NCBI GenBank assembly: GCA_030706745.1
Contig: JAUZNX010000006.1
Span: 62,001 to 126,000, forward strand
Reading direction: 5' to 3'
Source of the DNA: Bacteroidota bacterium
Lineage (GTDB): Bacteria; Bacteroidota; Ignavibacteria; Palsa-1295
DNA: 64,000 nucleotides
Shown: piece by piece, positions 1 to 64,000 of the stretch
How positions within the stretch are numbered: position 1 is the stretch's first letter
Layout of the letters: each line of letters opens with the position of its first letter
Program-made: the position numbers and the translations under genes
The notes under the pieces: model-generated
What the model was told of the DNA's origin: nothing
What the model saw: the letters and a program-made list of their open reading frames with translations, nothing else
Database searches by the model: none

Positions 1-2
1 CA

Positions 3-344
3 CTATCCAAAGACGATGAAGGGCTCTACTCCATAATGGTCCAGTATGCGGAGACGGCCGATGACGTTTTCGAGCATATATCGAACTACTATTCGAATCG
101 CGGTCACGCTCGTGCCGAGAAGATTCATGCCGCACTCGACTCCCTGCTCCCCGCAGAGGATCACGCCCTTTCGCTCTCGCAGAAGTCGGTATTGCTGGTT
201 CGTAGTGTTCCTGGCGTCTCGTCGGTGCTGGTCGGAATGCGCTCCGAGGAATACGTCGATGATGTCGTCTTCGGCTTGCAGGCAAAACCAGTTCCGAACG
301 CTGAAGCGATCTGGCCTCGCATTGCGCCGGCGCAGGCGGAATAA
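3..344 (+). CDS. Aldo/keto reductase family protein, C-terminal part
   Basis: The reading frame is open to the left edge of the window, so only the last 114 or so residues are present. The segment SQKSVLLVRSVPGVSSVLVG followed by MRSEEYVDDVV is typical of the last helix-strand unit of the aldo/keto reductase barrel, where the protein normally lists the 'one more try' NADPH-side residues before ending. The catalytic Asp/Tyr/Lys/His lie upstream and cannot be checked. The gene converges on rpmA and the two share a hairpin terminator. Family assignment is by motif recognition; the substrate is unknown. Confidence 0.6.
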   Translation, partial: LSKDDEGLYSIMVQYAETADDVFEHISNYYSNRGHARAEKIHAALDSLLPAEDHALSLSQKSVLLVRSVPGVSSVLVGMRSEEYVDDVVFGLQAKPVPNAEAIWPRIAPAQAE

Positions 345-358
345 AATGTGAAAGAACG

Positions 359-385
359 AAAAAGCCCGCTTCGCAGCGGGCTTTT
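359..385. terminator. Bidirectional hairpin terminator
   Basis: A 10-bp perfect stem (AAAGCCCGCT / AGCGGGCTTT) with a TCGC loop lies between the convergent aldo/keto reductase and rpmA genes. It has A-runs on the left and T-runs on the right, so it can work on both strands. Confidence 0.85.
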
Positions 386-391
386 GAATAC

Positions 392-661
392 TTATGCGTT
401 CGCGGCTTCGGCCGGAATGACACTGACCTTCCGCCGGTCCAGACGGAACCGGGAGAACTTCACGAAGCCATCTGCGATGGCGAACAGCGTGTCGTCCTTC
501 GCCCGAAGCACGTTCGTGCCCGGATGATACTTCGTACCGCGCTGGCGAATGAGGATGTTACCTGCGCGGACGAATTCTCCGCCGAAGCGTTTGACACCGA
601 GTCGTTGTGCATTGGAATCGCGCCCGTTGCGCGTCGATCCCATTCCTTTTTTATGTGCCAT
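392..661 (-). CDS. rpmA: 50S ribosomal protein L27
   Basis: This 89-residue protein is a component of the large ribosomal subunit near the peptidyl-transferase centre. It starts [20 protein letters not shown] and continues through [28 protein letters not shown] (shown here in two parts), the near-invariant L27 signature. There is no extra N-terminal cleavage peptide of the Firmicutes type. It lies 42 bases downstream of rplU on the same strand, the usual rplU-rpmA order, and ends at the hairpin terminator at 359-385. The 42-base gap contains a heptanucleotide repeat (674-694), which is unusual inside a ribosomal protein operon. Confidence 0.97.
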
Positions 662-673
662 TGGAAAATCTTG

Positions 674-694
674 AGTGCTAAGTGCTGAGTGCTA
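674..694. repeat. Heptanucleotide tandem repeat, 3 units
   Basis: Three units of AGTGCT(A/G) occupy the short gap between rpmA and rplU. This is one member of a set of period-7 arrays of different sequence found at many intergenic sites in the window. Confidence 0.8.
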
Positions 695-703
695 TGAGCG
701 TTC

Positions 704-1000
704 TTACCAATTAAGAGCGAGCTCGGTGTACTGCTGAGTGTGGCCGTTCAACTTACGATAACGCTTGCGGCGCTTCTTGTGGAAGACGATTACCTTGTCA
801 CCACGGCTATGGCCGGTAACCGTCGCCGTCGGGAGTGTACCGCTGCCGAGCTTGATGCCGCCTTCGCTCTGCGATACCATGGCATTACCCAGCGTGACCT
901 CCTGCCCGATCGATGCGTCGGCCATGTACGGCACGCGCAACGACTTCATGGCCTGGTCGATCTTGAACTGCTCTCCTGAAATCTCGACGATCGCGAACAT
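704..1000 (-). CDS. rplU: 50S ribosomal protein L21
   Basis: This 98-residue protein is a large-subunit ribosomal protein that binds 23S rRNA. It opens with MFAIVEISGEQFKI, close to the canonical 'YAIIETGGKQYKV' start, and ends with the basic stretch VFHKKRRKRYRKLNGHTQQY, matching the C-terminal signature of L21. It is the first gene of the rplU-rpmA unit. The upstream side (higher coordinates) carries a perfect 8-bp inverted repeat at 1039-1056 and then nine copies of a 13-nt repeat. Confidence 0.96.
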   Translation of the reverse strand: MFAIVEISGEQFKIDQAMKSLRVPYMADASIGQEVTLGNAMVSQSEGGIKLGSGTLPTATVTGHSRGDKVIVFHKKRRKRYRKLNGHTQQYTELALNW

Positions 1001-1038
1001 AATAAGCTCCTTGGTTCGATGAGATCTGATATGATCCC

Positions 1039-1056
1039 GAGATCACCTGTGATCTC
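1039..1056. promoter_or_regulatory. Inverted repeat upstream of rplU
   Basis: GAGATCAC-CT-GTGATCTC is a perfect 8-bp dyad 39 bases upstream of the rplU start codon. It has the size of an operator or of a short leader hairpin. No regulator can be named from the sequence. Confidence 0.5.
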
Positions 1057-1071
1057 ACTCCATACCCGCAC

Positions 1072-1188
1072 GATGCACCAGCACGATGCACCAGCATGAT
1101 GCACCAGCATGATGCACCAGCATGATGCACCAGCATGATGCACCAGCATGATGCACCAGCATGATGCACCAGCATGATGCACCAGCAT
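1072..1188. repeat. 13-nt tandem repeat, 9 units
   Basis: Nine contiguous copies of GATGCACCAGCAT fill 117 bases; only the first unit differs (last base C instead of T). The junction of neighbouring units forms the palindrome GCATGATGC. The array lies in the region upstream of rplU. The repeats have no spacers, so this is not a CRISPR array. The near-perfect identity suggests recent expansion. Confidence 0.95.
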
Positions 1189-1346
1189 GATGCGGGGCTC
1201 CTTCCTTGCGATGGCAAGGATTCGGAGCGCCTTCAAATGCCTCTCAGCCCTGAAAAGTTCAGAAAATCTCGAATTCGGCTCCCGCCCGTCCCCCAATTAT
1301 CCCCCAATCTGGCATCGCAATTTCCTGTGGCCCTTGGGCAGCGCAA

Positions 1347-1576
1347 ATAATTTTATATTTAATTTTCGGATATTTTTCATGAATAAATTACGGTGTCTTT
1401 TGGCAACCCTTCGTTCGCATCGCCAGAAAGCCGATTGTGAGCCAAATTCTTAATTCGTCATTCGTAGTACGTAATTTGCGAAGAGACTCCCCTCCACCCT
1501 GTATAACGAGGTTCAACCCATCCGGCATCGCATATTTTCGATGAATTCTGCAAATAATAGTTGGGACCCATTCGAC
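1347..1576 (+). repeat. Two-copy dispersed element, copy A
   Basis: Two conserved blocks, 1347-1397 and 1483-1576, recur in the same order and orientation at 53905-53955 and 54030-54121. Within the second block, 36 bases (1523-1558) are identical to 54070-54105. Between the blocks each copy has a heptanucleotide array, but of different sequence: ATTCGTC-like here (1453-1476) and TTTCATA at the other site. This copy lies upstream of the secreted-protein gene at 1764. No gene is visible in the rest of the gap 1189-1763. Confidence 0.8.
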
Positions 1577-1763
1577 GGGTTCAGGGGCCAGGCTCCGCGC
1601 TGCGCACGTCCTGCTAAACCGGTATCGTAAGAAGTTTACGGCAGTTGTGCGAAGAATTGTCTGGATAACAGACAGGTGTTGAGAATGAGCATGTATGGAG
1701 AGCTTGCCAGCTAAGGCATGATTCTTCCCCTTTGTGGCAGGCAACAGGAAACACGCTGCCATC

Positions 1764-2693
1764 ATGACAAAACGAATCATATGGCTGATGGGGGCATTTT
1801 TCATTTTCTTTCTCTCAGCCATAGCCCCCGCACTCCGAGCCCAGGACAACCTCACGCGGCTCGTGAGCTATCAGGGCGTACTCTCCATTGGGACAGCGGG
1901 TTCTTCCGGACCGCTGCTCAATGGGGAGTATAAGCTGACGTTCCGAATCTATACCGACAGTCTTGCACAGAGTAGAATTTGGGCCGGCACGTACAATACC
2001 ACAGTGCAGGACGGCGTATTCTCCGTATTACTCGGCGCTGGCGATACCCCGCTGCCGACGCCACAGGAGATGGACCGCCCGCTTTGGATCGGAGTACAAG
2101 TCGAGCAAGGCCAGGAAATGCGTCCACTGGCACAACTGACGGCTTCGCCGTTTGCGCTGAACGTGGTGGATGGGGCCATTACCACACACAAGATCGCGCG
2201 AGGAGCGGTCACGGCGGACAAAGTCGCGTTCAATTATCTCAAGCAGATCTCGATCAACGGCACACCGATTCCTGGTCAGGCGAAGACGATCAATCTGCAA
2301 TCGGCGAACGGTGTCGATCTCACGTATGATGACGCAACGAGCACACTCTCCTTCGGAGCATCGAAGGGCGTCTGGACACCGGAGCCTCTATATTCGAACG
2401 CAGATAATTATCAGTTGGAGAGCGGCGCGAGATATGTGCGGCTCCTCAATAGCAACACAACTTCCATCGATTTTACGGGACTGGATCGCACCAGCGTTCT
2501 GGCCGGGCGAGTGGTCTCGCTAATCAATATCGGCACGAGTCCGATCGTGATCAAGAACCGCTCTGCCCTCTCGGCACCCGAGAATCAATTTATCGTGCCG
2601 GGGGGTACGGACATAATCCTGATCGCAAACGGAATGGCGACCTTCCAATATGATGACGTGCTGCACGGCTGGTTCTTGAACTCAGCCAACTAG
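1764..2693 (+). CDS. Secreted surface protein with SYQG-type N-terminal domain
   Basis: This 309-residue protein has a clear signal peptide: MTKRIIWLMGAFFIFFLSAI, then a cut after ALRA-Q. I chose the internal ATG at 1764 because the peptide then begins with a short basic stretch and a hydrophobic core; a longer frame from 1734 adds ten residues that fit poorly. The mature part opens with VSYQGVLS and runs through TFRIYTD, GVFSVLLG, PLWIGVQV and RPLAQLTASPFALNV, a domain that recurs at the start of the 1580-residue protein at 54346. The C-terminal third (from about residue 210) ends in FQYDDVLHGWFLNSAN, a short phage-tail-like tip fold also seen in the next gene. No T9SS sorting domain is present. 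Function is not known; an extracellular fibre or adhesin role is inferred. Confidence 0.7.
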   Translation: MTKRIIWLMGAFFIFFLSAIAPALRAQDNLTRLVSYQGVLSIGTAGSSGPLLNGEYKLTFRIYTDSLAQSRIWAGTYNTTVQDGVFSVLLGAGDTPLPTPQEMDRPLWIGVQVEQGQEMRPLAQLTASPFALNVVDGAITTHKIARGAVTADKVAFNYLKQISINGTPIPGQAKTINLQSANGVDLTYDDATSTLSFGASKGVWTPEPLYSNADNYQLESGARYVRLLNSNTTSIDFTGLDRTSVLAGRVVSLINIGTSPIVIKNRSALSAPENQFIVPGGTDIILIANGMATFQYDDVLHGWFLNSAN

Positions 2694-2728
2694 GATTTTT
2701 CTCTTACACATTCTCAACTCATACGACG

Positions 2729-4006
2729 ATGAAAACAAAACAGACACTCATGACCGGAGTTGTCCTCATTGCATTGGCAATGACAGCGACGGCCGCGCAC
2801 TCACAAGCATTCAAGGGGATCTTTGGGACGAAGGTGGTATTAGCCGCGGATTCAACCAATCCGTTCAATAGTCTTACACTCTTCGCCGGCGCGAATTCCG
2901 GTCCACTGGTCTGGCATCTTCCTGCAAATAATGGCTCGACGGGATATGTGCTCCAGACGGATGGAAATGGCAACCTGACATGGCAAGACCCGCAGGGCGT
3001 CAACGTGCAAGTAGACGGTGATGTAACCGGCGGCATTTCGTCGACGGTGGTCGGAAAAATTAACGGGGCCTTGCTCGGAGCGACAACCGCGACTGCAGGG
3101 AATCTCTTAATCGCGAATGGAACCCAATGGAACACGAAAGCCCTCGGCGGGGATGCAACCATTGACACTGGTGGCAGTCTAACGCTTGCGAATTCCTCAA
3201 CGACACGTTCGCATCTCGGGTTGGGCTCGATCGCGACACAGAATGCGAACAACGTGTCGATCACTGGGGGCACGATCACGGGTGGCACGATTAGTGGCGT
3301 ACCGATTTCCGGAAGCACCGGTTCGTTTACCGATCTGACTGTTACGGGTACGGTCTCCCTTCCGTCCGGCTCTGTGACTCTCGGCTCAATGGCCTTAGCC
3401 AATGGGAATATCGTGGTCGGAAACAGTAGTGGACAGGCGGCCGGCGTTGCCATGGGCGGGGATGCCACAATCCTGAATACCGGAGCGGTTTCAGTCAATG
3501 CCGTTCACACGGCAGCTGGACCATCCATCGCAACAGCGATCAATAACAGCACGAGCAATGCGATTAACGGCGAGAACATGAAACACGACGGGACGCTGGG
3601 CGTGGACGGTTCGCACCAACTCGGACTGAATCTCGCGAGCGCCAACACGTGGACGGGACGGCAAACGATGGGTTCGCTGGCATTCTCCGAAGCGGCAAAT
3701 TTCGCCCTCTCGGCAGGGACGAACGACAATATTGACGTCAGTTCATCGAACACGTTCATTCGGCTCACGGCAGGTTCCGGCGCCGCTCGCGTGACAAGCG
3801 TGAATAATCCGGTCACGGGCAGGATGTTAGTCATCGTCAATGCCGACGCCTCGAACGTCATTACGATTGTAGACGAAGCGACGACGGGAACCGCAGCGAA
3901 CCGCTTCCACACATCGGTTGGCAATATTATCCTCATGCCGGCTGGCTCCGTCAGCTTTATGTACGACAGCACGCTCCAACGCTGGTGCTCCTTCGCCAAC
4001 AATTGA
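2729..4006 (+). CDS. Secreted tail-fibre-like repeat protein
   Basis: This 425-residue protein has a signal peptide (MKTKQTLMTGVVLIALAMTA, cut near AHS-QA). The mature chain is low in charge and rich in Gly, Thr, Ser and Asn, with short motifs that resemble phage tail fibres: GYVLQTDGNGNLTWQDP, GDVTGGISSTVVGKINGALL, and GNLLIANGTQW. The C-terminal part (about 300-425) has the pattern LASANTWTGRQT...NRFHTSVGNIILMPAGSVS and ends FMYDSTLQRWCSFANN, very like the end of its upstream neighbour. It sits 35 bases after the gene at 1764 and 109 bases before the one at 4116, so the three probably form one unit. No membrane anchor or T9SS sorting domain is seen. Function is inferred as extracellular, not known. 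Confidence 0.65.
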   Translation: MKTKQTLMTGVVLIALAMTATAAHSQAFKGIFGTKVVLAADSTNPFNSLTLFAGANSGPLVWHLPANNGSTGYVLQTDGNGNLTWQDPQGVNVQVDGDVTGGISSTVVGKINGALLGATTATAGNLLIANGTQWNTKALGGDATIDTGGSLTLANSSTTRSHLGLGSIATQNANNVSITGGTITGGTISGVPISGSTGSFTDLTVTGTVSLPSGSVTLGSMALANGNIVVGNSSGQAAGVAMGGDATILNTGAVSVNAVHTAAGPSIATAINNSTSNAINGENMKHDGTLGVDGSHQLGLNLASANTWTGRQTMGSLAFSEAANFALSAGTNDNIDVSSSNTFIRLTAGSGAARVTSVNNPVTGRMLVIVNADASNVITIVDEATTGTAANRFHTSVGNIILMPAGSVSFMYDSTLQRWCSFANN

Positions 4007-4115
4007 GCAATCCGGATGAATAAAGGGATTCGCTCAACAGCAATCGACGTATGACGGAAAAACCTCGACGATGGATTCCGGTCTAGCATTCCGGAATCCG
4101 TCGCGGGAGGTGGAT

Positions 4116-6053
4116 ATGAATTTCAGAATTCTTCAACCGTTCACAGCAGTGAAACAGATTCTTCACGCCGTTTCTGTACTTCTCATCCTCCTGAGCGCGT
4201 ATGGCAATCTCTTCGCGCAGGTCTATGCTGAGCGTTACGGAACGAAGTTCGTTCTGGGAGGAAATGCCGCAGGGATTACTCCGCTGACGCTGTTGGCTCC
4301 GGCTTCCGGCTTGAGCAGCTATTCGTTGACCTTGCCGGGCACCGTCGGCGCCGCCGGACAAACGCTCGTCACCGTGGATGGCAACGGCAGTCTTGGATGG
4401 GCGCCGCTCTCTGGCACCAATACCGGCGACGTAAGTCTCGCCGGGTCACCGAACTATCTCACGATTGCGGGACAAGTTATTACGCGGAATGCAATCAACC
4501 TCTCGAACTCTAATAATATCACGAGCACACTTCCGATTGCAAATGGCGGAACAAATGCCAGCACTTCATTGAGCGGCGGAAGACCAATGGTATCGAGTTC
4601 GACTGCGATCGTCGAGAACAACGCTACACTGACGAACAACAGAATCCCAAAGTGGAGTACAAGCAGTGTCGGGAATTTTGCCGACGCCTCGATCGCCGAT
4701 GATGGCACAACCGTCAGCACAAATGAGATTCTGAGACTCGGAGCAGCATCTTCTAACACCGGCTCGCTGGCGTTTGCAAACTCCTCCAACGCCAACTTAA
4801 CGGCGCTCCAGGCCGGTGTTGCCACTGCGGCAATCACTTACAAATTACCCACCACGAATGGCTCGAGCGGCCAGGTGCTAGCAACAGACGGAAGCAACCC
4901 GGCACAACTTCGATGGGTGAACGGCCTGAGTACTGGCAGCGGGCTCGGCGGGAGTGGTGCGATGTATCTGGTCCGTGCTCCAATTAATACGAGCACAAAT
5001 ACCGGCGCATCGAGCAATACACCCGTGAACGTCGCAGGAATGTCTTTCCCAATCGGAGCAGGAGACTTCTGGTCCTTTAGAATAGAAGTTTCGATGAATT
5101 GCGCGACAAATGCGAATGGAATGAATGTAGGTCTTACAATTCCCACCGGCGCAAGGATTGAAGCAGAAGCTGAAGGCCTCGTCGATTTAGGGGCGAGCGG
5201 CCATACCGTCTTCATACGAATTTCATCTTCCGGACAAATGGTGGGTCCGTTCAACCTAGAGGCCGATAACGATGCTGGTATTTTCATCTTCGGCACCGTT
5301 GATAACACGAATGGATCGAACGGAACAGTCCAGTTACAGATCGCGGCACCCGCGACCGGCGACGCCGGCCTCAAGACAGTTTACAGGAATTCTTTCCTTA
5401 CCGCCTGGCAATATGCTTCGGCCTTCGAGCGTACATACACTTCGAGCACAACCTATGTCGTCCCGTCTGGCATTACCACGATCTATGCCACAGGTATCGG
5501 TGGAGCAGGCGGCGGAGGCGGCGGAGGGGGCGATAATGGCGGGACCGGAGGAGGTTCGGGTGGTGGAGGTGGTGCTGGCGAATATATTCCGCCGTTGGGA
5601 TTGTCTGTTACACCGGGCGAGACTCTTACGATTACGGTTGGTATCGGTGGCAGTGGTGGGAGCGCAGGTACGAGCACGGGCACGCTTTCGACCGTAGGCG
5701 GTAACGGCAATGTTACATCTATAGTCGGAAGTACCTCCGGTACTCTGTTAGTAGCAAACGGTGGGACGGGTGGCGGTCGCGGACATAACTCTCTGAACGA
5801 CGCAACGAACGCGCAAGGGGGCACGAGTGGTCCAGGCGGAACGGGCAGTTCGACCGCCGGTCACACGAATGGCAATGCTGGCGCGGCAGGGGTAAACGGA
5901 GCAGCGAATAGTGATAAAGCCGGCGGAGCGGGTGGGAGCGGTCCGCCTACGGCAACGAATCTTGGGGGAACGGGCGGCACCGGCAATGGCCATAGTGCGA
6001 ACGGCACCGCCGGCTCCTCTGGCACCGATGGATCGGTGACTCTTGCGTATTGA
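4116..6053 (+). CDS. Secreted tail-fibre-like protein with glycine-rich C-terminal domain
   Basis: The start at 4116 is chosen because GGGAGGTGG stands just before it, one of the few good ribosome-binding sites in the window, and because the peptide then begins with a signal sequence ending LLSAYGNLFA-Q. The 645-residue chain contains a segment like the preceding gene (GQTLVTVDGNGSLGW), a GTNTGDVSLAGSPNYLTIAG motif common in phage tail fibres, an SSGQVLATDGSNPAQLRW stretch and a jelly-roll-like region ending near residue 450. From about residue 470 it becomes a glycine-rich domain that begins YVVPSGITTIYATGIGGAGG and runs to the end, like the glycine-rich receptor-binding domains of phage fibres. 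No anchor is visible. It may work as an adhesin or fibre tip; this is inference. Confidence 0.65.
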   Translation: MNFRILQPFTAVKQILHAVSVLLILLSAYGNLFAQVYAERYGTKFVLGGNAAGITPLTLLAPASGLSSYSLTLPGTVGAAGQTLVTVDGNGSLGWAPLSGTNTGDVSLAGSPNYLTIAGQVITRNAINLSNSNNITSTLPIANGGTNASTSLSGGRPMVSSSTAIVENNATLTNNRIPKWSTSSVGNFADASIADDGTTVSTNEILRLGAASSNTGSLAFANSSNANLTALQAGVATAAITYKLPTTNGSSGQVLATDGSNPAQLRWVNGLSTGSGLGGSGAMYLVRAPINTSTNTGASSNTPVNVAGMSFPIGAGDFWSFRIEVSMNCATNANGMNVGLTIPTGARIEAEAEGLVDLGASGHTVFIRISSSGQMVGPFNLEADNDAGIFIFGTVDNTNGSNGTVQLQIAAPATGDAGLKTVYRNSFLTAWQYASAFERTYTSSTTYVVPSGITTIYATGIGGAGGGGGGGGDNGGTGGGSGGGGGAGEYIPPLGLSVTPGETLTITVGIGGSGGSAGTSTGTLSTVGGNGNVTSIVGSTSGTLLVANGGTGGGRGHNSLNDATNAQGGTSGPGGTGSSTAGHTNGNAGAAGVNGAANSDKAGGAGGSGPPTATNLGGTGGTGNGHSANGTAGSSGTDGSVTLAY

Positions 6054-6140
6054 TGCGCTGGTCTTCGGAATAGATCAATAATATGGTTCGCCACCCGTCG
6101 ACCACTATGGCGGGTTTCGGGTACTTACTCTGCTCGCCTC

Positions 6141-6611
6141 TCACTGTCCGGGCTTGATGATCTTACTCGCGTATTGAACCATGACGTCCTTTGCGTTGAA
6201 GGCTCCGCTTCTGTTCGGCGTAGCTCCCTTGCCGACAGAGAATGCCTTCACACCCACCGGATAATACACATTGTAGGGCCTGTTTTGGATCGTGCCGCCG
6301 TAATTGGTTGGCGCCCAGCCCTGGAATTGATATTCCTGTTCGATGGTATCGCGCAGAATAACAAAGTAATCGTAACCCTTATTCGTTGTCAGTTCCGCAC
6401 ATCGATACATCGCGCCATTATTAACCGCTGCTTCGGTGCAATCACCTCCTCGAAACTTCACCTCGTATGTACTATCGGTGAGCAAAGCATCAACGTACCC
6501 GATTTTATCGTCGTCAGCACTGTACTGCTTATAGACCGCCCGGCTGCTGCTGCATGAGGAGATACACAAAGAACATGCGAGAAGGAAGAGACCTAACATG
6601 GGACGCGTCAT
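6141..6611 (-). CDS. Small lipoprotein, CC0125/CC1285-like
   Basis: This 156-residue protein starts with a lipoprotein signal peptide (MTRPMLGLFLLACSLCISSC), with a Cys for lipidation about residue 20. The core YEVKFRGGDCTEAAVNNGAM followed by RCAELTTNKGYDYFVIL resembles the CC0125/CC1285 family, in which a 'fresh-gene, AAE, GY.YF' pattern is conserved. These are envelope lipoproteins of unknown role. It converges on the tail-fibre-like gene at 4116 and diverges from the carboxylase gene. Confidence 0.6.
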   Translation of the reverse strand: MTRPMLGLFLLACSLCISSCSSSRAVYKQYSADDDKIGYVDALLTDSTYEVKFRGGDCTEAAVNNGAMYRCAELTTNKGYDYFVILRDTIEQEYQFQGWAPTNYGGTIQNRPYNVYYPVGVKAFSVGKGATPNRSGAFNAKDVMVQYASKIIKPGQ

Positions 6612-6830
6612 ACAATCTTGACTAATGGTTGAAGTCCAACAAACGACTCGAATTTAACACCACCGAAGAGAATTCATTCCAAAGATTCAGAAGTGTGATT
6701 GTTGAAAATATTCGAGCCCGATTGCAGATGATGATGCGTACATTCTGTCCTCCGGCGTCTTGAGGAGCACGGTACTCGGCACTTGTTATTATCTCTTCGG
6801 GGTTTGGTGCCGATTCGTAACTTTGCACTC

Positions 6831-8507
6831 ATGAGCCTCATAGGAAAGCCACTCAACCCCGAATCTCTCGCTGCCCGCAGCGCCCGCGATCACGTTCAGA
6901 ATGAACTGCGAAAACTCGCCGTGCTCGCCGAAACCGTCCGGCTCGGCGGCGGCGAAAAGAACATCGCGAAGCAACACGAAAAGGGCAAGCTTACTGCGCG
7001 CGAGCGGATTGCGAAGCTGATCGATCCCGGAACGGAGCTGATCGAACTCGGGCTCTTTGCTGCTCATGGGATGTATGAAGAAGAAGGCGGCGACCGCACG
7101 TTTGGTGCTGCGCCCAGCGCGGGCGTCGTCGTTGGCTTGGGCCGCGTGAGTGGCCGGTTGGCGGTCATTGTCGCGAACGACGCGACGGTCAAGGCCGGCG
7201 CGTGGTTTCCGATGACAGGCAAGAAAAATCTTCGCGCCCAGGAAATCTCGCTCGAAAATCATCTGCCGATCATCTATCTCGTCGATAGCGCCGGGGTATA
7301 CCTGCCGATGCAGGATGATATTTTTCCCGATAAAGAACACTTTGGCCGCATCTTCCGCAACAATGCAGTCATGTCCGCCACGGGCATCGTGCAGATTGCA
7401 GCGATCATGGGACCGTGCGTGGCGGGCGGCGCGTATCTGCCGATCATGTCGGACGAGGCGCTGATTGTCGAGGGCACTGGTCACGTATTCCTGGCCGGCA
7501 GTGCACTTGTCGAAGCCGCCATCGGCGAGCGGATCGATAATGAAGCATTGGGTGGCGCGCGTGTCCACTCCGAAATTTCCGGCGTCACCGATTACAAGAT
7601 GCCGAACGACGATGCGTGCCTGGAAAAGATCCGGAGCCTGATGAGCAAGCTCGGCCCTATCGAGCGCCAACATTTCGACCGCATAGCGGCCCTGCAGCCG
7701 CGCTTCCCTGCCGATGATCTGCTGGCCGTTGTGCCGGCCGATCGCGCCAAACCATACGATATGTACGAAGTCATCGCACGCCTGGTCGATGGCTCCGAAA
7801 TCGATGAGTATAAGGCGGACTTCGGCAAGACGATCATCACCGCGTATGCTCGTATCGATGGCTGGTCGGTCGGAATTGTCGCGAACCAACGATCGGTCGT
7901 GAAGAATGCCTTAGGCGAGATGCAGGTCGGCGGTGTGATCTACTCCGACTCTGCGGATAAAGCTGCGCGCTTCGTGATGAACTGCAACCAAAAGCACATC
8001 CCGCTCATCTTCCTGCAGGACGTGACCGGCTTCATGGTCGGCAGCCGCTCGGAGCACGCGGGCATCCTGCGCGATGGCGCGAAGATGGTGAGCGCGGTCG
8101 CGAATTCTGTCGTGCCGAAGTTTACATTCTTCGTTGGCAATTCCAACGGCGCCGGCAACTACGCCATGTGCGGCAAAGCGTACGATCCCAGACTGATCTT
8201 CTCCTGGCCGACATCGCAGATTGCCGTCATGGGTGGGCAGCAGGCCTCCAAGACGCTGCTTTCGATCAAGCTCGCCTCGCTCAAGAAAACCGGCGAGACG
8301 ATCACGAAAGAGCTACAGCAAAAAATGCTGGATGACATCCAACGGAGCTACACCGAGCACACGAGCCCACTCTATGCCGCCGCGCGCCTCTGGACCGATG
8401 GGATTGTCGATCCGCGGGCCACTCGAGAGATCATCTCCACCGGCATCGAAGCCGCCAGCCATGTGCCAGAGATCGGGAAGTTCAATGTGGGGGTGATTCA
8501 GGTGTAA
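6831..8507 (+). CDS. Acyl-CoA carboxylase carboxyltransferase (beta) subunit, methylcrotonyl-CoA type
   Basis: This 558-residue protein is the carboxyltransferase of a biotin-dependent acyl-CoA carboxylase: it moves CO2 from carboxybiotin to an acyl-CoA. Motifs in order are KGKLTARERIAKLIDPG, the first crotonase-fold lobe with LPIIYLVDSAGVYLP and IMGPCVAGGAYLPIMSDEAL, and the second lobe with GIVANQRSV, HIPLIFLQDVTGFMVG and GAGNYAMCGKAYDPR. The VEGTGHVFLAGSALVEAAIGE stretch resembles methylcrotonyl-CoA carboxylase (leucine breakdown) more than propionyl-CoA carboxylase, but the two are hard to separate by eye. The ATG at 6831 is preferred over one 48 bases upstream because the extra residues are not conserved-looking. 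No biotin carboxylase subunit is next to it. Confidence 0.88.
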   Translation: MSLIGKPLNPESLAARSARDHVQNELRKLAVLAETVRLGGGEKNIAKQHEKGKLTARERIAKLIDPGTELIELGLFAAHGMYEEEGGDRTFGAAPSAGVVVGLGRVSGRLAVIVANDATVKAGAWFPMTGKKNLRAQEISLENHLPIIYLVDSAGVYLPMQDDIFPDKEHFGRIFRNNAVMSATGIVQIAAIMGPCVAGGAYLPIMSDEALIVEGTGHVFLAGSALVEAAIGERIDNEALGGARVHSEISGVTDYKMPNDDACLEKIRSLMSKLGPIERQHFDRIAALQPRFPADDLLAVVPADRAKPYDMYEVIARLVDGSEIDEYKADFGKTIITAYARIDGWSVGIVANQRSVVKNALGEMQVGGVIYSDSADKAARFVMNCNQKHIPLIFLQDVTGFMVGSRSEHAGILRDGAKMVSAVANSVVPKFTFFVGNSNGAGNYAMCGKAYDPRLIFSWPTSQIAVMGGQQASKTLLSIKLASLKKTGETITKELQQKMLDDIQRSYTEHTSPLYAAARLWTDGIVDPRATREIISTGIEAASHVPEIGKFNVGVIQV

Positions 8508-8525
8508 CCATCGCAGCGATTTATT

Positions 8526-8552
8526 AGGATCTATAGATTTTATGGATTCTAT
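8526..8552. repeat. 9-nt tandem repeat, 3 units
   Basis: Three degenerate units related to AGATTCTAT stand between the carboxylase and the PfkB kinase. The same 9-nt family occurs at 18683-18718 and 28717-28752. Confidence 0.7.
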
Positions 8553-8604
8553 GAAATGTGACCAGCTGAACAGCGCTCATCGAAAAGGGTCGTATTTTTG
8601 AAGT

Positions 8605-9621
8605 ATGGAAACGAACTTGGACCTGATAGGAATCGGCGAATGTCTTGCCGAGTTGAATTCTGTTGATGAAGAGAGCGGCCGCGGCATGTATCAGCTCGGC
8701 TACTCCGGCGATGTGCTGAACTCTCTCTCGGCTGCGAAAGCGCTCGGTCTCACGACCGGACTCATTTCCGCGCTTGGCGACGATCCATTTACCGATGGAC
8801 TCGTTGAAGTACTCCAGTCCGAAGATATCGATCTCTCGCATGCGCCAATTCTCGAGGGCAAAGCGAACGGCGCTTATTTTATTCATCGAGACGAAGGCGG
8901 CAATCCCCACTTCCACTTTTTACGGCGAGACTCGGCCGCGACCTATGCCTTCTCTGCGCAGCCGTTGGAGGATCTCATTCGCTATGCCTCGAGCGCACGC
9001 GCCGTGCTGTTCTCCTCCATTCCGGTTGCGGTGATGAAGGATCGGAACAGACTGATCGAACTCGTTCGAGAAACGCATGGTCATGCTAAGGTCTGCTTCG
9101 ATCTCAATGTGCGGCCAAGTTTATGGGACAACCTCGATGCGTTGCGCGAACTGTTACCAGTGTTCGCACCGCATGTAGATGTCTTATTCGTCTCGGCTCA
9201 GGACGACGCCCTGCTCTTTAACCATCGCGAAGCGGCGGCCGCTGTCGATCACTACTGCAATATGGGATTTACGGAAGTCGCGTTTTGCCGCGGCGCGCAG
9301 AGCACGCTGGTCGGACTCCGGAATCCGGCGAAAATGGACTCGACGATTTTTGAGGTCCCCGTGCCTCGAGTCACCTCGGTCGTCGATGCCACCGGCGCTG
9401 GTGATGCCTTCAATGCCGGCTATATCGCCGCTATGCTGCGCGGACATCCGCCGTTTGAATGTGCCGCCATGGGAAATGCCACGGCCGCGTGCAGCCTCGA
9501 AGTTCGAGGCGGCCGCAGCACTGGAATTACCATCCAGCGTGTCGAGCGGCATTATCGCCCGCTCGTCAAGTGGGGGACGTTCAAGGGGCCGGCACTGGCA
9601 ATGAGCCGTCGGGCGAATTAA
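8605..9621 (+). CDS. PfkB-family sugar kinase (2-keto-3-deoxygluconate kinase- or fructokinase-like)
   Basis: This 338-residue cytoplasmic kinase transfers phosphate from ATP to a sugar or sugar acid. PfkB features: an N-terminal LDLIGIGECLAELNSV strand, the GYSGDVLNSLSAAKALGL substrate-side motif, the ALGDDPFTDGLVEVL segment, and the ATP-site signature DATGAGDAFNAGYIAAML with the catalytic Asp in GAGD. The pattern is nearest to 2-keto-3-deoxygluconate kinases, but fructokinase or another substrate is possible. It is the first gene of the run with the alpha-mannosidase and the FGGY kinase, so it probably handles a product of the same sugar route. A TCGTATTTTTG box ends 5 bases upstream of the start codon. 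Confidence 0.8.
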   Translation: METNLDLIGIGECLAELNSVDEESGRGMYQLGYSGDVLNSLSAAKALGLTTGLISALGDDPFTDGLVEVLQSEDIDLSHAPILEGKANGAYFIHRDEGGNPHFHFLRRDSAATYAFSAQPLEDLIRYASSARAVLFSSIPVAVMKDRNRLIELVRETHGHAKVCFDLNVRPSLWDNLDALRELLPVFAPHVDVLFVSAQDDALLFNHREAAAAVDHYCNMGFTEVAFCRGAQSTLVGLRNPAKMDSTIFEVPVPRVTSVVDATGAGDAFNAGYIAAMLRGHPPFECAAMGNATAACSLEVRGGRSTGITIQRVERHYRPLVKWGTFKGPALAMSRRAN

Positions 9622-9633
9622 TGATGACTGTCG

Positions 9634-9712
9634 AATGATGAATGATGGAGAGCGGATGTTCTTCATCGGATAATCTATTTCATCATTTATTATCATTCAA
9701 CATTCATCATTG
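9634..9712. repeat. Palindromic heptanucleotide element
   Basis: The left arm has two AATGATG units; the right arm (9681-9712) has five degenerate period-7 units of complementary type such as TCATCAT and CATTCAT. The element fills the gap in front of the alpha-mannosidase and its right end overlaps that gene's TTG start codon. Confidence 0.65.
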
Positions 9713-12094
9713 CCCCAGATTCACCTAATCGGTAACGCGCATCTCGATCCGGCGTGGATGTGGCGCATGGAGGAAGGCCTTGCTGCATTCCGCGCAACGT
9801 GCCGGTCCGCTCTCGATCGCATCCGCGAGTTTCCGGGCTTTATCTTCACTTGCTCCAGTGCGGCGCATTTTGCCTTTGTCGAAGAGACCGACCCGGATCT
9901 CTTCGGTCGCATTCAACAAGCAGTCTGCGATGGCCGCTGGGCAATTGTCGGAGGCTGGTGGGTCGAGCCCGACTGCAATCTACCAAGTGGCGAGAGTTTT
10001 ATTCGTCAGGCACTCCTGGGGCAAGAATATTTTCAGCGTCGGTTCGGGAAGATCGCAACCGTTGCCTACAACATCGATAGTTTCGGCCACAATGCCAACC
10101 TGCCGCAGTTGCTGCGAAAGGCAGGGCTTACGTCCTACGTCTTCATGCGACCCGGTGAGGAAGAAAAGCCACTCCCCGCTTCGCTCTTCCAATGGGAGGC
10201 GCCGAGCGGCGACCGCGTGACTGCCTACCGTCTTCCACTGCATTACTCAAATTACGAATTTTCGACAAGAGAGAAACTTCACCGACTCCCAGACTATCCG
10301 CTCTACACGCCGGAGCCACCCTGGATGATTTTCTTTGGTGTCGGTAATCATGGTGGAGGTCCGACGATCGCGGAGTTAGAGGATATTGCCGATTTGCGAA
10401 AAGAGCAACGAGGCATCGAGCTAAGCGAGCCCGAACGGTTCTTCGCAGCAATCGACTGCACGACGCTGCCCGTCGTTCATGATGAAATTCAACCGCATGC
10501 CATTGGCTGCTACAGCGCCCATAGCGAGATCAAGCAACTGCACCGCCGTACCGAGCATGCGCTGCTGACTGCGGAGCGCGCGCAGGTGTTGGGATTCCTC
10601 TTCGAGTACCTGCTAGGAAGTCAAGCATCGCTCATCATGCGCGAAGACCTTCGCCTTGATAAGACGGAGGATTCCCCCGCTTTTTCAAGGCGGGGGCAGG
10701 GGGTGGTTGAATTAGATCGTGCATGGAAGAATCTATGCTTCAATCAATTTCACGACTTGCTGGGTGGTGTGGCGATTCGCGAAGCGTGCGATGACTCGAT
10801 TTCCATGTACCGCGAGGCTATTTCGGTCGCCGATCGGATTACCCGGGACAAACTTGGGAGTCTGATGGCTCGCATTGATATGAGCGCGCACATCGAAAAT
10901 CTTGTTGTCTTCAATCTCAGCGCTCACCCTCGCAAAGAATTGATCGAATTCGAATGCTGGCTTCCGCATGAATCCGGACAGAAACCACTTCCAGAAGTGC
11001 GGTTGATTTCCCCAGATGGCAAAGCCGTGCCATCGCAAAGAATTGAGGCATCCGGAAAAATTGGTGACGATCGAATGAGGTATGCAGCCATCGTTTCGGT
11101 CCCGGCGTTTGGATGGAGCGTCTTTGGCATTGAACGCAGCAATTCGGTCAGTGTGACTGATGTGAGTGAAATAACACTTCCGGTTGAATATGCTCCGGCA
11201 GTGATCGTTCGTGATGAGTCTGATACGTGGGGACATGGAGCAACGTCCTTTACCGATTATGAAAGCGAATTTCGTATCGATGCGATCGAGACCATCGAGC
11301 ATGGGCCGCTTCGAACTGGTTGCCGCATCAAGAGTAGTGGCGGTGCCTCCCGCATGGAAGAAGAAATCCTTTGGACGAAAGATGACCCCGCGATCGAGAT
11401 TCGCGTTTTTCTCGATTGGCACGAGCGGCACCGGATTCTTAAGATCCGATTTCGTCATGGATGCGCTGATCCCGTTGCGAATTATGAGATTCCGTATGCG
11501 TGGGTTCAGCGGCCTACCGGACCACGTGAATGGCCGGGACAAATGTGGGTGTGCGTTACGGAGCGCGACGGTTCTCACGGTGTGGCGATTGTCACCGATT
11601 CGAAATACAGCTATTCGGTCGATAGCGAATTTATCTACATCATTGCCGCGCGAAGTCCGCTGTTCGCACATCATACACCGCCGCATGTGATGCACGAAGG
11701 CGAGCGCGAGCGGTACCAGGATCAGGGCGAACAGGAATTCCGATTGCTGCTAATCCCCTATGAAGGCAACTGGAGTGGAAGTCATATTGCGCGCTTTCAA
11801 TCGCCTCTCATCGTCCAGACTGAATCCGGACATAACGGACAATTGCCAAGCACGTTTGCCGGCTTCAAGCGGGATAGCAGAGCGATACACGTTGGCGCAC
11901 TGAAGAAAGCTCAGGATGACAATGGGATTATTCTCAGAGCCGTGGAGCAGGCCGGCGAGTCGAGCGAGGCCACATTCGAATTTCCCACGCTTGGTGCGCG
12001 ATGGCGCACGTCATTTTCTCCATTCGAAATTAGGACATTCCTTGTGCGTGACGGCCACGCCACCGAAGTCGATTTTCTCGAGCGTCCTTTATGA
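9710..12094 (+). CDS. Glycoside hydrolase family 38 alpha-mannosidase
   Basis: This 794-residue enzyme would cleave alpha-mannosides with retention of configuration. The N-terminus PQIHLIGNAHLDPAWMWRM holds the zinc-binding His-x-Asp, and AYNIDSFGHNANLPQLLRKA has the expected catalytic Asp nucleophile. CYSAHSEIKQLHRRTEHALL and CFNQFHDLLGG are further GH38 signatures; the C-terminal beta domains run to the end. The frame upstream has a stop at 9671 and no ATG, so TTG at 9710 is the likely start. No signal peptide is seen, so it probably acts in the cytoplasm on imported oligosaccharide. A hairpin repeat sits in frame at 10667-10712. The stop overlaps the next start by four bases, showing translational coupling. 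Confidence 0.88.
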   Translation: MPQIHLIGNAHLDPAWMWRMEEGLAAFRATCRSALDRIREFPGFIFTCSSAAHFAFVEETDPDLFGRIQQAVCDGRWAIVGGWWVEPDCNLPSGESFIRQALLGQEYFQRRFGKIATVAYNIDSFGHNANLPQLLRKAGLTSYVFMRPGEEEKPLPASLFQWEAPSGDRVTAYRLPLHYSNYEFSTREKLHRLPDYPLYTPEPPWMIFFGVGNHGGGPTIAELEDIADLRKEQRGIELSEPERFFAAIDCTTLPVVHDEIQPHAIGCYSAHSEIKQLHRRTEHALLTAERAQVLGFLFEYLLGSQASLIMREDLRLDKTEDSPAFSRRGQGVVELDRAWKNLCFNQFHDLLGGVAIREACDDSISMYREAISVADRITRDKLGSLMARIDMSAHIENLVVFNLSAHPRKELIEFECWLPHESGQKPLPEVRLISPDGKAVPSQRIEASGKIGDDRMRYAAIVSVPAFGWSVFGIERSNSVSVTDVSEITLPVEYAPAVIVRDESDTWGHGATSFTDYESEFRIDAIETIEHGPLRTGCRIKSSGGASRMEEEILWTKDDPAIEIRVFLDWHERHRILKIRFRHGCADPVANYEIPYAWVQRPTGPREWPGQMWVCVTERDGSHGVAIVTDSKYSYSVDSEFIYIIAARSPLFAHHTPPHVMHEGERERYQDQGEQEFRLLLIPYEGNWSGSHIARFQSPLIVQTESGHNGQLPSTFAGFKRDSRAIHVGALKKAQDDNGIILRAVEQAGESSEATFEFPTLGARWRTSFSPFEIRTFLVRDGHATEVDFLERPL
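10667..10712 (+). repeat. In-frame hairpin repeat inside the alpha-mannosidase gene
   Basis: A stem of CCCCCGC (10674-10680) and GCGGGGG (10690-10696) is followed by a G-rich tract. It encodes about sixteen residues around DSPAFSRRGQGVV that do not look like GH38 sequence, between LRLDKTE and LDRAWKNL. It resembles the C-run/G-run palindromic repeats that are dispersed in many bacterial genomes, usually between genes. Confidence 0.6.
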
Positions 12095-13437
12095 GAGCAG
12101 TTATCGGCATTGATGTCGGCTCTTCCGCGATCAAGGGCACGCTGGTCGCCGAGGGTACTGTGCTGCACACCGACCGACTTCCAATTCCCGCGCGACTCCC
12201 GACCGCTCCCGAATTTTTCGAGCACGATCCACTCGCGATTCGTGATGCGGCGTTCGAGATTATCTCGAAGCTCGCAGGAAAGACCAGTGAACTCGGCTTA
12301 TGCATCAGCGCATTAGCATTTACTGGTCAGATGCATGGCGGACTGGTCGTCGATCGGCGCCTTCGACCACTCACCAATTTCGTAACCTGGCAGGATAAAC
12401 GCTGCACGGCGATGCTGCCAAAACTGGAGACGCAGTTTGGTGAAGATCCGACCGGTCTCAACGTTCGCAATGGATTTCTGCTGACGACGCTTGCGTGGTG
12501 GAATCGGCACGGAGCACTGCCGAACGGCTCCGCATACGTTCTCGGCATCTACGATTGGCTCACAAGCTTGCTCGCCGGCCACGCCGTTACCGATATCACC
12601 AGTGCAGCGGCGTGGGCAATGTTCGACCCCATACGGAAGGAATGGCGACATGCTGTGTTCGATAGCTTCGGTATTCCGCAATCGCTCCTACCGGATGTCT
12701 TCGAGCCGGGAGCATGGGTCGGACAGGTCGAACAATCGCTTGCCAACGTACTCGGCCTGCCACTTGATACAGCAGTCCATGCCAGCATCGGGGACACGCA
12801 AGCAGCCTATCTGGGAGCAGGATGTACGAGCACGGACCTTCTGCTTAACTTCGGAACTGGCTCACAGAGCATGTGGGAGACCACCACTCCCCTCGCCAGC
12901 CGAGGGACGGACATTCGATACTTGATGCGGGATCGATTTCTCGTGACAGTACCAACTCTCGCCGGCGGCGAGGCCTACCGCACGATGGCATTGTTCATTC
13001 AAGATGTTCTTTCCGAATTCGAACCTCCGTCAGGCCCGTCTGAAAGGTTGGGCCGATCTGACCTGTCGAAGATCTTCGCTCTCATGGACCGGCTTGCCTG
13101 TGGCACTTCCTCCCACGGCATTCATTTCGATCCGATCTTTGCCGGTAGCAAGTTTCGGCCGGAGGGCGAGCGGGCTTCGATCGTCGGGCTAACGAGAGAG
13201 AATTTTCTCCTTGCACCACTGTTGCGAGCACTCGTCGAAGGAATGATCGAAGAGATTGCCGCGCCATATTTCGAACGGGAAAGCCGTATGCGACACCAGC
13301 GGCTGATCGGCGCCGGCAGTGGTATGCGGAGCAATCAATCGCTCCGGGAGGCCGCAGAACAGCGATTCGGCCTGCCCATTTCAGTCTCCCGGGTTACCGA
13401 AGAAGCCGCGCTCGGCGCGGCAATGCTTTGCGGCTGA
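12091..13437 (+). CDS. FGGY-family carbohydrate kinase, sedoheptulokinase-like
   Basis: This 448-residue kinase has the two actin-like domains of the FGGY family. MRAVIGIDVGSSAIKGTLV is the N-terminal phosphate loop. FTGQMHGGLVV, LTNFVTWQDKRC, a glycine-containing AAAWAMFDP segment, LLPDVFEPGAWVG and IGDTQAAYLGAG follow in the order and spacing of sedoheptulokinase (SHPK), which phosphorylates sedoheptulose to the 7-phosphate. The C-terminal IGAGSGMRSNQSLREAAEQR is the second nucleotide-side motif. It overlaps the alpha-mannosidase stop by four bases. Xylulokinase or another ketose kinase remains possible, and its presence with a GH38 enzyme makes a mannose- or ketose-derived substrate worth testing. 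Confidence 0.75.
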   Translation: MRAVIGIDVGSSAIKGTLVAEGTVLHTDRLPIPARLPTAPEFFEHDPLAIRDAAFEIISKLAGKTSELGLCISALAFTGQMHGGLVVDRRLRPLTNFVTWQDKRCTAMLPKLETQFGEDPTGLNVRNGFLLTTLAWWNRHGALPNGSAYVLGIYDWLTSLLAGHAVTDITSAAAWAMFDPIRKEWRHAVFDSFGIPQSLLPDVFEPGAWVGQVEQSLANVLGLPLDTAVHASIGDTQAAYLGAGCTSTDLLLNFGTGSQSMWETTTPLASRGTDIRYLMRDRFLVTVPTLAGGEAYRTMALFIQDVLSEFEPPSGPSERLGRSDLSKIFALMDRLACGTSSHGIHFDPIFAGSKFRPEGERASIVGLTRENFLLAPLLRALVEGMIEEIAAPYFERESRMRHQRLIGAGSGMRSNQSLREAAEQRFGLPISVSRVTEEAALGAAMLCG

Positions 13438-13674
13438 AGCCCGAACTGAGACGTCGAGCCGGAATGAATCGTATATTTGTACTCCAATTCAGGTGTCCAA
13501 GTGCCCCGCGCAACCTTTTCCGGGTTCGTGTGTACTTGGCTCGTGCGCCACGGAGGGTTTCCGGAGCGCATCGGAACTCTCGATTGTTTTCCGAGAATCC
13601 GAACACGGGCGGGAGACTGTGAGATCATTAATGACCTCACTCCTCGCCCGCCACATCATCCAGGTTTAGAAATC

Positions 13675-15318
13675 ATGAAGCAGAATTCCCGCCGTCCGCT
13701 GGCCAAAACACTGTTCTTCGCTCCCGCTCTGTGCTTGCTGATCATGGCGGGCTGTCAGGCCGGGACCGTGGACGTCCAACCACAAGAATTTGCCAATATC
13801 CGGGTCATGAACTTCGCGCCGTGGCCTGCCTCATCGATGGATGTGTATTGGTGGCAATATGGCGAAAACCACCCTGCTTTGCCGCAAAGCCAGAACCTCC
13901 GATATGGTGGTGGGGCTGTCTATACCACAGGAATTCTTGCGTCCACGTCCGGAACAGTCTATCATTATGACGTCACGCCAGCGACACATCCCGAAAAACA
14001 CGATATTCCGGGAGATCCGACAATGACGATCGTCGGCGGCAAAAAGTATACGCTCATGATCACGACGGTCAACGGAAATTTCACAACCCGTCTAATTCCG
14101 GACCGTGTCGTGTCCGGTACGTTCGATTCTTCGAAAGCTTATGTCCGCTTTATCAACATGCAGCCCGGTACGCCGAATCTGTCCATGCGCGTCAACGATC
14201 CGAGCTTTGGCGATGTAATCGATATGGTCAACGGCTCCCATGGTGTTGCCTTTAATGCCAATTCGGACTATGTGCCGCTCAAGACCGTACTCGACACAAG
14301 CTTCTCGTTTTACGTGATTCAGACCGGAAACGCAACTGCCGGAGTGCTCGCGCGCCTGACCGACCAGACCTTTACCGGTGGCAATTTTTATACACTGATA
14401 TATGCCGGCGATCCCGCGCGGCTCCCAACCGATACGGCAACGACCGACACGGCACAGGCTCCTCTGGATAACTTCCGGCTGCGTGCATTCGATGACAACA
14501 ATCTTGGCAACGACCAGACTGCTCCCCTGCAGCCGGCGTTCCGGTATAATGTTGTCAACGGAATTGTACCGCCGGCGAGTGGATACTACAATGGCGATAC
14601 CAAGCTTGGATTTGTCATCAATGGCGAGACATTTACGGAGCGCGATAACTTCACGTTTTGGCCTGTCCCGGCACTGACACCCGCGGGTTCGGGATTCAAC
14701 ATGGTGGATCCAACGAACAGCCTTTGGGAAGTGAATTTTGCAAGCACATCGATCCCGAGCCACAAGGTTGGACTTTCGGCGTCCGCGACGGATGATGCTG
14801 GAAAGAATGCCCACTTGTTGTTCGATCTCAACGACAACAACAAGCTGGGATTCGATGAAACAAAGCTTTCTTCGGACACCTCGATCTCCTTCGTTTTCTA
14901 CAACGGCGATTCAACTATGAAGGCCAATCCTCGCTACGCGGCGATCGGAATTCCGAATTACTCTTATCCCGACTCGATTATCCTCGTATTCGTCTCGGCA
15001 GTCGGATATCCGGTTGGTGGAACCAAGCCCTATACCAGCTTTTATACTTCGATTTCCGGCCTGCCCGACATGTCATTCCTGAGCAAGGTACCAGGTATGT
15101 CAAATATCGTGGTGATCCCCGCAGCGAACAACCAGATTACTGTCACCGACTCGGTGGGTAAGGTCGGCGCCGCGGTAGCAGGCAGTTCGAGTACGTTTAC
15201 AGCCGCTCCGGGAGGAATCTATGAGATCGTCTCGGTCGGAAGCAGTACCCAGGCCGGCAGTGGTTCGCCGTATGTTCCGAAGTTGCTCGTGATGCACTTG
15301 AACAAAACGATGCCCTAA
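13675..15318 (+). CDS. Lipoprotein with DUF4397 domain
   Basis: This 547-residue protein starts at the ATG at 13675, which gives a lipoprotein signal peptide (KTLFFAPALCLLIMAGC) with lipidation Cys about residue 27; longer upstream frames do not. The segment ANIRVMNFAPWPASSMDVYW and the later KAYVRFINMQPGTPNLSMRV are two copies of the DUF4397 beta-sandwich opening. The C-terminal half is not recognised. DUF4397 proteins are envelope proteins of unknown function. A TCGTATATTTG box lies about 200 bases upstream. A strong terminator follows. Confidence 0.75.
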   Translation: MKQNSRRPLAKTLFFAPALCLLIMAGCQAGTVDVQPQEFANIRVMNFAPWPASSMDVYWWQYGENHPALPQSQNLRYGGGAVYTTGILASTSGTVYHYDVTPATHPEKHDIPGDPTMTIVGGKKYTLMITTVNGNFTTRLIPDRVVSGTFDSSKAYVRFINMQPGTPNLSMRVNDPSFGDVIDMVNGSHGVAFNANSDYVPLKTVLDTSFSFYVIQTGNATAGVLARLTDQTFTGGNFYTLIYAGDPARLPTDTATTDTAQAPLDNFRLRAFDDNNLGNDQTAPLQPAFRYNVVNGIVPPASGYYNGDTKLGFVINGETFTERDNFTFWPVPALTPAGSGFNMVDPTNSLWEVNFASTSIPSHKVGLSASATDDAGKNAHLLFDLNDNNKLGFDETKLSSDTSISFVFYNGDSTMKANPRYAAIGIPNYSYPDSIILVFVSAVGYPVGGTKPYTSFYTSISGLPDMSFLSKVPGMSNIVVIPAANNQITVTDSVGKVGAAVAGSSSTFTAAPGGIYEIVSVGSSTQAGSGSPYVPKLLVMHLNKTMP

Positions 15319-15341
15319 CGGCAACATTGAAATTATGCATG

Positions 15342-15372
15342 AATAGCCGGAGCCGATGCTCCGGCTATTTTT
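15342..15372 (+). terminator. Rho-independent terminator
   Basis: A 12-bp stem (AATAGCCGGAGC / GCTCCGGCTATT) with a CGAT loop and trailing T-run follows the DUF4397 lipoprotein gene. Confidence 0.9.
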
Positions 15373-15389
15373 GTTCGTGACAATCCTTC

Positions 15390-16616
15390 ATGATGCCGAA
15401 ACCAACACCGGAACGCCTCCCTCGCAATGTCATCTGGCTTTCGATTGCCGCGATGATGAATGATATTTCCGGCGAGATCGTCCAGCGCGGACTTCCGCTC
15501 TTCCTATCGGCTACCCTGGGTGTCTCCAAAAGCGTCATTGGCCTGATTGAAGGCCTCGCGGACATGGCGGCATCATTGCTGCAAGTCTTCTCCGGCTGGT
15601 ACAGCGACCGTTGGGGCAACCGCAAGACCATTGCCGGAGCTGGCTACACCATGACGGCCCTCGCCCGACCGATGCTCTATTTTGCTACAACGTGGGTCCT
15701 TCCGCTCTTCAGCAAATTTCTGGACCGCGCGGGCAAAGGCATTCGTAACGCACCGCGCGATGCCCTTATCGCCGACTCGGTCTCGCCACAGATGCGCGGC
15801 CGAGCGTTTGGCCTGAACCGCGCGCTCGATCCTGCCGGAGCCGTGCTCGGCGCGCTGATCGGAGCGGGACTCTTGTATTACTGGCAGTCATCTCGATTCG
15901 CATTCGGCAGCGGTGGTCTCTCGCTCCCGCATTGGAAGACGCTCATGCTTGTCGCACTCATTCCGAGCGCGATCGCAGCACTGATCGTCTTCTTCATCGT
16001 GCAGGAAAAAAAGCGCGAGCGGCGGACGCCGCCGCCCCTCAAACATATCCTGCACGTTGGAAAGGACCGTCGCTTCCGAAGGCTGATGCTGATCGTCGCC
16101 TTTTTTACTCTGGGACTATCGAGCGATGCATTCCTCGTACTTCGGGCACAAAGCCTGGGCATCGCGCTCTGGCAGATCTTCGTTATCATCGCGCTGTTCA
16201 ATTTGGTCACGGCACTTTCGGCGTACCCTGCCGGGATTCTCTCCGACCGCCTGACGCGTCGCGCGCTGATCCGGGCGGGTTGGATCGCGTATGCACTGAT
16301 TTACGTCGGCTTCGCCTTCGCGAGCGAACCGTGGCATATCTGGACCCTGTATATCGTCTACGGCATTTATTATGGATTGACCGAGGGCGTCGAGAAAGCA
16401 TTCGTGGCCGATCTCGTGGCGCCGGAAGAACGTGGCGCAGCCTACGGCATCTATAATGGCGCCGTCGGAATTGCCGCGCTGCCGGCAAGTTTGATTGCGG
16501 GAATTCTCTGGCAACTGATCAGTCCTGCGGCACCATTTCTATTCGGTGGTGCGATTGCAGTCATCGCGACCATTCTGCTTGGTACTGTCAAAGAAACAAA
16601 AGCTCCGCTCCCATAA
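15390..16616 (+). CDS. MFS transporter
   Basis: This 408-residue integral membrane protein has the twelve-helix pattern of the major facilitator superfamily. GWYSDRWGNRKTIAGAGYTM is the conserved loop 2-3 motif, and FLDRAGKGIRNAPRDALIAD followed by RGRAFGLNRALDPAGAVLG is characteristic of a widespread subgroup annotated only as 'MFS transporter'. FHHLHV-type ligand residues cannot be assigned. ATG is present twice at the start (15390 and 15393). It stands alone between two terminators; substrate unknown. Confidence 0.8.
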   Translation: MMPKPTPERLPRNVIWLSIAAMMNDISGEIVQRGLPLFLSATLGVSKSVIGLIEGLADMAASLLQVFSGWYSDRWGNRKTIAGAGYTMTALARPMLYFATTWVLPLFSKFLDRAGKGIRNAPRDALIADSVSPQMRGRAFGLNRALDPAGAVLGALIGAGLLYYWQSSRFAFGSGGLSLPHWKTLMLVALIPSAIAALIVFFIVQEKKRERRTPPPLKHILHVGKDRRFRRLMLIVAFFTLGLSSDAFLVLRAQSLGIALWQIFVIIALFNLVTALSAYPAGILSDRLTRRALIRAGWIAYALIYVGFAFASEPWHIWTLYIVYGIYYGLTEGVEKAFVADLVAPEERGAAYGIYNGAVGIAALPASLIAGILWQLISPAAPFLFGGAIAVIATILLGTVKETKAPLP

Positions 16617-16627
16617 AGGAGCGGAGC
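16602..16627. terminator. Hairpin terminator between convergent genes
   Basis: A 10-bp stem (GCTCCGCTCC / GGAGCGGAGC) contains the MFS gene's stop codon in its loop. The T-run (read on the minus strand) follows the stem in the direction of the small gene at 16655, so it serves that gene best. Confidence 0.75.
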
Positions 16628-16654
16628 CATGAACGCCACTGGCAAGTATTATTG

Positions 16655-17038
16655 CTATCGGCCCATGCGGGCTCGGTCTTGCGCTTCATGGGCGCGGTCC
16701 TGTGCTTCGCGTCGAGCATCTTGCGCTCGCTCGCTGGCAGGGATGTTGCCACCATGAGATAGGCGGTACGTTTCATAGCGGGTGGTGCGCTTTGCATTCG
16801 CCCACTTTTCCCTGGTCTTATTGATCACGTTCGCATGACCGTTATCGTAGCGGTTCGTGCTTGGCACGTAAGCCGACCTTGTCATGTAACCAGGCGATCT
16901 CGAATAAGATGATGCTGTGGCCGCTGCCATATGATGTCTCATATACCGGTGATGTACTCGTGCGCTTGCCTCATTGAGTGGCATGAGGGCAAACGCTGCC
17001 ACGAGACATACACCCAGTACGTTTCTGAGTGTTTTCAT
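16655..17038 (-). CDS. Small secreted basic protein
   Basis: This 127-residue protein starts with a signal peptide (MKTLRNVLGVCLVAAFALMP, cut near ASA-R). The mature part is rich in Arg, His, Ala and Tyr (HHRYMRHHMAA) and ends with the internal repeat AQDARREAQDRAHEAQDRA, which predicts an amphipathic helix. I recognise no family. It is preceded by an AT-rich gap and followed by a shared terminator. The composition suggests a small periplasmic or cell-surface protein; function unknown. Confidence 0.6.
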   Translation of the reverse strand: MKTLRNVLGVCLVAAFALMPLNEASARVHHRYMRHHMAAATASSYSRSPGYMTRSAYVPSTNRYDNGHANVINKTREKWANAKRTTRYETYRLSHGGNIPASERAQDARREAQDRAHEAQDRARMGR

Positions 17039-17144
17039 AACTGCCTCCTTTCAAGAGATCAGTCTATAATAACTCACAACTTCGTGCCCAGCCAACCATT
17101 TCGGGCGAGGGGAAATCATAAATTGAAACTCAGCAAGTAGAAAC

Positions 17145-17735
17145 TCAGCCTCCGATCATCTTCAAAAAGTATTCATGCACTCGAGCATCATTGACGACTT
17201 CGGGATGGAACACAGTGGCCAGCAGATTCTTTTCACGCGCCATGACGATGCCGTTCTCGATCGTACCGAGCACTTCGACACCTTTGCCAACGTGTGTAAT
17301 AAGAGGCGCGCGGATGAACACTCCTGGAAATGGTGCTGCACCCAATGCCGGGATTTCGACCGGAGTCTCGGCGCTGAACCGTTGCGGACCAAATGCATTG
17401 CGGCGAACCCTGATGTCCATGAGGCCCAACCGGCCTTGCTTAGAGCCTTCTATTTCTTTCGCGAGCAGGATAGAACCCATGCACGTGCCCCAGATTGGCA
17501 ACCCAGTATTACCAAGCTTTTGAATTTCATCGAAAATACCTCGAGCGGCATCAGAACTTTCCAGAATCGCAACGGCAGTTGATTCGCCGCCAGGGAGAAT
17601 CAGCGCATCGAGTCCAACGAGATCGCTGGTGCGGCGAATCTCGCGCGTCTGCACTCCGAGCGATTCCAGCTTCTGGATGTGCTCGCGGAAATCGCCCTGG
17701 AGACCGAGTACCCCGACGACGGGCTTAGATGCCAC
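17145..17735 (-). CDS. pdxT: Pyridoxal 5'-phosphate synthase glutaminase subunit PdxT
   Basis: This 196-residue class I glutamine amidotransferase releases ammonia from glutamine and passes it to PdxS for pyridoxal phosphate synthesis. [14 protein letters not shown] is the N-terminal signature, [11 protein letters not shown] the oxyanion region, and [10 protein letters not shown] carries the catalytic Cys. [19 protein letters not shown] holds the catalytic His and Glu. It overlaps pdxS by 11 bases, as expected for a coupled pair. Confidence 0.95.
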
Positions 17736-18642
17736 GACCAGCTAGCAATTCGCTTCCAGCAAGAGAAGTAACCGTCCGACCGACCATTGGCTCGCCCAGA
17801 CCGCGGCTCACTTCCGCGAGCGCTGCTGGATCGTTGAAATAGGTGGTCGCTTTGACAATTGCTGCGGCACGCTTGGCCGGATCGCCAGATTTAAAAATTC
17901 CTGAACCAACGAACACTCCATCAACGCCAAGCTGCATGAGCAGCGCGGCATCGGCTGGTGTTGCGAGTCCGCCGGCGGCAAAATTCACAACGGGAAGTTT
18001 TCCTGTATCAGCAACTTCATTGACAAGATCGAGCGGCGCGGCGAGATTCTTTGCGTAGCTATATCGCTCATCTTTTGACAATGCTTGCAACCTGCGAATC
18101 TCTCCAAAGATCGAGCGTGCGTGCCGCACGGCTTCAACCACATCGCCGGTGCCGGCCTCGCCTTTGGTCCGGATCATTGCAGCGCCTTCCGCGATGCGAC
18201 GCAATGCTTCGCCAAGATTTCGAGCACCACAAACGAACGGCACTTCGAACTTCGTCTTGTCGATGTGATTTTCTTCATCGGCCATCGTGAGCACTTCGCT
18301 TTCATCGACGCAATCGACACCCAGCGCCTGTAAAATCTGCGCTTCGACGAAATGTCCGATGCGTGCTTTCGCCATTACGGGAATCGAAACAGCATCAATA
18401 ATCTGGAGGATCAGTTCAGGATCCGACATGCGGGCAACGCCGCCATCGGCGCGAATATCGGCCGGCACGCGTTCGAGCGCCATGACGGCGACCGCGCCAG
18501 CATCTTCAGCGATCTTCGCCTGCATGGCATTAACAACATCCATGATGACGCCGCCCTTGAGCATTTGTGGGAATGCCCGCTTTACCAGCAGGGTCCCCGT
18601 TTTCGGCGTCTGTCCGTTCTTCGATTGACCGTTTGTATTCAT
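17725..18642 (-). CDS. pdxS: Pyridoxal 5'-phosphate synthase lyase subunit PdxS
   Basis: This 305-residue subunit condenses ribose 5-phosphate, glyceraldehyde 3-phosphate and ammonia into pyridoxal phosphate. [20 protein letters not shown] and [18 protein letters not shown] are the N-terminal signature. [20 protein letters not shown] carries an active-site Lys, and [18 protein letters not shown] is the phosphate-binding loop. Length and sequence fit the family. It is the first gene of the pdxS-pdxT pair. Confidence 0.97.
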
Positions 18643-18682
18643 CGGGCGGGTAAACGCTTTAACAGCCGCATTAGTGCAAAAT

Positions 18683-18718
18683 GGAATCTATCGATTCTGT
18701 TGAATCAATAGATTTCAT
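18683..18718. repeat. 9-nt tandem repeat, 4 units
   Basis: Four degenerate 9-nt units related to AGATTCTAT lie between pdxS and the arginase-fold gene and overlap that gene's stop codon. Same family as 8526-8552 and 28717-28752. Confidence 0.65.
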
Positions 18719-19674
18719 CCAATCTCTCGATTGGCAACTCCTGCCAGGAATCCTGCGATCATCCGCGCGGCGAGCCGCGATGTGCGGCCATCAAGATCAT
18801 GTGGTGGGCTGACTTCCACAAGATCGAGCACCCGAACATTCTTGGAAAGTCCGGCAGCGACCGAGAGTTCATAGGCTTCTTCAGCAAGAAACCCGATGGG
18901 CGTCGGCGCACTGACACCGGGAGCGTCTGAAGCTCGCACGCTGTCCATATCGAATGAAAGATAGACCGGCATTTCCGGATTGCCATGCGTAATGGCAAAT
19001 TCACACTCTTCGAAGGCATTGGGCAGGCTCGCATCCGCAGTATCCTCGAAAGTCAGGATGCGCGCCCCTTGCTGAAGGACCCACTCGAATTGTGCTTGCG
19101 CTACAACGAAAGACTGTATCCCAATCTCGGCAAAGTGCTGACCTTTCACGATCCCCTCTTCGAGCAACAGACGAAAGCTGCTGCCGGAATGATGTTGCCC
19201 ATTCTTTTTGGGACGGACGTCAAGGTGAGCATCGAAATTGATCAGTCCAATCTCTTGTGGCTCACTCTGCCCGTTCTGCCTGCTCAAACCACTTTGGAAT
19301 CCACGCACGAGCGGATAGGTGACATCATGGCCGCCCCCGATGGCAATGATGATCTTCCCCGCAGCAATCATATCGCTGACAACTTTCGATGCCGCCTCAT
19401 GCATGGTTTCGAGACTGCCCTGAGTAATATCGCCGAGATCGACGATTCGAAGCGTGTCGAGATGGTGCTTGAAGTGCGGGCCGGCAAATGGCGTGAGTTT
19501 TCCGAGCCATTCTCGGATTGCAGCAGGTGCCTTACTGGCACCGACGCGACCACCATTCCGGCGAATGCCTTCATCGGTCGGGACGCCGAGGATAACGACA
19601 TTGGCCGCGGTGATGCTGGAGTCTGTTACGGGTTGAATGAAATTAGTTAGGCGCGGGTCTTCAGAAATAATCAC
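18715..19674 (-). CDS. Arginase/agmatinase/formimidoylglutamase-family hydrolase (HutG-like)
   Basis: This 319-residue enzyme of the ureohydrolase superfamily uses a pair of Mn ions. The metal-ligand motifs appear in order: AIGGGHDVTYP, GLINFDAHLDVRP, HHSGSSFRLLLEEG and YLSFDMDSVRASDAPG. The N-terminus GVPTDEGIRRNGGRVGASKA is like formimidoylglutamase (HutG), which hydrolyses N-formimidoyl-glutamate to glutamate and formamide in histidine breakdown. Agmatinase or arginase cannot be excluded. No other hut gene is near. Confidence 0.75.
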   Translation of the reverse strand: MIISEDPRLTNFIQPVTDSSITAANVVILGVPTDEGIRRNGGRVGASKAPAAIREWLGKLTPFAGPHFKHHLDTLRIVDLGDITQGSLETMHEAASKVVSDMIAAGKIIIAIGGGHDVTYPLVRGFQSGLSRQNGQSEPQEIGLINFDAHLDVRPKKNGQHHSGSSFRLLLEEGIVKGQHFAEIGIQSFVVAQAQFEWVLQQGARILTFEDTADASLPNAFEECEFAITHGNPEMPVYLSFDMDSVRASDAPGVSAPTPIGFLAEEAYELSVAAGLSKNVRVLDLVEVSPPHDLDGRTSRLAARMIAGFLAGVANREIG

Positions 19675-19734
19675 GCATACTCAACAATGTTGTGGCGTAG
19701 CCGTTCGCGCACTTGTGAAAACTCTCCCAAGGAT

Positions 19735-21027
19735 TTATTCGTGCTTCATCGGGTGACGCCCGACCCATAACGAATCGAATGTATAATGACCGGTCGAATC
19801 GCCGAAGCCGACTGAGAGATGTTCTAATATACTGTCCTTTGGGAATGAACCCCAAAACGTATTCTCCATGGTCGGAACATGGATATGCGCGAGCAGCTTG
19901 AATACTCCACAGTCTTTGGCGCGCTCGGGGGGAGGATAGTTGCCATCCCATTTCTGCATGATGCACGAGATCATCACGGAAGAATACAATCCATCTTTCA
20001 AATCATCCGCAACATCGGCGCCGACGCTCTTCATGTCCCAGCCTTTGGCAAAATCAATCGCGCGTTTCGCCGCTGGATCATTTTCGAGCATGCCGATCCA
20101 TTCGATCCCGGCTTCAATCGCTGTGTGGTATGCAAAGAGTTGATGCTCGACGGCGCTTGCCGAGTCCATGGCGGGATGGACCCCGAAGGCGTGATATTTA
20201 ATTTGTGAAGCCCCATCATAATAGAGTTGCGAATTATCATGGTTCATCATCGTATGCGAAATCGGGACACCAAACGTGCTGAGAGGGACGTTGTCGGCTG
20301 GTGGAAAAACACCGCTGCAAATCCGAAATTTCCAATTCTCCGTTCGTTGCCGCGCGTTTGGAGCTCCGAGTCGTTTCCGGACTTCGAACCATGTCGGCGT
20401 CCGATCCTCTCCGCCCGCAGTCTTTTGCTGATGAAATCCTTTCTTTACAAAATCGAAATGGATCCAGTCCGTATGACTGTAAAAATCCTCCACCATGTGA
20501 AGCGATGCTCCAAGCGCGAGAAGAATGAGTCGCTTGCGATCGTCCGGTTTGAGACTGGTATCCTTGTAATACGATGCAACGGTATTGCGGGTGTTATCCA
20601 ACAGGCGCGACCATAAGTAATCGAATTTCCAGTTGCGGTCGAGCTGCCCGGCCAGATTATCGAAATGCATGAAGTTGGAAGCGGCATGCGTGCGACCAGT
20701 GGTTGGAAGATTGCGTAGCTCAAGGTAGCTTGCATTCTTCTCCACAAAGCCGATCGCTTCCGTGATGAACGGTCCAAAATAATCTACGCAGAAACTGCTG
20801 AGCTGAAGAACCCGAATCGCATCGGGGCTGAATTTCCATCGCGTCCCAATTTCTGTAGCCATGCCGGAATGCCAGTAGGTATCGAACGCCGTGACGGAGC
20901 TGCGACCAGCGATGAGCAGGAGACATGGCAAAACGGCCCGCAAAAGAAGCCGTTGAAATCCGGTGAGAAATTTACCTCTGTGACGATTCACTTGCAGTAG
21001 CTCAGTGTCTTGCCGACATGTGAGCAT
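19735..21027 (-). CDS. Secreted zinc-dependent phospholipase C-like protein
   Basis: This 430-residue protein has an N-terminal hydrophobic stretch (LLRAVLPCLLLIAGRSSVTA) that can act as a signal peptide. FDTYWHSGMATEIGTRW, SNFMHFDNLAGQLDRNW and ALGASLHMVEDFYSHTDWIH hold the His/Asp pattern of the zinc phospholipase C / S1-P1 nuclease / HET-C-like fold, in which 'LGxxLHxxEDxxxHS' is the central metal motif. The rest of the chain (from about 180) is not recognised. It may be a lipase or a related hydrolase; catalysis is inferred from the motif only. Confidence 0.55.
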   Translation of the reverse strand: MLTCRQDTELLQVNRHRGKFLTGFQRLLLRAVLPCLLLIAGRSSVTAFDTYWHSGMATEIGTRWKFSPDAIRVLQLSSFCVDYFGPFITEAIGFVEKNASYLELRNLPTTGRTHAASNFMHFDNLAGQLDRNWKFDYLWSRLLDNTRNTVASYYKDTSLKPDDRKRLILLALGASLHMVEDFYSHTDWIHFDFVKKGFHQQKTAGGEDRTPTWFEVRKRLGAPNARQRTENWKFRICSGVFPPADNVPLSTFGVPISHTMMNHDNSQLYYDGASQIKYHAFGVHPAMDSASAVEHQLFAYHTAIEAGIEWIGMLENDPAAKRAIDFAKGWDMKSVGADVADDLKDGLYSSVMISCIMQKWDGNYPPPERAKDCGVFKLLAHIHVPTMENTFWGSFPKDSILEHLSVGFGDSTGHYTFDSLWVGRHPMKHE

Positions 21028-21090
21028 TCATACAAGAGTCATCGACAAATCATTCAGCACGCCGCGATCGAGTTGGATACAGATCCCCGA

Positions 21091-22341
21091 TCAACGAGCA
21101 AGGATCAGTGCCACGCGCTCAACCTGATTGTTGCTCCGCACGATACAATCGTACGTCCCATCAGGCAAGCCACCAGAATTGCTCCACACGAATACATGCT
21201 CGCCGGCAGCCAACTCGCCATCGAAGAGACACGCGACTTCGACAGCAAGCATGTTCACAATGCTGACTCGCGCGGGTCCGCGCTCGGCGGTTGTGAAACG
21301 GATCGTCGTCTTGTCTGAGAATGGGTTCGGATTGGCTTGGGCTTCACGCTCTGATGCCACTGGCTGCTCCGGCACCGCGCTTCTAGCGATCATTTCAGAA
21401 AGCGGGCGACGCCAGATTCCTTTACGCCACAGACCGACATACAGGTATCCCTTGCTAACACCAAGACTCATGATCCAGCACTCTCTCGGCAACGGAAAAT
21501 CCGTCGGGAAACCATCACTGACAGCGACCCACGTTCGACCTCTGTTTGTGGAAAGGAAGACACCGCTGTCTGTTGCTGCGAAGAAATTCTGCCCACTCGA
21601 TGTGAACTGAAACACGGTCCTGTTTTGAAGGCCATCATTGCTGGAGTCCCATGTTATACCATCTTTGGAAACGAACAATCCATTGTAAGAGGTACCGGCA
21701 AAAATTAGCGAATCATGTATAGTGACAGCACTGATGTCGCTCTGTAGCGATGTGACACTCCAACTCGCGCCATCATCTATAGAACAATAGAGGCCATACC
21801 AATCAGTCCCCGCAAAGAGCTTAGAGCCGAACGCTGCAATTCCCGTTACACTGGATTCCGTCGGCAAACCACCACTCACCTCCTGCCAAGATATGCCATA
21901 ATCTGCAGAGCGAAATACTCCATGACAAGCAGCGAAGAGGTATTCCCCCTTTTGGGCAAATTGCGAGACGTACCATCCGGTACTCAGATCTGGCAGAGCA
22001 CTATTATCTGATTTGAACCATGTTAGTCCCGAATCCGTAGATCGGAACACTCCGAGAATTGTTCCGGCCAGCAGGAGCGAATCATGAAGCGAATAAAGGG
22101 ACGCGATACCCGCCTCTCCTGGAGTCGGTCGTCCGCTTAACTCCCATTTTGCTGTACTTTCCGAATATTTAAGGATTCCGAAATAACAGCTGGCTGCAAA
22201 AATCTTACTACCAACGGGCAGGAATGCCGAAACAAGATCAGTATCGATATTACGATCTACTGAATGCATCTGTTCCCATTGCGCCTGGGTGACGATGGGT
22301 GCAACACACAGTATCACGACTACGAGCGCGCTTATCTTCAT
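21091..22341 (-). CDS. Secreted BNR/photosystem-II-stability-like repeat protein with T9SS sorting domain
   Basis: This 416-residue protein starts at an internal ATG at 22341, giving the signal peptide MKISALVVVILCVAPIVTQA-Q. The body consists of repeats like GVFRSTDSGLTWFKSD, GVFRSADYGISWQEVSGGLP and GVFLSTNRGRTWVAVSDGFP, the BNR/sortilin-type beta-propeller pattern 'fxSxDxGxTW'. The last 80 residues contain ANPNPFSDKTTIRF, VSIVNMLAVEV and LPDGTYDCIVRS, which fit a T9SS type A C-terminal sorting domain. The protein would therefore be exported through the outer membrane by T9SS. Its ligand is unknown. Confidence 0.75.
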   Translation of the reverse strand: MKISALVVVILCVAPIVTQAQWEQMHSVDRNIDTDLVSAFLPVGSKIFAASCYFGILKYSESTAKWELSGRPTPGEAGIASLYSLHDSLLLAGTILGVFRSTDSGLTWFKSDNSALPDLSTGWYVSQFAQKGEYLFAACHGVFRSADYGISWQEVSGGLPTESSVTGIAAFGSKLFAGTDWYGLYCSIDDGASWSVTSLQSDISAVTIHDSLIFAGTSYNGLFVSKDGITWDSSNDGLQNRTVFQFTSSGQNFFAATDSGVFLSTNRGRTWVAVSDGFPTDFPLPRECWIMSLGVSKGYLYVGLWRKGIWRRPLSEMIARSAVPEQPVASEREAQANPNPFSDKTTIRFTTAERGPARVSIVNMLAVEVACLFDGELAAGEHVFVWSNSGGLPDGTYDCIVRSNNQVERVALILAR

Positions 22342-22378
22342 GCACGAGCGACACGCGCAACATCCCAAATGTTACAGG

Positions 22379-22434
22379 CTACTCATATCTCAACGGCTTG
22401 ATCGGATTTAGCCGGGCGGCTTTGCGGGCGCCAG
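22379..22434 (-). pseudogene. Detached 3' end of a MacB-type permease gene
   Basis: On the minus strand these bases read ARKAARLNPIKPLRYE and a stop (TAG), which is nearly the same as the end of the permease gene at 24649 (ARKAARLNPIEALRYE, stop TAA). About 45 of 50 bases match. There is no gene body upstream: the next codons belong to the start of the M23 peptidase region in the opposite direction. It looks like the remains of a second permease whose 5' part was lost. Confidence 0.7.
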
Positions 22435-22470
22435 GAGCCGTCTGGCTCTGCAATTGCAAGCGGGCACGTC

Positions 22471-23163
22471 ATGCGCTTCTCGTTGAGAACCCTGGTGGGC
22501 CTTTTTGCGGCCTTTTTGCTCATTCTCGTTGTCCCGTCGCTGTGGTTTAGGATCTCGGAGCGCCAGCAGCCGAGTATCCAGAAGTCTTCGACCTCCCATG
22601 TTGACTCCACAAGCACCACAATTCTTGCTCCTAAGAACGTTACCAACCAAAGCGGCCCGACCCCGAAGATAGAGTTGCCGCCGCCGGCGGTTATGGCTCC
22701 TCCCTCCCCGGTTGCATCCTCGCCTGCTTCTACAGGCTTGATCATTCCGGTGGCTGGTGCGACGGCCGATCAACTTGCCGATACTTACACGCAAGCGCGA
22801 GGCAATGGCCGAATCCACGACGCGATCGACATCATGGCGCCTCACAATAGCCCTGTCATCGCGGCAGCGTCCGGGCAGGTCGTGCGGCTGTTCCAAAGCA
22901 AGCTCGGTGGCACGACCATCTACGAGCTGAGTCCGGATGGCCATACCATATATTACTACGCGCATCTCGATCATTATGCGGACGGACTCACCGAGGGTGA
23001 GCAGGTAGCGCAAGGGCAATTGCTGGGCTACGTCGGTGACTCGGGCGATGCCGGTCCCGGGAATTACCATCTTCACTTTGCGATCTGGCTAATCCAGGAT
23101 TCGAAGAAGTTTTGGGATGGCGTCAACGTCAACCCCTATCCAATCTTACGACAAGTCAAATAA
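22471..23163 (+). CDS. M23-family peptidase (LytM-type), membrane-anchored
   Basis: This 230-residue protein has an N-terminal membrane segment (TLVGLFAAFLLILVVPSLWF), then a Pro/Ser-rich linker to about residue 95, and then a LytM domain. HDAIDIMAP supplies the first zinc His and Asp, YYYAHLDHY the middle His, and HLHFAIW the last zinc His, so the zinc site seems intact. It would cut peptidoglycan stem-peptide bridges in the periplasm. It is followed 15 bases later by an L,D-transpeptidase, which suggests a cell-wall-modifying pair. Confidence 0.82.
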   Translation: MRFSLRTLVGLFAAFLLILVVPSLWFRISERQQPSIQKSSTSHVDSTSTTILAPKNVTNQSGPTPKIELPPPAVMAPPSPVASSPASTGLIIPVAGATADQLADTYTQARGNGRIHDAIDIMAPHNSPVIAAASGQVVRLFQSKLGGTTIYELSPDGHTIYYYAHLDHYADGLTEGEQVAQGQLLGYVGDSGDAGPGNYHLHFAIWLIQDSKKFWDGVNVNPYPILRQVK

Positions 23164-23178
23164 CAACACACACACTAC

Positions 23179-24627
23179 ATGATCGCGAACAGACATTCTA
23201 TACTATTATCGTTTCTCTTATTCATCTCGATGATCGTCGGATTCTCGAGTTGCACCACAAAGACGCACAACGGGACCGCCTTCGACAGTTCCACAACCCG
23301 AACGTACAACGCATCTGCACCGACATCGCCTGCCGTCGTTGCGGTCAACTATCCTGTGACGCTCCCGGTCCTCGATGCCTTTATGGCCGATTCGACGTTC
23401 GACTCTCTGGCCAAAGCAAGGACCGGGCTCACCGATACCGAACTTCTACGGGTGCGGCGCATCGCACATGATGAAGCAGCGCGATTAGAGAAGACGCAGA
23501 TGGCGAACACTGGGGACTATTCCGGTTCGACAGCCGATGCGAAAGCGCGTGCGATCAGTTTGCTGGATTCCATTATCGGAGCCGACAAGCGGACGAAGCT
23601 ATTCGCGTTCGTGCAGGAAGAGTGGAGCGATCGTGCGGATGCGACGGGCGGCACGGCCGCTACGGATACCAATTCCATGGAAGGCACACGAAATGCGGTG
23701 CCGAAGGATAGTCGTGTGGTGGTGAATATTCCGGCGTATCGAATGGATGTATTCGATAGCGGTAATCTGGTGAAAAGTTATGAGGTCACGATCGGATATC
23801 CGGAGTTTCCGCTACCGACCGGGATGCGCAAGGCCCGTGAGATACTGTTTAATCCGACGTGGACGCCTCCGGACGAATCCTGGGTGGAAAGTCCCAACGG
23901 CAAAGTGAAGGTGGGACAGAAGATCGCGGCGGGCGACAAGTTGAATCCACTTGGAGTGTTGAAAATCCCCATCGGAGAACCTTCGTTGATCCATGGCGGT
24001 AAGTCACCTGCCAAACTTGGGACCTTCGGCTCGCATGGCTGCGTCGGCCTTGTCGATCGGGATGCGACCGACTTCGCGCCGCGACTGGCCCAACTTTCCG
24101 GAAAGACGCTGTCTGATTCCGCCGTTGCCAGCTACGAGAAGGATAAGAAATCAACCTACAATGTGCGCCTGCCGAAGTCGGTGGCAATCGAACTGCGCTA
24201 TGAGACGATCGTGGCGGATAGCGGACAACTTCACATCTATCGCGACGTGTACGATCACAACACCAACACGCAGGAGAATCTGGACGCGACACTAATGACG
24301 TACGGCCTCTCGATGAAAGACCTGACGCTTGACGAGCAGTCCATGGTCCTCGTTGCGCTGCACGAAATGTCCAAAGATATCACGACCAATACCGATACGA
24401 ACATTGTGAGGGACATCGCACTCAAGGATACATCGGGCAATGAGTCACCGAACAAGGAATCAACCAGCCACCGGAACATCGATCACCGGCCCGCAATGAC
24501 GCGCCGCATCAAAGGGCAAAAGGAAATCATCATTCCGATCGCGGCACTTCGCGGCCGTGGCTATCCGCAACCGGTCGGAATGGCGCAGCCACTCGCTGTC
24601 AAAACGAAGATTGCAAAGCGTAAATAA
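23179..24627 (+). CDS. L,D-transpeptidase (YkuD domain) lipoprotein
   Basis: This 482-residue protein has a lipoprotein signal peptide (ILLSFLLFISMIVGFSSC). The YkuD domain (about residues 175-310) begins VVVNIPAYRMDVFDSGNLVK, continues SYEVTIGYPEFPLPTG, and has the catalytic region LIHGGKSPAKLGTFGSHGCV, with the His and Cys of the canonical HGT...SHGCIRL motif; the Arg after SHGC is replaced (SHGCVGLVD). A C-terminal extension of about 150 residues ends in a basic tail. The enzyme would form 3-3 crosslinks in peptidoglycan or attach proteins to it. It closely follows the M23 peptidase gene. Confidence 0.82.
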   Translation: MIANRHSILLSFLLFISMIVGFSSCTTKTHNGTAFDSSTTRTYNASAPTSPAVVAVNYPVTLPVLDAFMADSTFDSLAKARTGLTDTELLRVRRIAHDEAARLEKTQMANTGDYSGSTADAKARAISLLDSIIGADKRTKLFAFVQEEWSDRADATGGTAATDTNSMEGTRNAVPKDSRVVVNIPAYRMDVFDSGNLVKSYEVTIGYPEFPLPTGMRKAREILFNPTWTPPDESWVESPNGKVKVGQKIAAGDKLNPLGVLKIPIGEPSLIHGGKSPAKLGTFGSHGCVGLVDRDATDFAPRLAQLSGKTLSDSAVASYEKDKKSTYNVRLPKSVAIELRYETIVADSGQLHIYRDVYDHNTNTQENLDATLMTYGLSMKDLTLDEQSMVLVALHEMSKDITTNTDTNIVRDIALKDTSGNESPNKESTSHRNIDHRPAMTRRIKGQKEIIIPIAALRGRGYPQPVGMAQPLAVKTKIAKRK

Positions 24628-24648
24628 CTCGCACGCATCGATGAAGTG

Positions 24649-25869
24649 TTACTCATATCTCAACGCCTCAATCGGGTTCAGCCGGGCGGCTTTGCGGGCC
24701 GGGTACCAACCGAAGAAAATACCGACGAAGGCCGCCGCACCAAATGAGATACCAACGGCCTGCGGGGATATGACCAATATCCAGCCATTCGAACTGGAGA
24801 CGAAGCTCGATGCAATGTATCCAAGCACAACGCCGATGACGCCGCCGACGAGGCTCAGGGTGATGGCTTCGGTCAGGAATTGGAAGAGGATATTTGTAAA
24901 CTTCGCGCCAATGGATTTGCGAATGCCGATTTCGCGCGTGCGTTCGGTCACGCTCACAAGCATGATGTTCATAATGCCGATGCCACCGACCAGAAGAGAG
25001 ATGACGGCTGCAGCCGTGAGCAGGTTCGTCATCGTCGCTGTGCTCTGTTCGGCAGCGGCGGCAAGTTCGACCTGTGACCGGATTTGGAAGTCGTTATCAT
25101 CATTCGGCAACAGCTTGTGTTGCTGACGAAGAATTTGTGTGGCGTCGGCACTGGCAGCGGCTGATGACTCGGCCGTGATCGAGCTTGCCATGATGTTATT
25201 CGCCCATGTGATTCCCATGAGTTTGCGCTGCACGGTCGCGAATGGCGCGATGATAATGTCGTCCTGATCTTGTCCGAACGAGTTGGAGCCCTTCTCCTGG
25301 AGTACGCCGACCACAGTAAATGGCTCATGCTTAATGCGAATCGTTTGCCCGACCGGATCGACAGCTTCACCAAACAGATTGGTCACGACAGTCTTGCCGA
25401 GAATGCAGACCTTCGTACCACTCTTCGCGTCGGCATCCGTAAATTCACTGCCACTGACAACCGGCCAGTTACGGACCCGGAAGTAGTCCGGCGTCGTACC
25501 GGTGATTCGGGTGGACCAGTTGGCGTCCGCGGCAACCACCTGCACGCTGGTGCCAACGGTCGGTGCAACGGCGGCAAGCCACTCGGATTTCTTGAGCGCG
25601 TTCGCATCGTCTTCGGTCAGCCGTTGCGAGCCGCCAGTTCCACTGGAAATGCCACCCACATTCACCGCTCCCGGAAAGATAAGCAGCGCGTTCGTGCCCA
25701 TCGAATTGATCTGGTTCTGAACGGCCTGGGAGGCACCCTGACCGATGGCCGTCATTGTAATAACCGCTCCCACGCCGATAATAATACCCAACATCGTCAG
25801 TGCCGCGCGGACCTTGTTCGAGGCGAGCGACTGAAACGCCATGACGATACTGCTTAAGAGTTGAGTCAT
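24649..25869 (-). CDS. MacB-type ABC transporter permease (no ATPase domain)
   Basis: This 406-residue protein has the MacB architecture without an N-terminal ATPase: a first membrane helix after AFQSLASNKVRAALTMLGII, a periplasmic domain (about 50-270), and three C-terminal FtsX helices with RTREIGIRKSIGAKFTNIL and the final PARKAARLNPIEALRYE. It would form the membrane part of a tripartite or lipoprotein-type efflux pump. The adaptor is the next gene upstream (25926), but no ATP-binding gene lies beside them. A detached 3' end of a similar gene is at 22379. Confidence 0.85.
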   Translation of the reverse strand: MTQLLSSIVMAFQSLASNKVRAALTMLGIIIGVGAVITMTAIGQGASQAVQNQINSMGTNALLIFPGAVNVGGISSGTGGSQRLTEDDANALKKSEWLAAVAPTVGTSVQVVAADANWSTRITGTTPDYFRVRNWPVVSGSEFTDADAKSGTKVCILGKTVVTNLFGEAVDPVGQTIRIKHEPFTVVGVLQEKGSNSFGQDQDDIIIAPFATVQRKLMGITWANNIMASSITAESSAAASADATQILRQQHKLLPNDDNDFQIRSQVELAAAAEQSTATMTNLLTAAAVISLLVGGIGIMNIMLVSVTERTREIGIRKSIGAKFTNILFQFLTEAITLSLVGGVIGVVLGYIASSFVSSSNGWILVISPQAVGISFGAAAFVGIFFGWYPARKAARLNPIEALRYE

Positions 25870-25893
25870 TATATTGGATCGTAATGCGTGGAT

Positions 25894-25921
25894 GCGTAAC
25901 GAGTAACGCGTTACGCGTTAC
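25894..25921. repeat. Heptanucleotide tandem repeat, 4 units
   Basis: GCGTAAC, GAGTAAC, GCGTTAC and GCGTTAC follow each other between the adaptor and permease genes; the array is also partly self-complementary. Another member of the period-7 set. Confidence 0.7.
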
Positions 25922-25925
25922 GTCT

Positions 25926-27308
25926 TTAGAACCGTCGTCCCCCGCCCATCCCTGGCCGGCTGTTGATCGGAGATGAAGTGCCATTCGCAGTCGGAGACAT
26001 CGTGAAGGCTGCCACGACGATGCTATCTCCAACTTTGATCTCCGGCGTACTCCGAAGTACTTCGGCATAATTCGCATCGGTAAGACCTTCAACAATTCGC
26101 ACCGGCTTGACCGTCGGCCCGGTTTTGTCGTTAGACTTGATATACACTTTGGCGAACTGGACCTTCTGGCCGGCCATTCCTGCAGCGGGTCCACCAGCCA
26201 TTCTCCGCCGAGTTGTATCACCGGGCGCGCGCTGTTTGCGAACGCGAGCTGCGGTATCTGGCGGTAGTTTCGTCTCGGTAAAGAACTCCGGCGGTGGCTG
26301 GAATCTGGTTGCGGCAATCGGTACGCGCAGAACATTCTCGCGGCTCGCGTTGACGATCGTGACGGTCGCTGTCATTCCCGGTAACAACTTGCCATCCGGA
26401 TTCGAAGTCATAATAATGACCGCATACGTGACGACGTTCTGTTGGGTGACCGGATTGATGCGGACCTGGCTGACTGTTCCCACGAACGGCTCACCAGGAT
26501 ACGCATCGACAGTAAATTTCACATTCTGTCCGGGCTGAACTTGTCCGATATCCGCCTCATCGACATTAGCAGAGACCTGCATCTTGGTCAAATCTTCCGC
26601 GATCACGAAAAGAGTCGTGACGTTGAGTCCCGCGGCGACAGTCTGCCCCCGATCGACGTTGCGCGCTTGTACCACACCATCGACGGGCGAGAGAATCGTC
26701 GTATAGCCGAGGTTGACCTCGGCTTGTTTGAGTTGCGCGGTCGTCTGTTGCAGCGATGCCTTTGCATCTTCCAACTTATTTTTGCTGGCATCGTAATCAG
26801 CCTGCGCAATGAGTTGCCGGGCCAGTAGTTGGCGCTGGCGAGCTTCATCTTTAATACTGGCATCGAGATCGGCTTGTGCACGCGCGACATTTGCTCGGGC
26901 CTGTGTGACATTGGCTTCGTACGTCGCGGGATCCAGACGCGCCAGAACCTGCCCCTTTTTTACTTTTGTGTTATAATCCGCGTCGAGCTCTTTGACCATG
27001 CCCGAAATCTGGCTGCCGACCTGGACTGTTGTTACCGCCTGAAGTGTGCCGGTCGCCGTGACGCCCTGGGAAATCCCGCCAAGATCCACAGCGGCATATC
27101 GGATCACGAGCGGCGCCTTAGCCGCCGGCCGGAAGAAAATGTACCACGCACCGAACGCCACGATCAGCAATGCCAGCACGGCATACAACGGTTTCAAGTT
27201 CCGTTTCTTTTGACCGAGCTTGACCGTTTGCACTACTTCGCGTGCCGTAGGCTTGCCATCCACCTTCGGACGACTCTCGCGATTGACAATAACATTGGTT
27301 TCCGACAT
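25926..27308 (-). CDS. MacA/HlyD-type efflux periplasmic adaptor
   Basis: This 460-residue protein has an N-terminal membrane anchor (LKPLYAVLALLIVAFGAWYI) at about residues 38-60. The lipoyl half-domain follows (VTATGTLQAVTTVQVGSQIS), then a coiled coil (about 130-210) with many Ala, Gln and Lys, then YTTILSPVDGVVQARNVDRG and TVAAGLNVTTLFVIAEDL. The beta-barrel segment PGQNVKFTVDAYPGEPFVG is typical of MacA. It would link the inner-membrane permease to an outer-membrane channel. The C-terminus MGGGRRF is short and glycine-rich. It is the first gene of the pair with the permease. Confidence 0.88.
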   Translation of the reverse strand: MSETNVIVNRESRPKVDGKPTAREVVQTVKLGQKKRNLKPLYAVLALLIVAFGAWYIFFRPAAKAPLVIRYAAVDLGGISQGVTATGTLQAVTTVQVGSQISGMVKELDADYNTKVKKGQVLARLDPATYEANVTQARANVARAQADLDASIKDEARQRQLLARQLIAQADYDASKNKLEDAKASLQQTTAQLKQAEVNLGYTTILSPVDGVVQARNVDRGQTVAAGLNVTTLFVIAEDLTKMQVSANVDEADIGQVQPGQNVKFTVDAYPGEPFVGTVSQVRINPVTQQNVVTYAVIIMTSNPDGKLLPGMTATVTIVNASRENVLRVPIAATRFQPPPEFFTETKLPPDTAARVRKQRAPGDTTRRRMAGGPAAGMAGQKVQFAKVYIKSNDKTGPTVKPVRIVEGLTDANYAEVLRSTPEIKVGDSIVVAAFTMSPTANGTSSPINSRPGMGGGRRF

Positions 27309-27371
27309 CTTTATCTGTTATGTTCTATAGAGCCTGTAAACTCAATACGGACGCACGGAGAAAAAGTAGGT

Positions 27372-28706
27372 TTAATAATCCTTCATCTTCCTTGCTGCAT
27401 CCGCTATTGCTATGTCCGCTGCAGCATATCCATTACGAATGGCCCCTTCAATAGTTGCGGGAAGGCCGTTTTGAACGAAGTCCCCGGCAAGAATGAATCG
27501 CTTATCATCTGTTGTACTCAGTGGCCTCGTCATTTGAACGTTTGGCGAGAAGAGCGGCGTCGCCCGCTTCTCGCGAATGATCTGAGCGTGCATGAGCTGT
27601 GCGTCACGTGCTGATGGCACTGTTCGCACAAGATCGCTCCACAAAAGACTCGTAATTTCTTCATTCGATTTGTCGACGATCGCATCTGCCGCGCTGACGG
27701 TCAGCGCCACTCGTTGCGCACTAAACATACTGGCTTTCGGGAAGGCCCATTGAAGTGTCATGCCAACGAATGCCTGAATGGGGGCATTGAAGATCGTACG
27801 ATCGAGCCAAAAGTATGCATTGACAATTGGGGAGTATTGCGTAGCGGGGCCAGTAGTATGATTTGATCCTTGCAGGCCATTAGTGCAATTGACAACCCTG
27901 TCAAACACCTGCTCATCCGAATCAGTGACAATTCGGATGCCAGTCGCTTCGATCTCGATGTTCCGAACCGGATCGCTCAATCGAGTCAATGCCCCATGCC
28001 GCTCAAGCAGTGCAGTCGCCGGATCGATCAGCAACTCGGAAAGGCCACACTTTGGTATTAGCAAAGCACTTGCCTTGCGGGAGGAGAAAAATGCCTCGCG
28101 TATGACACTCGTAAAAAGAACCGCGCTCGCCTGCTCCGTGGAAGCGTTGAGCGTAGCGAATACGATCGGCTCCCACAATTTCTCGCAGAGCGATGCCGCT
28201 TGTTCGAACCGCTTGAACAACTCGGCACACGTTAAGTTGGGTAAGTCACTTGGCAGCTTGTTGCGCCAGAGCGCATTGCCAAGATTGGCCGCGCTTCGCT
28301 TCTCGGCTAGTGTGAGCATCGAAGTCCGCATAATCGCCGAGAGCAAATTCAGTGGCGGGGCAAGCGTGCGATCGATAGTGAATGATCGAACGCCGGTTTG
28401 ACTCCAGAATGGTATCCGAAGCGGAATGCGCTCGATGAGACGGCTGGTACCAATTCGATCGAGATAGTCGAGCGTGGCGGTGTAGCAACCCATTAGCAGG
28501 TGCTGACCGTTATCGAGTGTGTCGCCGGTTTTTGGATCGAGGAAGGAGCGCGTGCGACCACCCGCTTCACGCCGGGCTTCGAAGAGCGTGATGCCGCGAA
28601 AGCCGGACTCGCTTAGCCTCACAGCCGCAGCGAGCCCGCTCACCCCGGCACCAATAATCGCTATTTTTGAATGTTGCAAAAGATTGGATGAGTCACAAGA
28701 ATTCAA
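27372..28706 (-). CDS. hpnE: Hydroxysqualene dehydroxylase HpnE (FAD-dependent)
   Basis: This 444-residue flavoprotein reduces hydroxysqualene to squalene, in the route to hopanoids. KIAIIGAGVSGLAAAVRLSE is the FAD-binding fingerprint; ARREAGGRTRSFLD and DNGQHLLMGCYTATLDYL are typical of the HpnE (squalene-associated desaturase-like) family; FILAGDFVQNGLPATIEGAI with AAADIA closes the FAD fold. No hpnC, hpnD or squalene-hopene cyclase is nearby. The start is divergent from the alkyltransferase-like gene, with the 9-nt repeat in between. Confidence 0.88.
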   Translation of the reverse strand: MNSCDSSNLLQHSKIAIIGAGVSGLAAAVRLSESGFRGITLFEARREAGGRTRSFLDPKTGDTLDNGQHLLMGCYTATLDYLDRIGTSRLIERIPLRIPFWSQTGVRSFTIDRTLAPPLNLLSAIMRTSMLTLAEKRSAANLGNALWRNKLPSDLPNLTCAELFKRFEQAASLCEKLWEPIVFATLNASTEQASAVLFTSVIREAFFSSRKASALLIPKCGLSELLIDPATALLERHGALTRLSDPVRNIEIEATGIRIVTDSDEQVFDRVVNCTNGLQGSNHTTGPATQYSPIVNAYFWLDRTIFNAPIQAFVGMTLQWAFPKASMFSAQRVALTVSAADAIVDKSNEEITSLLWSDLVRTVPSARDAQLMHAQIIREKRATPLFSPNVQMTRPLSTTDDKRFILAGDFVQNGLPATIEGAIRNGYAAADIAIADAARKMKDY

Positions 28707-28716
28707 AGGGCCCCAT

Positions 28717-28752
28717 AGAATCTATGAAATCTATAGAATCTATAGATTCTAT
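28717..28752. repeat. 9-nt tandem repeat, 4 units
   Basis: Four units (AGAATCTAT, GAAATCTAT, AGAATCTAT, AGATTCTAT) lie between the divergent hpnE and alkyltransferase-like genes. The ATG of the latter starts inside the last unit. Confidence 0.8.
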
Positions 28753-29095
28753 GAGGCACCTTAAACCTCAGCCTGATTTCTACGCGCGCGTCTATGCGAT
28801 CGTAGAACAAATCCCTCGTGGAAAGGTCACGACCTACGGCGCAATCGCGGAGGTACTCGGTATCCGAAGCTCCTCGCGAATGGTCGGGCAGGCGCTCTCG
28901 GCTCTTCCGGAAGGCTCGGGTGTTCCGGCGCAACGTGTTATCAACCGTTTGGGCGCACTGAGTGGCGCGCATCACTTTGGCGGCTATGAGCGAATGCGTT
29001 CCATGCTGCGGCGCGAAGGCGTGACGTTCAAGGGGGAGTTGGTGGATATGGAGAAGCACTTTTGGTCTCCCAAGAACGCAGAAGACCGCGCCTGA
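28751..29095 (+). CDS. Alkyltransferase-like protein (MGMT family without active-site Cys)
   Basis: This 114-residue protein is the DNA-binding domain of the O6-methylguanine-DNA methyltransferase family. YAIVEQIPRGKVTTYGAIAE and SRMVGQALSALPEGSGVPAQ followed by RVINRLGALSGAHHFGG match it well. In true MGMT the motif is PCHRV; here it is PAQRV, so the alkyl-accepting Cys and the His are both absent. Such ATL proteins bind alkylated bases and direct nucleotide excision repair. The start at 28751 is chosen over one further upstream because the upstream codons are repeat sequence. It would act in the cytoplasm on DNA. Confidence 0.85.
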   Translation: MRHLKPQPDFYARVYAIVEQIPRGKVTTYGAIAEVLGIRSSSRMVGQALSALPEGSGVPAQRVINRLGALSGAHHFGGYERMRSMLRREGVTFKGELVDMEKHFWSPKNAEDRA

Positions 29096-29154
29096 ACGAT
29101 TTCAGGGATGCAGGCATTCTGCCTGAGTCGTTTTGCACTTAACGCCTTAATTCG

Positions 29155-29652
29155 ATGAAGACATCACATAAGTATTTGGGCTTCTTCCTGTTTGCTGCGA
29201 TTGCCACATACGCCACCATTGTCCTTGCCGGCGCGCCACTCAAAGGCGTTGACATCAAACTTGGAATGGTTGGCTCCGAACGCACTTACCATGCTGCTAC
29301 CGATGCCGAAGGCAAATTCAGCTTCTCCAATCTACCCGAAGGGACATACAATCTTTTTTGCGAATATACCGCCTGTGCCCGAGCAATCAACACGAAGGGT
29401 ACTGGCGCGGTGTCCCGTGTAGCGTCGCCACGATTCTCACTTGAAATCGATCGCTTACCCAATGTGACGGTATCCGCCGCGACCCGGAATGCTTCGGCCA
29501 TTCCTGCTCTCGATGGTTCCAGTAAGGAATCGGCATACAAGACGGAAATCACACAGAACTGGAATGCGAATACCCCTGCGCTGACATTAAAAGTCAACGG
29601 CGTTTTCGGCAAATCAAAGGAGCTTACCGGTCACGTAACGCTGATCAAGTAG
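29155..29652 (+). CDS. Secreted protein with carboxypeptidase-regulatory-like domain
   Basis: This 165-residue protein has a signal peptide (YLGFFLFAAIATYATIVLAG). The mature N-terminal part PLKGVDIKLGMVGSERTYHA followed by ATDAEGKFSFSNLPEGTYNLFC is the pattern of a carboxypeptidase-regulatory-like or SdrD-B-like beta-sandwich, in which 'TDaxGkFxFxnLpxGxYxl' is conserved. The second half is not recognised. A single-domain surface protein; function unknown. It converges on the membrane protein gene at 29699 with a hairpin between them. Confidence 0.6.
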   Translation: MKTSHKYLGFFLFAAIATYATIVLAGAPLKGVDIKLGMVGSERTYHAATDAEGKFSFSNLPEGTYNLFCEYTACARAINTKGTGAVSRVASPRFSLEIDRLPNVTVSAATRNASAIPALDGSSKESAYKTEITQNWNANTPALTLKVNGVFGKSKELTGHVTLIK

Positions 29653-29677
29653 GCGTCTCGCGGTGTGACAGATACTC

Positions 29678-29699
29678 AGGGCAAGCTGGAGCTTGCCCT
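29678..29699. terminator. Hairpin between convergent genes
   Basis: AGGGCAAGCT-GG-AGCTTGCCCT is a perfect 10-bp stem after the gene at 29155, ending at the stop codon of the gene at 29699. The T-tract is weak, so termination is likely but not certain. Confidence 0.6.
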
Positions 29700-30814
29700 T
29701 ACATTGCCGTCAGTGCCGACGCGGAGGCAAAGCTGGTCCGCTCGGTGAAGATGATGTGATCGTGATAGTAATGCGTCAGCAGGAAGCAAAGGACAACCAT
29801 GTAGTAACACTGGTCGAAGGAGAGTCCGGTGTATGATTTCGTGATGAGCAGGGTCCCGATCAGGAGCAACGTAATAACATTCAACGTCATGTTGAAGCCA
29901 TAGTAACGCCACCACTCGCCGGGTCGCGAGAAGATTGAGATCTTGTTTGGTAACTCGCCGCGATCGTAGCGGAGACGGTTGATATACCACGTGAGTCCCA
30001 GATACTGAAACGAATGCCAGGTGTTCATGCCCTGGAACGCCACATCGAGTTCGTGGAACATCGGGGTGATGAAGCTCGCGATGACGGTGACCGTAATGAG
30101 AACGGTCTTCGGAATATTACCCTCGCCGGTTCGGAATTCGCGATAGGTCTTTGAAATATACAGCGTGAGCGCTGTCGCGAATGCAATGGATGCCAGCCAC
30201 CAGACTGGATCGATCTTGAGCATGTCCGGAAAGTAGAGCGTATTTTGCCCGACCTTGAACGTGCCGTGGACGAACCGGTACATCGCAACGGGATAGAGCG
30301 CCGTGAGCACCACCGAATAGTCGATCGCTTTTGATTTGAAGGTGGAAACCCGTGAGGTCGCTCGGTCATCGGCACGGCCATTATAACAATCCACCAGATA
30401 AATGATCTGATGCAAGACGTGGACGCTCGCCCAGAAGAAGAAGAACGTCAGGAGAAAGACGAAATGATAGTAGCCAAGATAAATCACCGCCGCGGGAATG
30501 ACGAACGCAGCCAGATAGATGGATTGATGCCGCGCGCGGAATTCCGGATCGAGCGTCGTGCGCAGATGTGTGGCATACATGTGTGGCCCGCCGATTAGGA
30601 AGGCGACAAGCATGTTGACGCCGTTCCGAGCCGTATCCGGATTGAGACCGATCGCCTGACCAAAGTAATAGGAAGCATACGGTATCGTTACCAGCAACAC
30701 GGAGCCGGAAATCCAGGTAAGGTCCCAGGCTTTGGATTTGAGCCAAAGTGAGTGCGACTGAGGAGTGAGCACGACAGTATCAGCCATTATAGTAGAAGAC
30801 TGTGAAATCTTCAT
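29699..30814 (-). CDS. Polytopic membrane protein with conserved His residues, unknown function
   Basis: This 371-residue protein has about eight hydrophobic segments, among them LTWISGSVLLVTIPYASYYF, FVIPAAVIYLGYYHFVFLLT and LNVITLLLIGTLLI. Histidines occur in likely membrane or interface positions: GGPHMYATHLRTT, SVHVLHQIIYLVD, FHELDVAFQ, WHSFQYLGLTWY and LTHYYHDHIIF. Such clusters in a polytopic protein recall membrane metal-dependent oxygenases (for example the Brp/Blh carotene cleavage family), but I do not recognise it as a member. The ATG at 30814 or 30787 may be the start. Function unknown. Confidence 0.6.
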   Translation of the reverse strand: MKISQSSTIMADTVVLTPQSHSLWLKSKAWDLTWISGSVLLVTIPYASYYFGQAIGLNPDTARNGVNMLVAFLIGGPHMYATHLRTTLDPEFRARHQSIYLAAFVIPAAVIYLGYYHFVFLLTFFFFWASVHVLHQIIYLVDCYNGRADDRATSRVSTFKSKAIDYSVVLTALYPVAMYRFVHGTFKVGQNTLYFPDMLKIDPVWWLASIAFATALTLYISKTYREFRTGEGNIPKTVLITVTVIASFITPMFHELDVAFQGMNTWHSFQYLGLTWYINRLRYDRGELPNKISIFSRPGEWWRYYGFNMTLNVITLLLIGTLLITKSYTGLSFDQCYYMVVLCFLLTHYYHDHIIFTERTSFASASALTAM

Positions 30815-30955
30815 GCCATCAGAGATCGGCGACGATTCACGTCGTCAGTCATACGTTGGCGTGCGATCATTCGTTACAACAGGAATTACTTCAAATTTCC
30901 GACATGTTAGGTTCCCGCGGAAGATACATCATCCGTATCGTTTGCCAGACGTATA

Positions 30956-32953
30956 ATGTTCGCCAATATTGCACAGCAAGGCCGGACCCTGTGGCCAGTG
31001 ACTGCCATCCTCGCCATGGTGATCTTTGGCACGCCCAACTCGATGTTTGGCGGTCAACGAGTCTCGCAATCAAGCGGAGTTTGGTCATCAGCGGCAACAT
31101 GGGCCGGAGGCATCACACCGCAAGCCGGAGATACTGTGATCATCGCCAGCGCGGATTCAGTTTATCTTGATTCCTCAAGTGCCGCGTTGAATGCGGTCAC
31201 CATCTACGGTCGATTCTCACTTGGCAGAGATACATTGTTCTTTAGTGCCTCGCCAAACGACACCCTCGTTCAAATATTCGGCACGCTCGATGCTGGCAGC
31301 GGATGGTTCGCGTTTCCTGCTCCAGTATCGCCACGACCTGTCATTCAGGTTGCAGCCGGTGGACTATTCCGCATGTCATCAGCGATTCCGTTTCCCACCT
31401 CCGGCATTTTCGATTCTCTTTCAAGTCCGCTCTTTGCCCTCGATGATTCGAGCACGTTCGAGTACTATTCACAGAATCTCGATCTGATTGACGTTTCCTA
31501 TCTTGCGAATAATCTTGTAGACCATTCGTATGCCAATCTCACGCTAAACGGCATGGACGCTTCGTTTCGGTCGAATCCGGTGCGAATTCGCGGAACGCTG
31601 CTGATCGATTCCGGCGCTTCCATCATCGCTGCCGCACGAGTCGCGTATGTACAGGGATTTGACACGCAGGTCGTCACAATATCAGGAGACGTTGTGAACC
31701 AGAATAGTGGCGAATCCGGCTCGGCGGGCGCAGGGCTTCGCGGCTGTGGCATGCAGTCATCGGGTTCTGAAGTATGGGTCTTCGATCGATTCACTGGCAG
31801 CAGTGGAAAAGACACATGCCATTGGTCCGGGCCTTCGCAACTTGGGAGTGTACTTGTGCGGAAAAATACCGTACTGAGTATTCGGTATCTCGACGATCTG
31901 CATTGCGATTCACTGGACATCCTGACACACCTCACCGAAGAAAATCCTCCATGCGGTGGTCATGTGATCGGCAAAATCTATTCGGAGTTTCCGAGAACGC
32001 TCGATGCTTCAAATCCTGTCGATAGTTTTTATGGCCTCGGGCTAACGATCCGCACCGGGACACTCCCTTACATTGGCCGCACCCGAGTCGTTCGTGTCAA
32101 TGGATACAAGCCGCCAGGTGCCCGTGATGACGCAAGGCCGGCGCTCCGATATTTTGTGATCACCCCAGGTGCTTCGCCACAGCAAGGCGCGCCGGACGAA
32201 ATGACCTTCCAACTCCATTGCGACGAGCTAAACGGCGCAAATCCAAACCACCTCCATTTCTGGCGCTCACGCGATCAAGGCCGGGCATGGGCATTTAGTG
32301 GAATCAGCAATTTCGATCCTGAGACCTTCGCTTTCGAGTGGGATACAACTGTGCTTGGCCTTGCCAATGATTCTGGCAGCTTTTACTGGATGCTATCCGA
32401 AGGATATACAGACCATCCTACGCCAATCGATCTTGTTAGCTTTAGCGCAACACGCGGTCCGGGCGGTGTCGATCTCACTTGGGAGACCGCGGCCGAGATA
32501 AATCTTGCAGGCTTCGAATTAGACCGAGGCTCGCGGATAGCCCCAGTCAACGTAGCCAGTTTCTTGTCCGATCGCAGCCTGATTTCCCAATCAAGATACG
32601 GTCAGCTGTATTCGGTTCTGGATACCTCTTCAGGTCCGATGCAATATGATCTCTACGAGGTTTCGAATGATGGGATCAGAACCTGGCTCGCCGAACGCTG
32701 GGTCCAGGCAACATCGGAAGCAGAGCCAGCCTTGGATCCGCAAATCTCCATTCAGGGGAAGCAGCTCTCAGTTGTCCTCGGGGCAAACCAGGAGGGACGC
32801 ATCGAATTGGACGATGTGATCGGTCGCCCGGAAATGTCCAGGGAGTTCACAGAGCAAATGCGAACAATAATGAGCCTCCCAGCCGGTGTCTATATAGCCA
32901 GGGTGTTCTGGAGAGGCGGTCAGGCCTCCCGGTTGCTGATCTTGGGTGAATAG
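30956..32953 (+). CDS. Large secreted protein with T9SS-type C-terminal end
   Basis: This 665-residue protein has a signal-like N-terminus (VTAILAMVIFGTPNSMFGG-Q). SGVWSSAATWAGGITPQAGD followed by TVIIASADSVYLDSSS is the G8-like opening ('W.....W.gG..P..gd.v.I..g') seen in many T9SS cargo proteins. The middle part is a beta-helix-like chain. From about residue 500 come PIDLVSFSATRGPGGVDLTW and ETAAEINLAGFELDRG, the immunoglobulin-like domain that often precedes a sorting signal. The last 60 residues (SLPAGVYIARVFWRGGQASR) look like a degenerate T9SS sorting domain. Probably a surface protein; function unknown. Confidence 0.65.
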   Translation: MFANIAQQGRTLWPVTAILAMVIFGTPNSMFGGQRVSQSSGVWSSAATWAGGITPQAGDTVIIASADSVYLDSSSAALNAVTIYGRFSLGRDTLFFSASPNDTLVQIFGTLDAGSGWFAFPAPVSPRPVIQVAAGGLFRMSSAIPFPTSGIFDSLSSPLFALDDSSTFEYYSQNLDLIDVSYLANNLVDHSYANLTLNGMDASFRSNPVRIRGTLLIDSGASIIAAARVAYVQGFDTQVVTISGDVVNQNSGESGSAGAGLRGCGMQSSGSEVWVFDRFTGSSGKDTCHWSGPSQLGSVLVRKNTVLSIRYLDDLHCDSLDILTHLTEENPPCGGHVIGKIYSEFPRTLDASNPVDSFYGLGLTIRTGTLPYIGRTRVVRVNGYKPPGARDDARPALRYFVITPGASPQQGAPDEMTFQLHCDELNGANPNHLHFWRSRDQGRAWAFSGISNFDPETFAFEWDTTVLGLANDSGSFYWMLSEGYTDHPTPIDLVSFSATRGPGGVDLTWETAAEINLAGFELDRGSRIAPVNVASFLSDRSLISQSRYGQLYSVLDTSSGPMQYDLYEVSNDGIRTWLAERWVQATSEAEPALDPQISIQGKQLSVVLGANQEGRIELDDVIGRPEMSREFTEQMRTIMSLPAGVYIARVFWRGGQASRLLILGE

Positions 32954-33160
32954 TCGTCCCCTAATCAGAAAAGTCCTCCTACATCTTATTTGAGCGCGAA
33001 ACCATGCGCTCATCAGCCAGACTATCGCAGACTCAGTGGAGGAATCTGGGTAGTATCAGAGTGAGACGCATTTGACTCATTCTGGAACAGACTGTCCAAT
33101 TCTGATACCAATAATTCTCCATATTCCTTCGTATTCGACAATAATTCATATCCGCTCGGA

Positions 33161-33191
33161 TTGACTTTCTCTTTTGGCGTGTCTATATTTA
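33161..33191 (+). promoter_or_regulatory. Candidate Bacteroidota-type promoter (TTG-N20-TATATTTA)
   Basis: TTG at 33161 is separated by exactly 20 bases from TATATTTA at 33184. This follows the known Bacteroidota -33/-7 pattern. Nearly the same box, with the same spacing, occurs in front of the secreted-protein genes at 35280 and 38636. It lies about 110 bases upstream of the gene at 33298. The rest of the 32954-33297 gap holds no recognised feature. Confidence 0.6.
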
Positions 33192-33297
33192 GGACGGGAC
33201 GGGTGATATTATTAGCTTCCGGACCGATAGTTTAGTTTGCCGGCTTCATTTAGTTTGCCACTAAGGGCGCCGGAACTGATGGAAATTATAGCCGGCG

Positions 33298-34977
33298 ATG
33301 CCCCAGCACGCGACGTTTGCCAAAACGCATATCAGCGCCCCCGCGACTGCCAGTCGAATTGCTCGACTTTTGGCAGTTGCGGTGCTGTATATGGTTATGG
33401 CTCAGGCGGCCGGCGCGCAGCTCATGATTAATAAGGGCGCAACGATTGTCACAAAGACTAACTCGTTCATGCAGGTCAATGGGGCGTATCAGAACCAGAC
33501 TGGTTCGATCGATGACTCTGGCATCGTTACGATCACAACCGACTTCACGAACAACAGTGCAGCCACGGCCGGAGGATCGGGATGGTACAACATTGGCGGT
33601 AACTTCACGAATGATGGCACATTCCAGCGTAAAACTGGCACCGTAAACCTCAACGGTACATCCAATCAGAATGTCGGTGGCGCAGTGATCACGACGTTCT
33701 ATGACCTTCAGTTTACAAATGGCGGCTCGAAGACCCTAACACAAAAGGAAATCGTTGACTCGGATGCGTATTTCACGAACGGCATTGTCTACACCACGCA
33801 GACCAACGTGCTGAACTTCACGATCAACGGCAATTGGGTTAACAATGCGGGTCTGCCCGTCGCACCTGCTGCCAGCTACGTCGATGGCCCATGTGAGAAG
33901 GACATGAACTCCACGAACCGCTTCTGGTTTCCAGTTGGTAAGAGCGGACGTGGCAATACCGGTGCAATCACTCCTCAGAGCGCGACAGCGACAACATATC
34001 GGATGCAGTATTTTAACTATCCGTATGTCAACACCACTTCGATCCAATCGCCATTGCAGCAAGTCAGCAAGATTCAATACTGGCACGCAGATATCGTAAC
34101 GCCGGCGACTGGCGGAGCGGATGCAATTGCACGGCTTTACTGGATTCCTGGCGATTATACGATGTCGGTGTATATGTCCACGATGTCGAACCTTGTAGTC
34201 GCGCGTTGGGATACGCTGGCGCCCGTCATTCCTGGCCCAACGCCGGCATGGGTTACGGCTGGTGTGAGCGCGCTCTCGCCGGGAGCGAGCTATCTGTCCG
34301 GATGGATCGAATCCGCAGTGGTTACGGCCGTTAAGTATGGCACCGCAATCATCAACAGGCCCTTTACAATCGCATCGCTTACCTCCGACAACTCCCTGCC
34401 CGTCGAAATGGGACCGTTCTCGGTAAAGCAAGTCGCGAATCACGTAGTACTCGATTGGAAGACATACAGCGAGATTCAAAGTCTCGGGTTCGAAGTGGAA
34501 CGTCGCCGCGAAGGCGAGCCATCGGTTTTGATCAAGAGCTTCGAACATGATTCATCACTGCTCGCCAAATCACCCTATGGGGCGACCTATCAAACGGTCG
34601 ACGGCGATGGCCTTGCCAATGGCACATATGTCTACGATTTGTATCAGATCGATGCCAATGGCACACGCACTCACTCTGGATCTCGAACGCTCGACTTCCA
34701 CCAGATTGCGATTCCTAGTTCGCTTTCGGTTGCGATCTATCCGAATCCGACATCGCAATTAGCGAACATTTCAATCGGGCTTGCTGAAGATGGACACGTA
34801 AATGCAATGCTCTATGATGCTAGCGGGAGACTTGTCGGGCAGATCGCGGACCTTAATCTCACTGCCGGCGAGCATCTCTTCAGTCAGGATGTCTCGCACC
34901 TCCCTGCGGGGATCTATCAACTGAGCATTACGACGGGCGACTCACACATTGCGAAGAGCATTGTTGTCCGTCGATAG
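33298..34977 (+). CDS. Secreted protein with T9SS type A sorting domain
   Basis: This 559-residue protein has a signal peptide (IARLLAVAVLYMVMAQAAGA-Q). The N-terminal third (about 35-200) consists of repeats such as TNNSAATAGGSGWYNIGGNF and NDGTFQRKTGTVNLNG, a beta-helix-like pattern common in T9SS cargo. A second part (about 370-470) is the immunoglobulin-like domain LPVEMGPFSVKQVANHVVLD. The last 80 residues contain SVAIYPNPTSQLANISIGL, ASGRLVGQI and LPAGIYQLSITTGDSHIAKS, a clear T9SS type A sorting signal. The protein is likely displayed on or released from the cell surface; function unknown. Confidence 0.78.
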   Translation: MPQHATFAKTHISAPATASRIARLLAVAVLYMVMAQAAGAQLMINKGATIVTKTNSFMQVNGAYQNQTGSIDDSGIVTITTDFTNNSAATAGGSGWYNIGGNFTNDGTFQRKTGTVNLNGTSNQNVGGAVITTFYDLQFTNGGSKTLTQKEIVDSDAYFTNGIVYTTQTNVLNFTINGNWVNNAGLPVAPAASYVDGPCEKDMNSTNRFWFPVGKSGRGNTGAITPQSATATTYRMQYFNYPYVNTTSIQSPLQQVSKIQYWHADIVTPATGGADAIARLYWIPGDYTMSVYMSTMSNLVVARWDTLAPVIPGPTPAWVTAGVSALSPGASYLSGWIESAVVTAVKYGTAIINRPFTIASLTSDNSLPVEMGPFSVKQVANHVVLDWKTYSEIQSLGFEVERRREGEPSVLIKSFEHDSSLLAKSPYGATYQTVDGDGLANGTYVYDLYQIDANGTRTHSGSRTLDFHQIAIPSSLSVAIYPNPTSQLANISIGLAEDGHVNAMLYDASGRLVGQIADLNLTAGEHLFSQDVSHLPAGIYQLSITTGDSHIAKSIVVRR

Positions 34978-35191
34978 GATTTTTTGAGCCTCGTTATCCC
35001 TTCGCTCGGCGCTGGAATATTGCCGCCGAAGCTTCGCACACATTCCCTTTGGAGATGAGCTGGTGAACTTGAGCGGCCCAGAGTGTCGTATGTTGAGACG
35101 ACCATGTATGATTATGAGACACCAATTCGCTGATCCGGGTGGATGATCTTCAAAGCAGCGTGAATGTTCTTAAAAAGATTTCAATCGAGGC

Positions 35192-35222
35192 TTGCTTTTT
35201 CTCTGGCTTGTGTCTATATTTG
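35192..35222 (+). promoter_or_regulatory. Candidate promoter (TTG-N20-TATATTTG)
   Basis: TTG at 35192 and TATATTTG at 35215, 20 bases between them, located 58 bases upstream of the gene at 35280. Same arrangement as 33161 and 38545. Confidence 0.65.
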
Positions 35223-35279
35223 GGAGCTACCCCGAATGATGTAGCATCTGTTCGTAAAACATCTCTGTAAAAATTAGCA

Positions 35280-36821
35280 ATGGTCTCCCTGATAGACCTG
35301 GGGATTCACATTCCCGTTGGGCTCCGCCGTGTCTTGAAGATATGGCACGTGGCCACCGTGTTCGGATTCGCTGGACTGCTCATGCTGGAGCTTTCAACGG
35401 CTGCTTTCGCGCAGAACGTCGGCATCGGAACGTCGACGCCGGATGCAACTGCATTGCTTGACCTGACTTCCACTTCGCAGGGCTTGCTCGTGCCAAGATT
35501 GACCAGCGCTCAAATGTTTGCCGTTCCTTCACCCGGCACCGGCGATCTCATTTTCAATACGTCCCTCACTACGTTCTATTTTTATGACGGTTTAGCATGG
35601 ATCCCAATGACGGGGACCGGCTGGCTATTATCGGGGAACGGTGGTACGATAGCCGGTACAGATTTTCTTGGGACAACAGATAATGCGGACCTGGTCTTCA
35701 AGGCAAACGCCATGGAGGGCATGCGGCTCAGCACATCGCAAAATCTCGGCGTCGGTACGGCCACGCCTGCTTCCGCGCTCCACACCGTTGCATCCGGAGC
35801 GATGACAACGGACTATACAGGAAACCTCCTGACCAATGTGGCGACATCCTCGACCGCTTCAATTACCAAATACGGAATGGACATTCTTTCGAGCGGCACG
35901 TGGAATGGCGCATCGGCGACCAATATCGGGCTGCACACGAATGCAACTGGCGGCACGACAAATTACTCGGCCATTTTCGAAGGCGGTAACGCCGGCATCA
36001 ATACAACAGCACCCGCAACATATATGGATGTCAGTGGCGATGCTTCGATCCGATACTCCTCCTATTCGGCCTCAAATGGAGTCAACAATGACATCAATAT
36101 CGGAACCTCGAGTTTTGTCCGCCTTACCGGTCCAACGGCTGACTTCTCGGTCACCGGCGTTGCCGGCGGCGTGGATGGGAAGGTCCTCATTCTATTCAAC
36201 CCGACCAACCAACTATTTACGATCTCCAATGAAAACACTGGTTCCGTGGCCGCAGACCGGATTTGGACGTTCAACAGCACTGGCGACATCGTCGTCGATG
36301 GCAAAGGGGCGGTCAAAATGATTTATAGCGCGCCGGACAGTCGATGGATTGTGCTCAGTTCGACCACAGTCTCAACGTCCAGCACGGGACTGATCTTCGC
36401 CAAGAAGCCAGCAGATGAAAGTGTCAGAAGCTCCACAACGCTGCAAAATGATAACGACCTGCAATTGCCGATCTCGGCGAATGATTCAATGATCGTGGAA
36501 GGATATATCCATTATCATAACACCGGCTCCGGCAGTTTGAGAATGGCATTCACCATTCCAACCGGAGCAAGTATGGACATCGCAATTTACACCGACGACG
36601 TAATCCAACCCCCGCCAGAAACGTGGACGCTCACTGCCGGCGGCGCATCAACCGGTGACATGGGCATGAACGGTACCGACGTTCCTATTCATTTTTATGG
36701 CATGGTCATCAGTGGTGCAAACGCTGGAACGATTCAAATCCAGTGGGCGCAAGGAGTTTCGTCATCGACCCCGACAACCTTCAAGGCAAAATCCTATATC
36801 CGTGGGACACTGATCCGCTGA
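35280..36821 (+). CDS. Secreted tail-fibre-like protein, array member 1
   Basis: This 513-residue protein has a signal peptide ending STAAFA-Q. The mature start NVGIGTSTPDATALLDLTST, then GLLVPRLTSAQM, is common to all five array members. GWLLSGNGGTIAGTDFLGTT with NADLVFKANAMEGMRL follows: the module discussed in the findings. The central part has SVTGVAGGVDGK and SNENTGSVAADRIWTFN. The C-terminal domain (about 375-513) begins KKPADESVRSSTTLQNDNDL and ends SSTPTTFKAKSYIRGTLIR, which matches a domain found in many phage tail and structural proteins. No T9SS domain and no membrane anchor are seen. Function unknown; fibre or adhesin is inferred. Confidence 0.7.
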   Translation: MVSLIDLGIHIPVGLRRVLKIWHVATVFGFAGLLMLELSTAAFAQNVGIGTSTPDATALLDLTSTSQGLLVPRLTSAQMFAVPSPGTGDLIFNTSLTTFYFYDGLAWIPMTGTGWLLSGNGGTIAGTDFLGTTDNADLVFKANAMEGMRLSTSQNLGVGTATPASALHTVASGAMTTDYTGNLLTNVATSSTASITKYGMDILSSGTWNGASATNIGLHTNATGGTTNYSAIFEGGNAGINTTAPATYMDVSGDASIRYSSYSASNGVNNDINIGTSSFVRLTGPTADFSVTGVAGGVDGKVLILFNPTNQLFTISNENTGSVAADRIWTFNSTGDIVVDGKGAVKMIYSAPDSRWIVLSSTTVSTSSTGLIFAKKPADESVRSSTTLQNDNDLQLPISANDSMIVEGYIHYHNTGSGSLRMAFTIPTGASMDIAIYTDDVIQPPPETWTLTAGGASTGDMGMNGTDVPIHFYGMVISGANAGTIQIQWAQGVSSSTPTTFKAKSYIRGTLIR

Positions 36822-36843
36822 ACAGTCTTTCGAACTTCGAACT

Positions 36844-38394
36844 ATGATTGCATTCTTCTTCGCCAAACCTCAACACCGGGCGCCTCTACAATGCCTGTTG
36901 GCATTCACATTTACCGTTATGCTTGCGCTAGCTCCAAACCTGCGCATGCTCCGTGCACAGGGGAATGTTGGGATCGGGACCGTGGCTCCCGATGCAAGCG
37001 CCTTACTTGACCTAACAAGCATCACTCGAGGCCTTCTGGTGCCGAGGATGACGCACGCGCAAATGAATGCTGTGACCCTTCCCGCAACTGGCCTGCTGGT
37101 CTACTGTACCGATTTCGTCAGCGCAATCAGTCCTGCAACATTTTACTATTATGATGGAACGGCCTGGGTACCATTTCTCGGAACCGCATGGCAACTCCTT
37201 GGAAATAGCGGGACCATTGCTGGGACGAACTTCGTCGGGACAACGGACAATGCTGATCTCGTCTTTAAAACCAATGCACTCGAAGGCATGCGACTGACCA
37301 CTGCGGGTAATCTTGGAATCGGAACTGCCGTGCCCACCTCGAAGCTGCATACAGTGGCTTCGGGCGCAATGACCGCTGACTACACAGGCAATCTGCTTAC
37401 GAATACGGCGACATCTTCGACACCCTCCATCACAAAATACGGAACGGACATTCTATCGACCGGGACATGGAATGGGACATCCGCCACGAATGTGGGTCTC
37501 CATGTCAATGCCACCGGCGGTACCACGAACTACTCCGGGATATTTGAAGGCGGCAATGTTGGGATCAATACTACCGCGCCGGCAACCTACCTCGATATTA
37601 ATGGCGATCTTGCTACCCGTTATTCTTCGGTTTCGGCTTCGAACGGAGCCAACAACAATCTCACAATCGGCACATCGAGTTTTGTCCGGCTAACGGGACC
37701 AACGGCCTCCTTTTCGGTCACGGGCATTGCCGGCGGCGTCGATGGTAAGATGCTCGTACTATTCAATGCCACAACACAGCAGATCACAATCTCGAACGAG
37801 AGCGCGAGTTCGCTGGCTGCGAACAGGATCTGGACACTGAATAGCACCGGCGATATCGTCATCAGCGGGAAGGGCGCCGTGAAACTGATATACAGCGCAG
37901 CCGATAGCCGATGGATCGTCATCAGCTCCTCCACAACCGTTTCCACATCCACAACCGGCGTCATCACTGTCAAGAAACCCGCGGATCAAAGTATCTCGAA
38001 CTCGACAACCTTGACAAACGACAACAATCTGGTCATTCCCATCAACGCAAATGATTCGATGGTAGTCGAAGGATATTTGCATGCTAATGTCGCCTCAACA
38101 ACTCCTCAAATTCGGCTCGCGTGGACGATCCCCACTGGGGCTTCAATGGATATCGGGATCTACGTCGATGATGTCAGGTTGGGATCACAAGAGACGTTCA
38201 TTCTTACGTCGAGTGGCACCTCGACCGGAGCCATCCAACTAAACGCCGGAGATATTCCGATCCATTTTTGGGGCGTGGTGGTTACCGGCTCGACTGCAGG
38301 CAACATCCAACTCAAATGGGCGCAAGGGGTATCTTCTGGAACGCCGACGACACTAAAAGTAAAATCCTACATGCGAGGGTACTATATCCGATGA
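36844..38394 (+). CDS. Secreted tail-fibre-like protein, array member 2
   Basis: This 516-residue paralogue follows member 1 by 22 bases. It has a signal peptide ending RMLRA-QG, the start NVGIGTVAPDASALLDLTSI, the module AWQLLGNSGTIAGTNFVGTT with NADLVFKTNALEGMRL, and the same C-terminal domain (KKPADQSISNSTTLTNDNNL ... TTLKVKSYMRGYYIR). Members 1 and 2 agree along almost their whole length, so they result from a tandem duplication, but many synonymous differences show it is not recent. Function unknown. Confidence 0.7.
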   Translation: MIAFFFAKPQHRAPLQCLLAFTFTVMLALAPNLRMLRAQGNVGIGTVAPDASALLDLTSITRGLLVPRMTHAQMNAVTLPATGLLVYCTDFVSAISPATFYYYDGTAWVPFLGTAWQLLGNSGTIAGTNFVGTTDNADLVFKTNALEGMRLTTAGNLGIGTAVPTSKLHTVASGAMTADYTGNLLTNTATSSTPSITKYGTDILSTGTWNGTSATNVGLHVNATGGTTNYSGIFEGGNVGINTTAPATYLDINGDLATRYSSVSASNGANNNLTIGTSSFVRLTGPTASFSVTGIAGGVDGKMLVLFNATTQQITISNESASSLAANRIWTLNSTGDIVISGKGAVKLIYSAADSRWIVISSSTTVSTSTTGVITVKKPADQSISNSTTLTNDNNLVIPINANDSMVVEGYLHANVASTTPQIRLAWTIPTGASMDIGIYVDDVRLGSQETFILTSSGTSTGAIQLNAGDIPIHFWGVVVTGSTAGNIQLKWAQGVSSGTPTTLKVKSYMRGYYIR

Positions 38395-38544
38395 GTTTTG
38401 CCAGGTCCCGCGAAACCACCAATTTTGCCCGACAACTGTCCATAAGTGAGACAAATGTGTACCACCCTGAGACGATGATTCTATGGGCGAACCACTAAAC
38501 TTATCTTTTCATCCAAAAGCCGTAGAATTAGTTACAAAGAAGGA

Positions 38545-38575
38545 TTGACTTCGGCTCTCAAAGCGTCTATATTTG
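38545..38575 (+). promoter_or_regulatory. Candidate promoter (TTG-N20-TATATTTG)
   Basis: TTG at 38545 and TATATTTG at 38568 with 20 bases between them, about 60 bases upstream of the gene at 38636. The TTGACTT...GTCTATATTTG wording is almost the same as at 33161. It suggests that members 3 to 5 have their own transcript. Confidence 0.65.
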
Positions 38576-38635
38576 GGAAGTGCGGATGAGTCTTGGTAGT
38601 GGACCATTTCCGCCAAATGGTAGGATACTTTGCTA

Positions 38636-40738
38636 ATGTTTGCGTTTGGATGCGCCCGAAGGGACCCGAGCCGGAGCTTTGCCTCGGCCCTATGCGCGCG
38701 AGCAACAGTTGCCTTGGTCTGTTGCACCATACTGGCGTGTTTGGAGCCCACGCTCGTATCTGCTCAGAACGTTTCGATCGGCACCGCGACTGCAAATAAC
38801 TCGGCCCTTCTCCATCTCGAGTCGACTTCAAAGGGTTTGTTGATTCCCAGAGTGACCACCACTCAAATGCAGGCGATCGCCTCGCCTGCAACCGGGGACC
38901 TGGTTTATAATACTACTGGAGGCACGTTTTACTACTATACTGGCTCCTTCTGGTCGCCTCTAGCGGGTAGTGGGTGGTCGCTTACAGGCGATGCCGGCAC
39001 GAGTGCCTCGACGAATTTCCTTGGTACGAAGGATTCCGTCGATCTCGTGCAACGGACCAATAATCATGAGCGCGCGCGTGTCCTCTCCAACGGAGACGTA
39101 GCGCTGACAAACACCACGAACAAAGCCGGCTCTCTGATATTCTATGAGCCCTCGGGCTCCGGGACATTATACAGTTCCTTCCAGGCCGGCAATCAGGATA
39201 GCACAATCCATTACATTCTTCCGCCCACAGATGGCATTAGCGGCCAGGCCCTCGATGATAGTCTTGGGACCTTAGGCTGGAAGACTTTTGGCACGGTCGG
39301 AGGAGGGTTTGGCGATACACTCTGGAAACGCGGAAGCGGAACGGCATCGCTCTATTCACTCGGTACACTTAATCGAACTAACGGAAAATGGTCGATCGCA
39401 TCGACCGAAAACTGCTCTGGCGGCAGCGAAGCTTCCTCTGTATTTGGCGACTCCAACAGTAGCAGCGCCAAGTATGGCTGCGTTACCGGTGGATCGAACA
39501 ATAGCGTTTCCGGTAACGGCGGTAGCGTCGTCCGCGGAGGAGCGTGGAATTCTTCCGGGTCGCAAAACACGATGATCGTTGGAGGTCTGGCAAACCAGGC
39601 ATCTGGACAGGACTGCGTCATTCTGGGCGGCGATTCCAATCACACCAGCGGCGACAACTCCATTATCATCAACGGAGCAGACAATACCTTCGCCAGCAAC
39701 AATAACTTGGTTTTTGGATATAATGCCCATCCAACCGGATCGAACCAACTTATTTTTTATCCCCCAACGTCGACTGCGATTCGAACCGGAATTCAGAATA
39801 CGAGCCCGGCCGAGGCCATGGATGTGACCGGCAACGTTCGCCTCTCACAGGCCTTGGTTCCGAATGGATTATCAGGCAGCGCCGGCTTGACTCTAAAATC
39901 GGCGGGGACCGGTTCGCCGCCCACATGGGGGACTGTCTCAATTCCCACAACCAGTAACTGGTCAACGTTGGGAAACTCCGGATCCAGCCCGCCAACAACG
40001 TACATCGGCACGACAGATTCGATGGCTTTCGTCATACGAACGAATGCAACGGAACGCGCCAGAATTCGCTCAACTGGATTCGTTGGTGTTGGCACCACGA
40101 CTCCGGTTCATCAACTTCATATCGTCAGTACGAGCACGACGGACGAAACTGCCGCGGCATTTGGTGGATCGACTGGCACTACCTCATCCGAATCGGTCGG
40201 TGTCTGGGGCCGAGCAGATAATACGAGTTCATCAAACACGGGCACGATCGCAGTCCTTGCCACAGGCAATGGTGCTACGAGCGCAGGCTCCACCAATGTC
40301 GCCCTCCAAATTTCGCAGGCAGAGTTCGCCATGGGCCGTACATCGCAGAACCCATCGCCGGGCACCGCTACGGACGCCGCTGCTTCAGGCGCTGCATACA
40401 GCCAGGAAGGCCCTTCCGGTGTCATTCAACTCTCGATGGGAAATGATCTGACGACGCTGCCTCCGACTGCTGGCGTGTTTCAGGATTTGGGAAACGTCAC
40501 GATCAACAATCGCTACATTACTTCTTCGAGCATCATTCTCGTCGGAGTAGTCGATAAAATCAACGGCGGCGGCAACCCTGATCCCAGAAACTCCATCTAT
40601 CGAGTCGATGTCGAGAGCCGCGCGTCCGGCTCATGCACGTTGCGCGTCTCGATGATCCCGTTTGTATCGGACACTCATGTGTACCCGGCGTCGAATTATA
40701 TTCGCATCGGATACATCGTAATCAATCCAGGCAGATGA
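38636..40738 (+). CDS. Secreted tail-fibre-like protein with YadA-head-like repeats, array member 3
   Basis: This 700-residue protein starts at the ATG at 38636; a TTG two codons earlier is the alternative. The signal peptide ends EPTLVSA-Q, followed by NVSIGTATANNSALLHLEST. It carries two copies of the module: GWSLTGDAGTSASTNFLGTK and NWSTLGNSGSSPPTTYIGTT. Between them are YadA-head-like repeats of about 15 residues (GGSNNSVSGNGGSVVRGGAW, MIVGGLANQASGQ, VILGGDSNHTSGD), which in YadA-type adhesins form a beta-roll. The C-terminal domain runs from EGPSGVIQLSMGNDL to SNYIRIGYIVINPGR. Its stop overlaps the next start (ATGA). Function inferred as adhesive fibre. Confidence 0.7.
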   Translation: MFAFGCARRDPSRSFASALCARATVALVCCTILACLEPTLVSAQNVSIGTATANNSALLHLESTSKGLLIPRVTTTQMQAIASPATGDLVYNTTGGTFYYYTGSFWSPLAGSGWSLTGDAGTSASTNFLGTKDSVDLVQRTNNHERARVLSNGDVALTNTTNKAGSLIFYEPSGSGTLYSSFQAGNQDSTIHYILPPTDGISGQALDDSLGTLGWKTFGTVGGGFGDTLWKRGSGTASLYSLGTLNRTNGKWSIASTENCSGGSEASSVFGDSNSSSAKYGCVTGGSNNSVSGNGGSVVRGGAWNSSGSQNTMIVGGLANQASGQDCVILGGDSNHTSGDNSIIINGADNTFASNNNLVFGYNAHPTGSNQLIFYPPTSTAIRTGIQNTSPAEAMDVTGNVRLSQALVPNGLSGSAGLTLKSAGTGSPPTWGTVSIPTTSNWSTLGNSGSSPPTTYIGTTDSMAFVIRTNATERARIRSTGFVGVGTTTPVHQLHIVSTSTTDETAAAFGGSTGTTSSESVGVWGRADNTSSSNTGTIAVLATGNGATSAGSTNVALQISQAEFAMGRTSQNPSPGTATDAAASGAAYSQEGPSGVIQLSMGNDLTTLPPTAGVFQDLGNVTINNRYITSSSIILVGVVDKINGGGNPDPRNSIYRVDVESRASGSCTLRVSMIPFVSDTHVYPASNYIRIGYIVINPGR

Positions 40739-42813
40739 AGAACGTCCGCAACATCCTCATCTTTCTCGTTCTGGCCGGATTATTTGGCCTCTCGAGGGCG
40801 CATGCCCAGAGCAGCAACGTGGGGATTGGTACGACCGCTCCGGACGCGAGCGCATTGCTGGACCTGACAAGCATCTCGCGCGGCCTGCTAATCCCTCGGA
40901 TGACGGAAGCGCAAAAGGTTGCCATATCTTCGCCAGCTACCGGACTGATGATCTATCAGACCGATAATGCAACAATCTCACCGTATGCCGGACAGACGCC
41001 AACGTTCTGGTACTTCAATGGCACGACGTGGGTACCCTTTCTCAGTGCGGGTTGGCTCGTGCTCGGAAATTCCGGGACGAGTGCCAACACGAATTTCATC
41101 GGCACTCTCGACTCGGTCGACTGGGTCATCCGCACCAACAATGCCGAGCGGTTGCGAGTCTACGCTGGCGGCAACGTGGCGCTAACGAACGCGGATAACA
41201 AGGCAGAGGAATTTCGCTTCTACCAACCTTCCGGCACAGGATCCCTCTATTCTGGATTTAAAGCATCGCCAAGGACAACCAACTCCGTCACCTATACCTG
41301 GCCTTCGGCAGATGGTAACGGAACAAATTACATTCTTTGTACGGATGGATTTGGTAACCTCTCGTGGAGAGGATTTGGATCAGCCGGTGGTGGTGGTCTC
41401 GATACATTCTGGTCACGCGGAACAGGACGATTCTCGCTGATCGGTCACGGCGCCGGATGTACGGCTTCCGGCGATTATTCGATCACCGATGGTTTTGATA
41501 ACTGGGCCTCTGGTACTGCCTCCGTTGTCTGGGGCGAAAACAACATTGGTTCGGGTTATGGCTCGGTCATCTCCGGAGGTGCGAGCGATACCGCAAGTGG
41601 TAACTACTCCACGATCGGTGCCGGCAGCAATAATTCTTCGACCGGCTCATATTCTTCCGTGGTAGCCGGGCAATATAACAGTGCTTGCGGTCCGTATGCT
41701 GTGGTCGTTGGTGGTACGAGTAATACTGCATGTGGAAGTTATGCGACGGTCTTGGGCGGTACAAACAATAATGTCAGCGGCAATTATTCATTGGCCTTTG
41801 GGATCGGCGCACTCGTTTCGACGGATAACACTGTTGTGTATTATGCTTCCGGTAATACGCCCGCAAAAGTTGGTGTAGGTACGCAAACTCCGGCGGAAGC
41901 ACTCGATATCGTTGGCAATCTGCGTTTTTCCGGCGCACTGATGCCCAACGGTCTTGCCGGGACACCCGGCTATATTCTGCAATCCGCCGGCGCGAGTACA
42001 CCGCCGGTCTGGGCATCCGCCGGAAGCCTTGGTGCCTGGAGCACATGGGGCAACAGTGGTACGACTCCCCCGTTCAATTATATCGGCACGAGCGATGCGC
42101 AGGCATTCGTCTTCAAAACGTATGCGACGGAGCGAATGCGTATTCTCTCGACCGGACAAGTTGCGATCAACACGACTTCAACGACGCATCAATTACACTC
42201 CCTCTACTCCGGAACAACCGATGAGACGGCCGCCGTCTTCGGGCAGGCCACCGGCGCCACTTCGAGTCAAGTTGTCGGCGTATGGGGAAGTGCTTCAGGA
42301 ACGGGTACTGGCTCGATCGGAGTGCTCGGAACCGGCAATGGCATCACATCCGCCGGCTCGACGAACGTCGCCCTGCAAGTTAATGATGGCGAGGTCACGA
42401 TGGGTCGCACCACCGAGACTTCCAGTTCGTACAGCGTGGTGGAATCCGCCGCAACCGGCACAGCATATTCTGCGCAAGGTCCGAGCGGTGTGATCGAGCT
42501 GACACTTGGATCAGGCGGCAACCTTTCGACGGTCGCACCAAATTCGGGTGTCTTCCAGAACCTTGGGAAGATCACGGTTAGTAATCGCTATTGCTCAGCA
42601 TCGAGCATTGTGATCGTGAATGTCGTTTCCAAGAGCGATGACGGCGTCGCCCCCGACTGTAAATTGGCAGAGTATTTTGCCGACGTCAGCAACCGTACCA
42701 GCGGAGGATTCGACGTTCAGATCGGTATGATTCCGACCACTACAAGCGCTTCGAATTATACAACTTCGGATAAGATCCGTCTGTCATATCTCATAGTCAA
42801 CCCAGGGAGATAA
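40735..42813 (+). CDS. Secreted tail-fibre-like protein with YadA-head-like repeats, array member 4
   Basis: This 692-residue protein starts at 40735, overlapping the previous stop by four bases. The signal peptide is MKNVRNILIFLVLAGLFGLS, ending AHA-Q. Two module copies are GWLVLGNSGTSANTNFIGTL and AWSTWGNSGTTPPFNYIGTS. The repeats between them are very regular: SVISGGASDTASGNYSTIGA, GSNNSSTGSYSSVVAGQYNS, VVVGGTSNTACGSYATVLGG. The C-terminal domain is the same type as in member 3 (YSAQGPSGVIELTLG ... DKIRLSYLIVNPGR). The stop codon overlaps the ATG of the next gene by one base (TAATG). Confidence 0.7.
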   Translation: MKNVRNILIFLVLAGLFGLSRAHAQSSNVGIGTTAPDASALLDLTSISRGLLIPRMTEAQKVAISSPATGLMIYQTDNATISPYAGQTPTFWYFNGTTWVPFLSAGWLVLGNSGTSANTNFIGTLDSVDWVIRTNNAERLRVYAGGNVALTNADNKAEEFRFYQPSGTGSLYSGFKASPRTTNSVTYTWPSADGNGTNYILCTDGFGNLSWRGFGSAGGGGLDTFWSRGTGRFSLIGHGAGCTASGDYSITDGFDNWASGTASVVWGENNIGSGYGSVISGGASDTASGNYSTIGAGSNNSSTGSYSSVVAGQYNSACGPYAVVVGGTSNTACGSYATVLGGTNNNVSGNYSLAFGIGALVSTDNTVVYYASGNTPAKVGVGTQTPAEALDIVGNLRFSGALMPNGLAGTPGYILQSAGASTPPVWASAGSLGAWSTWGNSGTTPPFNYIGTSDAQAFVFKTYATERMRILSTGQVAINTTSTTHQLHSLYSGTTDETAAVFGQATGATSSQVVGVWGSASGTGTGSIGVLGTGNGITSAGSTNVALQVNDGEVTMGRTTETSSSYSVVESAATGTAYSAQGPSGVIELTLGSGGNLSTVAPNSGVFQNLGKITVSNRYCSASSIVIVNVVSKSDDGVAPDCKLAEYFADVSNRTSGGFDVQIGMIPTTTSASNYTTSDKIRLSYLIVNPGR

Positions 42814-44972
42814 TGCGAATTACGAATTACGAATTACGAATGACGAATGGCTGGCAGCACTTGTGGCTGGCACCGCGCATGGCGGTCGCCTCTGCGAGAA
42901 TGCTCGTTCGCCGTTCCGCATTTGTCATTCTCCTATTCATCCTTCAGCATTCGACATTCGTCTTTTCGGTTCGGGCACAGGGCAACGTGGGAATCGGCAC
43001 CACGTCACCCGATCCGAGCGCGTTGCTTGACCTGACCAGCACTTCGAAAGGATTGCTTGTGCCACGCATGTCCGAGGCGCAGAAGAACGGGATCGCATCG
43101 CCTGCGACAGGATTGCTTATCTTCGAAACGGATACCGCGACGACCGGGGCTTACGCCGGTCAGGCTCCGACATTCTGGTATTATAATGGCTCTTCCTGGA
43201 TCCCGTTCCTCGGTGGCGGTTGGCTCTTGCTCGGTAACTCTGGCACCAACCCAACCGGCAATTTTATCGGCACGAAGGACTCCGTTGATTGGGTCATCCG
43301 GACGAACGACACGGAACGCGTACGGATCTATTCCGGCGGCAATATGGGCCTCATTAATAATAACAATACTGCGGAAGAGCTGCGATTGTTTATGCCATCC
43401 GGGTCAGGGTCATATTACACAGGCTTCAAGGCCGGCGTTCAGACTGCGTCACCCAATTACATTTGGCCTCCATCCGATGGCCAGGCAACAAACTGGGTCC
43501 TCTGCACGGATGGATTTGGAGATTTGACCTGGAGAGGATTCAGCTCGAGTGGTGGTGGCGGTATTGACACGATGTGGTCGCGCGGTACCGGACATCTTGC
43601 ACTCTACGGCCATGGCGCAGGCAATGTCGCCTCCGGCGACTATTCAATTACGAGTGGCTACTTCAACGCGGCATCCGGAACGGCAACCGTCGTTTGGGGC
43701 GAACACAACATCGCTTCGGGATACGCATCCGACGTAGCTGGCGGATTTTATGACACAGCTTCCGGCGCATATAGTACGATCGGAGGTGGCAGTAACAATT
43801 CAGCTACCGGCACCTACGCCTCGGTGGTCGCAGGCCAATACAATACGGCGTGTGGCACCTACTCTATCGTCGTCGGGGGCAACAACAACAGCGCCTGTGG
43901 CACCTACTCAACGGTATTGGGTGGCAGCTACAACAGCGTTACGGGCAATTATTCAATGGCCTTTGGCCAGGGATGCAACGTGACCACGGATAATACCATC
44001 GTGTATTATTCTTCCGGAGCTACCCCCATGAAACTAGGCATTGGCAACTATGCGCCCGCTGAAGTACTCGATGTCACCGGGAATATTCGGTTCTCCGGTG
44101 CACTCATGCCTAATGGACTAGCCGGAACGACCGGTTATCTCCTCACTTCTACAGGGTCGAATTCACCACCAGTCTGGGATTCGACCGGAAATTTCTACTG
44201 GAGAACCTGGGGCAACGCCGGAACGACAGCCTCCTACAATTATCTCGGGACGAAGGACGCACAGCCGCTCGTCTTTAAGACTGCCAATACGGAGCGAATG
44301 CGTATTCTCTCCACCGGACAAGTCGCGATCAATACGACGACGTCGGCGCACCAATTGCGTTCACTGTACACAGGTACAACCGATGAAGTCGCTGCCATCA
44401 TGGGCGAGGCTACCGGTGCTACACTGAATGCCGCTGTCGGCACTTGGGGAAACGCGTCGGGTGCGGGCACCGGTTCGATTGGAGTGCTCGCAACTGGCAA
44501 CGTCAACACGAGTGCAGGCCAGACCAACGTCGCGCTGCAAATTAATGATGGCGAGTTCGCAATGGGTCGAACAACAGAAGCGCCAGGGGTCGGAACGACC
44601 GTCGAGGGCGCAGCCAGCGGGACGGCCTATTCCGCGCAAGGACCCAGCGGCGTGATCGAACTCACGCTTGGCGGCGGAAACCTTAGCACAGTTGCGCCCA
44701 CCGCCGGCCTCTTCCAAAATCTTGGTACCCTCACGATCAACAATCGATATGCTTCTGCCAGCAGCATCGTGCTCATCAGCGTGCTTTCAAAAATTGACGA
44801 TGGCAATGCGCCGGATTGCCGATCAGCGGTATACTTTATCGACGTTAATAATCGAACTACTGGAGCATTCGACATCCGGGTCAGCATGATACCGACGATC
44901 ACCAGTGGCTCCAACTATTCGACATCGGACAAGATCAGAATCGGATATGCCATCATTAATCCAGGAAGATAG
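42813..44972 (+). CDS. Secreted tail-fibre-like protein with YadA-head-like repeats, array member 5
   Basis: This 719-residue protein is the closest relative of member 4. Its first 60 residues are made by a heptad repeat element (42817-42960): MRITNYELRMTNGWQHLW..., then the hydrophobic FVILLFILQHSTFVFSVRA-Q, a usable signal peptide. After the cut comes NVGIGTTSPDPSALLDLTST. The two module copies are GWLLLGNSGTNPTGNFIGTK and YWRTWGNAGTTASYNYLGTK. YadA-head-like repeats follow the order GSNNSATGTYASVVAGQYNT, ACGTYSIVVGG, ACGTYSTVLGG. The C-terminal domain ends DKIRIGYAIINPGR. A strong terminator follows at 45061. Function unknown. Confidence 0.7.
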   Translation: MRITNYELRMTNGWQHLWLAPRMAVASARMLVRRSAFVILLFILQHSTFVFSVRAQGNVGIGTTSPDPSALLDLTSTSKGLLVPRMSEAQKNGIASPATGLLIFETDTATTGAYAGQAPTFWYYNGSSWIPFLGGGWLLLGNSGTNPTGNFIGTKDSVDWVIRTNDTERVRIYSGGNMGLINNNNTAEELRLFMPSGSGSYYTGFKAGVQTASPNYIWPPSDGQATNWVLCTDGFGDLTWRGFSSSGGGGIDTMWSRGTGHLALYGHGAGNVASGDYSITSGYFNAASGTATVVWGEHNIASGYASDVAGGFYDTASGAYSTIGGGSNNSATGTYASVVAGQYNTACGTYSIVVGGNNNSACGTYSTVLGGSYNSVTGNYSMAFGQGCNVTTDNTIVYYSSGATPMKLGIGNYAPAEVLDVTGNIRFSGALMPNGLAGTTGYLLTSTGSNSPPVWDSTGNFYWRTWGNAGTTASYNYLGTKDAQPLVFKTANTERMRILSTGQVAINTTTSAHQLRSLYTGTTDEVAAIMGEATGATLNAAVGTWGNASGAGTGSIGVLATGNVNTSAGQTNVALQINDGEFAMGRTTEAPGVGTTVEGAASGTAYSAQGPSGVIELTLGGGNLSTVAPTAGLFQNLGTLTINNRYASASSIVLISVLSKIDDGNAPDCRSAVYFIDVNNRTTGAFDIRVSMIPTITSGSNYSTSDKIRIGYAIINPGR
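42817..42960 (+). repeat. Palindromic heptanucleotide element that encodes a signal peptide
   Basis: The left arm has three GAATTAC units then GAATGAC and GAATGGC; the right arm (42924-42960) has period-7 units such as GCATTCG and ACATTCG. It forms the 5' end of array member 5, starting four bases after the ATG at 42813. The encoded residues contain the signal peptide's hydrophobic core. Confidence 0.7.
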
Positions 44973-45060
44973 TCAGAACCATGATGCGATAATATCGGAG
45001 TTCAGGCAAAGAGTGGTAACGGGCGCGTGAGATAAGAAGAAACGTGCCTAAGCCAATGAG

Positions 45061-45103
45061 GAGAGGGGTGGCCCGTGGGGGGACCGCCCCTCATTTTTTT
45101 TAT
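45061..45103 (+). terminator. Rho-independent terminator of the five-gene array
   Basis: A 9-bp stem (GAGGGGTGG / CCGCCCCTC, one G-T pair) with a G-rich loop is followed by eight T residues, 90 bases after the stop of array member 5. Confidence 0.88.
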
Positions 45104-45160
45104 CAAAGGCAAACGGAAGACCTGCGTGCTCGGAAATGTATCGAGTGGCTACGTTTCATT

Positions 45161-45194
45161 TTGTCGCTCCCTCCTCTCCGCTGTCGTATCTTTG
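45161..45194 (+). promoter_or_regulatory. Candidate promoter of the beta-barrel gene
   Basis: TATCTTTG at 45187 fits the Bacteroidota -7 box TAnnTTTG, and TTG at 45161 lies 23 bases before it, more than the 20 in the other three candidates. TCGTATCTTTG is very like the boxes before 8605 and 13675. The start codon at 45220 is 26 bases downstream. Confidence 0.45.
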
Positions 45195-45219
45195 TTTCAT
45201 CCACTTACTCGTCAATTCT

Positions 45220-45933
45220 ATGAAAGACTTCGTGTATAAGTCCCTGGGTCTTCTCGCGTTGAGTCTATCGAGCTTACTCCTTTCGGGAAATATCGCAAGC
45301 GCGCAGCAATCAAATGTGCAAAATGACTCGGCGTTTCATATCGGGCTCGGCGTTTCGATTACAACGAACGTAGCTGTCCTTGGATCGGAGAACAATCGGG
45401 ATCCATTTTCCGATGTGACACTCAGCGCGGTCAACTTCCTGATTCCGATGCGCTTCTCGGCGTTCAAGATCGAACCAGAGATCGGCTATGTTTCCTCATC
45501 CTATTCGAGTCCACTGTACAATGGTTCTGGCAGGGACGTGACCTTCGGCCTTCTTCACTTTGGCTCTGGCTTTTATTATCTCATTCCAGTCGCTTCGGGT
45601 GCCAGTGTGTACATAGGGCCAAAACTTGGGATCGAAGCGTATAACGAAACGGATAAGGCTACCGACAGCCTCTTCAGCTCTGGAATCCAGATAAGCACAG
45701 ATAACTACTCGCGAACCGATTTCTTTGCTGGCCTTGTCTTCGGCGGAGAGTATTTCTTTTCGCGTGCATTTTCGATGGGTGTCGAAGCAGAGGTCGAATA
45801 TCTGAACTACGGCACGCTGACGAGAACCACGACGATCACTCCAGCATCCCCATCAACATCGCAGAGCGCACCCAGTCCAACCGGTCACCAGCTGAACACC
45901 AAGGCAGCAGCGATTGCCCGCATCTATTTTTGA
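45220..45933 (+). CDS. Outer-membrane beta-barrel protein
   Basis: This 237-residue protein starts at the ATG at 45220, which follows the candidate promoter and gives the signal peptide ALSLSSLLLSGNIASA-QQ. The mature part has alternating hydrophobic/polar strands typical of a small barrel: HIGLGVSITTNVAVLG, NFLIPMRFSAFKIEPEIGYV, GLLHFGSGFYYLIPVASGAS, VYIGPKLGIEAYN, TDFFAGLVFGGEYFFSRAFS, and a C-terminal AAAIARIYF ending in Phe, as usual for the last strand. A family such as OmpA-like or porin cannot be named. It is convergent with the Fe-S gene at 45944. Confidence 0.7.
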   Translation: MKDFVYKSLGLLALSLSSLLLSGNIASAQQSNVQNDSAFHIGLGVSITTNVAVLGSENNRDPFSDVTLSAVNFLIPMRFSAFKIEPEIGYVSSSYSSPLYNGSGRDVTFGLLHFGSGFYYLIPVASGASVYIGPKLGIEAYNETDKATDSLFSSGIQISTDNYSRTDFFAGLVFGGEYFFSRAFSMGVEAEVEYLNYGTLTRTTTITPASPSTSQSAPSPTGHQLNTKAAAIARIYF

Positions 45934-45943
45934 TGGAGGAGAC

Positions 45944-48100
45944 TTACCTCACTGATTCCAGCACGATCTCCGCGATATCCTTGACCTGCACGGTCTCCTG
46001 CTCGCCTTTGGCTTTGACGCCATCAGTCAGCATCGTCATGCAGTAGGGGCAAGCCGATGCGACAACCTTCGCGCCGGTGGCCAGAGCCTCTTCGGTGCGT
46101 TCGATGTTGATGCGCTTGCCTTGCTTCTCTTCCATCCACATTTGTCCGCCGCCGGCGCCGCAGCAGAATCCTCGCGAGCGCGAACGGTCCATCTCGATAA
46201 TGTCGAGTCCCGGCACGCTTGCGAGCGAGGTGCGCGGGGCTTCGTAAATGTCGTTGGAGCGGCCAAGATAACACGAATCGTGGTACGTAGCTTTCTGCTG
46301 TGATTCGTTCTTCGGTTTGATGCGGCCCTGATCGAGCAAGTCCTGGATCAATTCGGTATGATGTACTACTTCGAAATTCCCGCCGAATTGCTGCCACTCG
46401 TTTTTAATTGCGTTGAAGCAATGCGGACACGCCGTCACGACCTTCTGGACCTGATAGCGATTGAGCGTCTCAACATTTTCTCGGATCAGCGATTGCGCGA
46501 GATACTCGTTGCCCATGCGGCGCGCCGGATCGCCTGTGCATTTCTCTTCATTGCCAAGAATCCGGAAGTCAACGCCGGCGATCTGCATCAACTCTGCGAA
46601 CGCACGCGAAATCCTCTTGGCGCGCTGATCGTACGAACCGGCACAGCCAACCCAGAAGAGGACTGGCGGTTTGTCCATACCACCATCGGCCATCGTCTTC
46701 ACTCCAAGTCCCTCGGCCCATTCCCCACGCTCGCTGGGCGAGAATGCCCACGGCGAGAAGTTGTTTTCCATGTTGCCGAATGCGGACTGCAACTCCGGCG
46801 GGAAGCTCGACTCCATCATCACGAGATTGCGCCGCAGGTCGATGATCTCGTCCACATGTTCGATCGTGACAGGACACTCGGTCATGCATGCCTGGCATGT
46901 GGTGCATTGCCAGAGCATTTCGTCCGGGATGTAATCGCCGACGAATTTCTTCGCATCGACTTCCTCGCGCGTGAGCGTGGGCTTTTGGTAGAGCAACATC
47001 CCCTGGGCGTGGCTCAGCGTCTGATTCTCCGGCGTCACGATCTCATCGTTGAGCGCCTCTCCACTCGTGGCCACGTGAGACTTCATGGCCTGACCCGACC
47101 AGGTATCGAAGCCGTATGCCGACTGCGCTGTGAGATACGGCGCTTTGTCGAGCATCCGCTTGTGCGTCGCAATGATAATCATGCGCGGGTCGAGAATTTT
47201 TCCGGTGGAGTTCGCCGGACAGACCGATGTGCAGCGGCCGCAATGCGTGCAGGTGTCGCCATCAAGCAACTGTTTCCATGTCAGATGCTGGATGTCGGCG
47301 GCGCCATATTGCGTGATCGTCTCGTCCTCGAAGTTGATCGGCGCAAGAGAATTCTTGCGTTTGAGATCGGCGAAGAATACGTTCGGCAATGAGGTGAGAA
47401 CATGCAAGTGCTTCGAGTACGGCAGGTAATTCATAAAGCCGAGCACGAAGACAATGTGAATCCACCACGCCGATTCATAGATGAAGGGCGTCATCGCTGA
47501 GGCCGACAAGTGGCTGCCGGATTGCACCAGAAACATCGGCATAAGGAGCGCGGCAAGCGGACGGACTTCCCACGCGTATGAGTTGCCGAGTGCCATGCGA
47601 GCGGCGTTGGCAATCGTGAGCGAGCAGACGATTACCAGAATCAGAAGAAGAATCACGGAGGCGTCGATTCGCTCATGTCGATCGCCCTGAAGTCGCTTGA
47701 CCTTCGTGACAAACCGCCGCCAGAAGGAAACGACGACTGAGGTCACAACCAGCGCCATAAAAATATCCTGTGAGACAGTAATCACAGTGTAAACCGGCCC
47801 CAGAAACGATAGCGAAAAATGCCCGGCGGTAAGTCCCTCGCCAATTGCCTCGATGACGGCGAATATCAGCACCAGGAAACCCCAAAAAATGAATGCATGG
47901 ACCGGCCCTGCGATGGGATCGCGAAATATCTTCGATTGCCCAATGGCGACCGTCAGCACACGGCGCAAACGCTCTCCGGGCTTATCGAACCGGTCGGTCC
48001 ACCGGCCCAACCGGAGGAAGTCGATGAGCCGCTTGCTATTGATCAGAATGCCGCCAAATGCGGCCAGGAGGACGATTGCGAAAATAATGGCCTTTATCAT
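45944..48100 (-). CDS. Membrane-bound (Fe-S) oxidoreductase, heterodisulfide-reductase-like
   Basis: This 718-residue protein joins an N-terminal NarI-like membrane part (about 1-250, six helices, with HAFIFWGFLVLIFAVIEAIG) to a soluble part on the inner side. Two 4Fe-4S motifs follow: CTHCGRCTSVCPANSTGK and CTTCQACMTECPV. Two CCG domains follow: GCAGSYDQRAKR with KCTGDPARRMG and CPHCFNAIKNEW; then HDSCYLGRSNDIYEAPR, RGFCCGAGGGQMWMEEKQGK and SACPYCMTML. The fused layout is that of HdrCD-like proteins which often partner electron-transfer flavoprotein and link it to the quinone pool. No etfAB lies nearby. The start at 48100 is chosen over one 75 bases upstream because it begins directly with the first helix. 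Confidence 0.82.
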   Translation of the reverse strand: MIKAIIFAIVLLAAFGGILINSKRLIDFLRLGRWTDRFDKPGERLRRVLTVAIGQSKIFRDPIAGPVHAFIFWGFLVLIFAVIEAIGEGLTAGHFSLSFLGPVYTVITVSQDIFMALVVTSVVVSFWRRFVTKVKRLQGDRHERIDASVILLLILVIVCSLTIANAARMALGNSYAWEVRPLAALLMPMFLVQSGSHLSASAMTPFIYESAWWIHIVFVLGFMNYLPYSKHLHVLTSLPNVFFADLKRKNSLAPINFEDETITQYGAADIQHLTWKQLLDGDTCTHCGRCTSVCPANSTGKILDPRMIIIATHKRMLDKAPYLTAQSAYGFDTWSGQAMKSHVATSGEALNDEIVTPENQTLSHAQGMLLYQKPTLTREEVDAKKFVGDYIPDEMLWQCTTCQACMTECPVTIEHVDEIIDLRRNLVMMESSFPPELQSAFGNMENNFSPWAFSPSERGEWAEGLGVKTMADGGMDKPPVLFWVGCAGSYDQRAKRISRAFAELMQIAGVDFRILGNEEKCTGDPARRMGNEYLAQSLIRENVETLNRYQVQKVVTACPHCFNAIKNEWQQFGGNFEVVHHTELIQDLLDQGRIKPKNESQQKATYHDSCYLGRSNDIYEAPRTSLASVPGLDIIEMDRSRSRGFCCGAGGGQMWMEEKQGKRINIERTEEALATGAKVVASACPYCMTMLTDGVKAKGEQETVQVKDIAEIVLESVR

Positions 48101-48226
48101 CGGGGTGCAGTAACACAATTCGGGGGAAGGTAGTGGCGGGCAAAATGCAGTGATCGAAGGGCGCATTAAGGTCACAAATCGAGCCCTTCCGCACCATATT
48201 CATCCTTCCCTGTTTGATGGATTACG

Positions 48227-49198
48227 ATGAAAATCATTTATCGATCGATCCCTCTAATTCCTCTTTTGGTATTCGTGTCTTGTTTGTCCACTCCGAACGG
48301 ACCGATCCCCTCCGGGCCGACCACTTCTGGGCCGATCCTAACCATTCAAGCACCCGACACGGTGCGTCCCGGTGACCCGACATCCTTTAAGGTGACCGCA
48401 TCGGATTCGATTCGCTCCACGTGGCTGTATCTCTGGAGATTTGGGGATGGAGATTCCGCCAAATCAGCCGCCAACTCCTTGACTCATACCTATTCGAACG
48501 AAGGTGTGTATATAGTCACCGTATTGCTGATCGATTCGGCAACCAAATACCAACTCTCGTCATTCAGTAAGAAGATAACGGTTGCCTTAGGGCATGTCGA
48601 TCTTGCTACTTTACATAGCTTCAAACACGTCACGATTTCAGGTGTCGGGATGACTAACCGAACAATTCAAACCGCGCACCGCAGTGAGCCTGGAACTGTC
48701 ACAACAGTTTCGTCGCGCGCTCTTGATAGCATCTCTGCGGGCTTTCAAGTTGTCTGGAACGGGGCTTCCTTTTCATGCCGGGACACATCCTATTCTTACA
48801 CACCTGCCGACCCCACTCACAACAATTTTTGGGAAACAGAGGTGGTTTATCGAGAAGGTCTAAGTGGCGTGTTAAACCAGGTTGGTTCAGCTGTTCTTAG
48901 TCTTAGTGCTTATCGTTATTACTACTATGATCACCAGATAATGGGGGGAAAGGAGTCTTTCGAACTTCAAATCAATTCAGAGAACTATGGTCTCAGCTCA
49001 GTTAATTTTTTTGCGCAAACGGGCTCGAACGTAACGTTCATTGGAATCAAACCCCACCCTGCAAGCTCCTATTTTTCAGTGGATTCGACTAACAAGTCAG
49101 GAGTTCGGGTATTTGTGGACGAGAATGACGTCAATAAAACGATTGATTGGTCCGACACGTCCGCATCACCTCGCGTGACCATCACTTTTTCGAAGTGA
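48227..49198 (+). CDS. Lipoprotein with PKD domain
   Basis: This 323-residue protein has a lipoprotein signal peptide (IPLIPLLVFVSC) with lipidation Cys at about residue 19. The segment YLWRFGDGDSAKSAANSLTH with TYSNEGVYIVTVLLIDSA is the PKD domain core ('WxFGDG...HxYxxpGxYxVtL'). The C-terminal 200 residues are not recognised. Such proteins are usually attached to the outer membrane facing the outside. It stands 53 bases upstream of parB in the same direction, where parA would be expected. Confidence 0.72.
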   Translation: MKIIYRSIPLIPLLVFVSCLSTPNGPIPSGPTTSGPILTIQAPDTVRPGDPTSFKVTASDSIRSTWLYLWRFGDGDSAKSAANSLTHTYSNEGVYIVTVLLIDSATKYQLSSFSKKITVALGHVDLATLHSFKHVTISGVGMTNRTIQTAHRSEPGTVTTVSSRALDSISAGFQVVWNGASFSCRDTSYSYTPADPTHNNFWETEVVYREGLSGVLNQVGSAVLSLSAYRYYYYDHQIMGGKESFELQINSENYGLSSVNFFAQTGSNVTFIGIKPHPASSYFSVDSTNKSGVRVFVDENDVNKTIDWSDTSASPRVTITFSK

Positions 49199-49251
49199 CC
49201 CAAACTCCTGCCGGAAACCGCCCCCTCATGGAGGGGGTTGTGCTTCGCTGA

Positions 49252-50289
49252 ATGTCCAAAACACGATCGGTTTTAGGGAAAGGCCTGAGCGCGCTCATCC
49301 CCGGCGCGGAGGCAGAAGAACGCGTCGGCGGAATCGAGCTGGATGAGGTTTCGCCGGAACTGCGTTCTCGCCCGGCAGCAGCAGCCTCGCCGCGCACCGG
49401 GCCATATCTCGCGATGGTCGAGATCGCACGCATTGCTCCGAATCCGCTTCAGCCACGCAAGGAATTCTCGAAAGAGAGCTTAGAAGACTTAACGCAATCC
49501 ATCCGCACACATGGCGTGATCCAGCCGGTCACCGTTCGGCGTGCTGGAGATCAGCGCTTCGAACTCATCAGTGGCGAGCGGCGCATTCGCGCATCCATTG
49601 AGGCGGGACTCACGCATGTTCCGGCCTATGTTCTGGAAGTCGAGGGCGACCGGAAAATGCTCGAGATGGCAATTGTCGAGAATGTCCAGCGCGAGCAGTT
49701 CAATCCGGTCGAGGAAGCCGAAGCGTATCAGCGCCTCATCGAGGATTGCGGTTTGACGCAGGAAGATGTTGCCGAGCGTATTTCCAAAGATCGGACAACG
49801 GTTGCGAATTCCATCCGCCTGCTCCGGCTCCCTGAGTCGATCAAAGATTCGCTCCGCGCTGGCGAACTCAGCACTGGACACGCCAAGGCCGTGCTCGCAG
49901 TCGAGAGTCACGAAAAGCAGGTTGAACTCTGGCAGGTCGCGGTAAGGGACCGACTCTCGGTTCGTAAACTCGAAGAACTTGCGCGCCTCGCGTCCAGCAA
50001 ACCTTCCGCCGTTCAGGGGAGCACCCAGGGTGAGCGGGCATCCGGCGCGAAACGGATTGGCGGAAGCCGCGTAGAGAACAACGGCCGGAGCGTGGGCGCT
50101 GGAGATGCCGATAGCGAAACTTCAATCGCCGGAGTTCGCGAACTCGAGACCAGCTTACAACGCAATCTTGGCACGCAGGTAAAAATTCGTATGAAACCGG
50201 ACAAGACCGGCGAAGTCGCTATCCAATTTTATTCGCTCGAAGATCTAGAGCGCCTGCAAGAATTGCTGTCATCCGTGCGCGAAGCATAA
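49252..50289 (+). CDS. parB: Chromosome-partitioning protein ParB
   Basis: This 345-residue protein is the DNA-binding CTPase of the ParABS system. Its N-terminus SKTRSVLGKGLSALIPGAEA is typical. IAPNPLQPRKEFSKESLEDL, then GVIQPVTVRR, FELISGERRIRASIEAGLTH and MAIVENVQREQFNPVEEAEA are the ParB/Srx fold with the GERR CTP motif. The helix-turn-helix GLTQEDVAERISKDRTTVAN and the ELSTGHAKAVLAVESHEKQV segment follow. The C-terminal dimer part runs to residue 345. No parA is upstream; parS sites were not found in the window. ridA and DUF5683 follow in the same direction. Confidence 0.95.
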   Translation: MSKTRSVLGKGLSALIPGAEAEERVGGIELDEVSPELRSRPAAAASPRTGPYLAMVEIARIAPNPLQPRKEFSKESLEDLTQSIRTHGVIQPVTVRRAGDQRFELISGERRIRASIEAGLTHVPAYVLEVEGDRKMLEMAIVENVQREQFNPVEEAEAYQRLIEDCGLTQEDVAERISKDRTTVANSIRLLRLPESIKDSLRAGELSTGHAKAVLAVESHEKQVELWQVAVRDRLSVRKLEELARLASSKPSAVQGSTQGERASGAKRIGGSRVENNGRSVGAGDADSETSIAGVRELETSLQRNLGTQVKIRMKPDKTGEVAIQFYSLEDLERLQELLSSVREA

Positions 50290-50325
50290 CGGAAGCACTC
50301 ATCTTTTATTTACTCAGCGTTGCCC

Positions 50326-50715
50326 ATGCAAAGCCTTCTTGAAATTGTTTTATCCCCCGACGCTCCGGCACCGATCGGACCCTATTCGCAGGCCGTTCGC
50401 ACGCGCGACTTTTTGTTTTGCTCGGGTCAAATCGCACTCGACCCAGCGACCGGTGAAATGAAAAATGGATCGATCGAGGAAGAAACCCGACAGGTGATGA
50501 AGAATCTTCGCCGCGTGCTCGTGGCCTCCGGAGCCACGTTTGCCAACGTCGCGAAGACTACGATTTTTCTGACCAACATGGATGACTTCGCGGTTGTGAA
50601 CAAAGTCTACGACGAGCTGCTCGGGACTTCGCGTCCGGCTCGAAGCACGGTGCAGGTTGCCGCGCTGCCAAAAGGTGCAAGAGTCGAAATCGAATGCGTG
50701 GCAGCGCTGCGCTAA
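50326..50715 (+). CDS. ridA: RidA/YjgF-family enamine/imine deaminase
   Basis: This 129-residue protein hydrolyses reactive enamine/imine intermediates, such as 2-aminoacrylate, produced by PLP enzymes. SPDAPAPIGPYSQAVRTRDF with LFCSGQIALDPATGEM is the N-terminal signature; QVMKNLRRVLVASGATFANV and TIFLTNMDDFAVVNKVYDEL follow; RPARSTVQVAALPKGARVEI with ECVAALR carries the catalytic Arg. The ATG at 50326 is preferred over TTG at 50320. It follows parB by 36 bases. Confidence 0.95.
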   Translation: MQSLLEIVLSPDAPAPIGPYSQAVRTRDFLFCSGQIALDPATGEMKNGSIEEETRQVMKNLRRVLVASGATFANVAKTTIFLTNMDDFAVVNKVYDELLGTSRPARSTVQVAALPKGARVEIECVAALR

Positions 50716-50742
50716 CCGGCGCTTCGTCAACTGGTAATTGCA

Positions 50743-50837
50743 GAATGATGAATGATGAAGGAATGGGTTCGCTCCGTTGGGCAAGGATCATCATTTCCTG
50801 TCTTCTTTCATCAATCATCATTCTCCATTCAGCATTG
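50743..50837 (+). repeat. Palindromic heptanucleotide element that encodes a signal peptide
   Basis: The left arm has two ATGATGA units; the right arm (50807-50837) has TCATCAA, TCATCAT, TCTCCAT and TCAGCAT. It begins two bases before the likely start codon of the DUF5683 gene and supplies its hydrophobic signal peptide. The layout is like 9634-9712 and 42817-42960. Confidence 0.7.
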
Positions 50838-51341
50838 CCCGCGCGGGCGCAGGTCGATACTATCCGTGCTGCCGAGCGTACCTCTGCCACGCCGGATACC
50901 GGCGCATTCCACATGACGAAATCGCCGCTTGAAGCAATACTGTTGAGCGCTGCAATTCCCGGCGCCGGCCAGGCGTATCTCGACCAATGGTGGAAGGTGC
51001 CGATCATTTGGGGACTTGGTGGCGGATTCCTCTATGGCGCCTACATCCAGAATTTTCGCTACCACTATACCCAGGATACGATCACCAACGCATACGCACG
51101 TCATACCCCAGGCGATAGCCTCTGGGCGATGCGCAACGAGCCGGTCCGTGAGTTTTACCGTGACGATCGCGATAAATGGTGGATCTATGTCGGGCTGACG
51201 TACATTGCGACTCTTCTGGACGCCTACATCGCTGCTAATCTTTATGACTTCGATGTTTCCAATCCGTCGCCCACTCCAATCGGATCGTTCTACGATCCTT
51301 CGCGACAGGAATACGGGCTGGCACTCAGGATTCGATTTTGA
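50745..51341 (+). CDS. DUF5683-domain protein
   Basis: This 198-residue protein begins inside the heptad element (MMNDEGMGSLRWARIIISCL), where the hydrophobic core ISCLLSSIIILHSALPARA-Q forms a signal peptide. The domain starts SPLEAILLSAAIPGAGQAYL with DQWWKVPIIWG and ends FYRDDRDKWWIYVGLTYIA, TLLDAYIAANLYDFDVS, which matches DUF5683, a membrane-associated domain conserved next to parB in Bacteroidota and relatives. The start could be at 50745, 50748 or 50763. Its role is unknown; the recurring neighbourhood with parB suggests a link to the cell cycle or envelope. Confidence 0.78.
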   Translation: MMNDEGMGSLRWARIIISCLLSSIIILHSALPARAQVDTIRAAERTSATPDTGAFHMTKSPLEAILLSAAIPGAGQAYLDQWWKVPIIWGLGGGFLYGAYIQNFRYHYTQDTITNAYARHTPGDSLWAMRNEPVREFYRDDRDKWWIYVGLTYIATLLDAYIAANLYDFDVSNPSPTPIGSFYDPSRQEYGLALRIRF

Positions 51342-51349
51342 AAATAACC

Positions 51350-52291
51350 ATGAATGCTAGGTATTGCCTTGCGCTGATACTGATTGTGAGCCTTGCTGGT
51401 TGCGGCTCCGCTCAGAAGACAACCGTTGCGACCGCGCCCATCACGGGATCGCTCGAGCGTCAAAATTTTCTTTATCCGTTCGAGCGTGGCACCGGACTTA
51501 GCATCGACCAATTCGGAAATATCTATGCGATCAGCATGGGTCGCAATACGCTCGCAAAGTTTACCCACACCGGCGATAGTCTCGCCGGTGTCAGCGGAAC
51601 CGGCTCGGACCATTACCAATTCAACGGACTCTTCGATGTCGACGCGCGGCTTTCCACCGCGATCTTCATCGCTGATTCCCGCAATCATCGCATCGAGCAA
51701 TACACGAAGGATCTCGCCTACGTCTCGACGCTACAAACCCGCGACAATCCGGATGCCGCGAAGCGATTCGGCTATCCCGTCGCAGTCGCAGTCGATGATG
51801 CGGGAAATATCTATGTCGCCGACGCGGAAAATAAACGAGTGCTCAAAGTCCGTTCGGATTATACCGTCGAACGCGTAATCGGTGGCTTCACGGATGCCAC
51901 ACGGCCCGAAGCCATTGTCACGCGTCCCGCACGGCTCGCAGTCGACCAGACCGAGCGACTATTTGTGCTCGATGACGCTGATAATTCCGTCGTCGAATAC
52001 GACAACCTGGGCAACTTCATCGCGCGCCGCTCCCTCGGACCCATTCCGAGCGCCACCGATATGCTGCCCACCCGCCGTCTCCTCACCTCCAACGATACCG
52101 TATTCGTCTTTAGCCCGACCGAAGTCGCGCTGCTTCGCGCCCCGGCACTCGATCCCATTGGCCGATGGACCATCGTCGGCACCGACGACCGGCGTTGGGT
52201 GCCAACCGATATGGCCATGCGCAATGGCATCATCTATCTCCTGACGCCAGAAGGACTCAGCAGATACGCCGTAAGATCCCCTGGACCGTGA
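51350..52291 (+). CDS. NHL-repeat lipoprotein
   Basis: This 313-residue protein starts at the ATG at 51350, which gives MNARYCLALILIVSLAGC with the lipidation Cys at residue 18. The body has NHL-type repeats: GLSIDQFGNIYAISMGRNTL, AIFIADSRNHRIEQYT, AVAVDDAGNIYVADAENKRV and LAVDQTERLFVLDDADNSVV, about four to six blades of a beta-propeller. NHL propellers bind proteins or peptides. It follows the DUF5683 gene by nine bases and is probably in the same operon. Likely located in the periplasm or on the outer membrane. Confidence 0.78.
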   Translation: MNARYCLALILIVSLAGCGSAQKTTVATAPITGSLERQNFLYPFERGTGLSIDQFGNIYAISMGRNTLAKFTHTGDSLAGVSGTGSDHYQFNGLFDVDARLSTAIFIADSRNHRIEQYTKDLAYVSTLQTRDNPDAAKRFGYPVAVAVDDAGNIYVADAENKRVLKVRSDYTVERVIGGFTDATRPEAIVTRPARLAVDQTERLFVLDDADNSVVEYDNLGNFIARRSLGPIPSATDMLPTRRLLTSNDTVFVFSPTEVALLRAPALDPIGRWTIVGTDDRRWVPTDMAMRNGIIYLLTPEGLSRYAVRSPGP

Positions 52292-52370
52292 TGCCGGTTT
52301 GTGATCGGATTCTCAGGTCCGTAGTTTGTCGTTCGTTATCCGCAGCATCTTATTAAATCAGGTTTAGACA

Positions 52371-53054
52371 GTGCGTTCGTTATCCTACCCCATTCGCCGG
52401 CACGAGCTGTACGAGTTGATCGACTCGGGCGAAGGATCGGACGTGGAGTTCAAACGAAGATTTTCTTCGCCCGAAAAAATTGCTCGCGAAATCATCGCAT
52501 TCGCCAACACCCGTGGCGGCTACATCCTGTTTGGTGTCGATGATGACGGAACCGTCGTCGGAGTCCGCAGCGAGAAATCCGAACTGGAGGAGATCGAGCA
52601 TGCGGCGCATTTTATGATCGAGCCGCCAGCCGACATCATCACCGAAAATGTCCATGCCGGACGCGGACTCGACATCGTGCTCGTCCGCGTGCCCGAAAGC
52701 CATAACAAACCGCATCATCTGGTCGAATACGATTCCAGTGGCCGACGGGCCAAGGAGCAGACTGCGACGGGATATGTCCGCTACGAAGACAAGTCCGTCC
52801 TGGCCAGCAAAGAGATGATGCAAGTCATGCGTGGCGCGCGTCCCGAATCCGAGCCGCTCAAACTTTCGATCGGCTACAACGAGCGCGCCCTGTTCGATTA
52901 TCTGGAGCGCTATGGCCGCATCACGCTCGATGAGTTCGCCGAGCTGGTCAACATTAGCCACCGGCGCGCCTCGAAAATTCTCGTCTCCCTCGTCCGCGCC
53001 GGTACGATCATGATCCATGCCTTTGAGAAGACCGAATTCTATACTCTGAGATAG
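52371..53054 (+). CDS. AlbA_2/Schlafen-type ATP-binding domain protein
   Basis: This 227-residue protein starts with GTG. ELIDSGEGSDVEFKRRFSSP followed by IAREIIAFANTRGGYILFGV and DDDGTVVG is the AlbA_2 (Schlafen AAA_4-type) domain: 'E...EfK......i.k.i.AfaNt.GG.l.iGv.d.g.vvG'. A helix-turn-helix-like part near the end (ITLDEFAELVNISHRRASKI) suggests a transcription regulator. It probably acts in the cytoplasm as a DNA-binding protein; ligand unknown. Confidence 0.75.
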   Translation: MRSLSYPIRRHELYELIDSGEGSDVEFKRRFSSPEKIAREIIAFANTRGGYILFGVDDDGTVVGVRSEKSELEEIEHAAHFMIEPPADIITENVHAGRGLDIVLVRVPESHNKPHHLVEYDSSGRRAKEQTATGYVRYEDKSVLASKEMMQVMRGARPESEPLKLSIGYNERALFDYLERYGRITLDEFAELVNISHRRASKILVSLVRAGTIMIHAFEKTEFYTLR

Positions 53055-53121
53055 AACCGGGATTCCGCGGAATCCTTATTCTCATCCTGTAACTTTTCCT
53101 TCCCTCCGAAGTTCTTACTGC

Positions 53122-53778
53122 ATGAAGCAACTCCTCCTAAGTGTGCTATGCATCGTTTCCATAGCTGGCTGCAAATCTTCGACTGGCCCCGATCCTTCGG
53201 CTAATCCCGCAGTCATCCCGCAGGATGGCAGCACGTTTACCTTTCGCTATGCCGGTACCGATCCCGCCGTGCAACTTACGGAGCATGTCACACTCATGGA
53301 CACCATTGCATCCAGGTTTTACGCTCATCGCTTGTCAGATACCATCGGCACATTTTCGACCACAGCGATTGATTCCTTCCAGGTCCTTGCCAATGGCGAT
53401 CTCAGGATTTGCGGCTGCGACAACCTGGCCTTGCCCATCGGTACTCATATGCCATACGAGATGACCACGACAACACCAGTGAAGAAGGACGGGGTCATCG
53501 GCGATGGCATCATCACAATCCGGAATATGTATCTGGACGATGAGGTCATGCTCGCGGCCGGTCAATACTTCGTGTGCACGAAACTCGCGCGGGAAACGAC
53601 GGTCTACACGCGATTCGGTCAACCTTCGCTCGACTCCACGTTTGTGATTACCGATACCTACTGGTACTCCGCCAAGCTCGGCTATTTCGTCAAAGAACAA
53701 GAAGAACGCTCCACGAATGGCAGCCCGGCAATGCCGGCCTGGACCCGAACGCTCCTCGCCTACAAACTAGGTAAGTGA
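53122..53778 (+). CDS. Lipoprotein of unknown function
   Basis: This 218-residue protein has the signal peptide MKQLLLSVLCIVSIAGC with lipidation Cys at residue 17, followed by SSTGPDPSANPAV, a usual linker. The rest has no family I recognise; it contains two Cys in ICGCDN and several DT-rich beta strands (TFVITDTYWYSAKLGYFVKE). An outer-membrane location is likely. A TAACTTTT box about 30 bases upstream could be a -7 element. Confidence 0.65.
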   Translation: MKQLLLSVLCIVSIAGCKSSTGPDPSANPAVIPQDGSTFTFRYAGTDPAVQLTEHVTLMDTIASRFYAHRLSDTIGTFSTTAIDSFQVLANGDLRICGCDNLALPIGTHMPYEMTTTTPVKKDGVIGDGIITIRNMYLDDEVMLAAGQYFVCTKLARETTVYTRFGQPSLDSTFVITDTYWYSAKLGYFVKEQEERSTNGSPAMPAWTRTLLAYKLGK

Positions 53779-53904
53779 CGCAGCTTGCCGCCTGAAATAG
53801 GTGCCCAAAGTTAAAGTAATACTTTACTTCTCTCTTTTGAGTTGTCATTTAATGAACGCCAGCTCCATTCTCGCGATTCTCACGTGTTCCATCAGACACG
53901 CTAT

Positions 53905-54121
53905 ATAATTTTATATTACGTTTTCGGAAGTTTTTCATGAAGCAGTTGCGGTGTCACCGTGACAGCCAACATATTGAATTGAAAACAGCCAATTTCATAT
54001 TTCATACTTCATATTTCATATTTTCCCGAGAGACTCCCCTTCACTTAATATAACGTTGTTCGATACCTGCGGCATCGCATATTTTCGATGAATTCTGCAA
54101 ATAATCGTAGGGACCTTCGAC
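53905..54121 (+). repeat. Two-copy dispersed element, copy B
   Basis: Blocks 53905-53955 and 54030-54121 match 1347-1397 and 1483-1576 in order and orientation; 36 bases (54070-54105) are identical. The interior heptad array is TTTCATA, TTTCATA, CTTCATA, TTTCATA (53993-54020), unlike that of copy A. It lies in the 567-base gap between the lipoprotein gene and the 1580-residue protein gene. No gene is seen in this gap. Confidence 0.8.
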
Positions 54122-54230
54122 AAGCTCCCGCCGGTCCCCGCCTCGGAGAGGCCGCGCTGTGTAGCATGGCGCGGGAGCGCCGTGAGCCCGGCAACGCCCC
54201 GACCTCCGAGTTCGTCAGAAAAACAAGAGA

Positions 54231-54264
54231 AAAAAAAGAGCCTGCCACATTGGGCAGGCTCTTT
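54231..54264 (-). terminator. Rho-independent terminator of the giant repeat protein
   Basis: A 9-bp stem (GAGCCTGCC / GGCAGGCTC) is followed on the minus strand by a run of T residues, 80 bases after the stop codon at 54346. Confidence 0.85.
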
Positions 54265-54345
54265 CTGAACTCTCGTCTCGACGGTTGAAAATATTCCGTT
54301 TAGGAGTTAGCCGCTGCAGTTTCGTTGCGAACTGCGGATGCCGGT

Positions 54346-57300
54346 TTAGTTCTTCTCAACAATGAGCCAGGCGACGGTCGAGGTCTCGGCTGCATTGCTA
54401 CTGTTGATGACGAAGCTCGTCCCCGCCGTGACAGTCCCGATGGCTAAGTTACCGACCGTTCCGCCAGCAGCCTGAACCGTCAGGAAGATCAGCGAATTGC
54501 CCGTCACCGCTGTCGTGCTGACCGTAACGGTCCCACCCGCAAGCGTGGCCGTGCCGATCTTCGCATTGGAGCCACCCTTGATGGCGATCCCATTTCCAGC
54601 GGTTGTAATCGTGAGGTTTCCGGAGGTACTCACGTTCGTGACTGAGGTATTGCCAAGCTGGACCGTATTGCTCGCCGTTACGATCGCGGTCGCGCCGATG
54701 GCCGTCGCGTTCGTCAGCCCGTCCGTGCTGACGTCCGCGCCTTCCCCGATGGCAGTCAGGTGGTCTCCCGTTGCGTTGGTCTGAAGCGCCGTATGGCCGC
54801 TCGCGGTGTTCCAGTTGCCGGTCGTGTTGGAGTAAAGCGCTTCGTAGCCGCTCGCGCTGTTGTCGCCGCCAGTCGTGTTGTGATAAAGCGCATACATGCC
54901 GCTCGCCGCGTTGTTGCTGCCCGTCGTGTTGAAATAGAGCGCCTCATACCCGCTGGCGGTGTTGTTGCTGCCCGTCGTGTTGAGTATGAGCGACTGATAG
55001 CCGCTCGCGGTGTTGTTGCTGCCCGTCATGTTGGAGTTGAGCGCCGCATACCCGCTGGCCGTGTTGTTGGCGCCCGTCGTGTTGGAATAGAGCGCTGCAT
55101 ACCCGCTGGCCGCGTTGTTGTCGCCCGTCGTGTTGGATTGAAGCGCTCCAAAGCCGTTCGCGGTGTTGTATTTGCCGGTCGTGTTGGCGTTGAGCGCAAA
55201 ATTCCCTATCGCCGTATTTTGAATGCCGTTTCCTGTCGATGTGGGCTGGTTAGAAAACAGCGCCTGATACCCAACGGCAACGTTATTGCTGTTCCATGGG
55301 GTATTGGAGTTGGAGAAAGACTGGGTCTGTAAAGCACTCACTCCAATAGCGGTGTTCTGTCCAGCCGTCGTGTTAGCGTTGAGCGCCGAATATCCGCTCG
55401 CAGTATTGAAGGTTCCGATCGTGTTGAACAGGAGCGCATTTATTCCGCTTGCCGTATTGTCGGCGCCCGTCGTGTTGAAATAGAGCGCCTCATACCCGCT
55501 CGCGGTGTTGTTGTTGCCCGTCGTGTTGTGAAGGAGCGCACTGAACCCGCTGGCCGTGTTGTTGTCGCCCGTCGTGTTGGATTGAAGCGCTCCAAAGCCG
55601 TTCGCGGTGTTGTATTTGCCGGTCGTGTTGGCGTTGAGCGCAAAATTCCCTATCGCCGTATTTTGAATGCCGTTTGACGTCGATGTGGGCTGGTTGGAAT
55701 ACAACGCCTGATACCCAACAGCGACGTTATCGCTGTTCCAGGCCGTGCCGCCGTTGGCATAGGACTGGGTCTGTAATGCACTCTCTCCAATCGCGGTGTT
55801 TCGTCCAGCCGTCGTGTTGTGGTAGAGCGCATAGGCTCCGCTCGTCGTGTTGTCGGAGCCGGTCGTGTTGTTGTAGAGCGCATAATAGCCGCTCGCCGTA
55901 TTGTTGTTGCCGATCGTGTTGGAGAAGAGCGCGGCACTTCCACTCGCCGTATTGTAGTTGCCGGTCGTGTTGAAGAGGAGCGCGGCACTTCCACTCGCCG
56001 TATTGGCGGAGCCGGTCGTGTTGATGTAGAGCGCCTGCATTCCGCTCGCCGTATTTTCGGAGCCGGTCGTGTTGGAGTAGAGCGCCTGCCATCCATTCGC
56101 CGTATTGTAGTAGCCGGTCGTGTTGGAGTAGAGCGCCTGATATCCGCTCGCCGTATTGTAGTTGCCGGTCGTGTTGGCGAAGAGCGCAAAATTCCCTACC
56201 GCCGTATTTTGCATGCCGTTTGACGTCGATGTGGGCTGGTTGGAATACAGCGCCTGATACCCAACCGCGACGTTATTGCTGTTCCACGGGGTATTGGTGT
56301 TGGAATAGGACTGGGTCTGTAATGCACTCTCTCCAATAGCGGTGTTTTGTCCGGCCGTCGTGTTGGATTCGAGCGCCTCATACCCGCTCGCGGTGTTGTC
56401 GCTTCCCGTCGTGTTGGAATAGAGCGCCTGATAGCCGGCCGCAGTGTTGTTAGTGCCGGTGGTGTTATTAAATAGTGTTGCGAAGCCGTTCGCGGTACTG
56501 TTGTTGCCGGTCGTGTTGGCGAGAAGCGCCGCGAAGCCCGTTGCAGTATTGTCTTGCCCAATCGTATTGGAGGAAAGCGTCAGTGTGCCAGTTCCAGTAT
56601 TGGCAGACCCAGTGGTATTATTCTGAAGCACTTCATATCCGCTTGCAGTATTGTTCAAGCCTGTTGTATTGGCTGTGAGCGCATCGGCCCCATTCGCAGT
56701 GTTCCTGGCGCCTGTCGTGTTGGAATAGAGCGCCTGATAGCCGCTGGCTGTGTTGTTGTCGCCCGTCGTGTTGGAAATGAGCGCAGATTCTCCGCTCGCG
56801 GTGTTGTAGCTGCCCGTCGTGTTGAATTGGAGCGCAGATTCTCCGCTTGCGGTGTTGTCGTTGCCTGTCGTGTTGGAATAGAGCGCTCGAAGTCCGCTCG
56901 CGGTGTTGCTGATGCCCGTCGTGTTAGCTATGAGCGCCTGATAGCCGCTCGCGGTGTTGTAGCTGCCCGTCGTGTTCGATTGGAGCGCATTCAAGCCGCT
57001 GGCGGTGTTGTCGTTGCCCGTGGTGTTGGAATAGAGCGCTGCATCCCCGCTTGCGGTGTTGCCGCTGCCTGTCGTGTTGGAATAGAGCGCCTGAAACCCG
57101 CTCGCGGTGTTGTAGCTGCCCGTTGTGTTGGAATAGAGCGCTTGAAGCCCGCTGGCGGTGTTGGCGAAGCCCGTCGTGTTGGAATGGAGCCCCTGATATC
57201 CGCTCGCCGTATTGGCTGAGCCGGACGTGTTGGAGTAGAGCGCCTGATATCCGCTCGCCATATTGGCGCTGCCGGTGGTGTTGCTATTCAATACCTGATA

Positions 57301-59088
57301 GCCCAGACCGGTATTTTGATTGCCATTGTACTCGATCACGCCGGACGGCTGATTATTCACCCGGAATTGCAGGCTCTGTCCATCGGTCGTGCCGAGGAAG
57401 TTTGTGCCGTAGGTCGTGCCGGCGTTGCCGGTGAGTCCCCAGCCGCTCGAAGCCGCTGCCCAGGAGAGCGTCCCACTTCCATTGTTCGTCAGAACCGTAT
57501 TTGCACCGCCCTGTGAGGACGGGAAGCTCGTCGCGACGTTGTTGATCTTGGTAATGTTGCCATTCACGTCGGTCGTGAATGTTCCGCTGCCAGCGCTGAG
57601 GCCGCCGTAGGTGCTCACTGATGTGACGTTCGCATCGCCAAGTTGGATCGTGTTACTGGAAGCAACAGATGCGTTCGCGCCAATAACGGTGGCATTCGTG
57701 AGATTTCCGGAGCTAACATTCGCAGCATAGCCGAGAGCAGTGTTGTAGGTACCTGTCGTATTGCCAAAGAGCGCTGTCACTCCAGTCGCGGTATTATTAT
57801 TGCCAAGAGTGTTATTGTACAATGCTGATTCGCCAGTGGCTGTGTTCTGGACACCGGTCGTGTTGGTGCGAAGCGTCATCGTGCCGGTTGCGGTATTGCC
57901 GCCATTGAGAGTGTTATTAAGAAGCGCTTGATAACCCGTGGCAGTGTTGAAGGAGCCTGTGCTATTGCTCAACAGAGCATTAAAGCCACTTGCCACATTG
58001 CCTACCCCAGAGGTATTATTCTTTAGCGCTTGATAGCCAAAGCCGGTATTTAGATTGTTCGTGAATTCGATCATACCTGACGGCTGATCATTCACCCTGA
58101 ATTGCAGGCTCTCCCCGTCCGTTGTGCCGATGAAATTGGTTGCGTAGGTCGTGCCGGCGTTGCCGGTCAGTCCCCAGGCGCCACCGACGGCTGCCCAGGT
58201 TCCATCGCCGCGCCAGAAGGTCGAAGAGCTTGCGCTGGTGCCGCTATTGAGATTGGTCACCGGAAGATTGCCGGTTACGTCAGACGTGGAAAGATCGACG
58301 GCGCCGGTCGTGAGCACGCTCGATGCGTCCGTGCGCACGACGCTGCTGGCGGCGAGTCCTGGCATCGTGATCGTTTTGCCCGCTGACATGATGATGTCGC
58401 CGTGGATGTTCGCATTGCCGTAGATCGTCGCCGGTGCGGAGCTCGAACCAAGATACGATGTGCCGGTCACCGTAAGCGAGCCGCTGATCGTCGTGTTGCC
58501 CTGCACAGCACCGCCTTTAGCGCCTTCGAGCAATGTTGGGCCGGACTTCAGCAGCAAGGTGTTCGTGGCCGGATCGACCGCCGCGACGATGCCGTCGCCA
58601 GTCTCGAGTTTGATGTCGGCGCCGTTGCCGCTCACCTTTTGGCCGTTGAGTGTGATCGAACTGACGTAGTCGGTCGCCATCTTTTCTTTCGTGACCGACT
58701 GATCCGCGATCGAGAGCGCGAATGGCGATGCCGACAGCGGCGCGAGCGGACGCAACTCCTCATCAGTGCCGATCTGCATGCCGACCCATATCGGATGGGA
58801 CAGCACATCGCTGGCCGGCAACGGCTGCGTGCCGGAGCCTAACGTAATGTTAAAGATACCATTCACAACTTGTGCATGGTAGGTGTCCTGCCAGACGAGC
58901 GAATGTCCCTCTGCATCTGAATATAACCGGATCGTGAAATCGCGGAGCCCATCGATAACAGAGCCATCGGATGACGAAAGGGTACCTTGATAACTGAGCG
59001 TGCGGGATTGCACCGGAACTTGCTGGGCGCGTGCGCTCAAGGAAACGAGCAGCAGGCCGCAGCACACGAATGCGCTGAGACGAGTCAT
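54346..59088 (-). CDS. Giant secreted protein of 17-residue repeats
   Basis: This 1580-residue protein has the signal peptide [19 protein letters not shown]. The N-terminal domain (about 25-175) is the SYQG type of the gene at 1764: [48 protein letters not shown]. Two copies of the module follow ([20 protein letters not shown] at about 305, and [20 protein letters not shown] at about 550), each leading into an array of 17-residue units of type [17 protein letters not shown]: six or seven units first, then about 48. The C-terminal domain (about 1475-1580) with [17 protein letters not shown] and [12 protein letters not shown] is like one common in phage tail proteins. No T9SS signal is seen. 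The likely fold is a long beta-roll fibre; the function is inferred. Confidence 0.8.
54770..57310 (-). repeat. 51-nt repeat array with three longer super-repeat units
   Basis: About 48 units of 51 nt code for 17-residue repeats. Three times, a unit pair of 24 and 22 residues (containing ALQTQS and [11 protein letters not shown]) interrupts the rhythm; their landmarks are at 55321, 55765 and 56311. The spacings, 444 and 546 nt, equal six and eight standard units plus the long pair. The part around 55139-55330 and 55567-55770 is nearly identical, which points to a recent block duplication. Confidence 0.85.
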
Positions 59089-59310
59089 AGATGTATTCGT
59101 TTAAGAACAGTGGACGACAGAAGTCCGCAGGCGCCGTTCGGCAAGGAGGGATTTGAGTCCGCAGACTCAAACTCGAAAATGTAAAAAGGCGACGACAGAA
59201 GAAAGAAAGCTGGACAAACATACGGCCAGGAATGAGCTTTGGCCTGAAATCCGGAATAATGCTGTCGCGCTCGTCAGACTCTGAATGGCACGAATTGTTG
59301 TTGCCTCAGT

Positions 59311-59362
59311 TATATCGCACTCATTTGGCGATCTCGCTGAGTTTGAATTTCTTGCCGTACAC
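59311..59362 (-). pseudogene. Detached 3' end of an ABC-2 permease gene
   Basis: On the minus strand this reads VYGKKFKLSEIAK then TGA, near-identical to the end of the permease gene at 59449 (MYGKKFKLSEIAKWVRYT). About 45 of 52 bases match. The Trp codon is a stop here. It lies 90 bases beyond the real end of that gene, on the other side of an inverted-repeat element. Confidence 0.7.
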
Positions 59363-59368
59363 TTCTGC

Positions 59369-59432
59369 CTGTGTGCCGGGAAGCGCTGCTTCCCGGTGTA
59401 AAACGCGGAAGCAGCGCTTCCGCGCACACAGC
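59369..59432. repeat. Nested inverted repeat (REP-like)
   Basis: The outer arms are CTGTGTGC and GCACACAG. Inside lie two hairpins, CCGGGAAGC-GCT-GCTTCCCGG and CGCGGAAGC-AGC-GCTTCCGCG, whose cores are the reverse complement of each other. The whole can fold as one long stem or as two hairpins. It lies just downstream of the ABC permease gene. Confidence 0.85.
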
Positions 59433-59448
59433 GATAGTGGCGCTTACT

Positions 59449-60729
59449 TCACGTGTATCTCACCCACTTGGCGATCTCGCTGAGCTTGAATTTCTTGCCG
59501 TACATGAGGATGCCGACGCGGTAAATCCGCGCGGCGAGCCAGAGGCAGCCGAAGAACGTCCCGATCATCAGCGCGACCGAGAGCGCGATCTGCCACCAGG
59601 GTGGCGTCTCGGTAAAGATGCGGGCGAGCATCAGAATCGGTGAGAAGAACGGCACGAGCGAAAGCACCACGCTCTTCGTGCTCGATGGACTTTGGATCAC
59701 GCCCTGCAGCATGATAAATGGAATGACCAGCAGCATCACGACCGGAAACGAGACCTGCTGCACGTCGCTCGCGGATTCAGCGGTCGAGCCGATCGCCGCG
59801 TAGAGCGTCGCGTATATCAGAAATCCAAGAACAAAGAAGAGAATCAGATAGAGAAACAGGAATGGCGAGATCGATGGCATCACGTCCTGTCCCAGCATTG
59901 CGCTCGCGGCGGTGAGGCCAACCGTCGTCAGCGCGACCAGCATGATCGCCCACACGCCAATCTGAATCAGGCCCGCGCTTGCAACGCCGAGCACCTTCCC
60001 GACCAACAATTGAAACGGCCGCACGCTCGATGCGATGAGTTCGATGACGCGGCTCGACTTCTCTTCGATCACGCTGTTCATGATGATGGTGCCGTAGAGG
60101 ATCATCGAGATGTAAAGGATAAACGCCGTGACAAAGGCCATCACCACTCCTGTATCGCCGCTATCCTTCTTCTCTTTGCCGGCTTCGATCTTCATCGTCT
60201 CCACATGCACGCCGGACTCGACATTCGAGACCGCCTTCGGATCGATACCGCGCGATGTCAGCTTCGCGTCGCGGACGGCATCGCGGTACGAGTCTTTCAA
60301 GAACGCGACGGCAGTGTAATCGCTCGGATTGTGCAGCTTGATCTGCGCGGTGCTGGCACTGTCAGCAATGGCGTTCGCGGGGATCGTCATGTATCCGGTG
60401 AGCGCCTTCGACTCGACCAACTTGCCGAGCGAGTCCGTTACGTTCGGGCCGGGCTGTACGCTTTCGAGCGTGACCTTCGTCGATATCTTCTTGGTGAAGA
60501 ACTTGCCTGCGTCCTCGTTAGATGCCGCGATCATCGCTTGCGCCAGTCGTCCGGTGCTATCGATCACGACCAGATTCCGCACCTCGCCCGTATTCGTGGA
60601 CGCAAAGTAGGCCGGAATGACAATGATCGCACCCATGAGGAGCGGGCCGATCGCCGTCATAATGATAAAGGTGCGCGAGCGGACCTTCTGCAAGAATTCG
60701 TGCCTGAGGACGATAAGAGTTTTGTTCAT
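59449..60729 (-). CDS. ABC-2 type transporter permease (NatB-like)
   Basis: This 426-residue protein begins with LIVLRHEFLQKVRSRTFIIM, the usual start of NatB/ABC-2 permeases, with the first helix next. A large external domain (about 45-200) precedes five or six more helices, including VVMAFVTAFILYISMILYGT, LLVGKVLGVASAGLIQIGVW and PFLFLYLILFFVLGFLIYAT. SSVRPFQLLVGKVLG and EEKSSRVIELIASS are typical of this family. The end MYGKKFKLSEIAKWVRYT is duplicated at 59311. It forms an exporter with the ATPase six bases upstream; Na+ or another substrate is unknown. Confidence 0.85.
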   Translation of the reverse strand: MNKTLIVLRHEFLQKVRSRTFIIMTAIGPLLMGAIIVIPAYFASTNTGEVRNLVVIDSTGRLAQAMIAASNEDAGKFFTKKISTKVTLESVQPGPNVTDSLGKLVESKALTGYMTIPANAIADSASTAQIKLHNPSDYTAVAFLKDSYRDAVRDAKLTSRGIDPKAVSNVESGVHVETMKIEAGKEKKDSGDTGVVMAFVTAFILYISMILYGTIIMNSVIEEKSSRVIELIASSVRPFQLLVGKVLGVASAGLIQIGVWAIMLVALTTVGLTAASAMLGQDVMPSISPFLFLYLILFFVLGFLIYATLYAAIGSTAESASDVQQVSFPVVMLLVIPFIMLQGVIQSPSSTKSVVLSLVPFFSPILMLARIFTETPPWWQIALSVALMIGTFFGCLWLAARIYRVGILMYGKKFKLSEIAKWVRYT

Positions 60730-60735
60730 GGCGGA

Positions 60736-61668
60736 TTAAGCTTGAAGGGTTGTGGCGGCGGGTTGCTTTGCGATGGCTTCGAGGAACAGCTCCTTGATCG
60801 GTGGCTTCACCAATTCCCACTTCTCGATCTCGAGATACTCAGCGATACTCCGGAGCAACTCGTTCGGCTTTTCGCTCACGCCTAACTCCAACAACATTTC
60901 ATTCGGCGTGTGCTCGAGAATCTTTACGCGCGCCTCGCCATACGTTCGCAGAAAACTTGCATCGCCAGAGAAGCGCATGGAAATAAGTGTGCGGCCCGAG
61001 CGGGCCTTCAACTCCAGCACCTTACCGGCAAGCACAATCTTACCCTCATTCATCATCGCGATCTCATCGCAGAGCTGCTCGACCTGCTCCATTCGATGTG
61101 TGGAAAGAATGATCGTCTTGCCGCGACCTCGCAACGCCAGCAAGACTTCGTTGATGAGTTCGGCGTTGACGGGATCGAGCCCCGAGAGCGGCTCATCGAG
61201 TACGAGCAGCGCGGGATCGTGCAGCAGCGTCAGGATGAACTGCAGCTTCTGCTGCATGCCTTTCGATAGATCGGAAGTCTTCTTCTTTTCCCAGGATTTG
61301 ATTTCGAATCGGTCGAGCCAGTAGTCGATCGCCTGTTTCAGCGCGCGGGTTTCCATCCCCTTCAGCGAGCCGAGATATTCGAGTTGCGTGCGCACCGGGA
61401 GCTTGCGGTAAAGTCCCCGCTCCTCGGGCATGTAGCCAATCTGGTTCTGATGGTCTTCGTGTTGCGTCTCACCGAAGAGACGAATCGCGCCACGATCCGG
61501 CAAGGTGATGCCGGTGATCATGCGGATCGTCGAGGTCTTGCCCGCGCCGTTGGGACCGAGCAATCCGAAGATGCTCCCCTGCTGCACCGCAAGCGAAACG
61601 TTGTTTACGGCAACCTGCCGACCATACGTCTTGGTGACGTTCTCCAGCGACAAAACTGATGTGGACAT
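60736..61668 (-). CDS. ABC transporter ATP-binding protein (NatA-like)
   Basis: This 310-residue ATPase powers the permease at 59449. GLLGPNGAGKTSTIRMITGI is the Walker A motif, MPEERGLYRKLPVRTQLEYL is the Q-loop side and following helix, LSKGMQQKLQFI the signature, LLVLDEPLSGLDPVNAELIN the Walker B with catalytic Glu, and ILSTHRMEQVEQLCDEIAMM the H-loop. The C-terminal extension (from about 220) is typical of NatA/DrrA-type proteins. The two genes form one operon on the minus strand. Confidence 0.92.
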   Translation of the reverse strand: MSTSVLSLENVTKTYGRQVAVNNVSLAVQQGSIFGLLGPNGAGKTSTIRMITGITLPDRGAIRLFGETQHEDHQNQIGYMPEERGLYRKLPVRTQLEYLGSLKGMETRALKQAIDYWLDRFEIKSWEKKKTSDLSKGMQQKLQFILTLLHDPALLVLDEPLSGLDPVNAELINEVLLALRGRGKTIILSTHRMEQVEQLCDEIAMMNEGKIVLAGKVLELKARSGRTLISMRFSGDASFLRTYGEARVKILEHTPNEMLLELGVSEKPNELLRSIAEYLEIEKWELVKPPIKELFLEAIAKQPAATTLQA

Positions 61669-61746
61669 AAATTGGCAAATATTGGAAGAGAATAAGCTGG
61701 TATGAGGCGCGATAAGTTTCGGATGAGAGGCGATACGAAACGTTTT

Positions 61747-62166
61747 CTACCTAAGCTCCACAGAAGGATTCTTCCGTTCCGGAAGTATCTGCACGTGCTC
61801 ATATTTCAATATCTCACTATCGGAAGTCACAAGAGGCGCGTCCAGAATTCGAGACGTTGCGACAATGATTCGGTCCGCCGGATCGCGATGGAACGCGCCA
61901 GGAAGACGCGTCGATTCGATGATAATCTCACGTGATAGGTCGACGACAGAAATTGACGACTCGTCAAGCGCCATTTGAAACCAGAGCTCGATTGGCAACG
62001 GAAGATCGATCCGGGCTCGGCTGGCAAGGAGCGCAACTTCATGCAGCGAAATCACACTAACCGCAAGAGGCTCTTCCGTCTCTTCGAGCAGCGATCGCTG
62101 TGAATGCGATAGCAACTCGGGAAGATTCGCCAGCCAACACCAGATATGCGTGTCAAGCAGGATCAT
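61747..62166 (-). CDS. PIN-domain toxin, VapC-like
   Basis: This 139-residue protein begins at the ATG at 62166, so that MILLDTHIWCWLA places the first catalytic Asp as in VapC. SVISLHEVALLASRARIDL with the conserved Glu, and DPADRIIVATSRILDAPLVT with further Asp residues, complete the PIN active site. It would cut RNA. The start overlaps the antitoxin gene by 14 bases, as usual for toxin-antitoxin pairs. It is preceded by the antitoxin in the operon order. Confidence 0.85.
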   Translation of the reverse strand: MILLDTHIWCWLANLPELLSHSQRSLLEETEEPLAVSVISLHEVALLASRARIDLPLPIELWFQMALDESSISVVDLSREIIIESTRLPGAFHRDPADRIIVATSRILDAPLVTSDSEILKYEHVQILPERKNPSVELR

Positions 62167-62380
62167 CCCGCAACATATTCCAATCGTCGGGATCGACAGC
62201 CGGGCTAAATGGGTCCCGGTATGCAAACGGCAATCCCCGTAGCGGAAAGTTACGCTTCGTCTTCGACTTCGGGGTTGGCTCGATCGTCACCGAGACCGCC
62301 TGACCGGGCTCCAGAGGCAGCCGAGGCAAGAGAATTCCGTGCTCCTTGGTTACCGTTGTGTGATAATGATAAGCCTGCAT
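62153..62380 (-). CDS. VapB-like antitoxin
   Basis: This 75-residue protein starts MQAYHYHTTVTKEHGILLPR with LPLEPGQAVSVTIEP, a swapped-hairpin AbrB-like or DUF104-like DNA-binding start. The rest (SPAVDPDDWNMLRDDPA) is an acidic tail that would bind the toxin. The ATG at 62380 is preferred over one 30 bases upstream. Its position in front of and overlapping the PIN toxin supports the assignment. Confidence 0.75.
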   Translation of the reverse strand: MQAYHYHTTVTKEHGILLPRLPLEPGQAVSVTIEPTPKSKTKRNFPLRGLPFAYRDPFSPAVDPDDWNMLRDDPA

Positions 62381-62431
62381 AAAATCCAAAACCAAAGAAG
62401 CCGGGAGCAAGTGCCTGACCAGTTTGGCCCA

Positions 62432-63853
62432 CTACTTCGTCACCACGAACCGCCATGTCTTAACGATGCCATCAGCTTCTGCGCGAAGCAGCAGCACCCC
62501 CGAGGGAAAATTGCTCGCGGAGAGCGTGAGCGTTTGCTGATCCGTCTCGCCACGCGCCACTGCATGGCCCAGTGCATCGTTAATCTCATAGCGGACTCGC
62601 TCGCCCTCCGGTTGCGTGAAGCTGACGGTGAATTCATCGCGGACGGGATTGGGATAAATTGAATTAGACAATACCAAAGAGTGATTGTCTTCTATCACGC
62701 CGCTTTCTGCGTCCGCATTGTAATACCATATTCCTACACTATCATGACTCCAGGAGGCGATCCAGCCATGACGTGCGTCGATGAAGTGCATCTCTTCCAA
62801 CGAGTCAGAAGCGAAGGTTGCGGAATCAATCGTCCATGTCGCCCCATTATTGGAGCTATACGCGAGTTTATGCGCCATCTCGCTGGGAACTATGGCGGCG
62901 GGCGGATCTATGTAGATGCACGGACAGATGCCCTGGCCAATCATTGCCCACAAAATCCCCGGGGCAGGATTTGCTAACCGCCATAGCCGTTGACCGAACG
63001 TGGAATCGACCCGCCATGATTTGCCATAATCGCTGGAATAGGCGTAGTCCGGCGAGCCGCTGTCCAAGAAGAGAATGCAAACTTCGTGTGTCTTAGGATT
63101 GACCTGGATTCCACTAATTTTGACCTTATAGCGATTGGTGTCGACCGGCAAAAGGGTATCCCAGGTCGTGCCCGCATTCGAGGTGTGCAGGAGAACGTTC
63201 GCTTTATGGAGCGCGCCACGCCCCATCCAGATGTCATTACTATCGACAACGGTACCACTATACAACACAGGAGGAGTTGTATGTGGCGCCGGGTTGAGCA
63301 GAAACGCGTTGCCATAGAGTTGCGAACTCTGCCAGCCGTCATGAGTCACAAGAATCACGACGCTGTCCTGATAGTCATTTTCATCATGTGTGCTTACATA
63401 CTCTGCGACACGAAATCCGTACGAGGTGTCGTACATCTTCTCACCCAGCATCACATAGAATCTCCAATTCTGTTCGCTGATATTTGGAAGTTCATGGACT
63501 GCAGTTGCTCCTGGGGCGATGGATACGGTTTCGTCGTTGGAAAAGAAAAATCCCCGATGGGGTCCGGTACACTCGCCCGTGTTTAGTGTGCTCTTCCCAC
63601 TGATATTGGACACTAAGTCAGTATCGAGGACCCAGTTTTTGCCGCCATCTATTGTCGAAAGGATTTTCCATCGAAATGAATAGGCGATGCCATGAAGACT
63701 GTCTGCAAATGCGAAATCCCCTAAGCTATAATTGGCAACGGGCAACACCACCTTCTGCCAGGTACCCGGTAGCTTTTGTCCCTTCACCTGAGGGGACATC
63801 GCAAAAAATGCCAGGACCCAAAGCGCACGCCAATATGACTTCCTTATGTCCAT
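62432..63853 (-). CDS. Secreted BNR-like protein with T9SS type A sorting domain
   Basis: This 473-residue protein starts at the ATG at 63853 (the GTG 18 bases upstream gives extra residues that do not help the signal). The signal peptide is ALWVLAFFAMSPQVKG-Q. The body shows BNR-type repeats: KILSTIDGGKNWVLDTD, LLHTSNAGTTWDTLLPVD, YSSDYGKSWRVDSTFG, YSSNNGATWTIDSATF. The last 80 residues contain LSNSIYPNPVRDEFTVSFT, INDALGHAVARG and FPSGVLLLRAEADGIVKTWR, a T9SS type A sorting domain. A secreted beta-propeller; ligand unknown. Confidence 0.78.
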   Translation of the reverse strand: MDIRKSYWRALWVLAFFAMSPQVKGQKLPGTWQKVVLPVANYSLGDFAFADSLHGIAYSFRWKILSTIDGGKNWVLDTDLVSNISGKSTLNTGECTGPHRGFFFSNDETVSIAPGATAVHELPNISEQNWRFYVMLGEKMYDTSYGFRVAEYVSTHDENDYQDSVVILVTHDGWQSSQLYGNAFLLNPAPHTTPPVLYSGTVVDSNDIWMGRGALHKANVLLHTSNAGTTWDTLLPVDTNRYKVKISGIQVNPKTHEVCILFLDSGSPDYAYSSDYGKSWRVDSTFGQRLWRLANPAPGILWAMIGQGICPCIYIDPPAAIVPSEMAHKLAYSSNNGATWTIDSATFASDSLEEMHFIDARHGWIASWSHDSVGIWYYNADAESGVIEDNHSLVLSNSIYPNPVRDEFTVSFTQPEGERVRYEINDALGHAVARGETDQQTLTLSASNFPSGVLLLRAEADGIVKTWRFVVTK

Positions 63854-63871
63854 GCTGTTACTCCTATTCAC

Positions 63872-63955
63872 TTAACAAGGGGTGTGACTTGGTATTGGGC
63901 GGGCTGGCAGTGCAAGCGACAGAAGAAGTAGAAGATAAATTCGAGCACACTTCAT
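63872..63955 (-). CDS. Short peptide with signal-peptide character
   Basis: ATG at 63955 opens a 27-codon frame, MKCARIYLLLLLSLALPARP and seven more residues, that ends in TAA at 63872. It is a good signal peptide with almost nothing after it. It stands 18 bases before the start of the T9SS gene at 63853, so it may be the remnant of an earlier gene start or a real leader peptide. Nothing else supports it. Confidence 0.3.
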   Translation of the reverse strand: MKCARIYLLLLLSLALPARPIPSHTPC

Positions 63956-63965
63956 AATGAGATTT

Positions 63966-64000
63966 CTAATGCACCACCGCCACTCGCCGCATTTCGTGCT
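63966..64000 (-). CDS. C-terminal end of a possible T9SS-sorted protein, partial
   Basis: On the minus strand the last bases of the window read HEMRRVAVVH and a stop at 63966. This is a common ending of T9SS type A sorting domains. Only about ten residues are visible. Confidence 0.35.
   Translation of the reverse strand, partial: HEMRRVAVVH

Follow-up and report, generated by a model that had tools for sequence, protein, structure and literature searches.

A recurrent module at the front edge of blocks in MAT-like fibre proteins of a Bacteroidota bacterium

The closest described relatives of the proteins studied here are fibres of Bdellovibrio bacteriovorus, among them Bd3182, Bd2133, Bd1334 and Bd2439. 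Bd3182 was described as a "mosaic adhesive trimer" (MAT), a symmetric trimer in which defined capping loops cap the beta-helix; all 21 MATs share a common head, their tips, some of them TNF-like, have been exchanged, and for one Bdellovibrio tip the lectin BC2L-C was given as the closest match (PMC10769870). A signal peptide, a fixed N-terminal domain (in MATs the beta-rich NF053851, Bdello_MAT_N, right behind the signal peptide), beta-helix blocks with capping loops and diverse C-terminal tips are features that MATs have in common with the proteins of our locus. Parts of the same architecture recur in secreted S74 ("tail fiber domain") proteins of Bacteroidota, in phage tail fibres and tailspikes (PHROGs 9942, 6320 and 4636; K1F endosialidase, K1 lyase) and in trimeric autotransporters (YadA, UspA1).

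We analysed a stretch of 64,000 nucleotides (the window) with six fibre genes, named here by the first position of their ORFs. Five form an array on the + strand (35280–44972), the span singled out by an earlier sequence-only reading, and the sixth lies outside it on the − strand. The first two array genes, 35280 (35280–36821, 513 aa) and 36844 (36844–38394, 516 aa), are 68% identical and share one plan: signal peptide, head of the GLLxPRM type, one module, capping loop, beta-helix block and tip, the last matching phrog_24062 in 35280 and being C1q/TNF-like in 36844. The other three follow the order head, module, YadA-like roll, module and lectin/tailspike-like tip; they are 38630 (38630–40738, 702 aa, ATG at 38636), 40735 (40735–42813, 692 aa, overlapping its predecessor by 4 bases) and 42813 (42813–44972, 719 aa, overlapping 40735 by 1 base). 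In the product of the sixth gene, 54346 (54346–59088, 1580 aa), a weak MAT-type head is followed by two modules, then by a long 17-residue roll and at the end by a K1-lyase_C tip; within the roll a larger repeating unit of about 230 residues can be recognized by a stretch of 20 letters. Signal peptides were recognized on the window's fibre proteins by eye.

The module was originally written as W-x-L/W-x-GN-x-GT-x(3-5)-[NT]-[FYI]-[ILV]-GT-x-D and said to occur ten times in the six products. A pattern scan and a six-frame scan of the window recovered every one of these copies at the genes named, one each in 35280 and 36844 and two each in 38630, 40735, 42813 and 54346. Outside the six ORFs the six-frame scan of the window yielded no copy, and 2000 shuffles of residue-shuffled proteins yielded no match (chance expectation zero). 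By pattern, alignment and profile, the copies lie on the + strand at 35619–35774 in 35280 (beginning LLSGNGGTIAGTDFLGTTD), 37186–37341 in 36844, 38972–39127 and 39956–40111 in 38630, 41050–41205 and 42034–42189 in 40735, and 43218–43373 and 44196–44351 in 42813, and on the − strand at 58024–58179 and 57289–57444 in 54346. Seven of the ten fit the literal pattern, while the remaining three need one relaxed position each: TDFLGT in 35280, GD in place of GN in copy 1 of 38630, and GS in place of GT in its copy 2. W, G, G, GT and D are invariant in the ten-copy alignment. The segment [RK]-x-N...E-x-[MLV]-R-[ILV], which had been said to follow in most cases, is recognizable in eight copies and exact in four; in 54346 RVN-QPSG-I stands in its place, and the ERMRI/capping-loop part has been replaced.

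The fibre proteins encoded in the window are MAT-like; by their heads, however, the five array genes should not be classed with the MATs, and 54346 is borderline. The array genes share a GLLxPRM head that occurs in only those five proteins of this genome; in 36844 it was delimited at 36961–37176 (+) from its occurrence in the genome and from an AlphaFold model, in which pLDDT is above 90 in part. No match to it was found in Pfam, NCBIfam or the PDB. It reads SAxLDxxSTxKGLLxPRMTxAQ... and spans 35412–35609, 38765–38962, 40813–41049 and 42981–43217 in the other array genes; it is also present in many Bacteroidota S74 fibres and some virion proteins. Unlike the common head of MATs, to which it looks unrelated, it gave no match to NF053851 at E<=1 in any of the five. 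In 54346 the profile covers the first half of a MAT-type N-terminal domain (58807–59025, −), with 26.4 bits (E 1.2e-5, genome search) for half the profile, under the cut-off of 60. Weak MAT-type heads were found at about 19 places in the genome, and several of them belong to long proteins that also bear the module and have different tips (including L213–L220), so the fibre repertoire is larger than the window shows.

A profile built from the ten copies was used on this genome, on genomes of the phylum and on the PDB. Its best PDB match was 8OJN, the Bd3182 fibre (E 4e-6), from GT-x-D onward; the MAT fibres 8OND, 8OML and 8OL4 followed, and nothing else in the PDB matched. The W..GN-GT first half found no solved relative in the PDB, the 8OJN construct itself beginning at GT-x-D. 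Protein 36844 aligns over the solved Bd3182 fibre (residues 132–256 to 8OJN 2–140) through both capping loops, with the second half of the module inside that structure. Its proximal loop (NLGIGTAVPTSKLH; 37309–37350, +) aligns with the proximal loop of Bd3182, and its distal loop (NVGINTTAPATYLD; 37558–37599, +) follows about 95 residues further, as in Bd3182. The MAT signature of a beta-helix block bounded by V-G-[GN]-x-x-x-P-x-x-x-L is therefore found in 36844 by comparison with 8OJN; the loops are degenerate in 40735 and 42813. We conclude that the module's second half belongs to an already described protein class, the MAT/S74 fibres, and that, judged by alignment, it and the block that follows are homologous to a solved trimeric fibre. 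The sequence-only reading had proposed a connector or trimerization element, possibly folded; homology to solved trimeric fibres supports the connector or trimerization role well, whereas a free-standing domain is represented only by low-confidence strands. AlphaFold monomers of 36844 and 42813 predict the same three short strands in the module. Low confidence is to be expected if the chain can fold only within a trimer, but does not prove that there is one; a trimer in this organism is probable by analogy with Bd3182.

Collagen-like triplets form triple helices. Of 203 module copies from unrelated loci, 22 have such triplets immediately upstream and none has them immediately downstream, against a background of 4%; at these runs the chains are expected to be trimeric. 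A G-S-G...W linker is also frequent upstream. What follows downstream is either a roll (17-residue NTAxGxxAL or YadA-like) or a capping loop and beta-helix, in a classification by simple patterns that leaves a fair part of the copies unclassed. The module thus occupies the upstream edge of a block in exported fibre proteins, which bears out two earlier suggestions, that it is a building block of secreted fibres and that it stands before a new block. Among 50 module-bearing relatives sampled from GTDB genomes, the S74 trimer chaperone forms the C-terminal end of 38; collagen repeats were found in 3, a T9SS tail in 3 to 4, a YadA head in 1 and the NCBIfam MAT head in 3. S74 proteins resemble those of the window in the GLLxPRM head, the module and the 17-residue roll, whereas the 38 end in a self-cleaving S74 chaperone and the window proteins carry other tips.

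These tips are of three types among the six proteins, on a shared shaft, as the exchangeable tips of MATs would lead one to expect. The tip of 36844 (37978–38391, +) is a C1q/TNF-like jelly roll in the model, and a structure search returned C1q/TNF-like matches, BC2L-C lectin among them, with Z up to 7.8; that of 42813 (44622–44969, +; pLDDT about 90) resembles H-type lectins, an R-pyocin fibre tip and tailspike C-terminal domains with Z of 5 to 7, and by the tool's own warning matches with Z < 8 may reflect a common arrangement only. Global matches from a Foldseek search with the complete 36844 model carried no meaning (TM about 0.1), the tip alone giving an interpretable list. Such Z scores no more than suggest a resemblance to trimeric C1q/TNF and H-type-lectin/tailspike domains. 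In 54346 the tip is K1-lyase_C (PF24146; 54358–54567, −; residues 1508–1577), with 87.1 bits against a cut-off of 27; the 42813 tip showed neither a sequence match nor a significant profile link to this family. Searches of viral contigs gave three distant matches to the 36844 tip and none to the 42813 tip.

This distribution of conserved and variable parts bears on the possibility that the module is itself a ligand-binding, specifically glycan-binding, motif repeated along the fibre and not a structural cap. Its conserved surface-type residues (W, N and D) and repeated copies per protein could be read in this way, and Bd3182-type blocks do carry a surface cleft (PMC10769870). The conserved positions are, however, mainly glycine, threonine and aliphatic residues, a composition that suits turns and core strands. 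The copies are found where blocks meet, adjoining collagen-like stalks, and the module is the most shared part while the tips vary; recognition surfaces are usually the most variable. We consider a binding motif unlikely, and a structural role at the block edge remains our preferred reading.

Sequence comparison points to exchange of segments among the genes. In its other genomes the array consists of two to five genes, with the same neighbours where the contig reaches. The neighbours are 30956 and 33298 (a G8-domain protein and a T9SS protein; 30956–34977) upstream and an Fe-S oxidoreductase (45944–48175) downstream. For most of the genes, different segments have different nearest relatives. 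In one well-supported case, two array genes are sisters by head and are rejected as sisters by roll (p-AU 6e-7). The roll of this pair shows a drop in DNA identity from about 0.77 to 0.57, which sets in some 65 residues downstream of module 1 and ends at the start of module 2. Faster evolution of the roll could mimic part of this apparent segment exchange. Another protein of the genome, L213, combines a SYQG head with a tip of the 42813 type, direct evidence of head–tip exchange.

Block exchange and the jump in identity at module 2 would also suit a module that is a recombination seam, a conserved short DNA permitting blocks or tips to be swapped, with little structural role. Codon identity at conserved residues is indeed raised in one module pair (0.64 vs 0.39), but in the other four comparisons it is not (0.24–0.41 vs 0.33–0.39), which led us to reject a seed at the DNA level. 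First and second copies stay distinct by position, and phages and distant phyla keep the protein sequence. The modules are conserved as protein, not as DNA, and a seam is, to our minds, slightly less likely again than a binding motif.

The existence of the module is thus confirmed, its distribution is wide, and none of the curated libraries searched has a name for it. The ten-copy profile hit 22 places in this genome, spread over about 14 ORFs, and found the module in 60 of 296 genomes of the phylum and on 70 IMG/VR contigs; a pattern search found 507 stretches with it in GTDB genomes. The nearest named records are Candidatus Kapaibacterium MAGs, and most other carriers belong to Chitinophagales, Cytophagales, Flavobacteriales, Bacteroidales and Ignavibacteriae; single MAGs from Lysobacterales, Gracilibacteria, Acetothermia and Thermoflexales, which may include contamination, represent other phyla. 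A consensus was drawn from 276 distinct copies (31 protein letters, then ..aGrI). The sequence-only reading had confined the family to this lineage; the profile search found the module widely in Bacteroidota and on phage contigs as well, so that the confinement cannot stand. Pfam and NCBIfam hold no family covering it; the existing family with a described function that would have spoken against the earlier reading was thus found in neither. Its PHROG matches are weak and fall mostly in tail-fibre families. That the six ORFs are tail-fibre remnants of a prophage, as the viral contigs and PHROG matches might suggest, is very improbable, given that the proteins visibly have signal peptides, that related genomes within the genus carry the array in synteny, flanked by the same cellular genes, that the neighbours scanned with Pfam are cellular, and that a hydrophobic start (a heuristic) was present in 70 of 83 bacterial carriers compared with 28 of 60 viral ones.

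Phage fibres nevertheless resemble the window proteins in placing the module after collagen-like repeats, and tailspikes in the K1-lyase_C tip of 54346; unlike them, the window's fibre proteins carry signal peptides and are encoded in a cellular locus. Trimeric autotransporters share with 38630, 40735 and 42813 a YadA-head-like roll, a left-handed beta-roll at 43677–44003 (+) in 42813 that matches UspA1 3PR7. Export as a trimeric autotransporter (type Vc) was rejected, unlike in YadA and UspA1, as a profile search of the whole genome found no YadA_anchor beta-barrel (PF03895). Export of T9SS type A was rejected as well, the Por_Secre_tail sorting domain being absent from the end of all six ORFs. 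The genome has Por_Secre_tail domains at at least 150 places; the organism relies heavily on T9SS, yet its fibres are without the tail. Peptidase_S74 (PF13884) is likewise absent from the whole genome, which differs from MAT-bearing Bdellovibrio in being without S74 and in having no known predatory lifestyle. The outer-membrane barrel 45136 was rejected as a fibre partner: it lies behind a terminator-like hairpin with a T run just after the array (45075–45094, +; consensus match only) and turned up beside the array in only one other genome of the genus.

We conclude that the module probably serves mosaic fibre proteins as an entry cap, at the proximal edge of a trimeric beta-structured block, and that the array and 54346 probably make up a small MAT-like adhesive repertoire. 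W..GN-GT...FIGT-D would close off the preceding flexible part, be it head, collagen-like stalk or linker, and guide three chains, held in register, into two strands (L-x-F-[KR]-x-N and E-R-M-R-I). After these strands would come either the capping loop (G-N-V-G-I-G-T-x-x-P-x-x-x-L) with a beta-helix, or a roll of the YadA-like or 17-residue type. The module would then be a standard joint between a fixed cell-side head, one or more blocks each opened by a copy, and a distal, exchangeable tip resembling lectins, which may bind a surface glycan. By analogy with MATs, the most likely role of the proteins, if displayed at the surface, is attachment to other cells or surfaces via glycans. More tentatively, and with some doubt, the module could be a general entry cap, common to Bacteroidota fibres and phage tail fibres, that joins any stalk to any trimeric beta-block; the genus might in that case possess a repertoire that is free of the S74 chaperone, has its own unnamed head and reaches the surface by a route other than type Vc or the T9SS type A tail.

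Our results link the prey-recognition fibres of Bdellovibrio to a very large unannotated set of exported Bacteroidota proteins and to phage fibres, and the module profile finds such fibres where S74 is absent. They also resolve the fibre into three parts open to testing: the unnamed head, which must keep the fibre attached to the cell and is a good target for the question of surface anchoring, the joint, and tips that probably bind glycans.

Follow-up and report, generated by a model that had tools for sequence, protein, structure and literature searches.

Organisation of the locus

ORF calling on the window, the whole 64,000-nucleotide stretch of DNA that was analysed, returned five same-strand ORFs in tandem (m1 to m5), directly downstream of a gene for a T9SS cargo protein. 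The genes and their putative signals are:

33161-33191, + strand: promoter-like box TTG-N20-TATATTTA, 5' of the T9SS-cargo gene (motif match)
33298-34977, + strand: T9SS-cargo gene (559 aa), directly upstream of the array (Por_Secre_tail, E 5.4e-12)
35192-35222, + strand: promoter-like box TTG-N20-TATATTTG, 5' of m1 (motif match)
35280-36821, + strand: m1, type A fibre-like protein (513 aa)
36844-38394, + strand: m2, type A fibre-like protein (516 aa)
38545-38575, + strand: promoter-like box TTGACTT-N16-TATATTTG (exact), 5' of m3 (motif match)
38630-40738, + strand: m3, type B alpha (702 aa from TTG; alternative ATG at 38636)
40735-42813, + strand: m4, type B beta (692 aa; overlaps m3 by ATGA)
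42813-44972, + strand: m5, type B beta (719 aa counted from the first ATG; start uncertain)
45058-45102, + strand: intrinsic terminator, 3' of m5 (hairpin and T8)

The earlier note had described five paralogues in one direction, which was confirmed by identities of 68% for m1/m2, 68% for m4/m5, and 45% for m3/m5. The claimed spacing was recovered as well: m1 and m2 lie 22 bases apart, and m3 to m5 are tightly coupled by a 4-base overlap (ATGA) between m3 and m4 and a 1-base overlap between m4 and m5. Behind m5, the expected terminator was found as a hairpin of -26.5 kcal/mol within positions 45048 to 45106, followed by T8, and its energy was equalled by 2 of 200 shuffled sequences. The true start of m5 is uncertain. 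The ATG at 42813, which sits within a short repeat, would give a signal peptide of 55 residues, and the later ATGs located 26, 65, and 86 bases past the m4 stop would give signal peptides of 46, 33, and 26 residues, respectively.

Because a promoter-like box precedes both m1 and m3, the array is, as read from the sequence, at least two transcription units, namely a predicted type A operon (m1-m2) and a predicted type B operon (m3-m4-m5) with Bacteroidota-type promoters. The five-gene array proposed earlier is real, but predicted not to be one unit. The box matched 34 sites genome-wide, compared to 2 for a reversed control, and the same promoter type also heads operons in the genomes G001, G002, and G004. 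With regards to these genome-wide matches, the impression from the window that the box is specific to this locus was rejected in favour of a general promoter type.

Domain architecture of the encoded proteins

Signal peptides are present in all five proteins, and the domain order is a Q-rule signal peptide, a base domain of approximately 75 residues, a beta-helical shaft, a YadA-like roll, and a C-terminal tip. As claimed before, there are two C-terminal domain types, that of m1 and m2 being unlike that of m3 to m5 and each always standing at the extreme C-terminus, and within the array the roll is restricted to type B. The individual domains were placed as follows:

35412-35636, + strand: base domain of m1
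36396-36818, + strand: type A C-terminal domain of m1
36958-37200, + strand: base domain of m2
37960-38391, + strand: type A C-terminal domain of m2 (resembles Streptomyces phage proteins)
38762-38992, + strand: base domain of m3
39479-39757, + strand: beta-roll of m3 (LbR_Ice_bind match)
40810-41070, + strand: base domain of m4
41560-41841, + strand: beta-roll of m4 (LbR_Ice_bind match, under the cut-off)
42978-43226, + strand: base domain of m5 (model nearest to the phage Mtd N-terminus and phage tailspikes)
43599-44042, + strand: YadA-like beta-roll of m5 (residues 263-410)
44628-44969, + strand: C-terminal tip of m5, type B (residues 606-719; putative lectin jelly roll, H-type/discoidin-like)

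A beta-helical shaft of the MAT type was detected by profile match, that is, at the sequence level. The type A profile (m1 and m2) matched the MAT fibre structures 8ojn (E 1.5e-4) and 8ond/Bd2133 (E 5.2e-4), and the type B profile matched 8ojn (E 2.8e-4), all at modest E-values, in addition to the UspA1 head 3pr7 at E 5.3e-25. The modelled m5 roll reached Z scores of 15.0 to the YadA-like head of BoaA and 14.9 to CbpF. These profile and fold matches support the earlier assignment to a surface-fibre type of protein.

For the m5 tip (pLDDT of about 60 to 78), Z scores of 5.7 to 6.2 were obtained to Helix agglutinins, discoidin I, and the R1 pyocin fibre, a range near 6 that can reflect a common arrangement. 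The fold neighbours were 4q56, 2ce6, 2ccv, 2cgy, 6cxb, 6cl5, and 2w94, and PMC6363177 places Helix agglutinin, discoidin, and R-pyocin in a single lectin fold grouping. Pfam H_lectin and YadA_head gave no match on the array proteins, and 20 members gave no Pfam lectin match. At this moderate level of similarity, the modelled type B tip is a candidate lectin jelly roll of the discoidin/Helix/R-pyocin kind that may bind glycans. The full-length m5 model, computed from 10 input sequences, was poor (mean pLDDT of 47.1), and neither it nor the base-domain model had a Foldseek PDB match at E <= 0.001.

The base domain of m5 was modelled with a pLDDT of 90.9, and its best fold was phage Mtd (Z 5.1, 1.9 A over 43 residues), a weak match with Foldseek PDB E-values of 1 or worse. 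A Z score near 5 can reflect a common arrangement for such a domain. There was no convincing Pfam or NCBIfam match, and neither domain nor locus is named in the titles and abstracts returned by searches on mosaic adhesive trimers, tail fibres, Mtd in Bacteroidetes, and H-type lectins. The domain was found in 72 of 296 sampled Bacteroidota genomes, behind a signal peptide and with exchangeable tips. Of 128 N-terminally complete ORFs, 119 have its onset within their first 100 residues. Right ahead of it, an A-Q or S-Q is present in every array protein compared (22 of type B, 11 type A-like), and a small-residue-Q site occurs in 80 of 83 base-domain proteins beyond the genus.

Conservation among relatives and alpha-beta units

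The array is syntenic in seven same-genus genomes, with type B copy numbers of 2 to 5 and type A copy numbers of 0 to 3, and the suggested comparison of related genomes thus supports an expanded locus. The outcome that would have refuted the earlier note, orthologues conserved in single copy that have a known anchor or lie in the cytoplasm, did not turn up when relatives were inspected for it. A tree of 22 complete type B proteins (a cut copy in G005 was left out) separated an alpha clade (m3-like) from a beta clade (m4/m5-like), each with 100/100 support. All ten alphas in the seven genomes are directly followed by a beta, and the gaps inside such units are tight, compared to 383 and 457 bases between units. 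Units are gained or lost whole, the type B inherited unit being a single alpha with one or two betas. Shared descent by itself could keep alpha beside beta.

Twelve fixed differences separate alpha from beta in 652 compared columns. Within type B, the roll is the most variable part and the tip is conserved. Of the earlier idea of a fibre with different tips, the two C-terminal types were supported, whereas within type B the variation sits mostly in the roll. Alpha and beta distances correlated with a Mantel r of 0.67 (p 5e-5; nine units, omitting the tenth at a contig edge), a value confounded by shared descent and not taken as proof.

Proposed reading and alternatives

We consider it likely that the array encodes chromosomal, Sec-exported fibres that resemble phage receptor-binding proteins and would serve as surface adhesins. 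The chains would be exported by Sec via the signal peptide and cleaved at the Q-rule site, with the base domain coming next. The base domain would stay by the outer membrane, while the C-terminal tip would project and bind glycans. Each chain presumably trimerises, as suggested by the profile matches to fibres whose solved structures are trimeric. Alpha and beta probably work together, since type B is inherited as one unit of one alpha and one or two betas. For the hetero-assembly proposed in the earlier note, the conserved units give indirect support, hinting at such a fibre without proving it.

A narrower account, which we put slightly above even, holds that each protein is homotrimeric, with alpha and beta as distinct adhesins for separate targets whose genes stay in a single operon so that they are expressed together. 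PMC10769870 describes the solved MAT fibres as symmetric single-chain trimers, and 6 of the 12 fixed differences fall in the tips, as two specificities would predict. However, the strict alpha-to-beta order in all ten units and their gain or loss as a whole go slightly beyond the needs of co-expression. Near-equal mature lengths (alpha 654 to 661, beta 660 to 666) would also suit in-register packing, although common descent explains them too.

How the proposed adhesins reach and hold the surface leads to two further accounts. Profile scans and cleavage-site inspection agreed with the earlier statement that m1 to m5 have no T9SS sorting domain, autotransporter barrel, or lipobox: a YadA-type C-terminal anchor gave no Pfam match at E <= 1 on these proteins, and no cysteine is conserved at the cleavage site among the array proteins compared (22 of type B, 11 type A-like). 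It seems unlikely that the five proteins, which lack a T9SS signal themselves, use this system to reach the surface by riding on, or being attached to, the neighbouring cargo protein (33298-34977). In all seven same-genus genomes the cargo gene does adjoin the array, its homologue stands between type A-like genes in a second genus (G009), and the source genome has SprA and at least 147 above-cut-off T9SS signals. However, none of the 74 scanned C-termini of base-domain proteins carries a T9SS signal, and across the phylum Por_Secre_tail was not clearly commoner near base-domain genes (14 of 83, the + strand neighbours out of 125) than far from them (6 of 44). CHU_C occurred 5 times in the near set and was not among the 25 families listed for far genes. 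A phylum-wide link to T9SS neighbours was consequently left unsupported by this control. A downstream beta-barrel gene (45136-45933) was dropped as an anchor partner, a homologue being found at the site in 1 of 6 same-genus relatives (G003).

That the proteins are periplasmic and never surface-exposed would agree with the missing known outer-membrane export signal in m1 to m5, but the long fibre architecture and the lectin-like tip disfavour it, and MAT fibres are surface displayed though their anchor is likewise unknown according to PMC10769870; we judge it quite improbable. Beta-roll ice-binding or ice-recrystallisation proteins were given very little credence and rejected. One of the three type B proteins exceeds the LbR_Ice_bind cut-off of 30 (m3, 32.8 bits; m4 and m5 below), and the type B profile matches 3ult at E 2.1e-7, but the UspA1 head match is far stronger, the roll is conserved less than any other part, unlike a regular ice-binding face, and type A has no roll. 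That the array is what is left of a prophage tail module is scarcely credible. In its favour, 13 Streptomyces phage records contain the type A C-terminal domain, and some base domains match PHROG tail or virion families; against it stand the signal peptides, the synteny, two viral-contig scans with no relative confirmed, and four Pfam-scanned neighbours that are T9SS cargo, outer-membrane barrel, G8, and PKD proteins. An S74 fibre was rejected as Peptidase_S74 has no match anywhere in the source genome, m1 to m5 included, and a diversity-generating retroelement as the genome gave no RVT_1 match at E <= 0.001.

A bolder form of the adhesin-fibre reading, which we hold to be unlikely, is that every type B operon would make one obligate alpha-beta-beta heterotrimer, whose beta chains come either both from a single beta gene or from a pair of them. 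Its one shaft would bear lectin tips of two kinds, with a rapidly changing roll halfway along. Type A (one m1-like and one or two m2-like proteins) would be a second such fibre, and the base domain an undescribed, widespread Bacteroidota outer-membrane docking module without T9SS signal. We know of no earlier trimeric bacterial adhesin with possibly different chains, and the alpha-beta units would be the first. Should the adhesin-fibre reading be true, MAT-like fibres with exchangeable tips would be a common Bacteroidota surface toolkit, not limited to predatory Bdellovibrio. This toolkit would rest on a base domain unnamed in Pfam and NCBIfam and without a known T9SS signal, and its export and anchoring would be open to study in cultured Flavobacteriia with the same base domain.

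Comparison with known systems

The MAT fibres of Bdellovibrio (PMC10769870) share with the array a signal peptide, a conserved domain next to it, and a profile-detectable beta-helical shaft, and with the base-domain class the exchangeable C-terminal tips and the lack of a known anchor. An S74 tip is among the exchangeable tips of other class members. Unlike MAT, the array is clustered in operons, has a YadA-like roll mid-chain, and belongs to a genome without S74; the conserved beta-rich domain after the MAT signal peptide is also longer, at approximately 130 aa compared to approximately 75 aa. For the one protein compared, Bdellovibrio P0001, which we infer to be a MAT, the array base domain aligned to the first 175 aa with an hhalign probability of 0.1%, and P0001 carries an array-type base domain mid-chain (E 4e-29).

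Trimeric autotransporters (UspA1, BoaA, and YadA) resemble type B in the YadA-like beta-roll, but the array has no C-terminal membrane anchor and a predicted adhesive domain in its place. Bacteroidota T9SS cargo shares the Q-rule signal peptide and the expected role as surface adhesin, whereas m1 to m5 are without the C-terminal T9SS signal. Finally, the base fold is nearest to the Mtd N-terminus and the type B tip to the R1 pyocin foot and the discoidin/Helix lectins; unlike Mtd and the pyocin or phage fibres, the array is chromosomal, Sec-exported, and part of no virion.

Array layout and transcription units

The source genome (3.81 Mb, 99.5% complete) carries the window within contig 6. Recomputed open reading frames agree with the placement and spacing of the five same-strand paralogues (m1 to m5) given in the earlier note, and the strong terminator that it placed at the array end was confirmed.

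33161, promoter-like box TTG-N20-TATATTTG/A, 5' of the T9SS-cargo gene
33298-34977 (+), T9SS-cargo gene, directly upstream of m1
35192, promoter-like box TTG-N20-TATATTTG/A, 5' of m1
35280-36821, m1 (type A)
36844-38394, m2 (type A)
38545, promoter-like box TTG-N20-TATATTTG/A, 5' of m3
38630-40738, m3 (type B)
40735-42813, m4 (type B)
42813-44972, m5 (type B)

Identity is 68% for both the type A pair m1/m2 and the type B pair m4/m5, and 45% for m3/m5; the N-terminal part is common to both types, and the remainder differs between them. A fuller box, TTGACTT-N16-TATATTTG, had 34 genome matches against 2 for the reversed control (up to two mismatches), three of the 34 being those before the cargo gene, m1 and m3. 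The first type B gene is preceded by such a box in the same-genus genomes G001, G002 and G004 too, and in G001 the cargo gene and the first type A gene each have one as well. Since boxes precede m1 and m3 and are retained in relatives, the fibre genes are predicted to form at least two operons and no single five-gene transcript.

The translation start of m5 is uncertain. Its first bases lie within a small GAATTACGAATTACG repeat, imperfect inverted copies of which fall among the codons of the signal peptide (42813-42961), and ATGs further into the gene lead to more usual signal-peptide lengths. VIRHSSF/VICHLSF-like signal peptides also occur in G001 b2, G003 b1 and G005 c44b2, a pattern that would fit the donation of signal-peptide sequence by a dispersed palindromic repeat.

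Evolution of the locus in the genus

The fibre locus is syntenic across seven same-genus genomes (the source genome G000, and G001 to G006). The cargo gene lies directly upstream in all seven and a heterodisulfide-reductase-like gene, named from sequence, downstream in six; the latter is absent from the stretch taken from G006. A G8 gene is found nearby in 5/7, and the G8-domain protein of the window (30956-32953, 665 aa) has a C-terminal region in common with the cargo gene. Type A genes occur in three of the seven genomes; the three of G006 lie on a separate contig. Copy number, which the earlier note proposed to compare among relatives, does change: G000 to G006 hold 3, 2, 4, 2, 5, 3 (plus one cut at a contig end) and 3 type B copies, a range of 2-5.

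Among the 22 complete type B proteins, a tree separated alpha (m3-like, 10) from beta (m4/m5-like, 12) with 100/100 support each. A beta gene directly follows alpha in 10/10 cases, and two follow in three (the cut G005 copy counted). With each gene's first start taken no further upstream than -4, gaps measure -4 to 42 bases inside alpha-beta units, 383 and 457 bases between units (n=2), and 235 and 363 bases from type A to type B (n=2). Type A order runs parallel, an m1-like gene preceding one or two m2-like genes, with weaker tree support. Because several beta branches are weakly supported (81/78), our claim is limited to the upkeep of the alpha-beta unit; single steps of its history lie outside the claim.

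Roll, tip and the question of a mixed fibre

Between alpha and beta, mean identity is 33% in the YadA-like beta-roll versus 49-59% elsewhere, and within beta it is 60% for the roll versus 75% for the C-terminal tip. In type B it is thus the roll that varies and the tip that is conserved, a pattern unlike a simple tip-swapping model. Six of the 12 fixed alpha/beta differences fall within the tip (113 of 652 compared columns), and mature lengths are near-equal (alpha 654-661, beta 660-666). Two conserved tip versions per operon and near-equal lengths would be expected of a mixed fibre; that alpha and beta chains build such a hetero-assembly, as the earlier note had raised, is nevertheless a bold and rather improbable claim, and two separate homotrimers with separate targets are the simpler reading.

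The roll, present in type B only, matches UspA1 in a profile search (E 5.3e-25), and its superposition with BoaA and CbpF gives Z about 15. The shaft repeats, which follow the base domain in the chain, match as profiles solved Bdellovibrio mosaic adhesive trimer (MAT) fibres. The type B tip (alignment of 20 sequences) forms the C-terminal end of every tip-bearing ORF with a complete C-terminus, at ORF lengths of about 700 to 3,419 aa. For residues 606-719, the only entries among the structural superpositions listed are Helix agglutinins, discoidin I and R1 pyocin fibres, at Z 5.7-6.2 and rmsd 3.0-5.0 A. PMC6363177 ascribes one lectin fold on trimeric fibres to discoidin, to agglutinin and to the foot of the R pyocin. 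The tip is thus a candidate for this fold, with support graded as moderate because a Z near 6 may reflect a common arrangement and Pfam gave no match to the tip. The C-terminal domain of type A has matches to PHROG 24062, annotated as of unknown function, and to Streptomyces phage proteins (13 records, one annotated as minor tail protein). A 1534-aa ORF without base domain, about 54 kb ahead of the window on contig 6 (L094:3547-8151), ends in the same type B tip, and G001, G002, G005 and G006 also hold long ORFs ending in it.

Base domain and its wider class

The base domain, about 75 residues long and placed next after the signal peptide, has the consensus (48 sequences) (x)GIGTxxPxxSAxLDxxSTxKGxLxPRMTxAQKNAIxSPATGLLVYxTDxxxGFYYYxGxxW. 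Its model is confident (pLDDT 90.9), and the nearest solved fold is the N-terminus of phage Mtd, at a low score (Z 5.1, 1.9 A over 43 residues). Pieces of phage tailspike or hyaluronidase follow, also at low scores; phage fibre or tail proteins make up 18/23 rows of the fold listing. Scans of the domain gave no convincing match in Pfam and none in NCBIfam, and some PHROG families, part of which bear the name tail fiber or virion protein, each match a few members.

The profile matches 72/296 sampled Bacteroidota genomes (E <= 1e-6), and the domain begins within the first 100 residues in 119/128 ORFs of the fetched loci whose N-terminus is not cut. Outside the genus, a small-residue-Q site is present in 80/83 proteins, the other three lying in loci titled Deltaproteobacteria (L048) and Geobacteraceae (L059), and in 16 loci among those listed 2 to 8 base-domain ORFs stand in a row on one strand. 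C-terminal Pfam matches in 74 proteins, where one protein can count for several families, were Fib_succ_major (16), Peptidase_S74 (11), Lcl_C (7) and Laminin_G_3 (2); a T9SS signal was found in 0/74 C-termini (E <= 0.001). Given the common base, varied C-termini and 0/74 signals, m1 to m5 belong to a wide class with a common base, an exchangeable tip and no known anchor.

Three other Bacteroidota loci (L051, L057, L072) hold tandem arrays of 7-8 base-domain proteins, several ending in a YWSS...RCIK-type sequence resembling Fib_succ_major, a layout that we take to be reminiscent of phage Mtd. In a second genus (G009), two adjoining short type A-like proteins (L104:5350-7453; 348 and 351 aa, mature lengths 308 and 309) are without the type A C-terminal domain.

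Export and comparison with known fibres

All five proteins are without a T9SS signal, which is telling in a genome that encodes SprA and in which at least 147 such signals exceed the cut-off, 150 of the 267 candidates having been scored. The constant cargo neighbour invites a role as carrier or anchor of the fibre proteins; a phylum-wide control gave no support for a general link between base-domain genes and T9SS cargo neighbours.

The first observation of the array holds, and the adhesin class is more widespread and more orderly than was evident from that sequence reading. The MAT fibres of Bdellovibrio follow the same logic of common base and exchangeable tip, and for them too no anchor is known (PMC10769870). 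A 937-aa protein from a Bdellovibrio sp. MAG (L066:8495-11305) carries the Bacteroidota base domain mid-chain (E 4e-29), which suggests that fibre modules were exchanged between phyla; its N-terminus is unlike ours, and comparison does not establish kinship with the MAT base domain. We regard m1 to m5 as putative MAT-like, phage-fibre-like surface adhesins.
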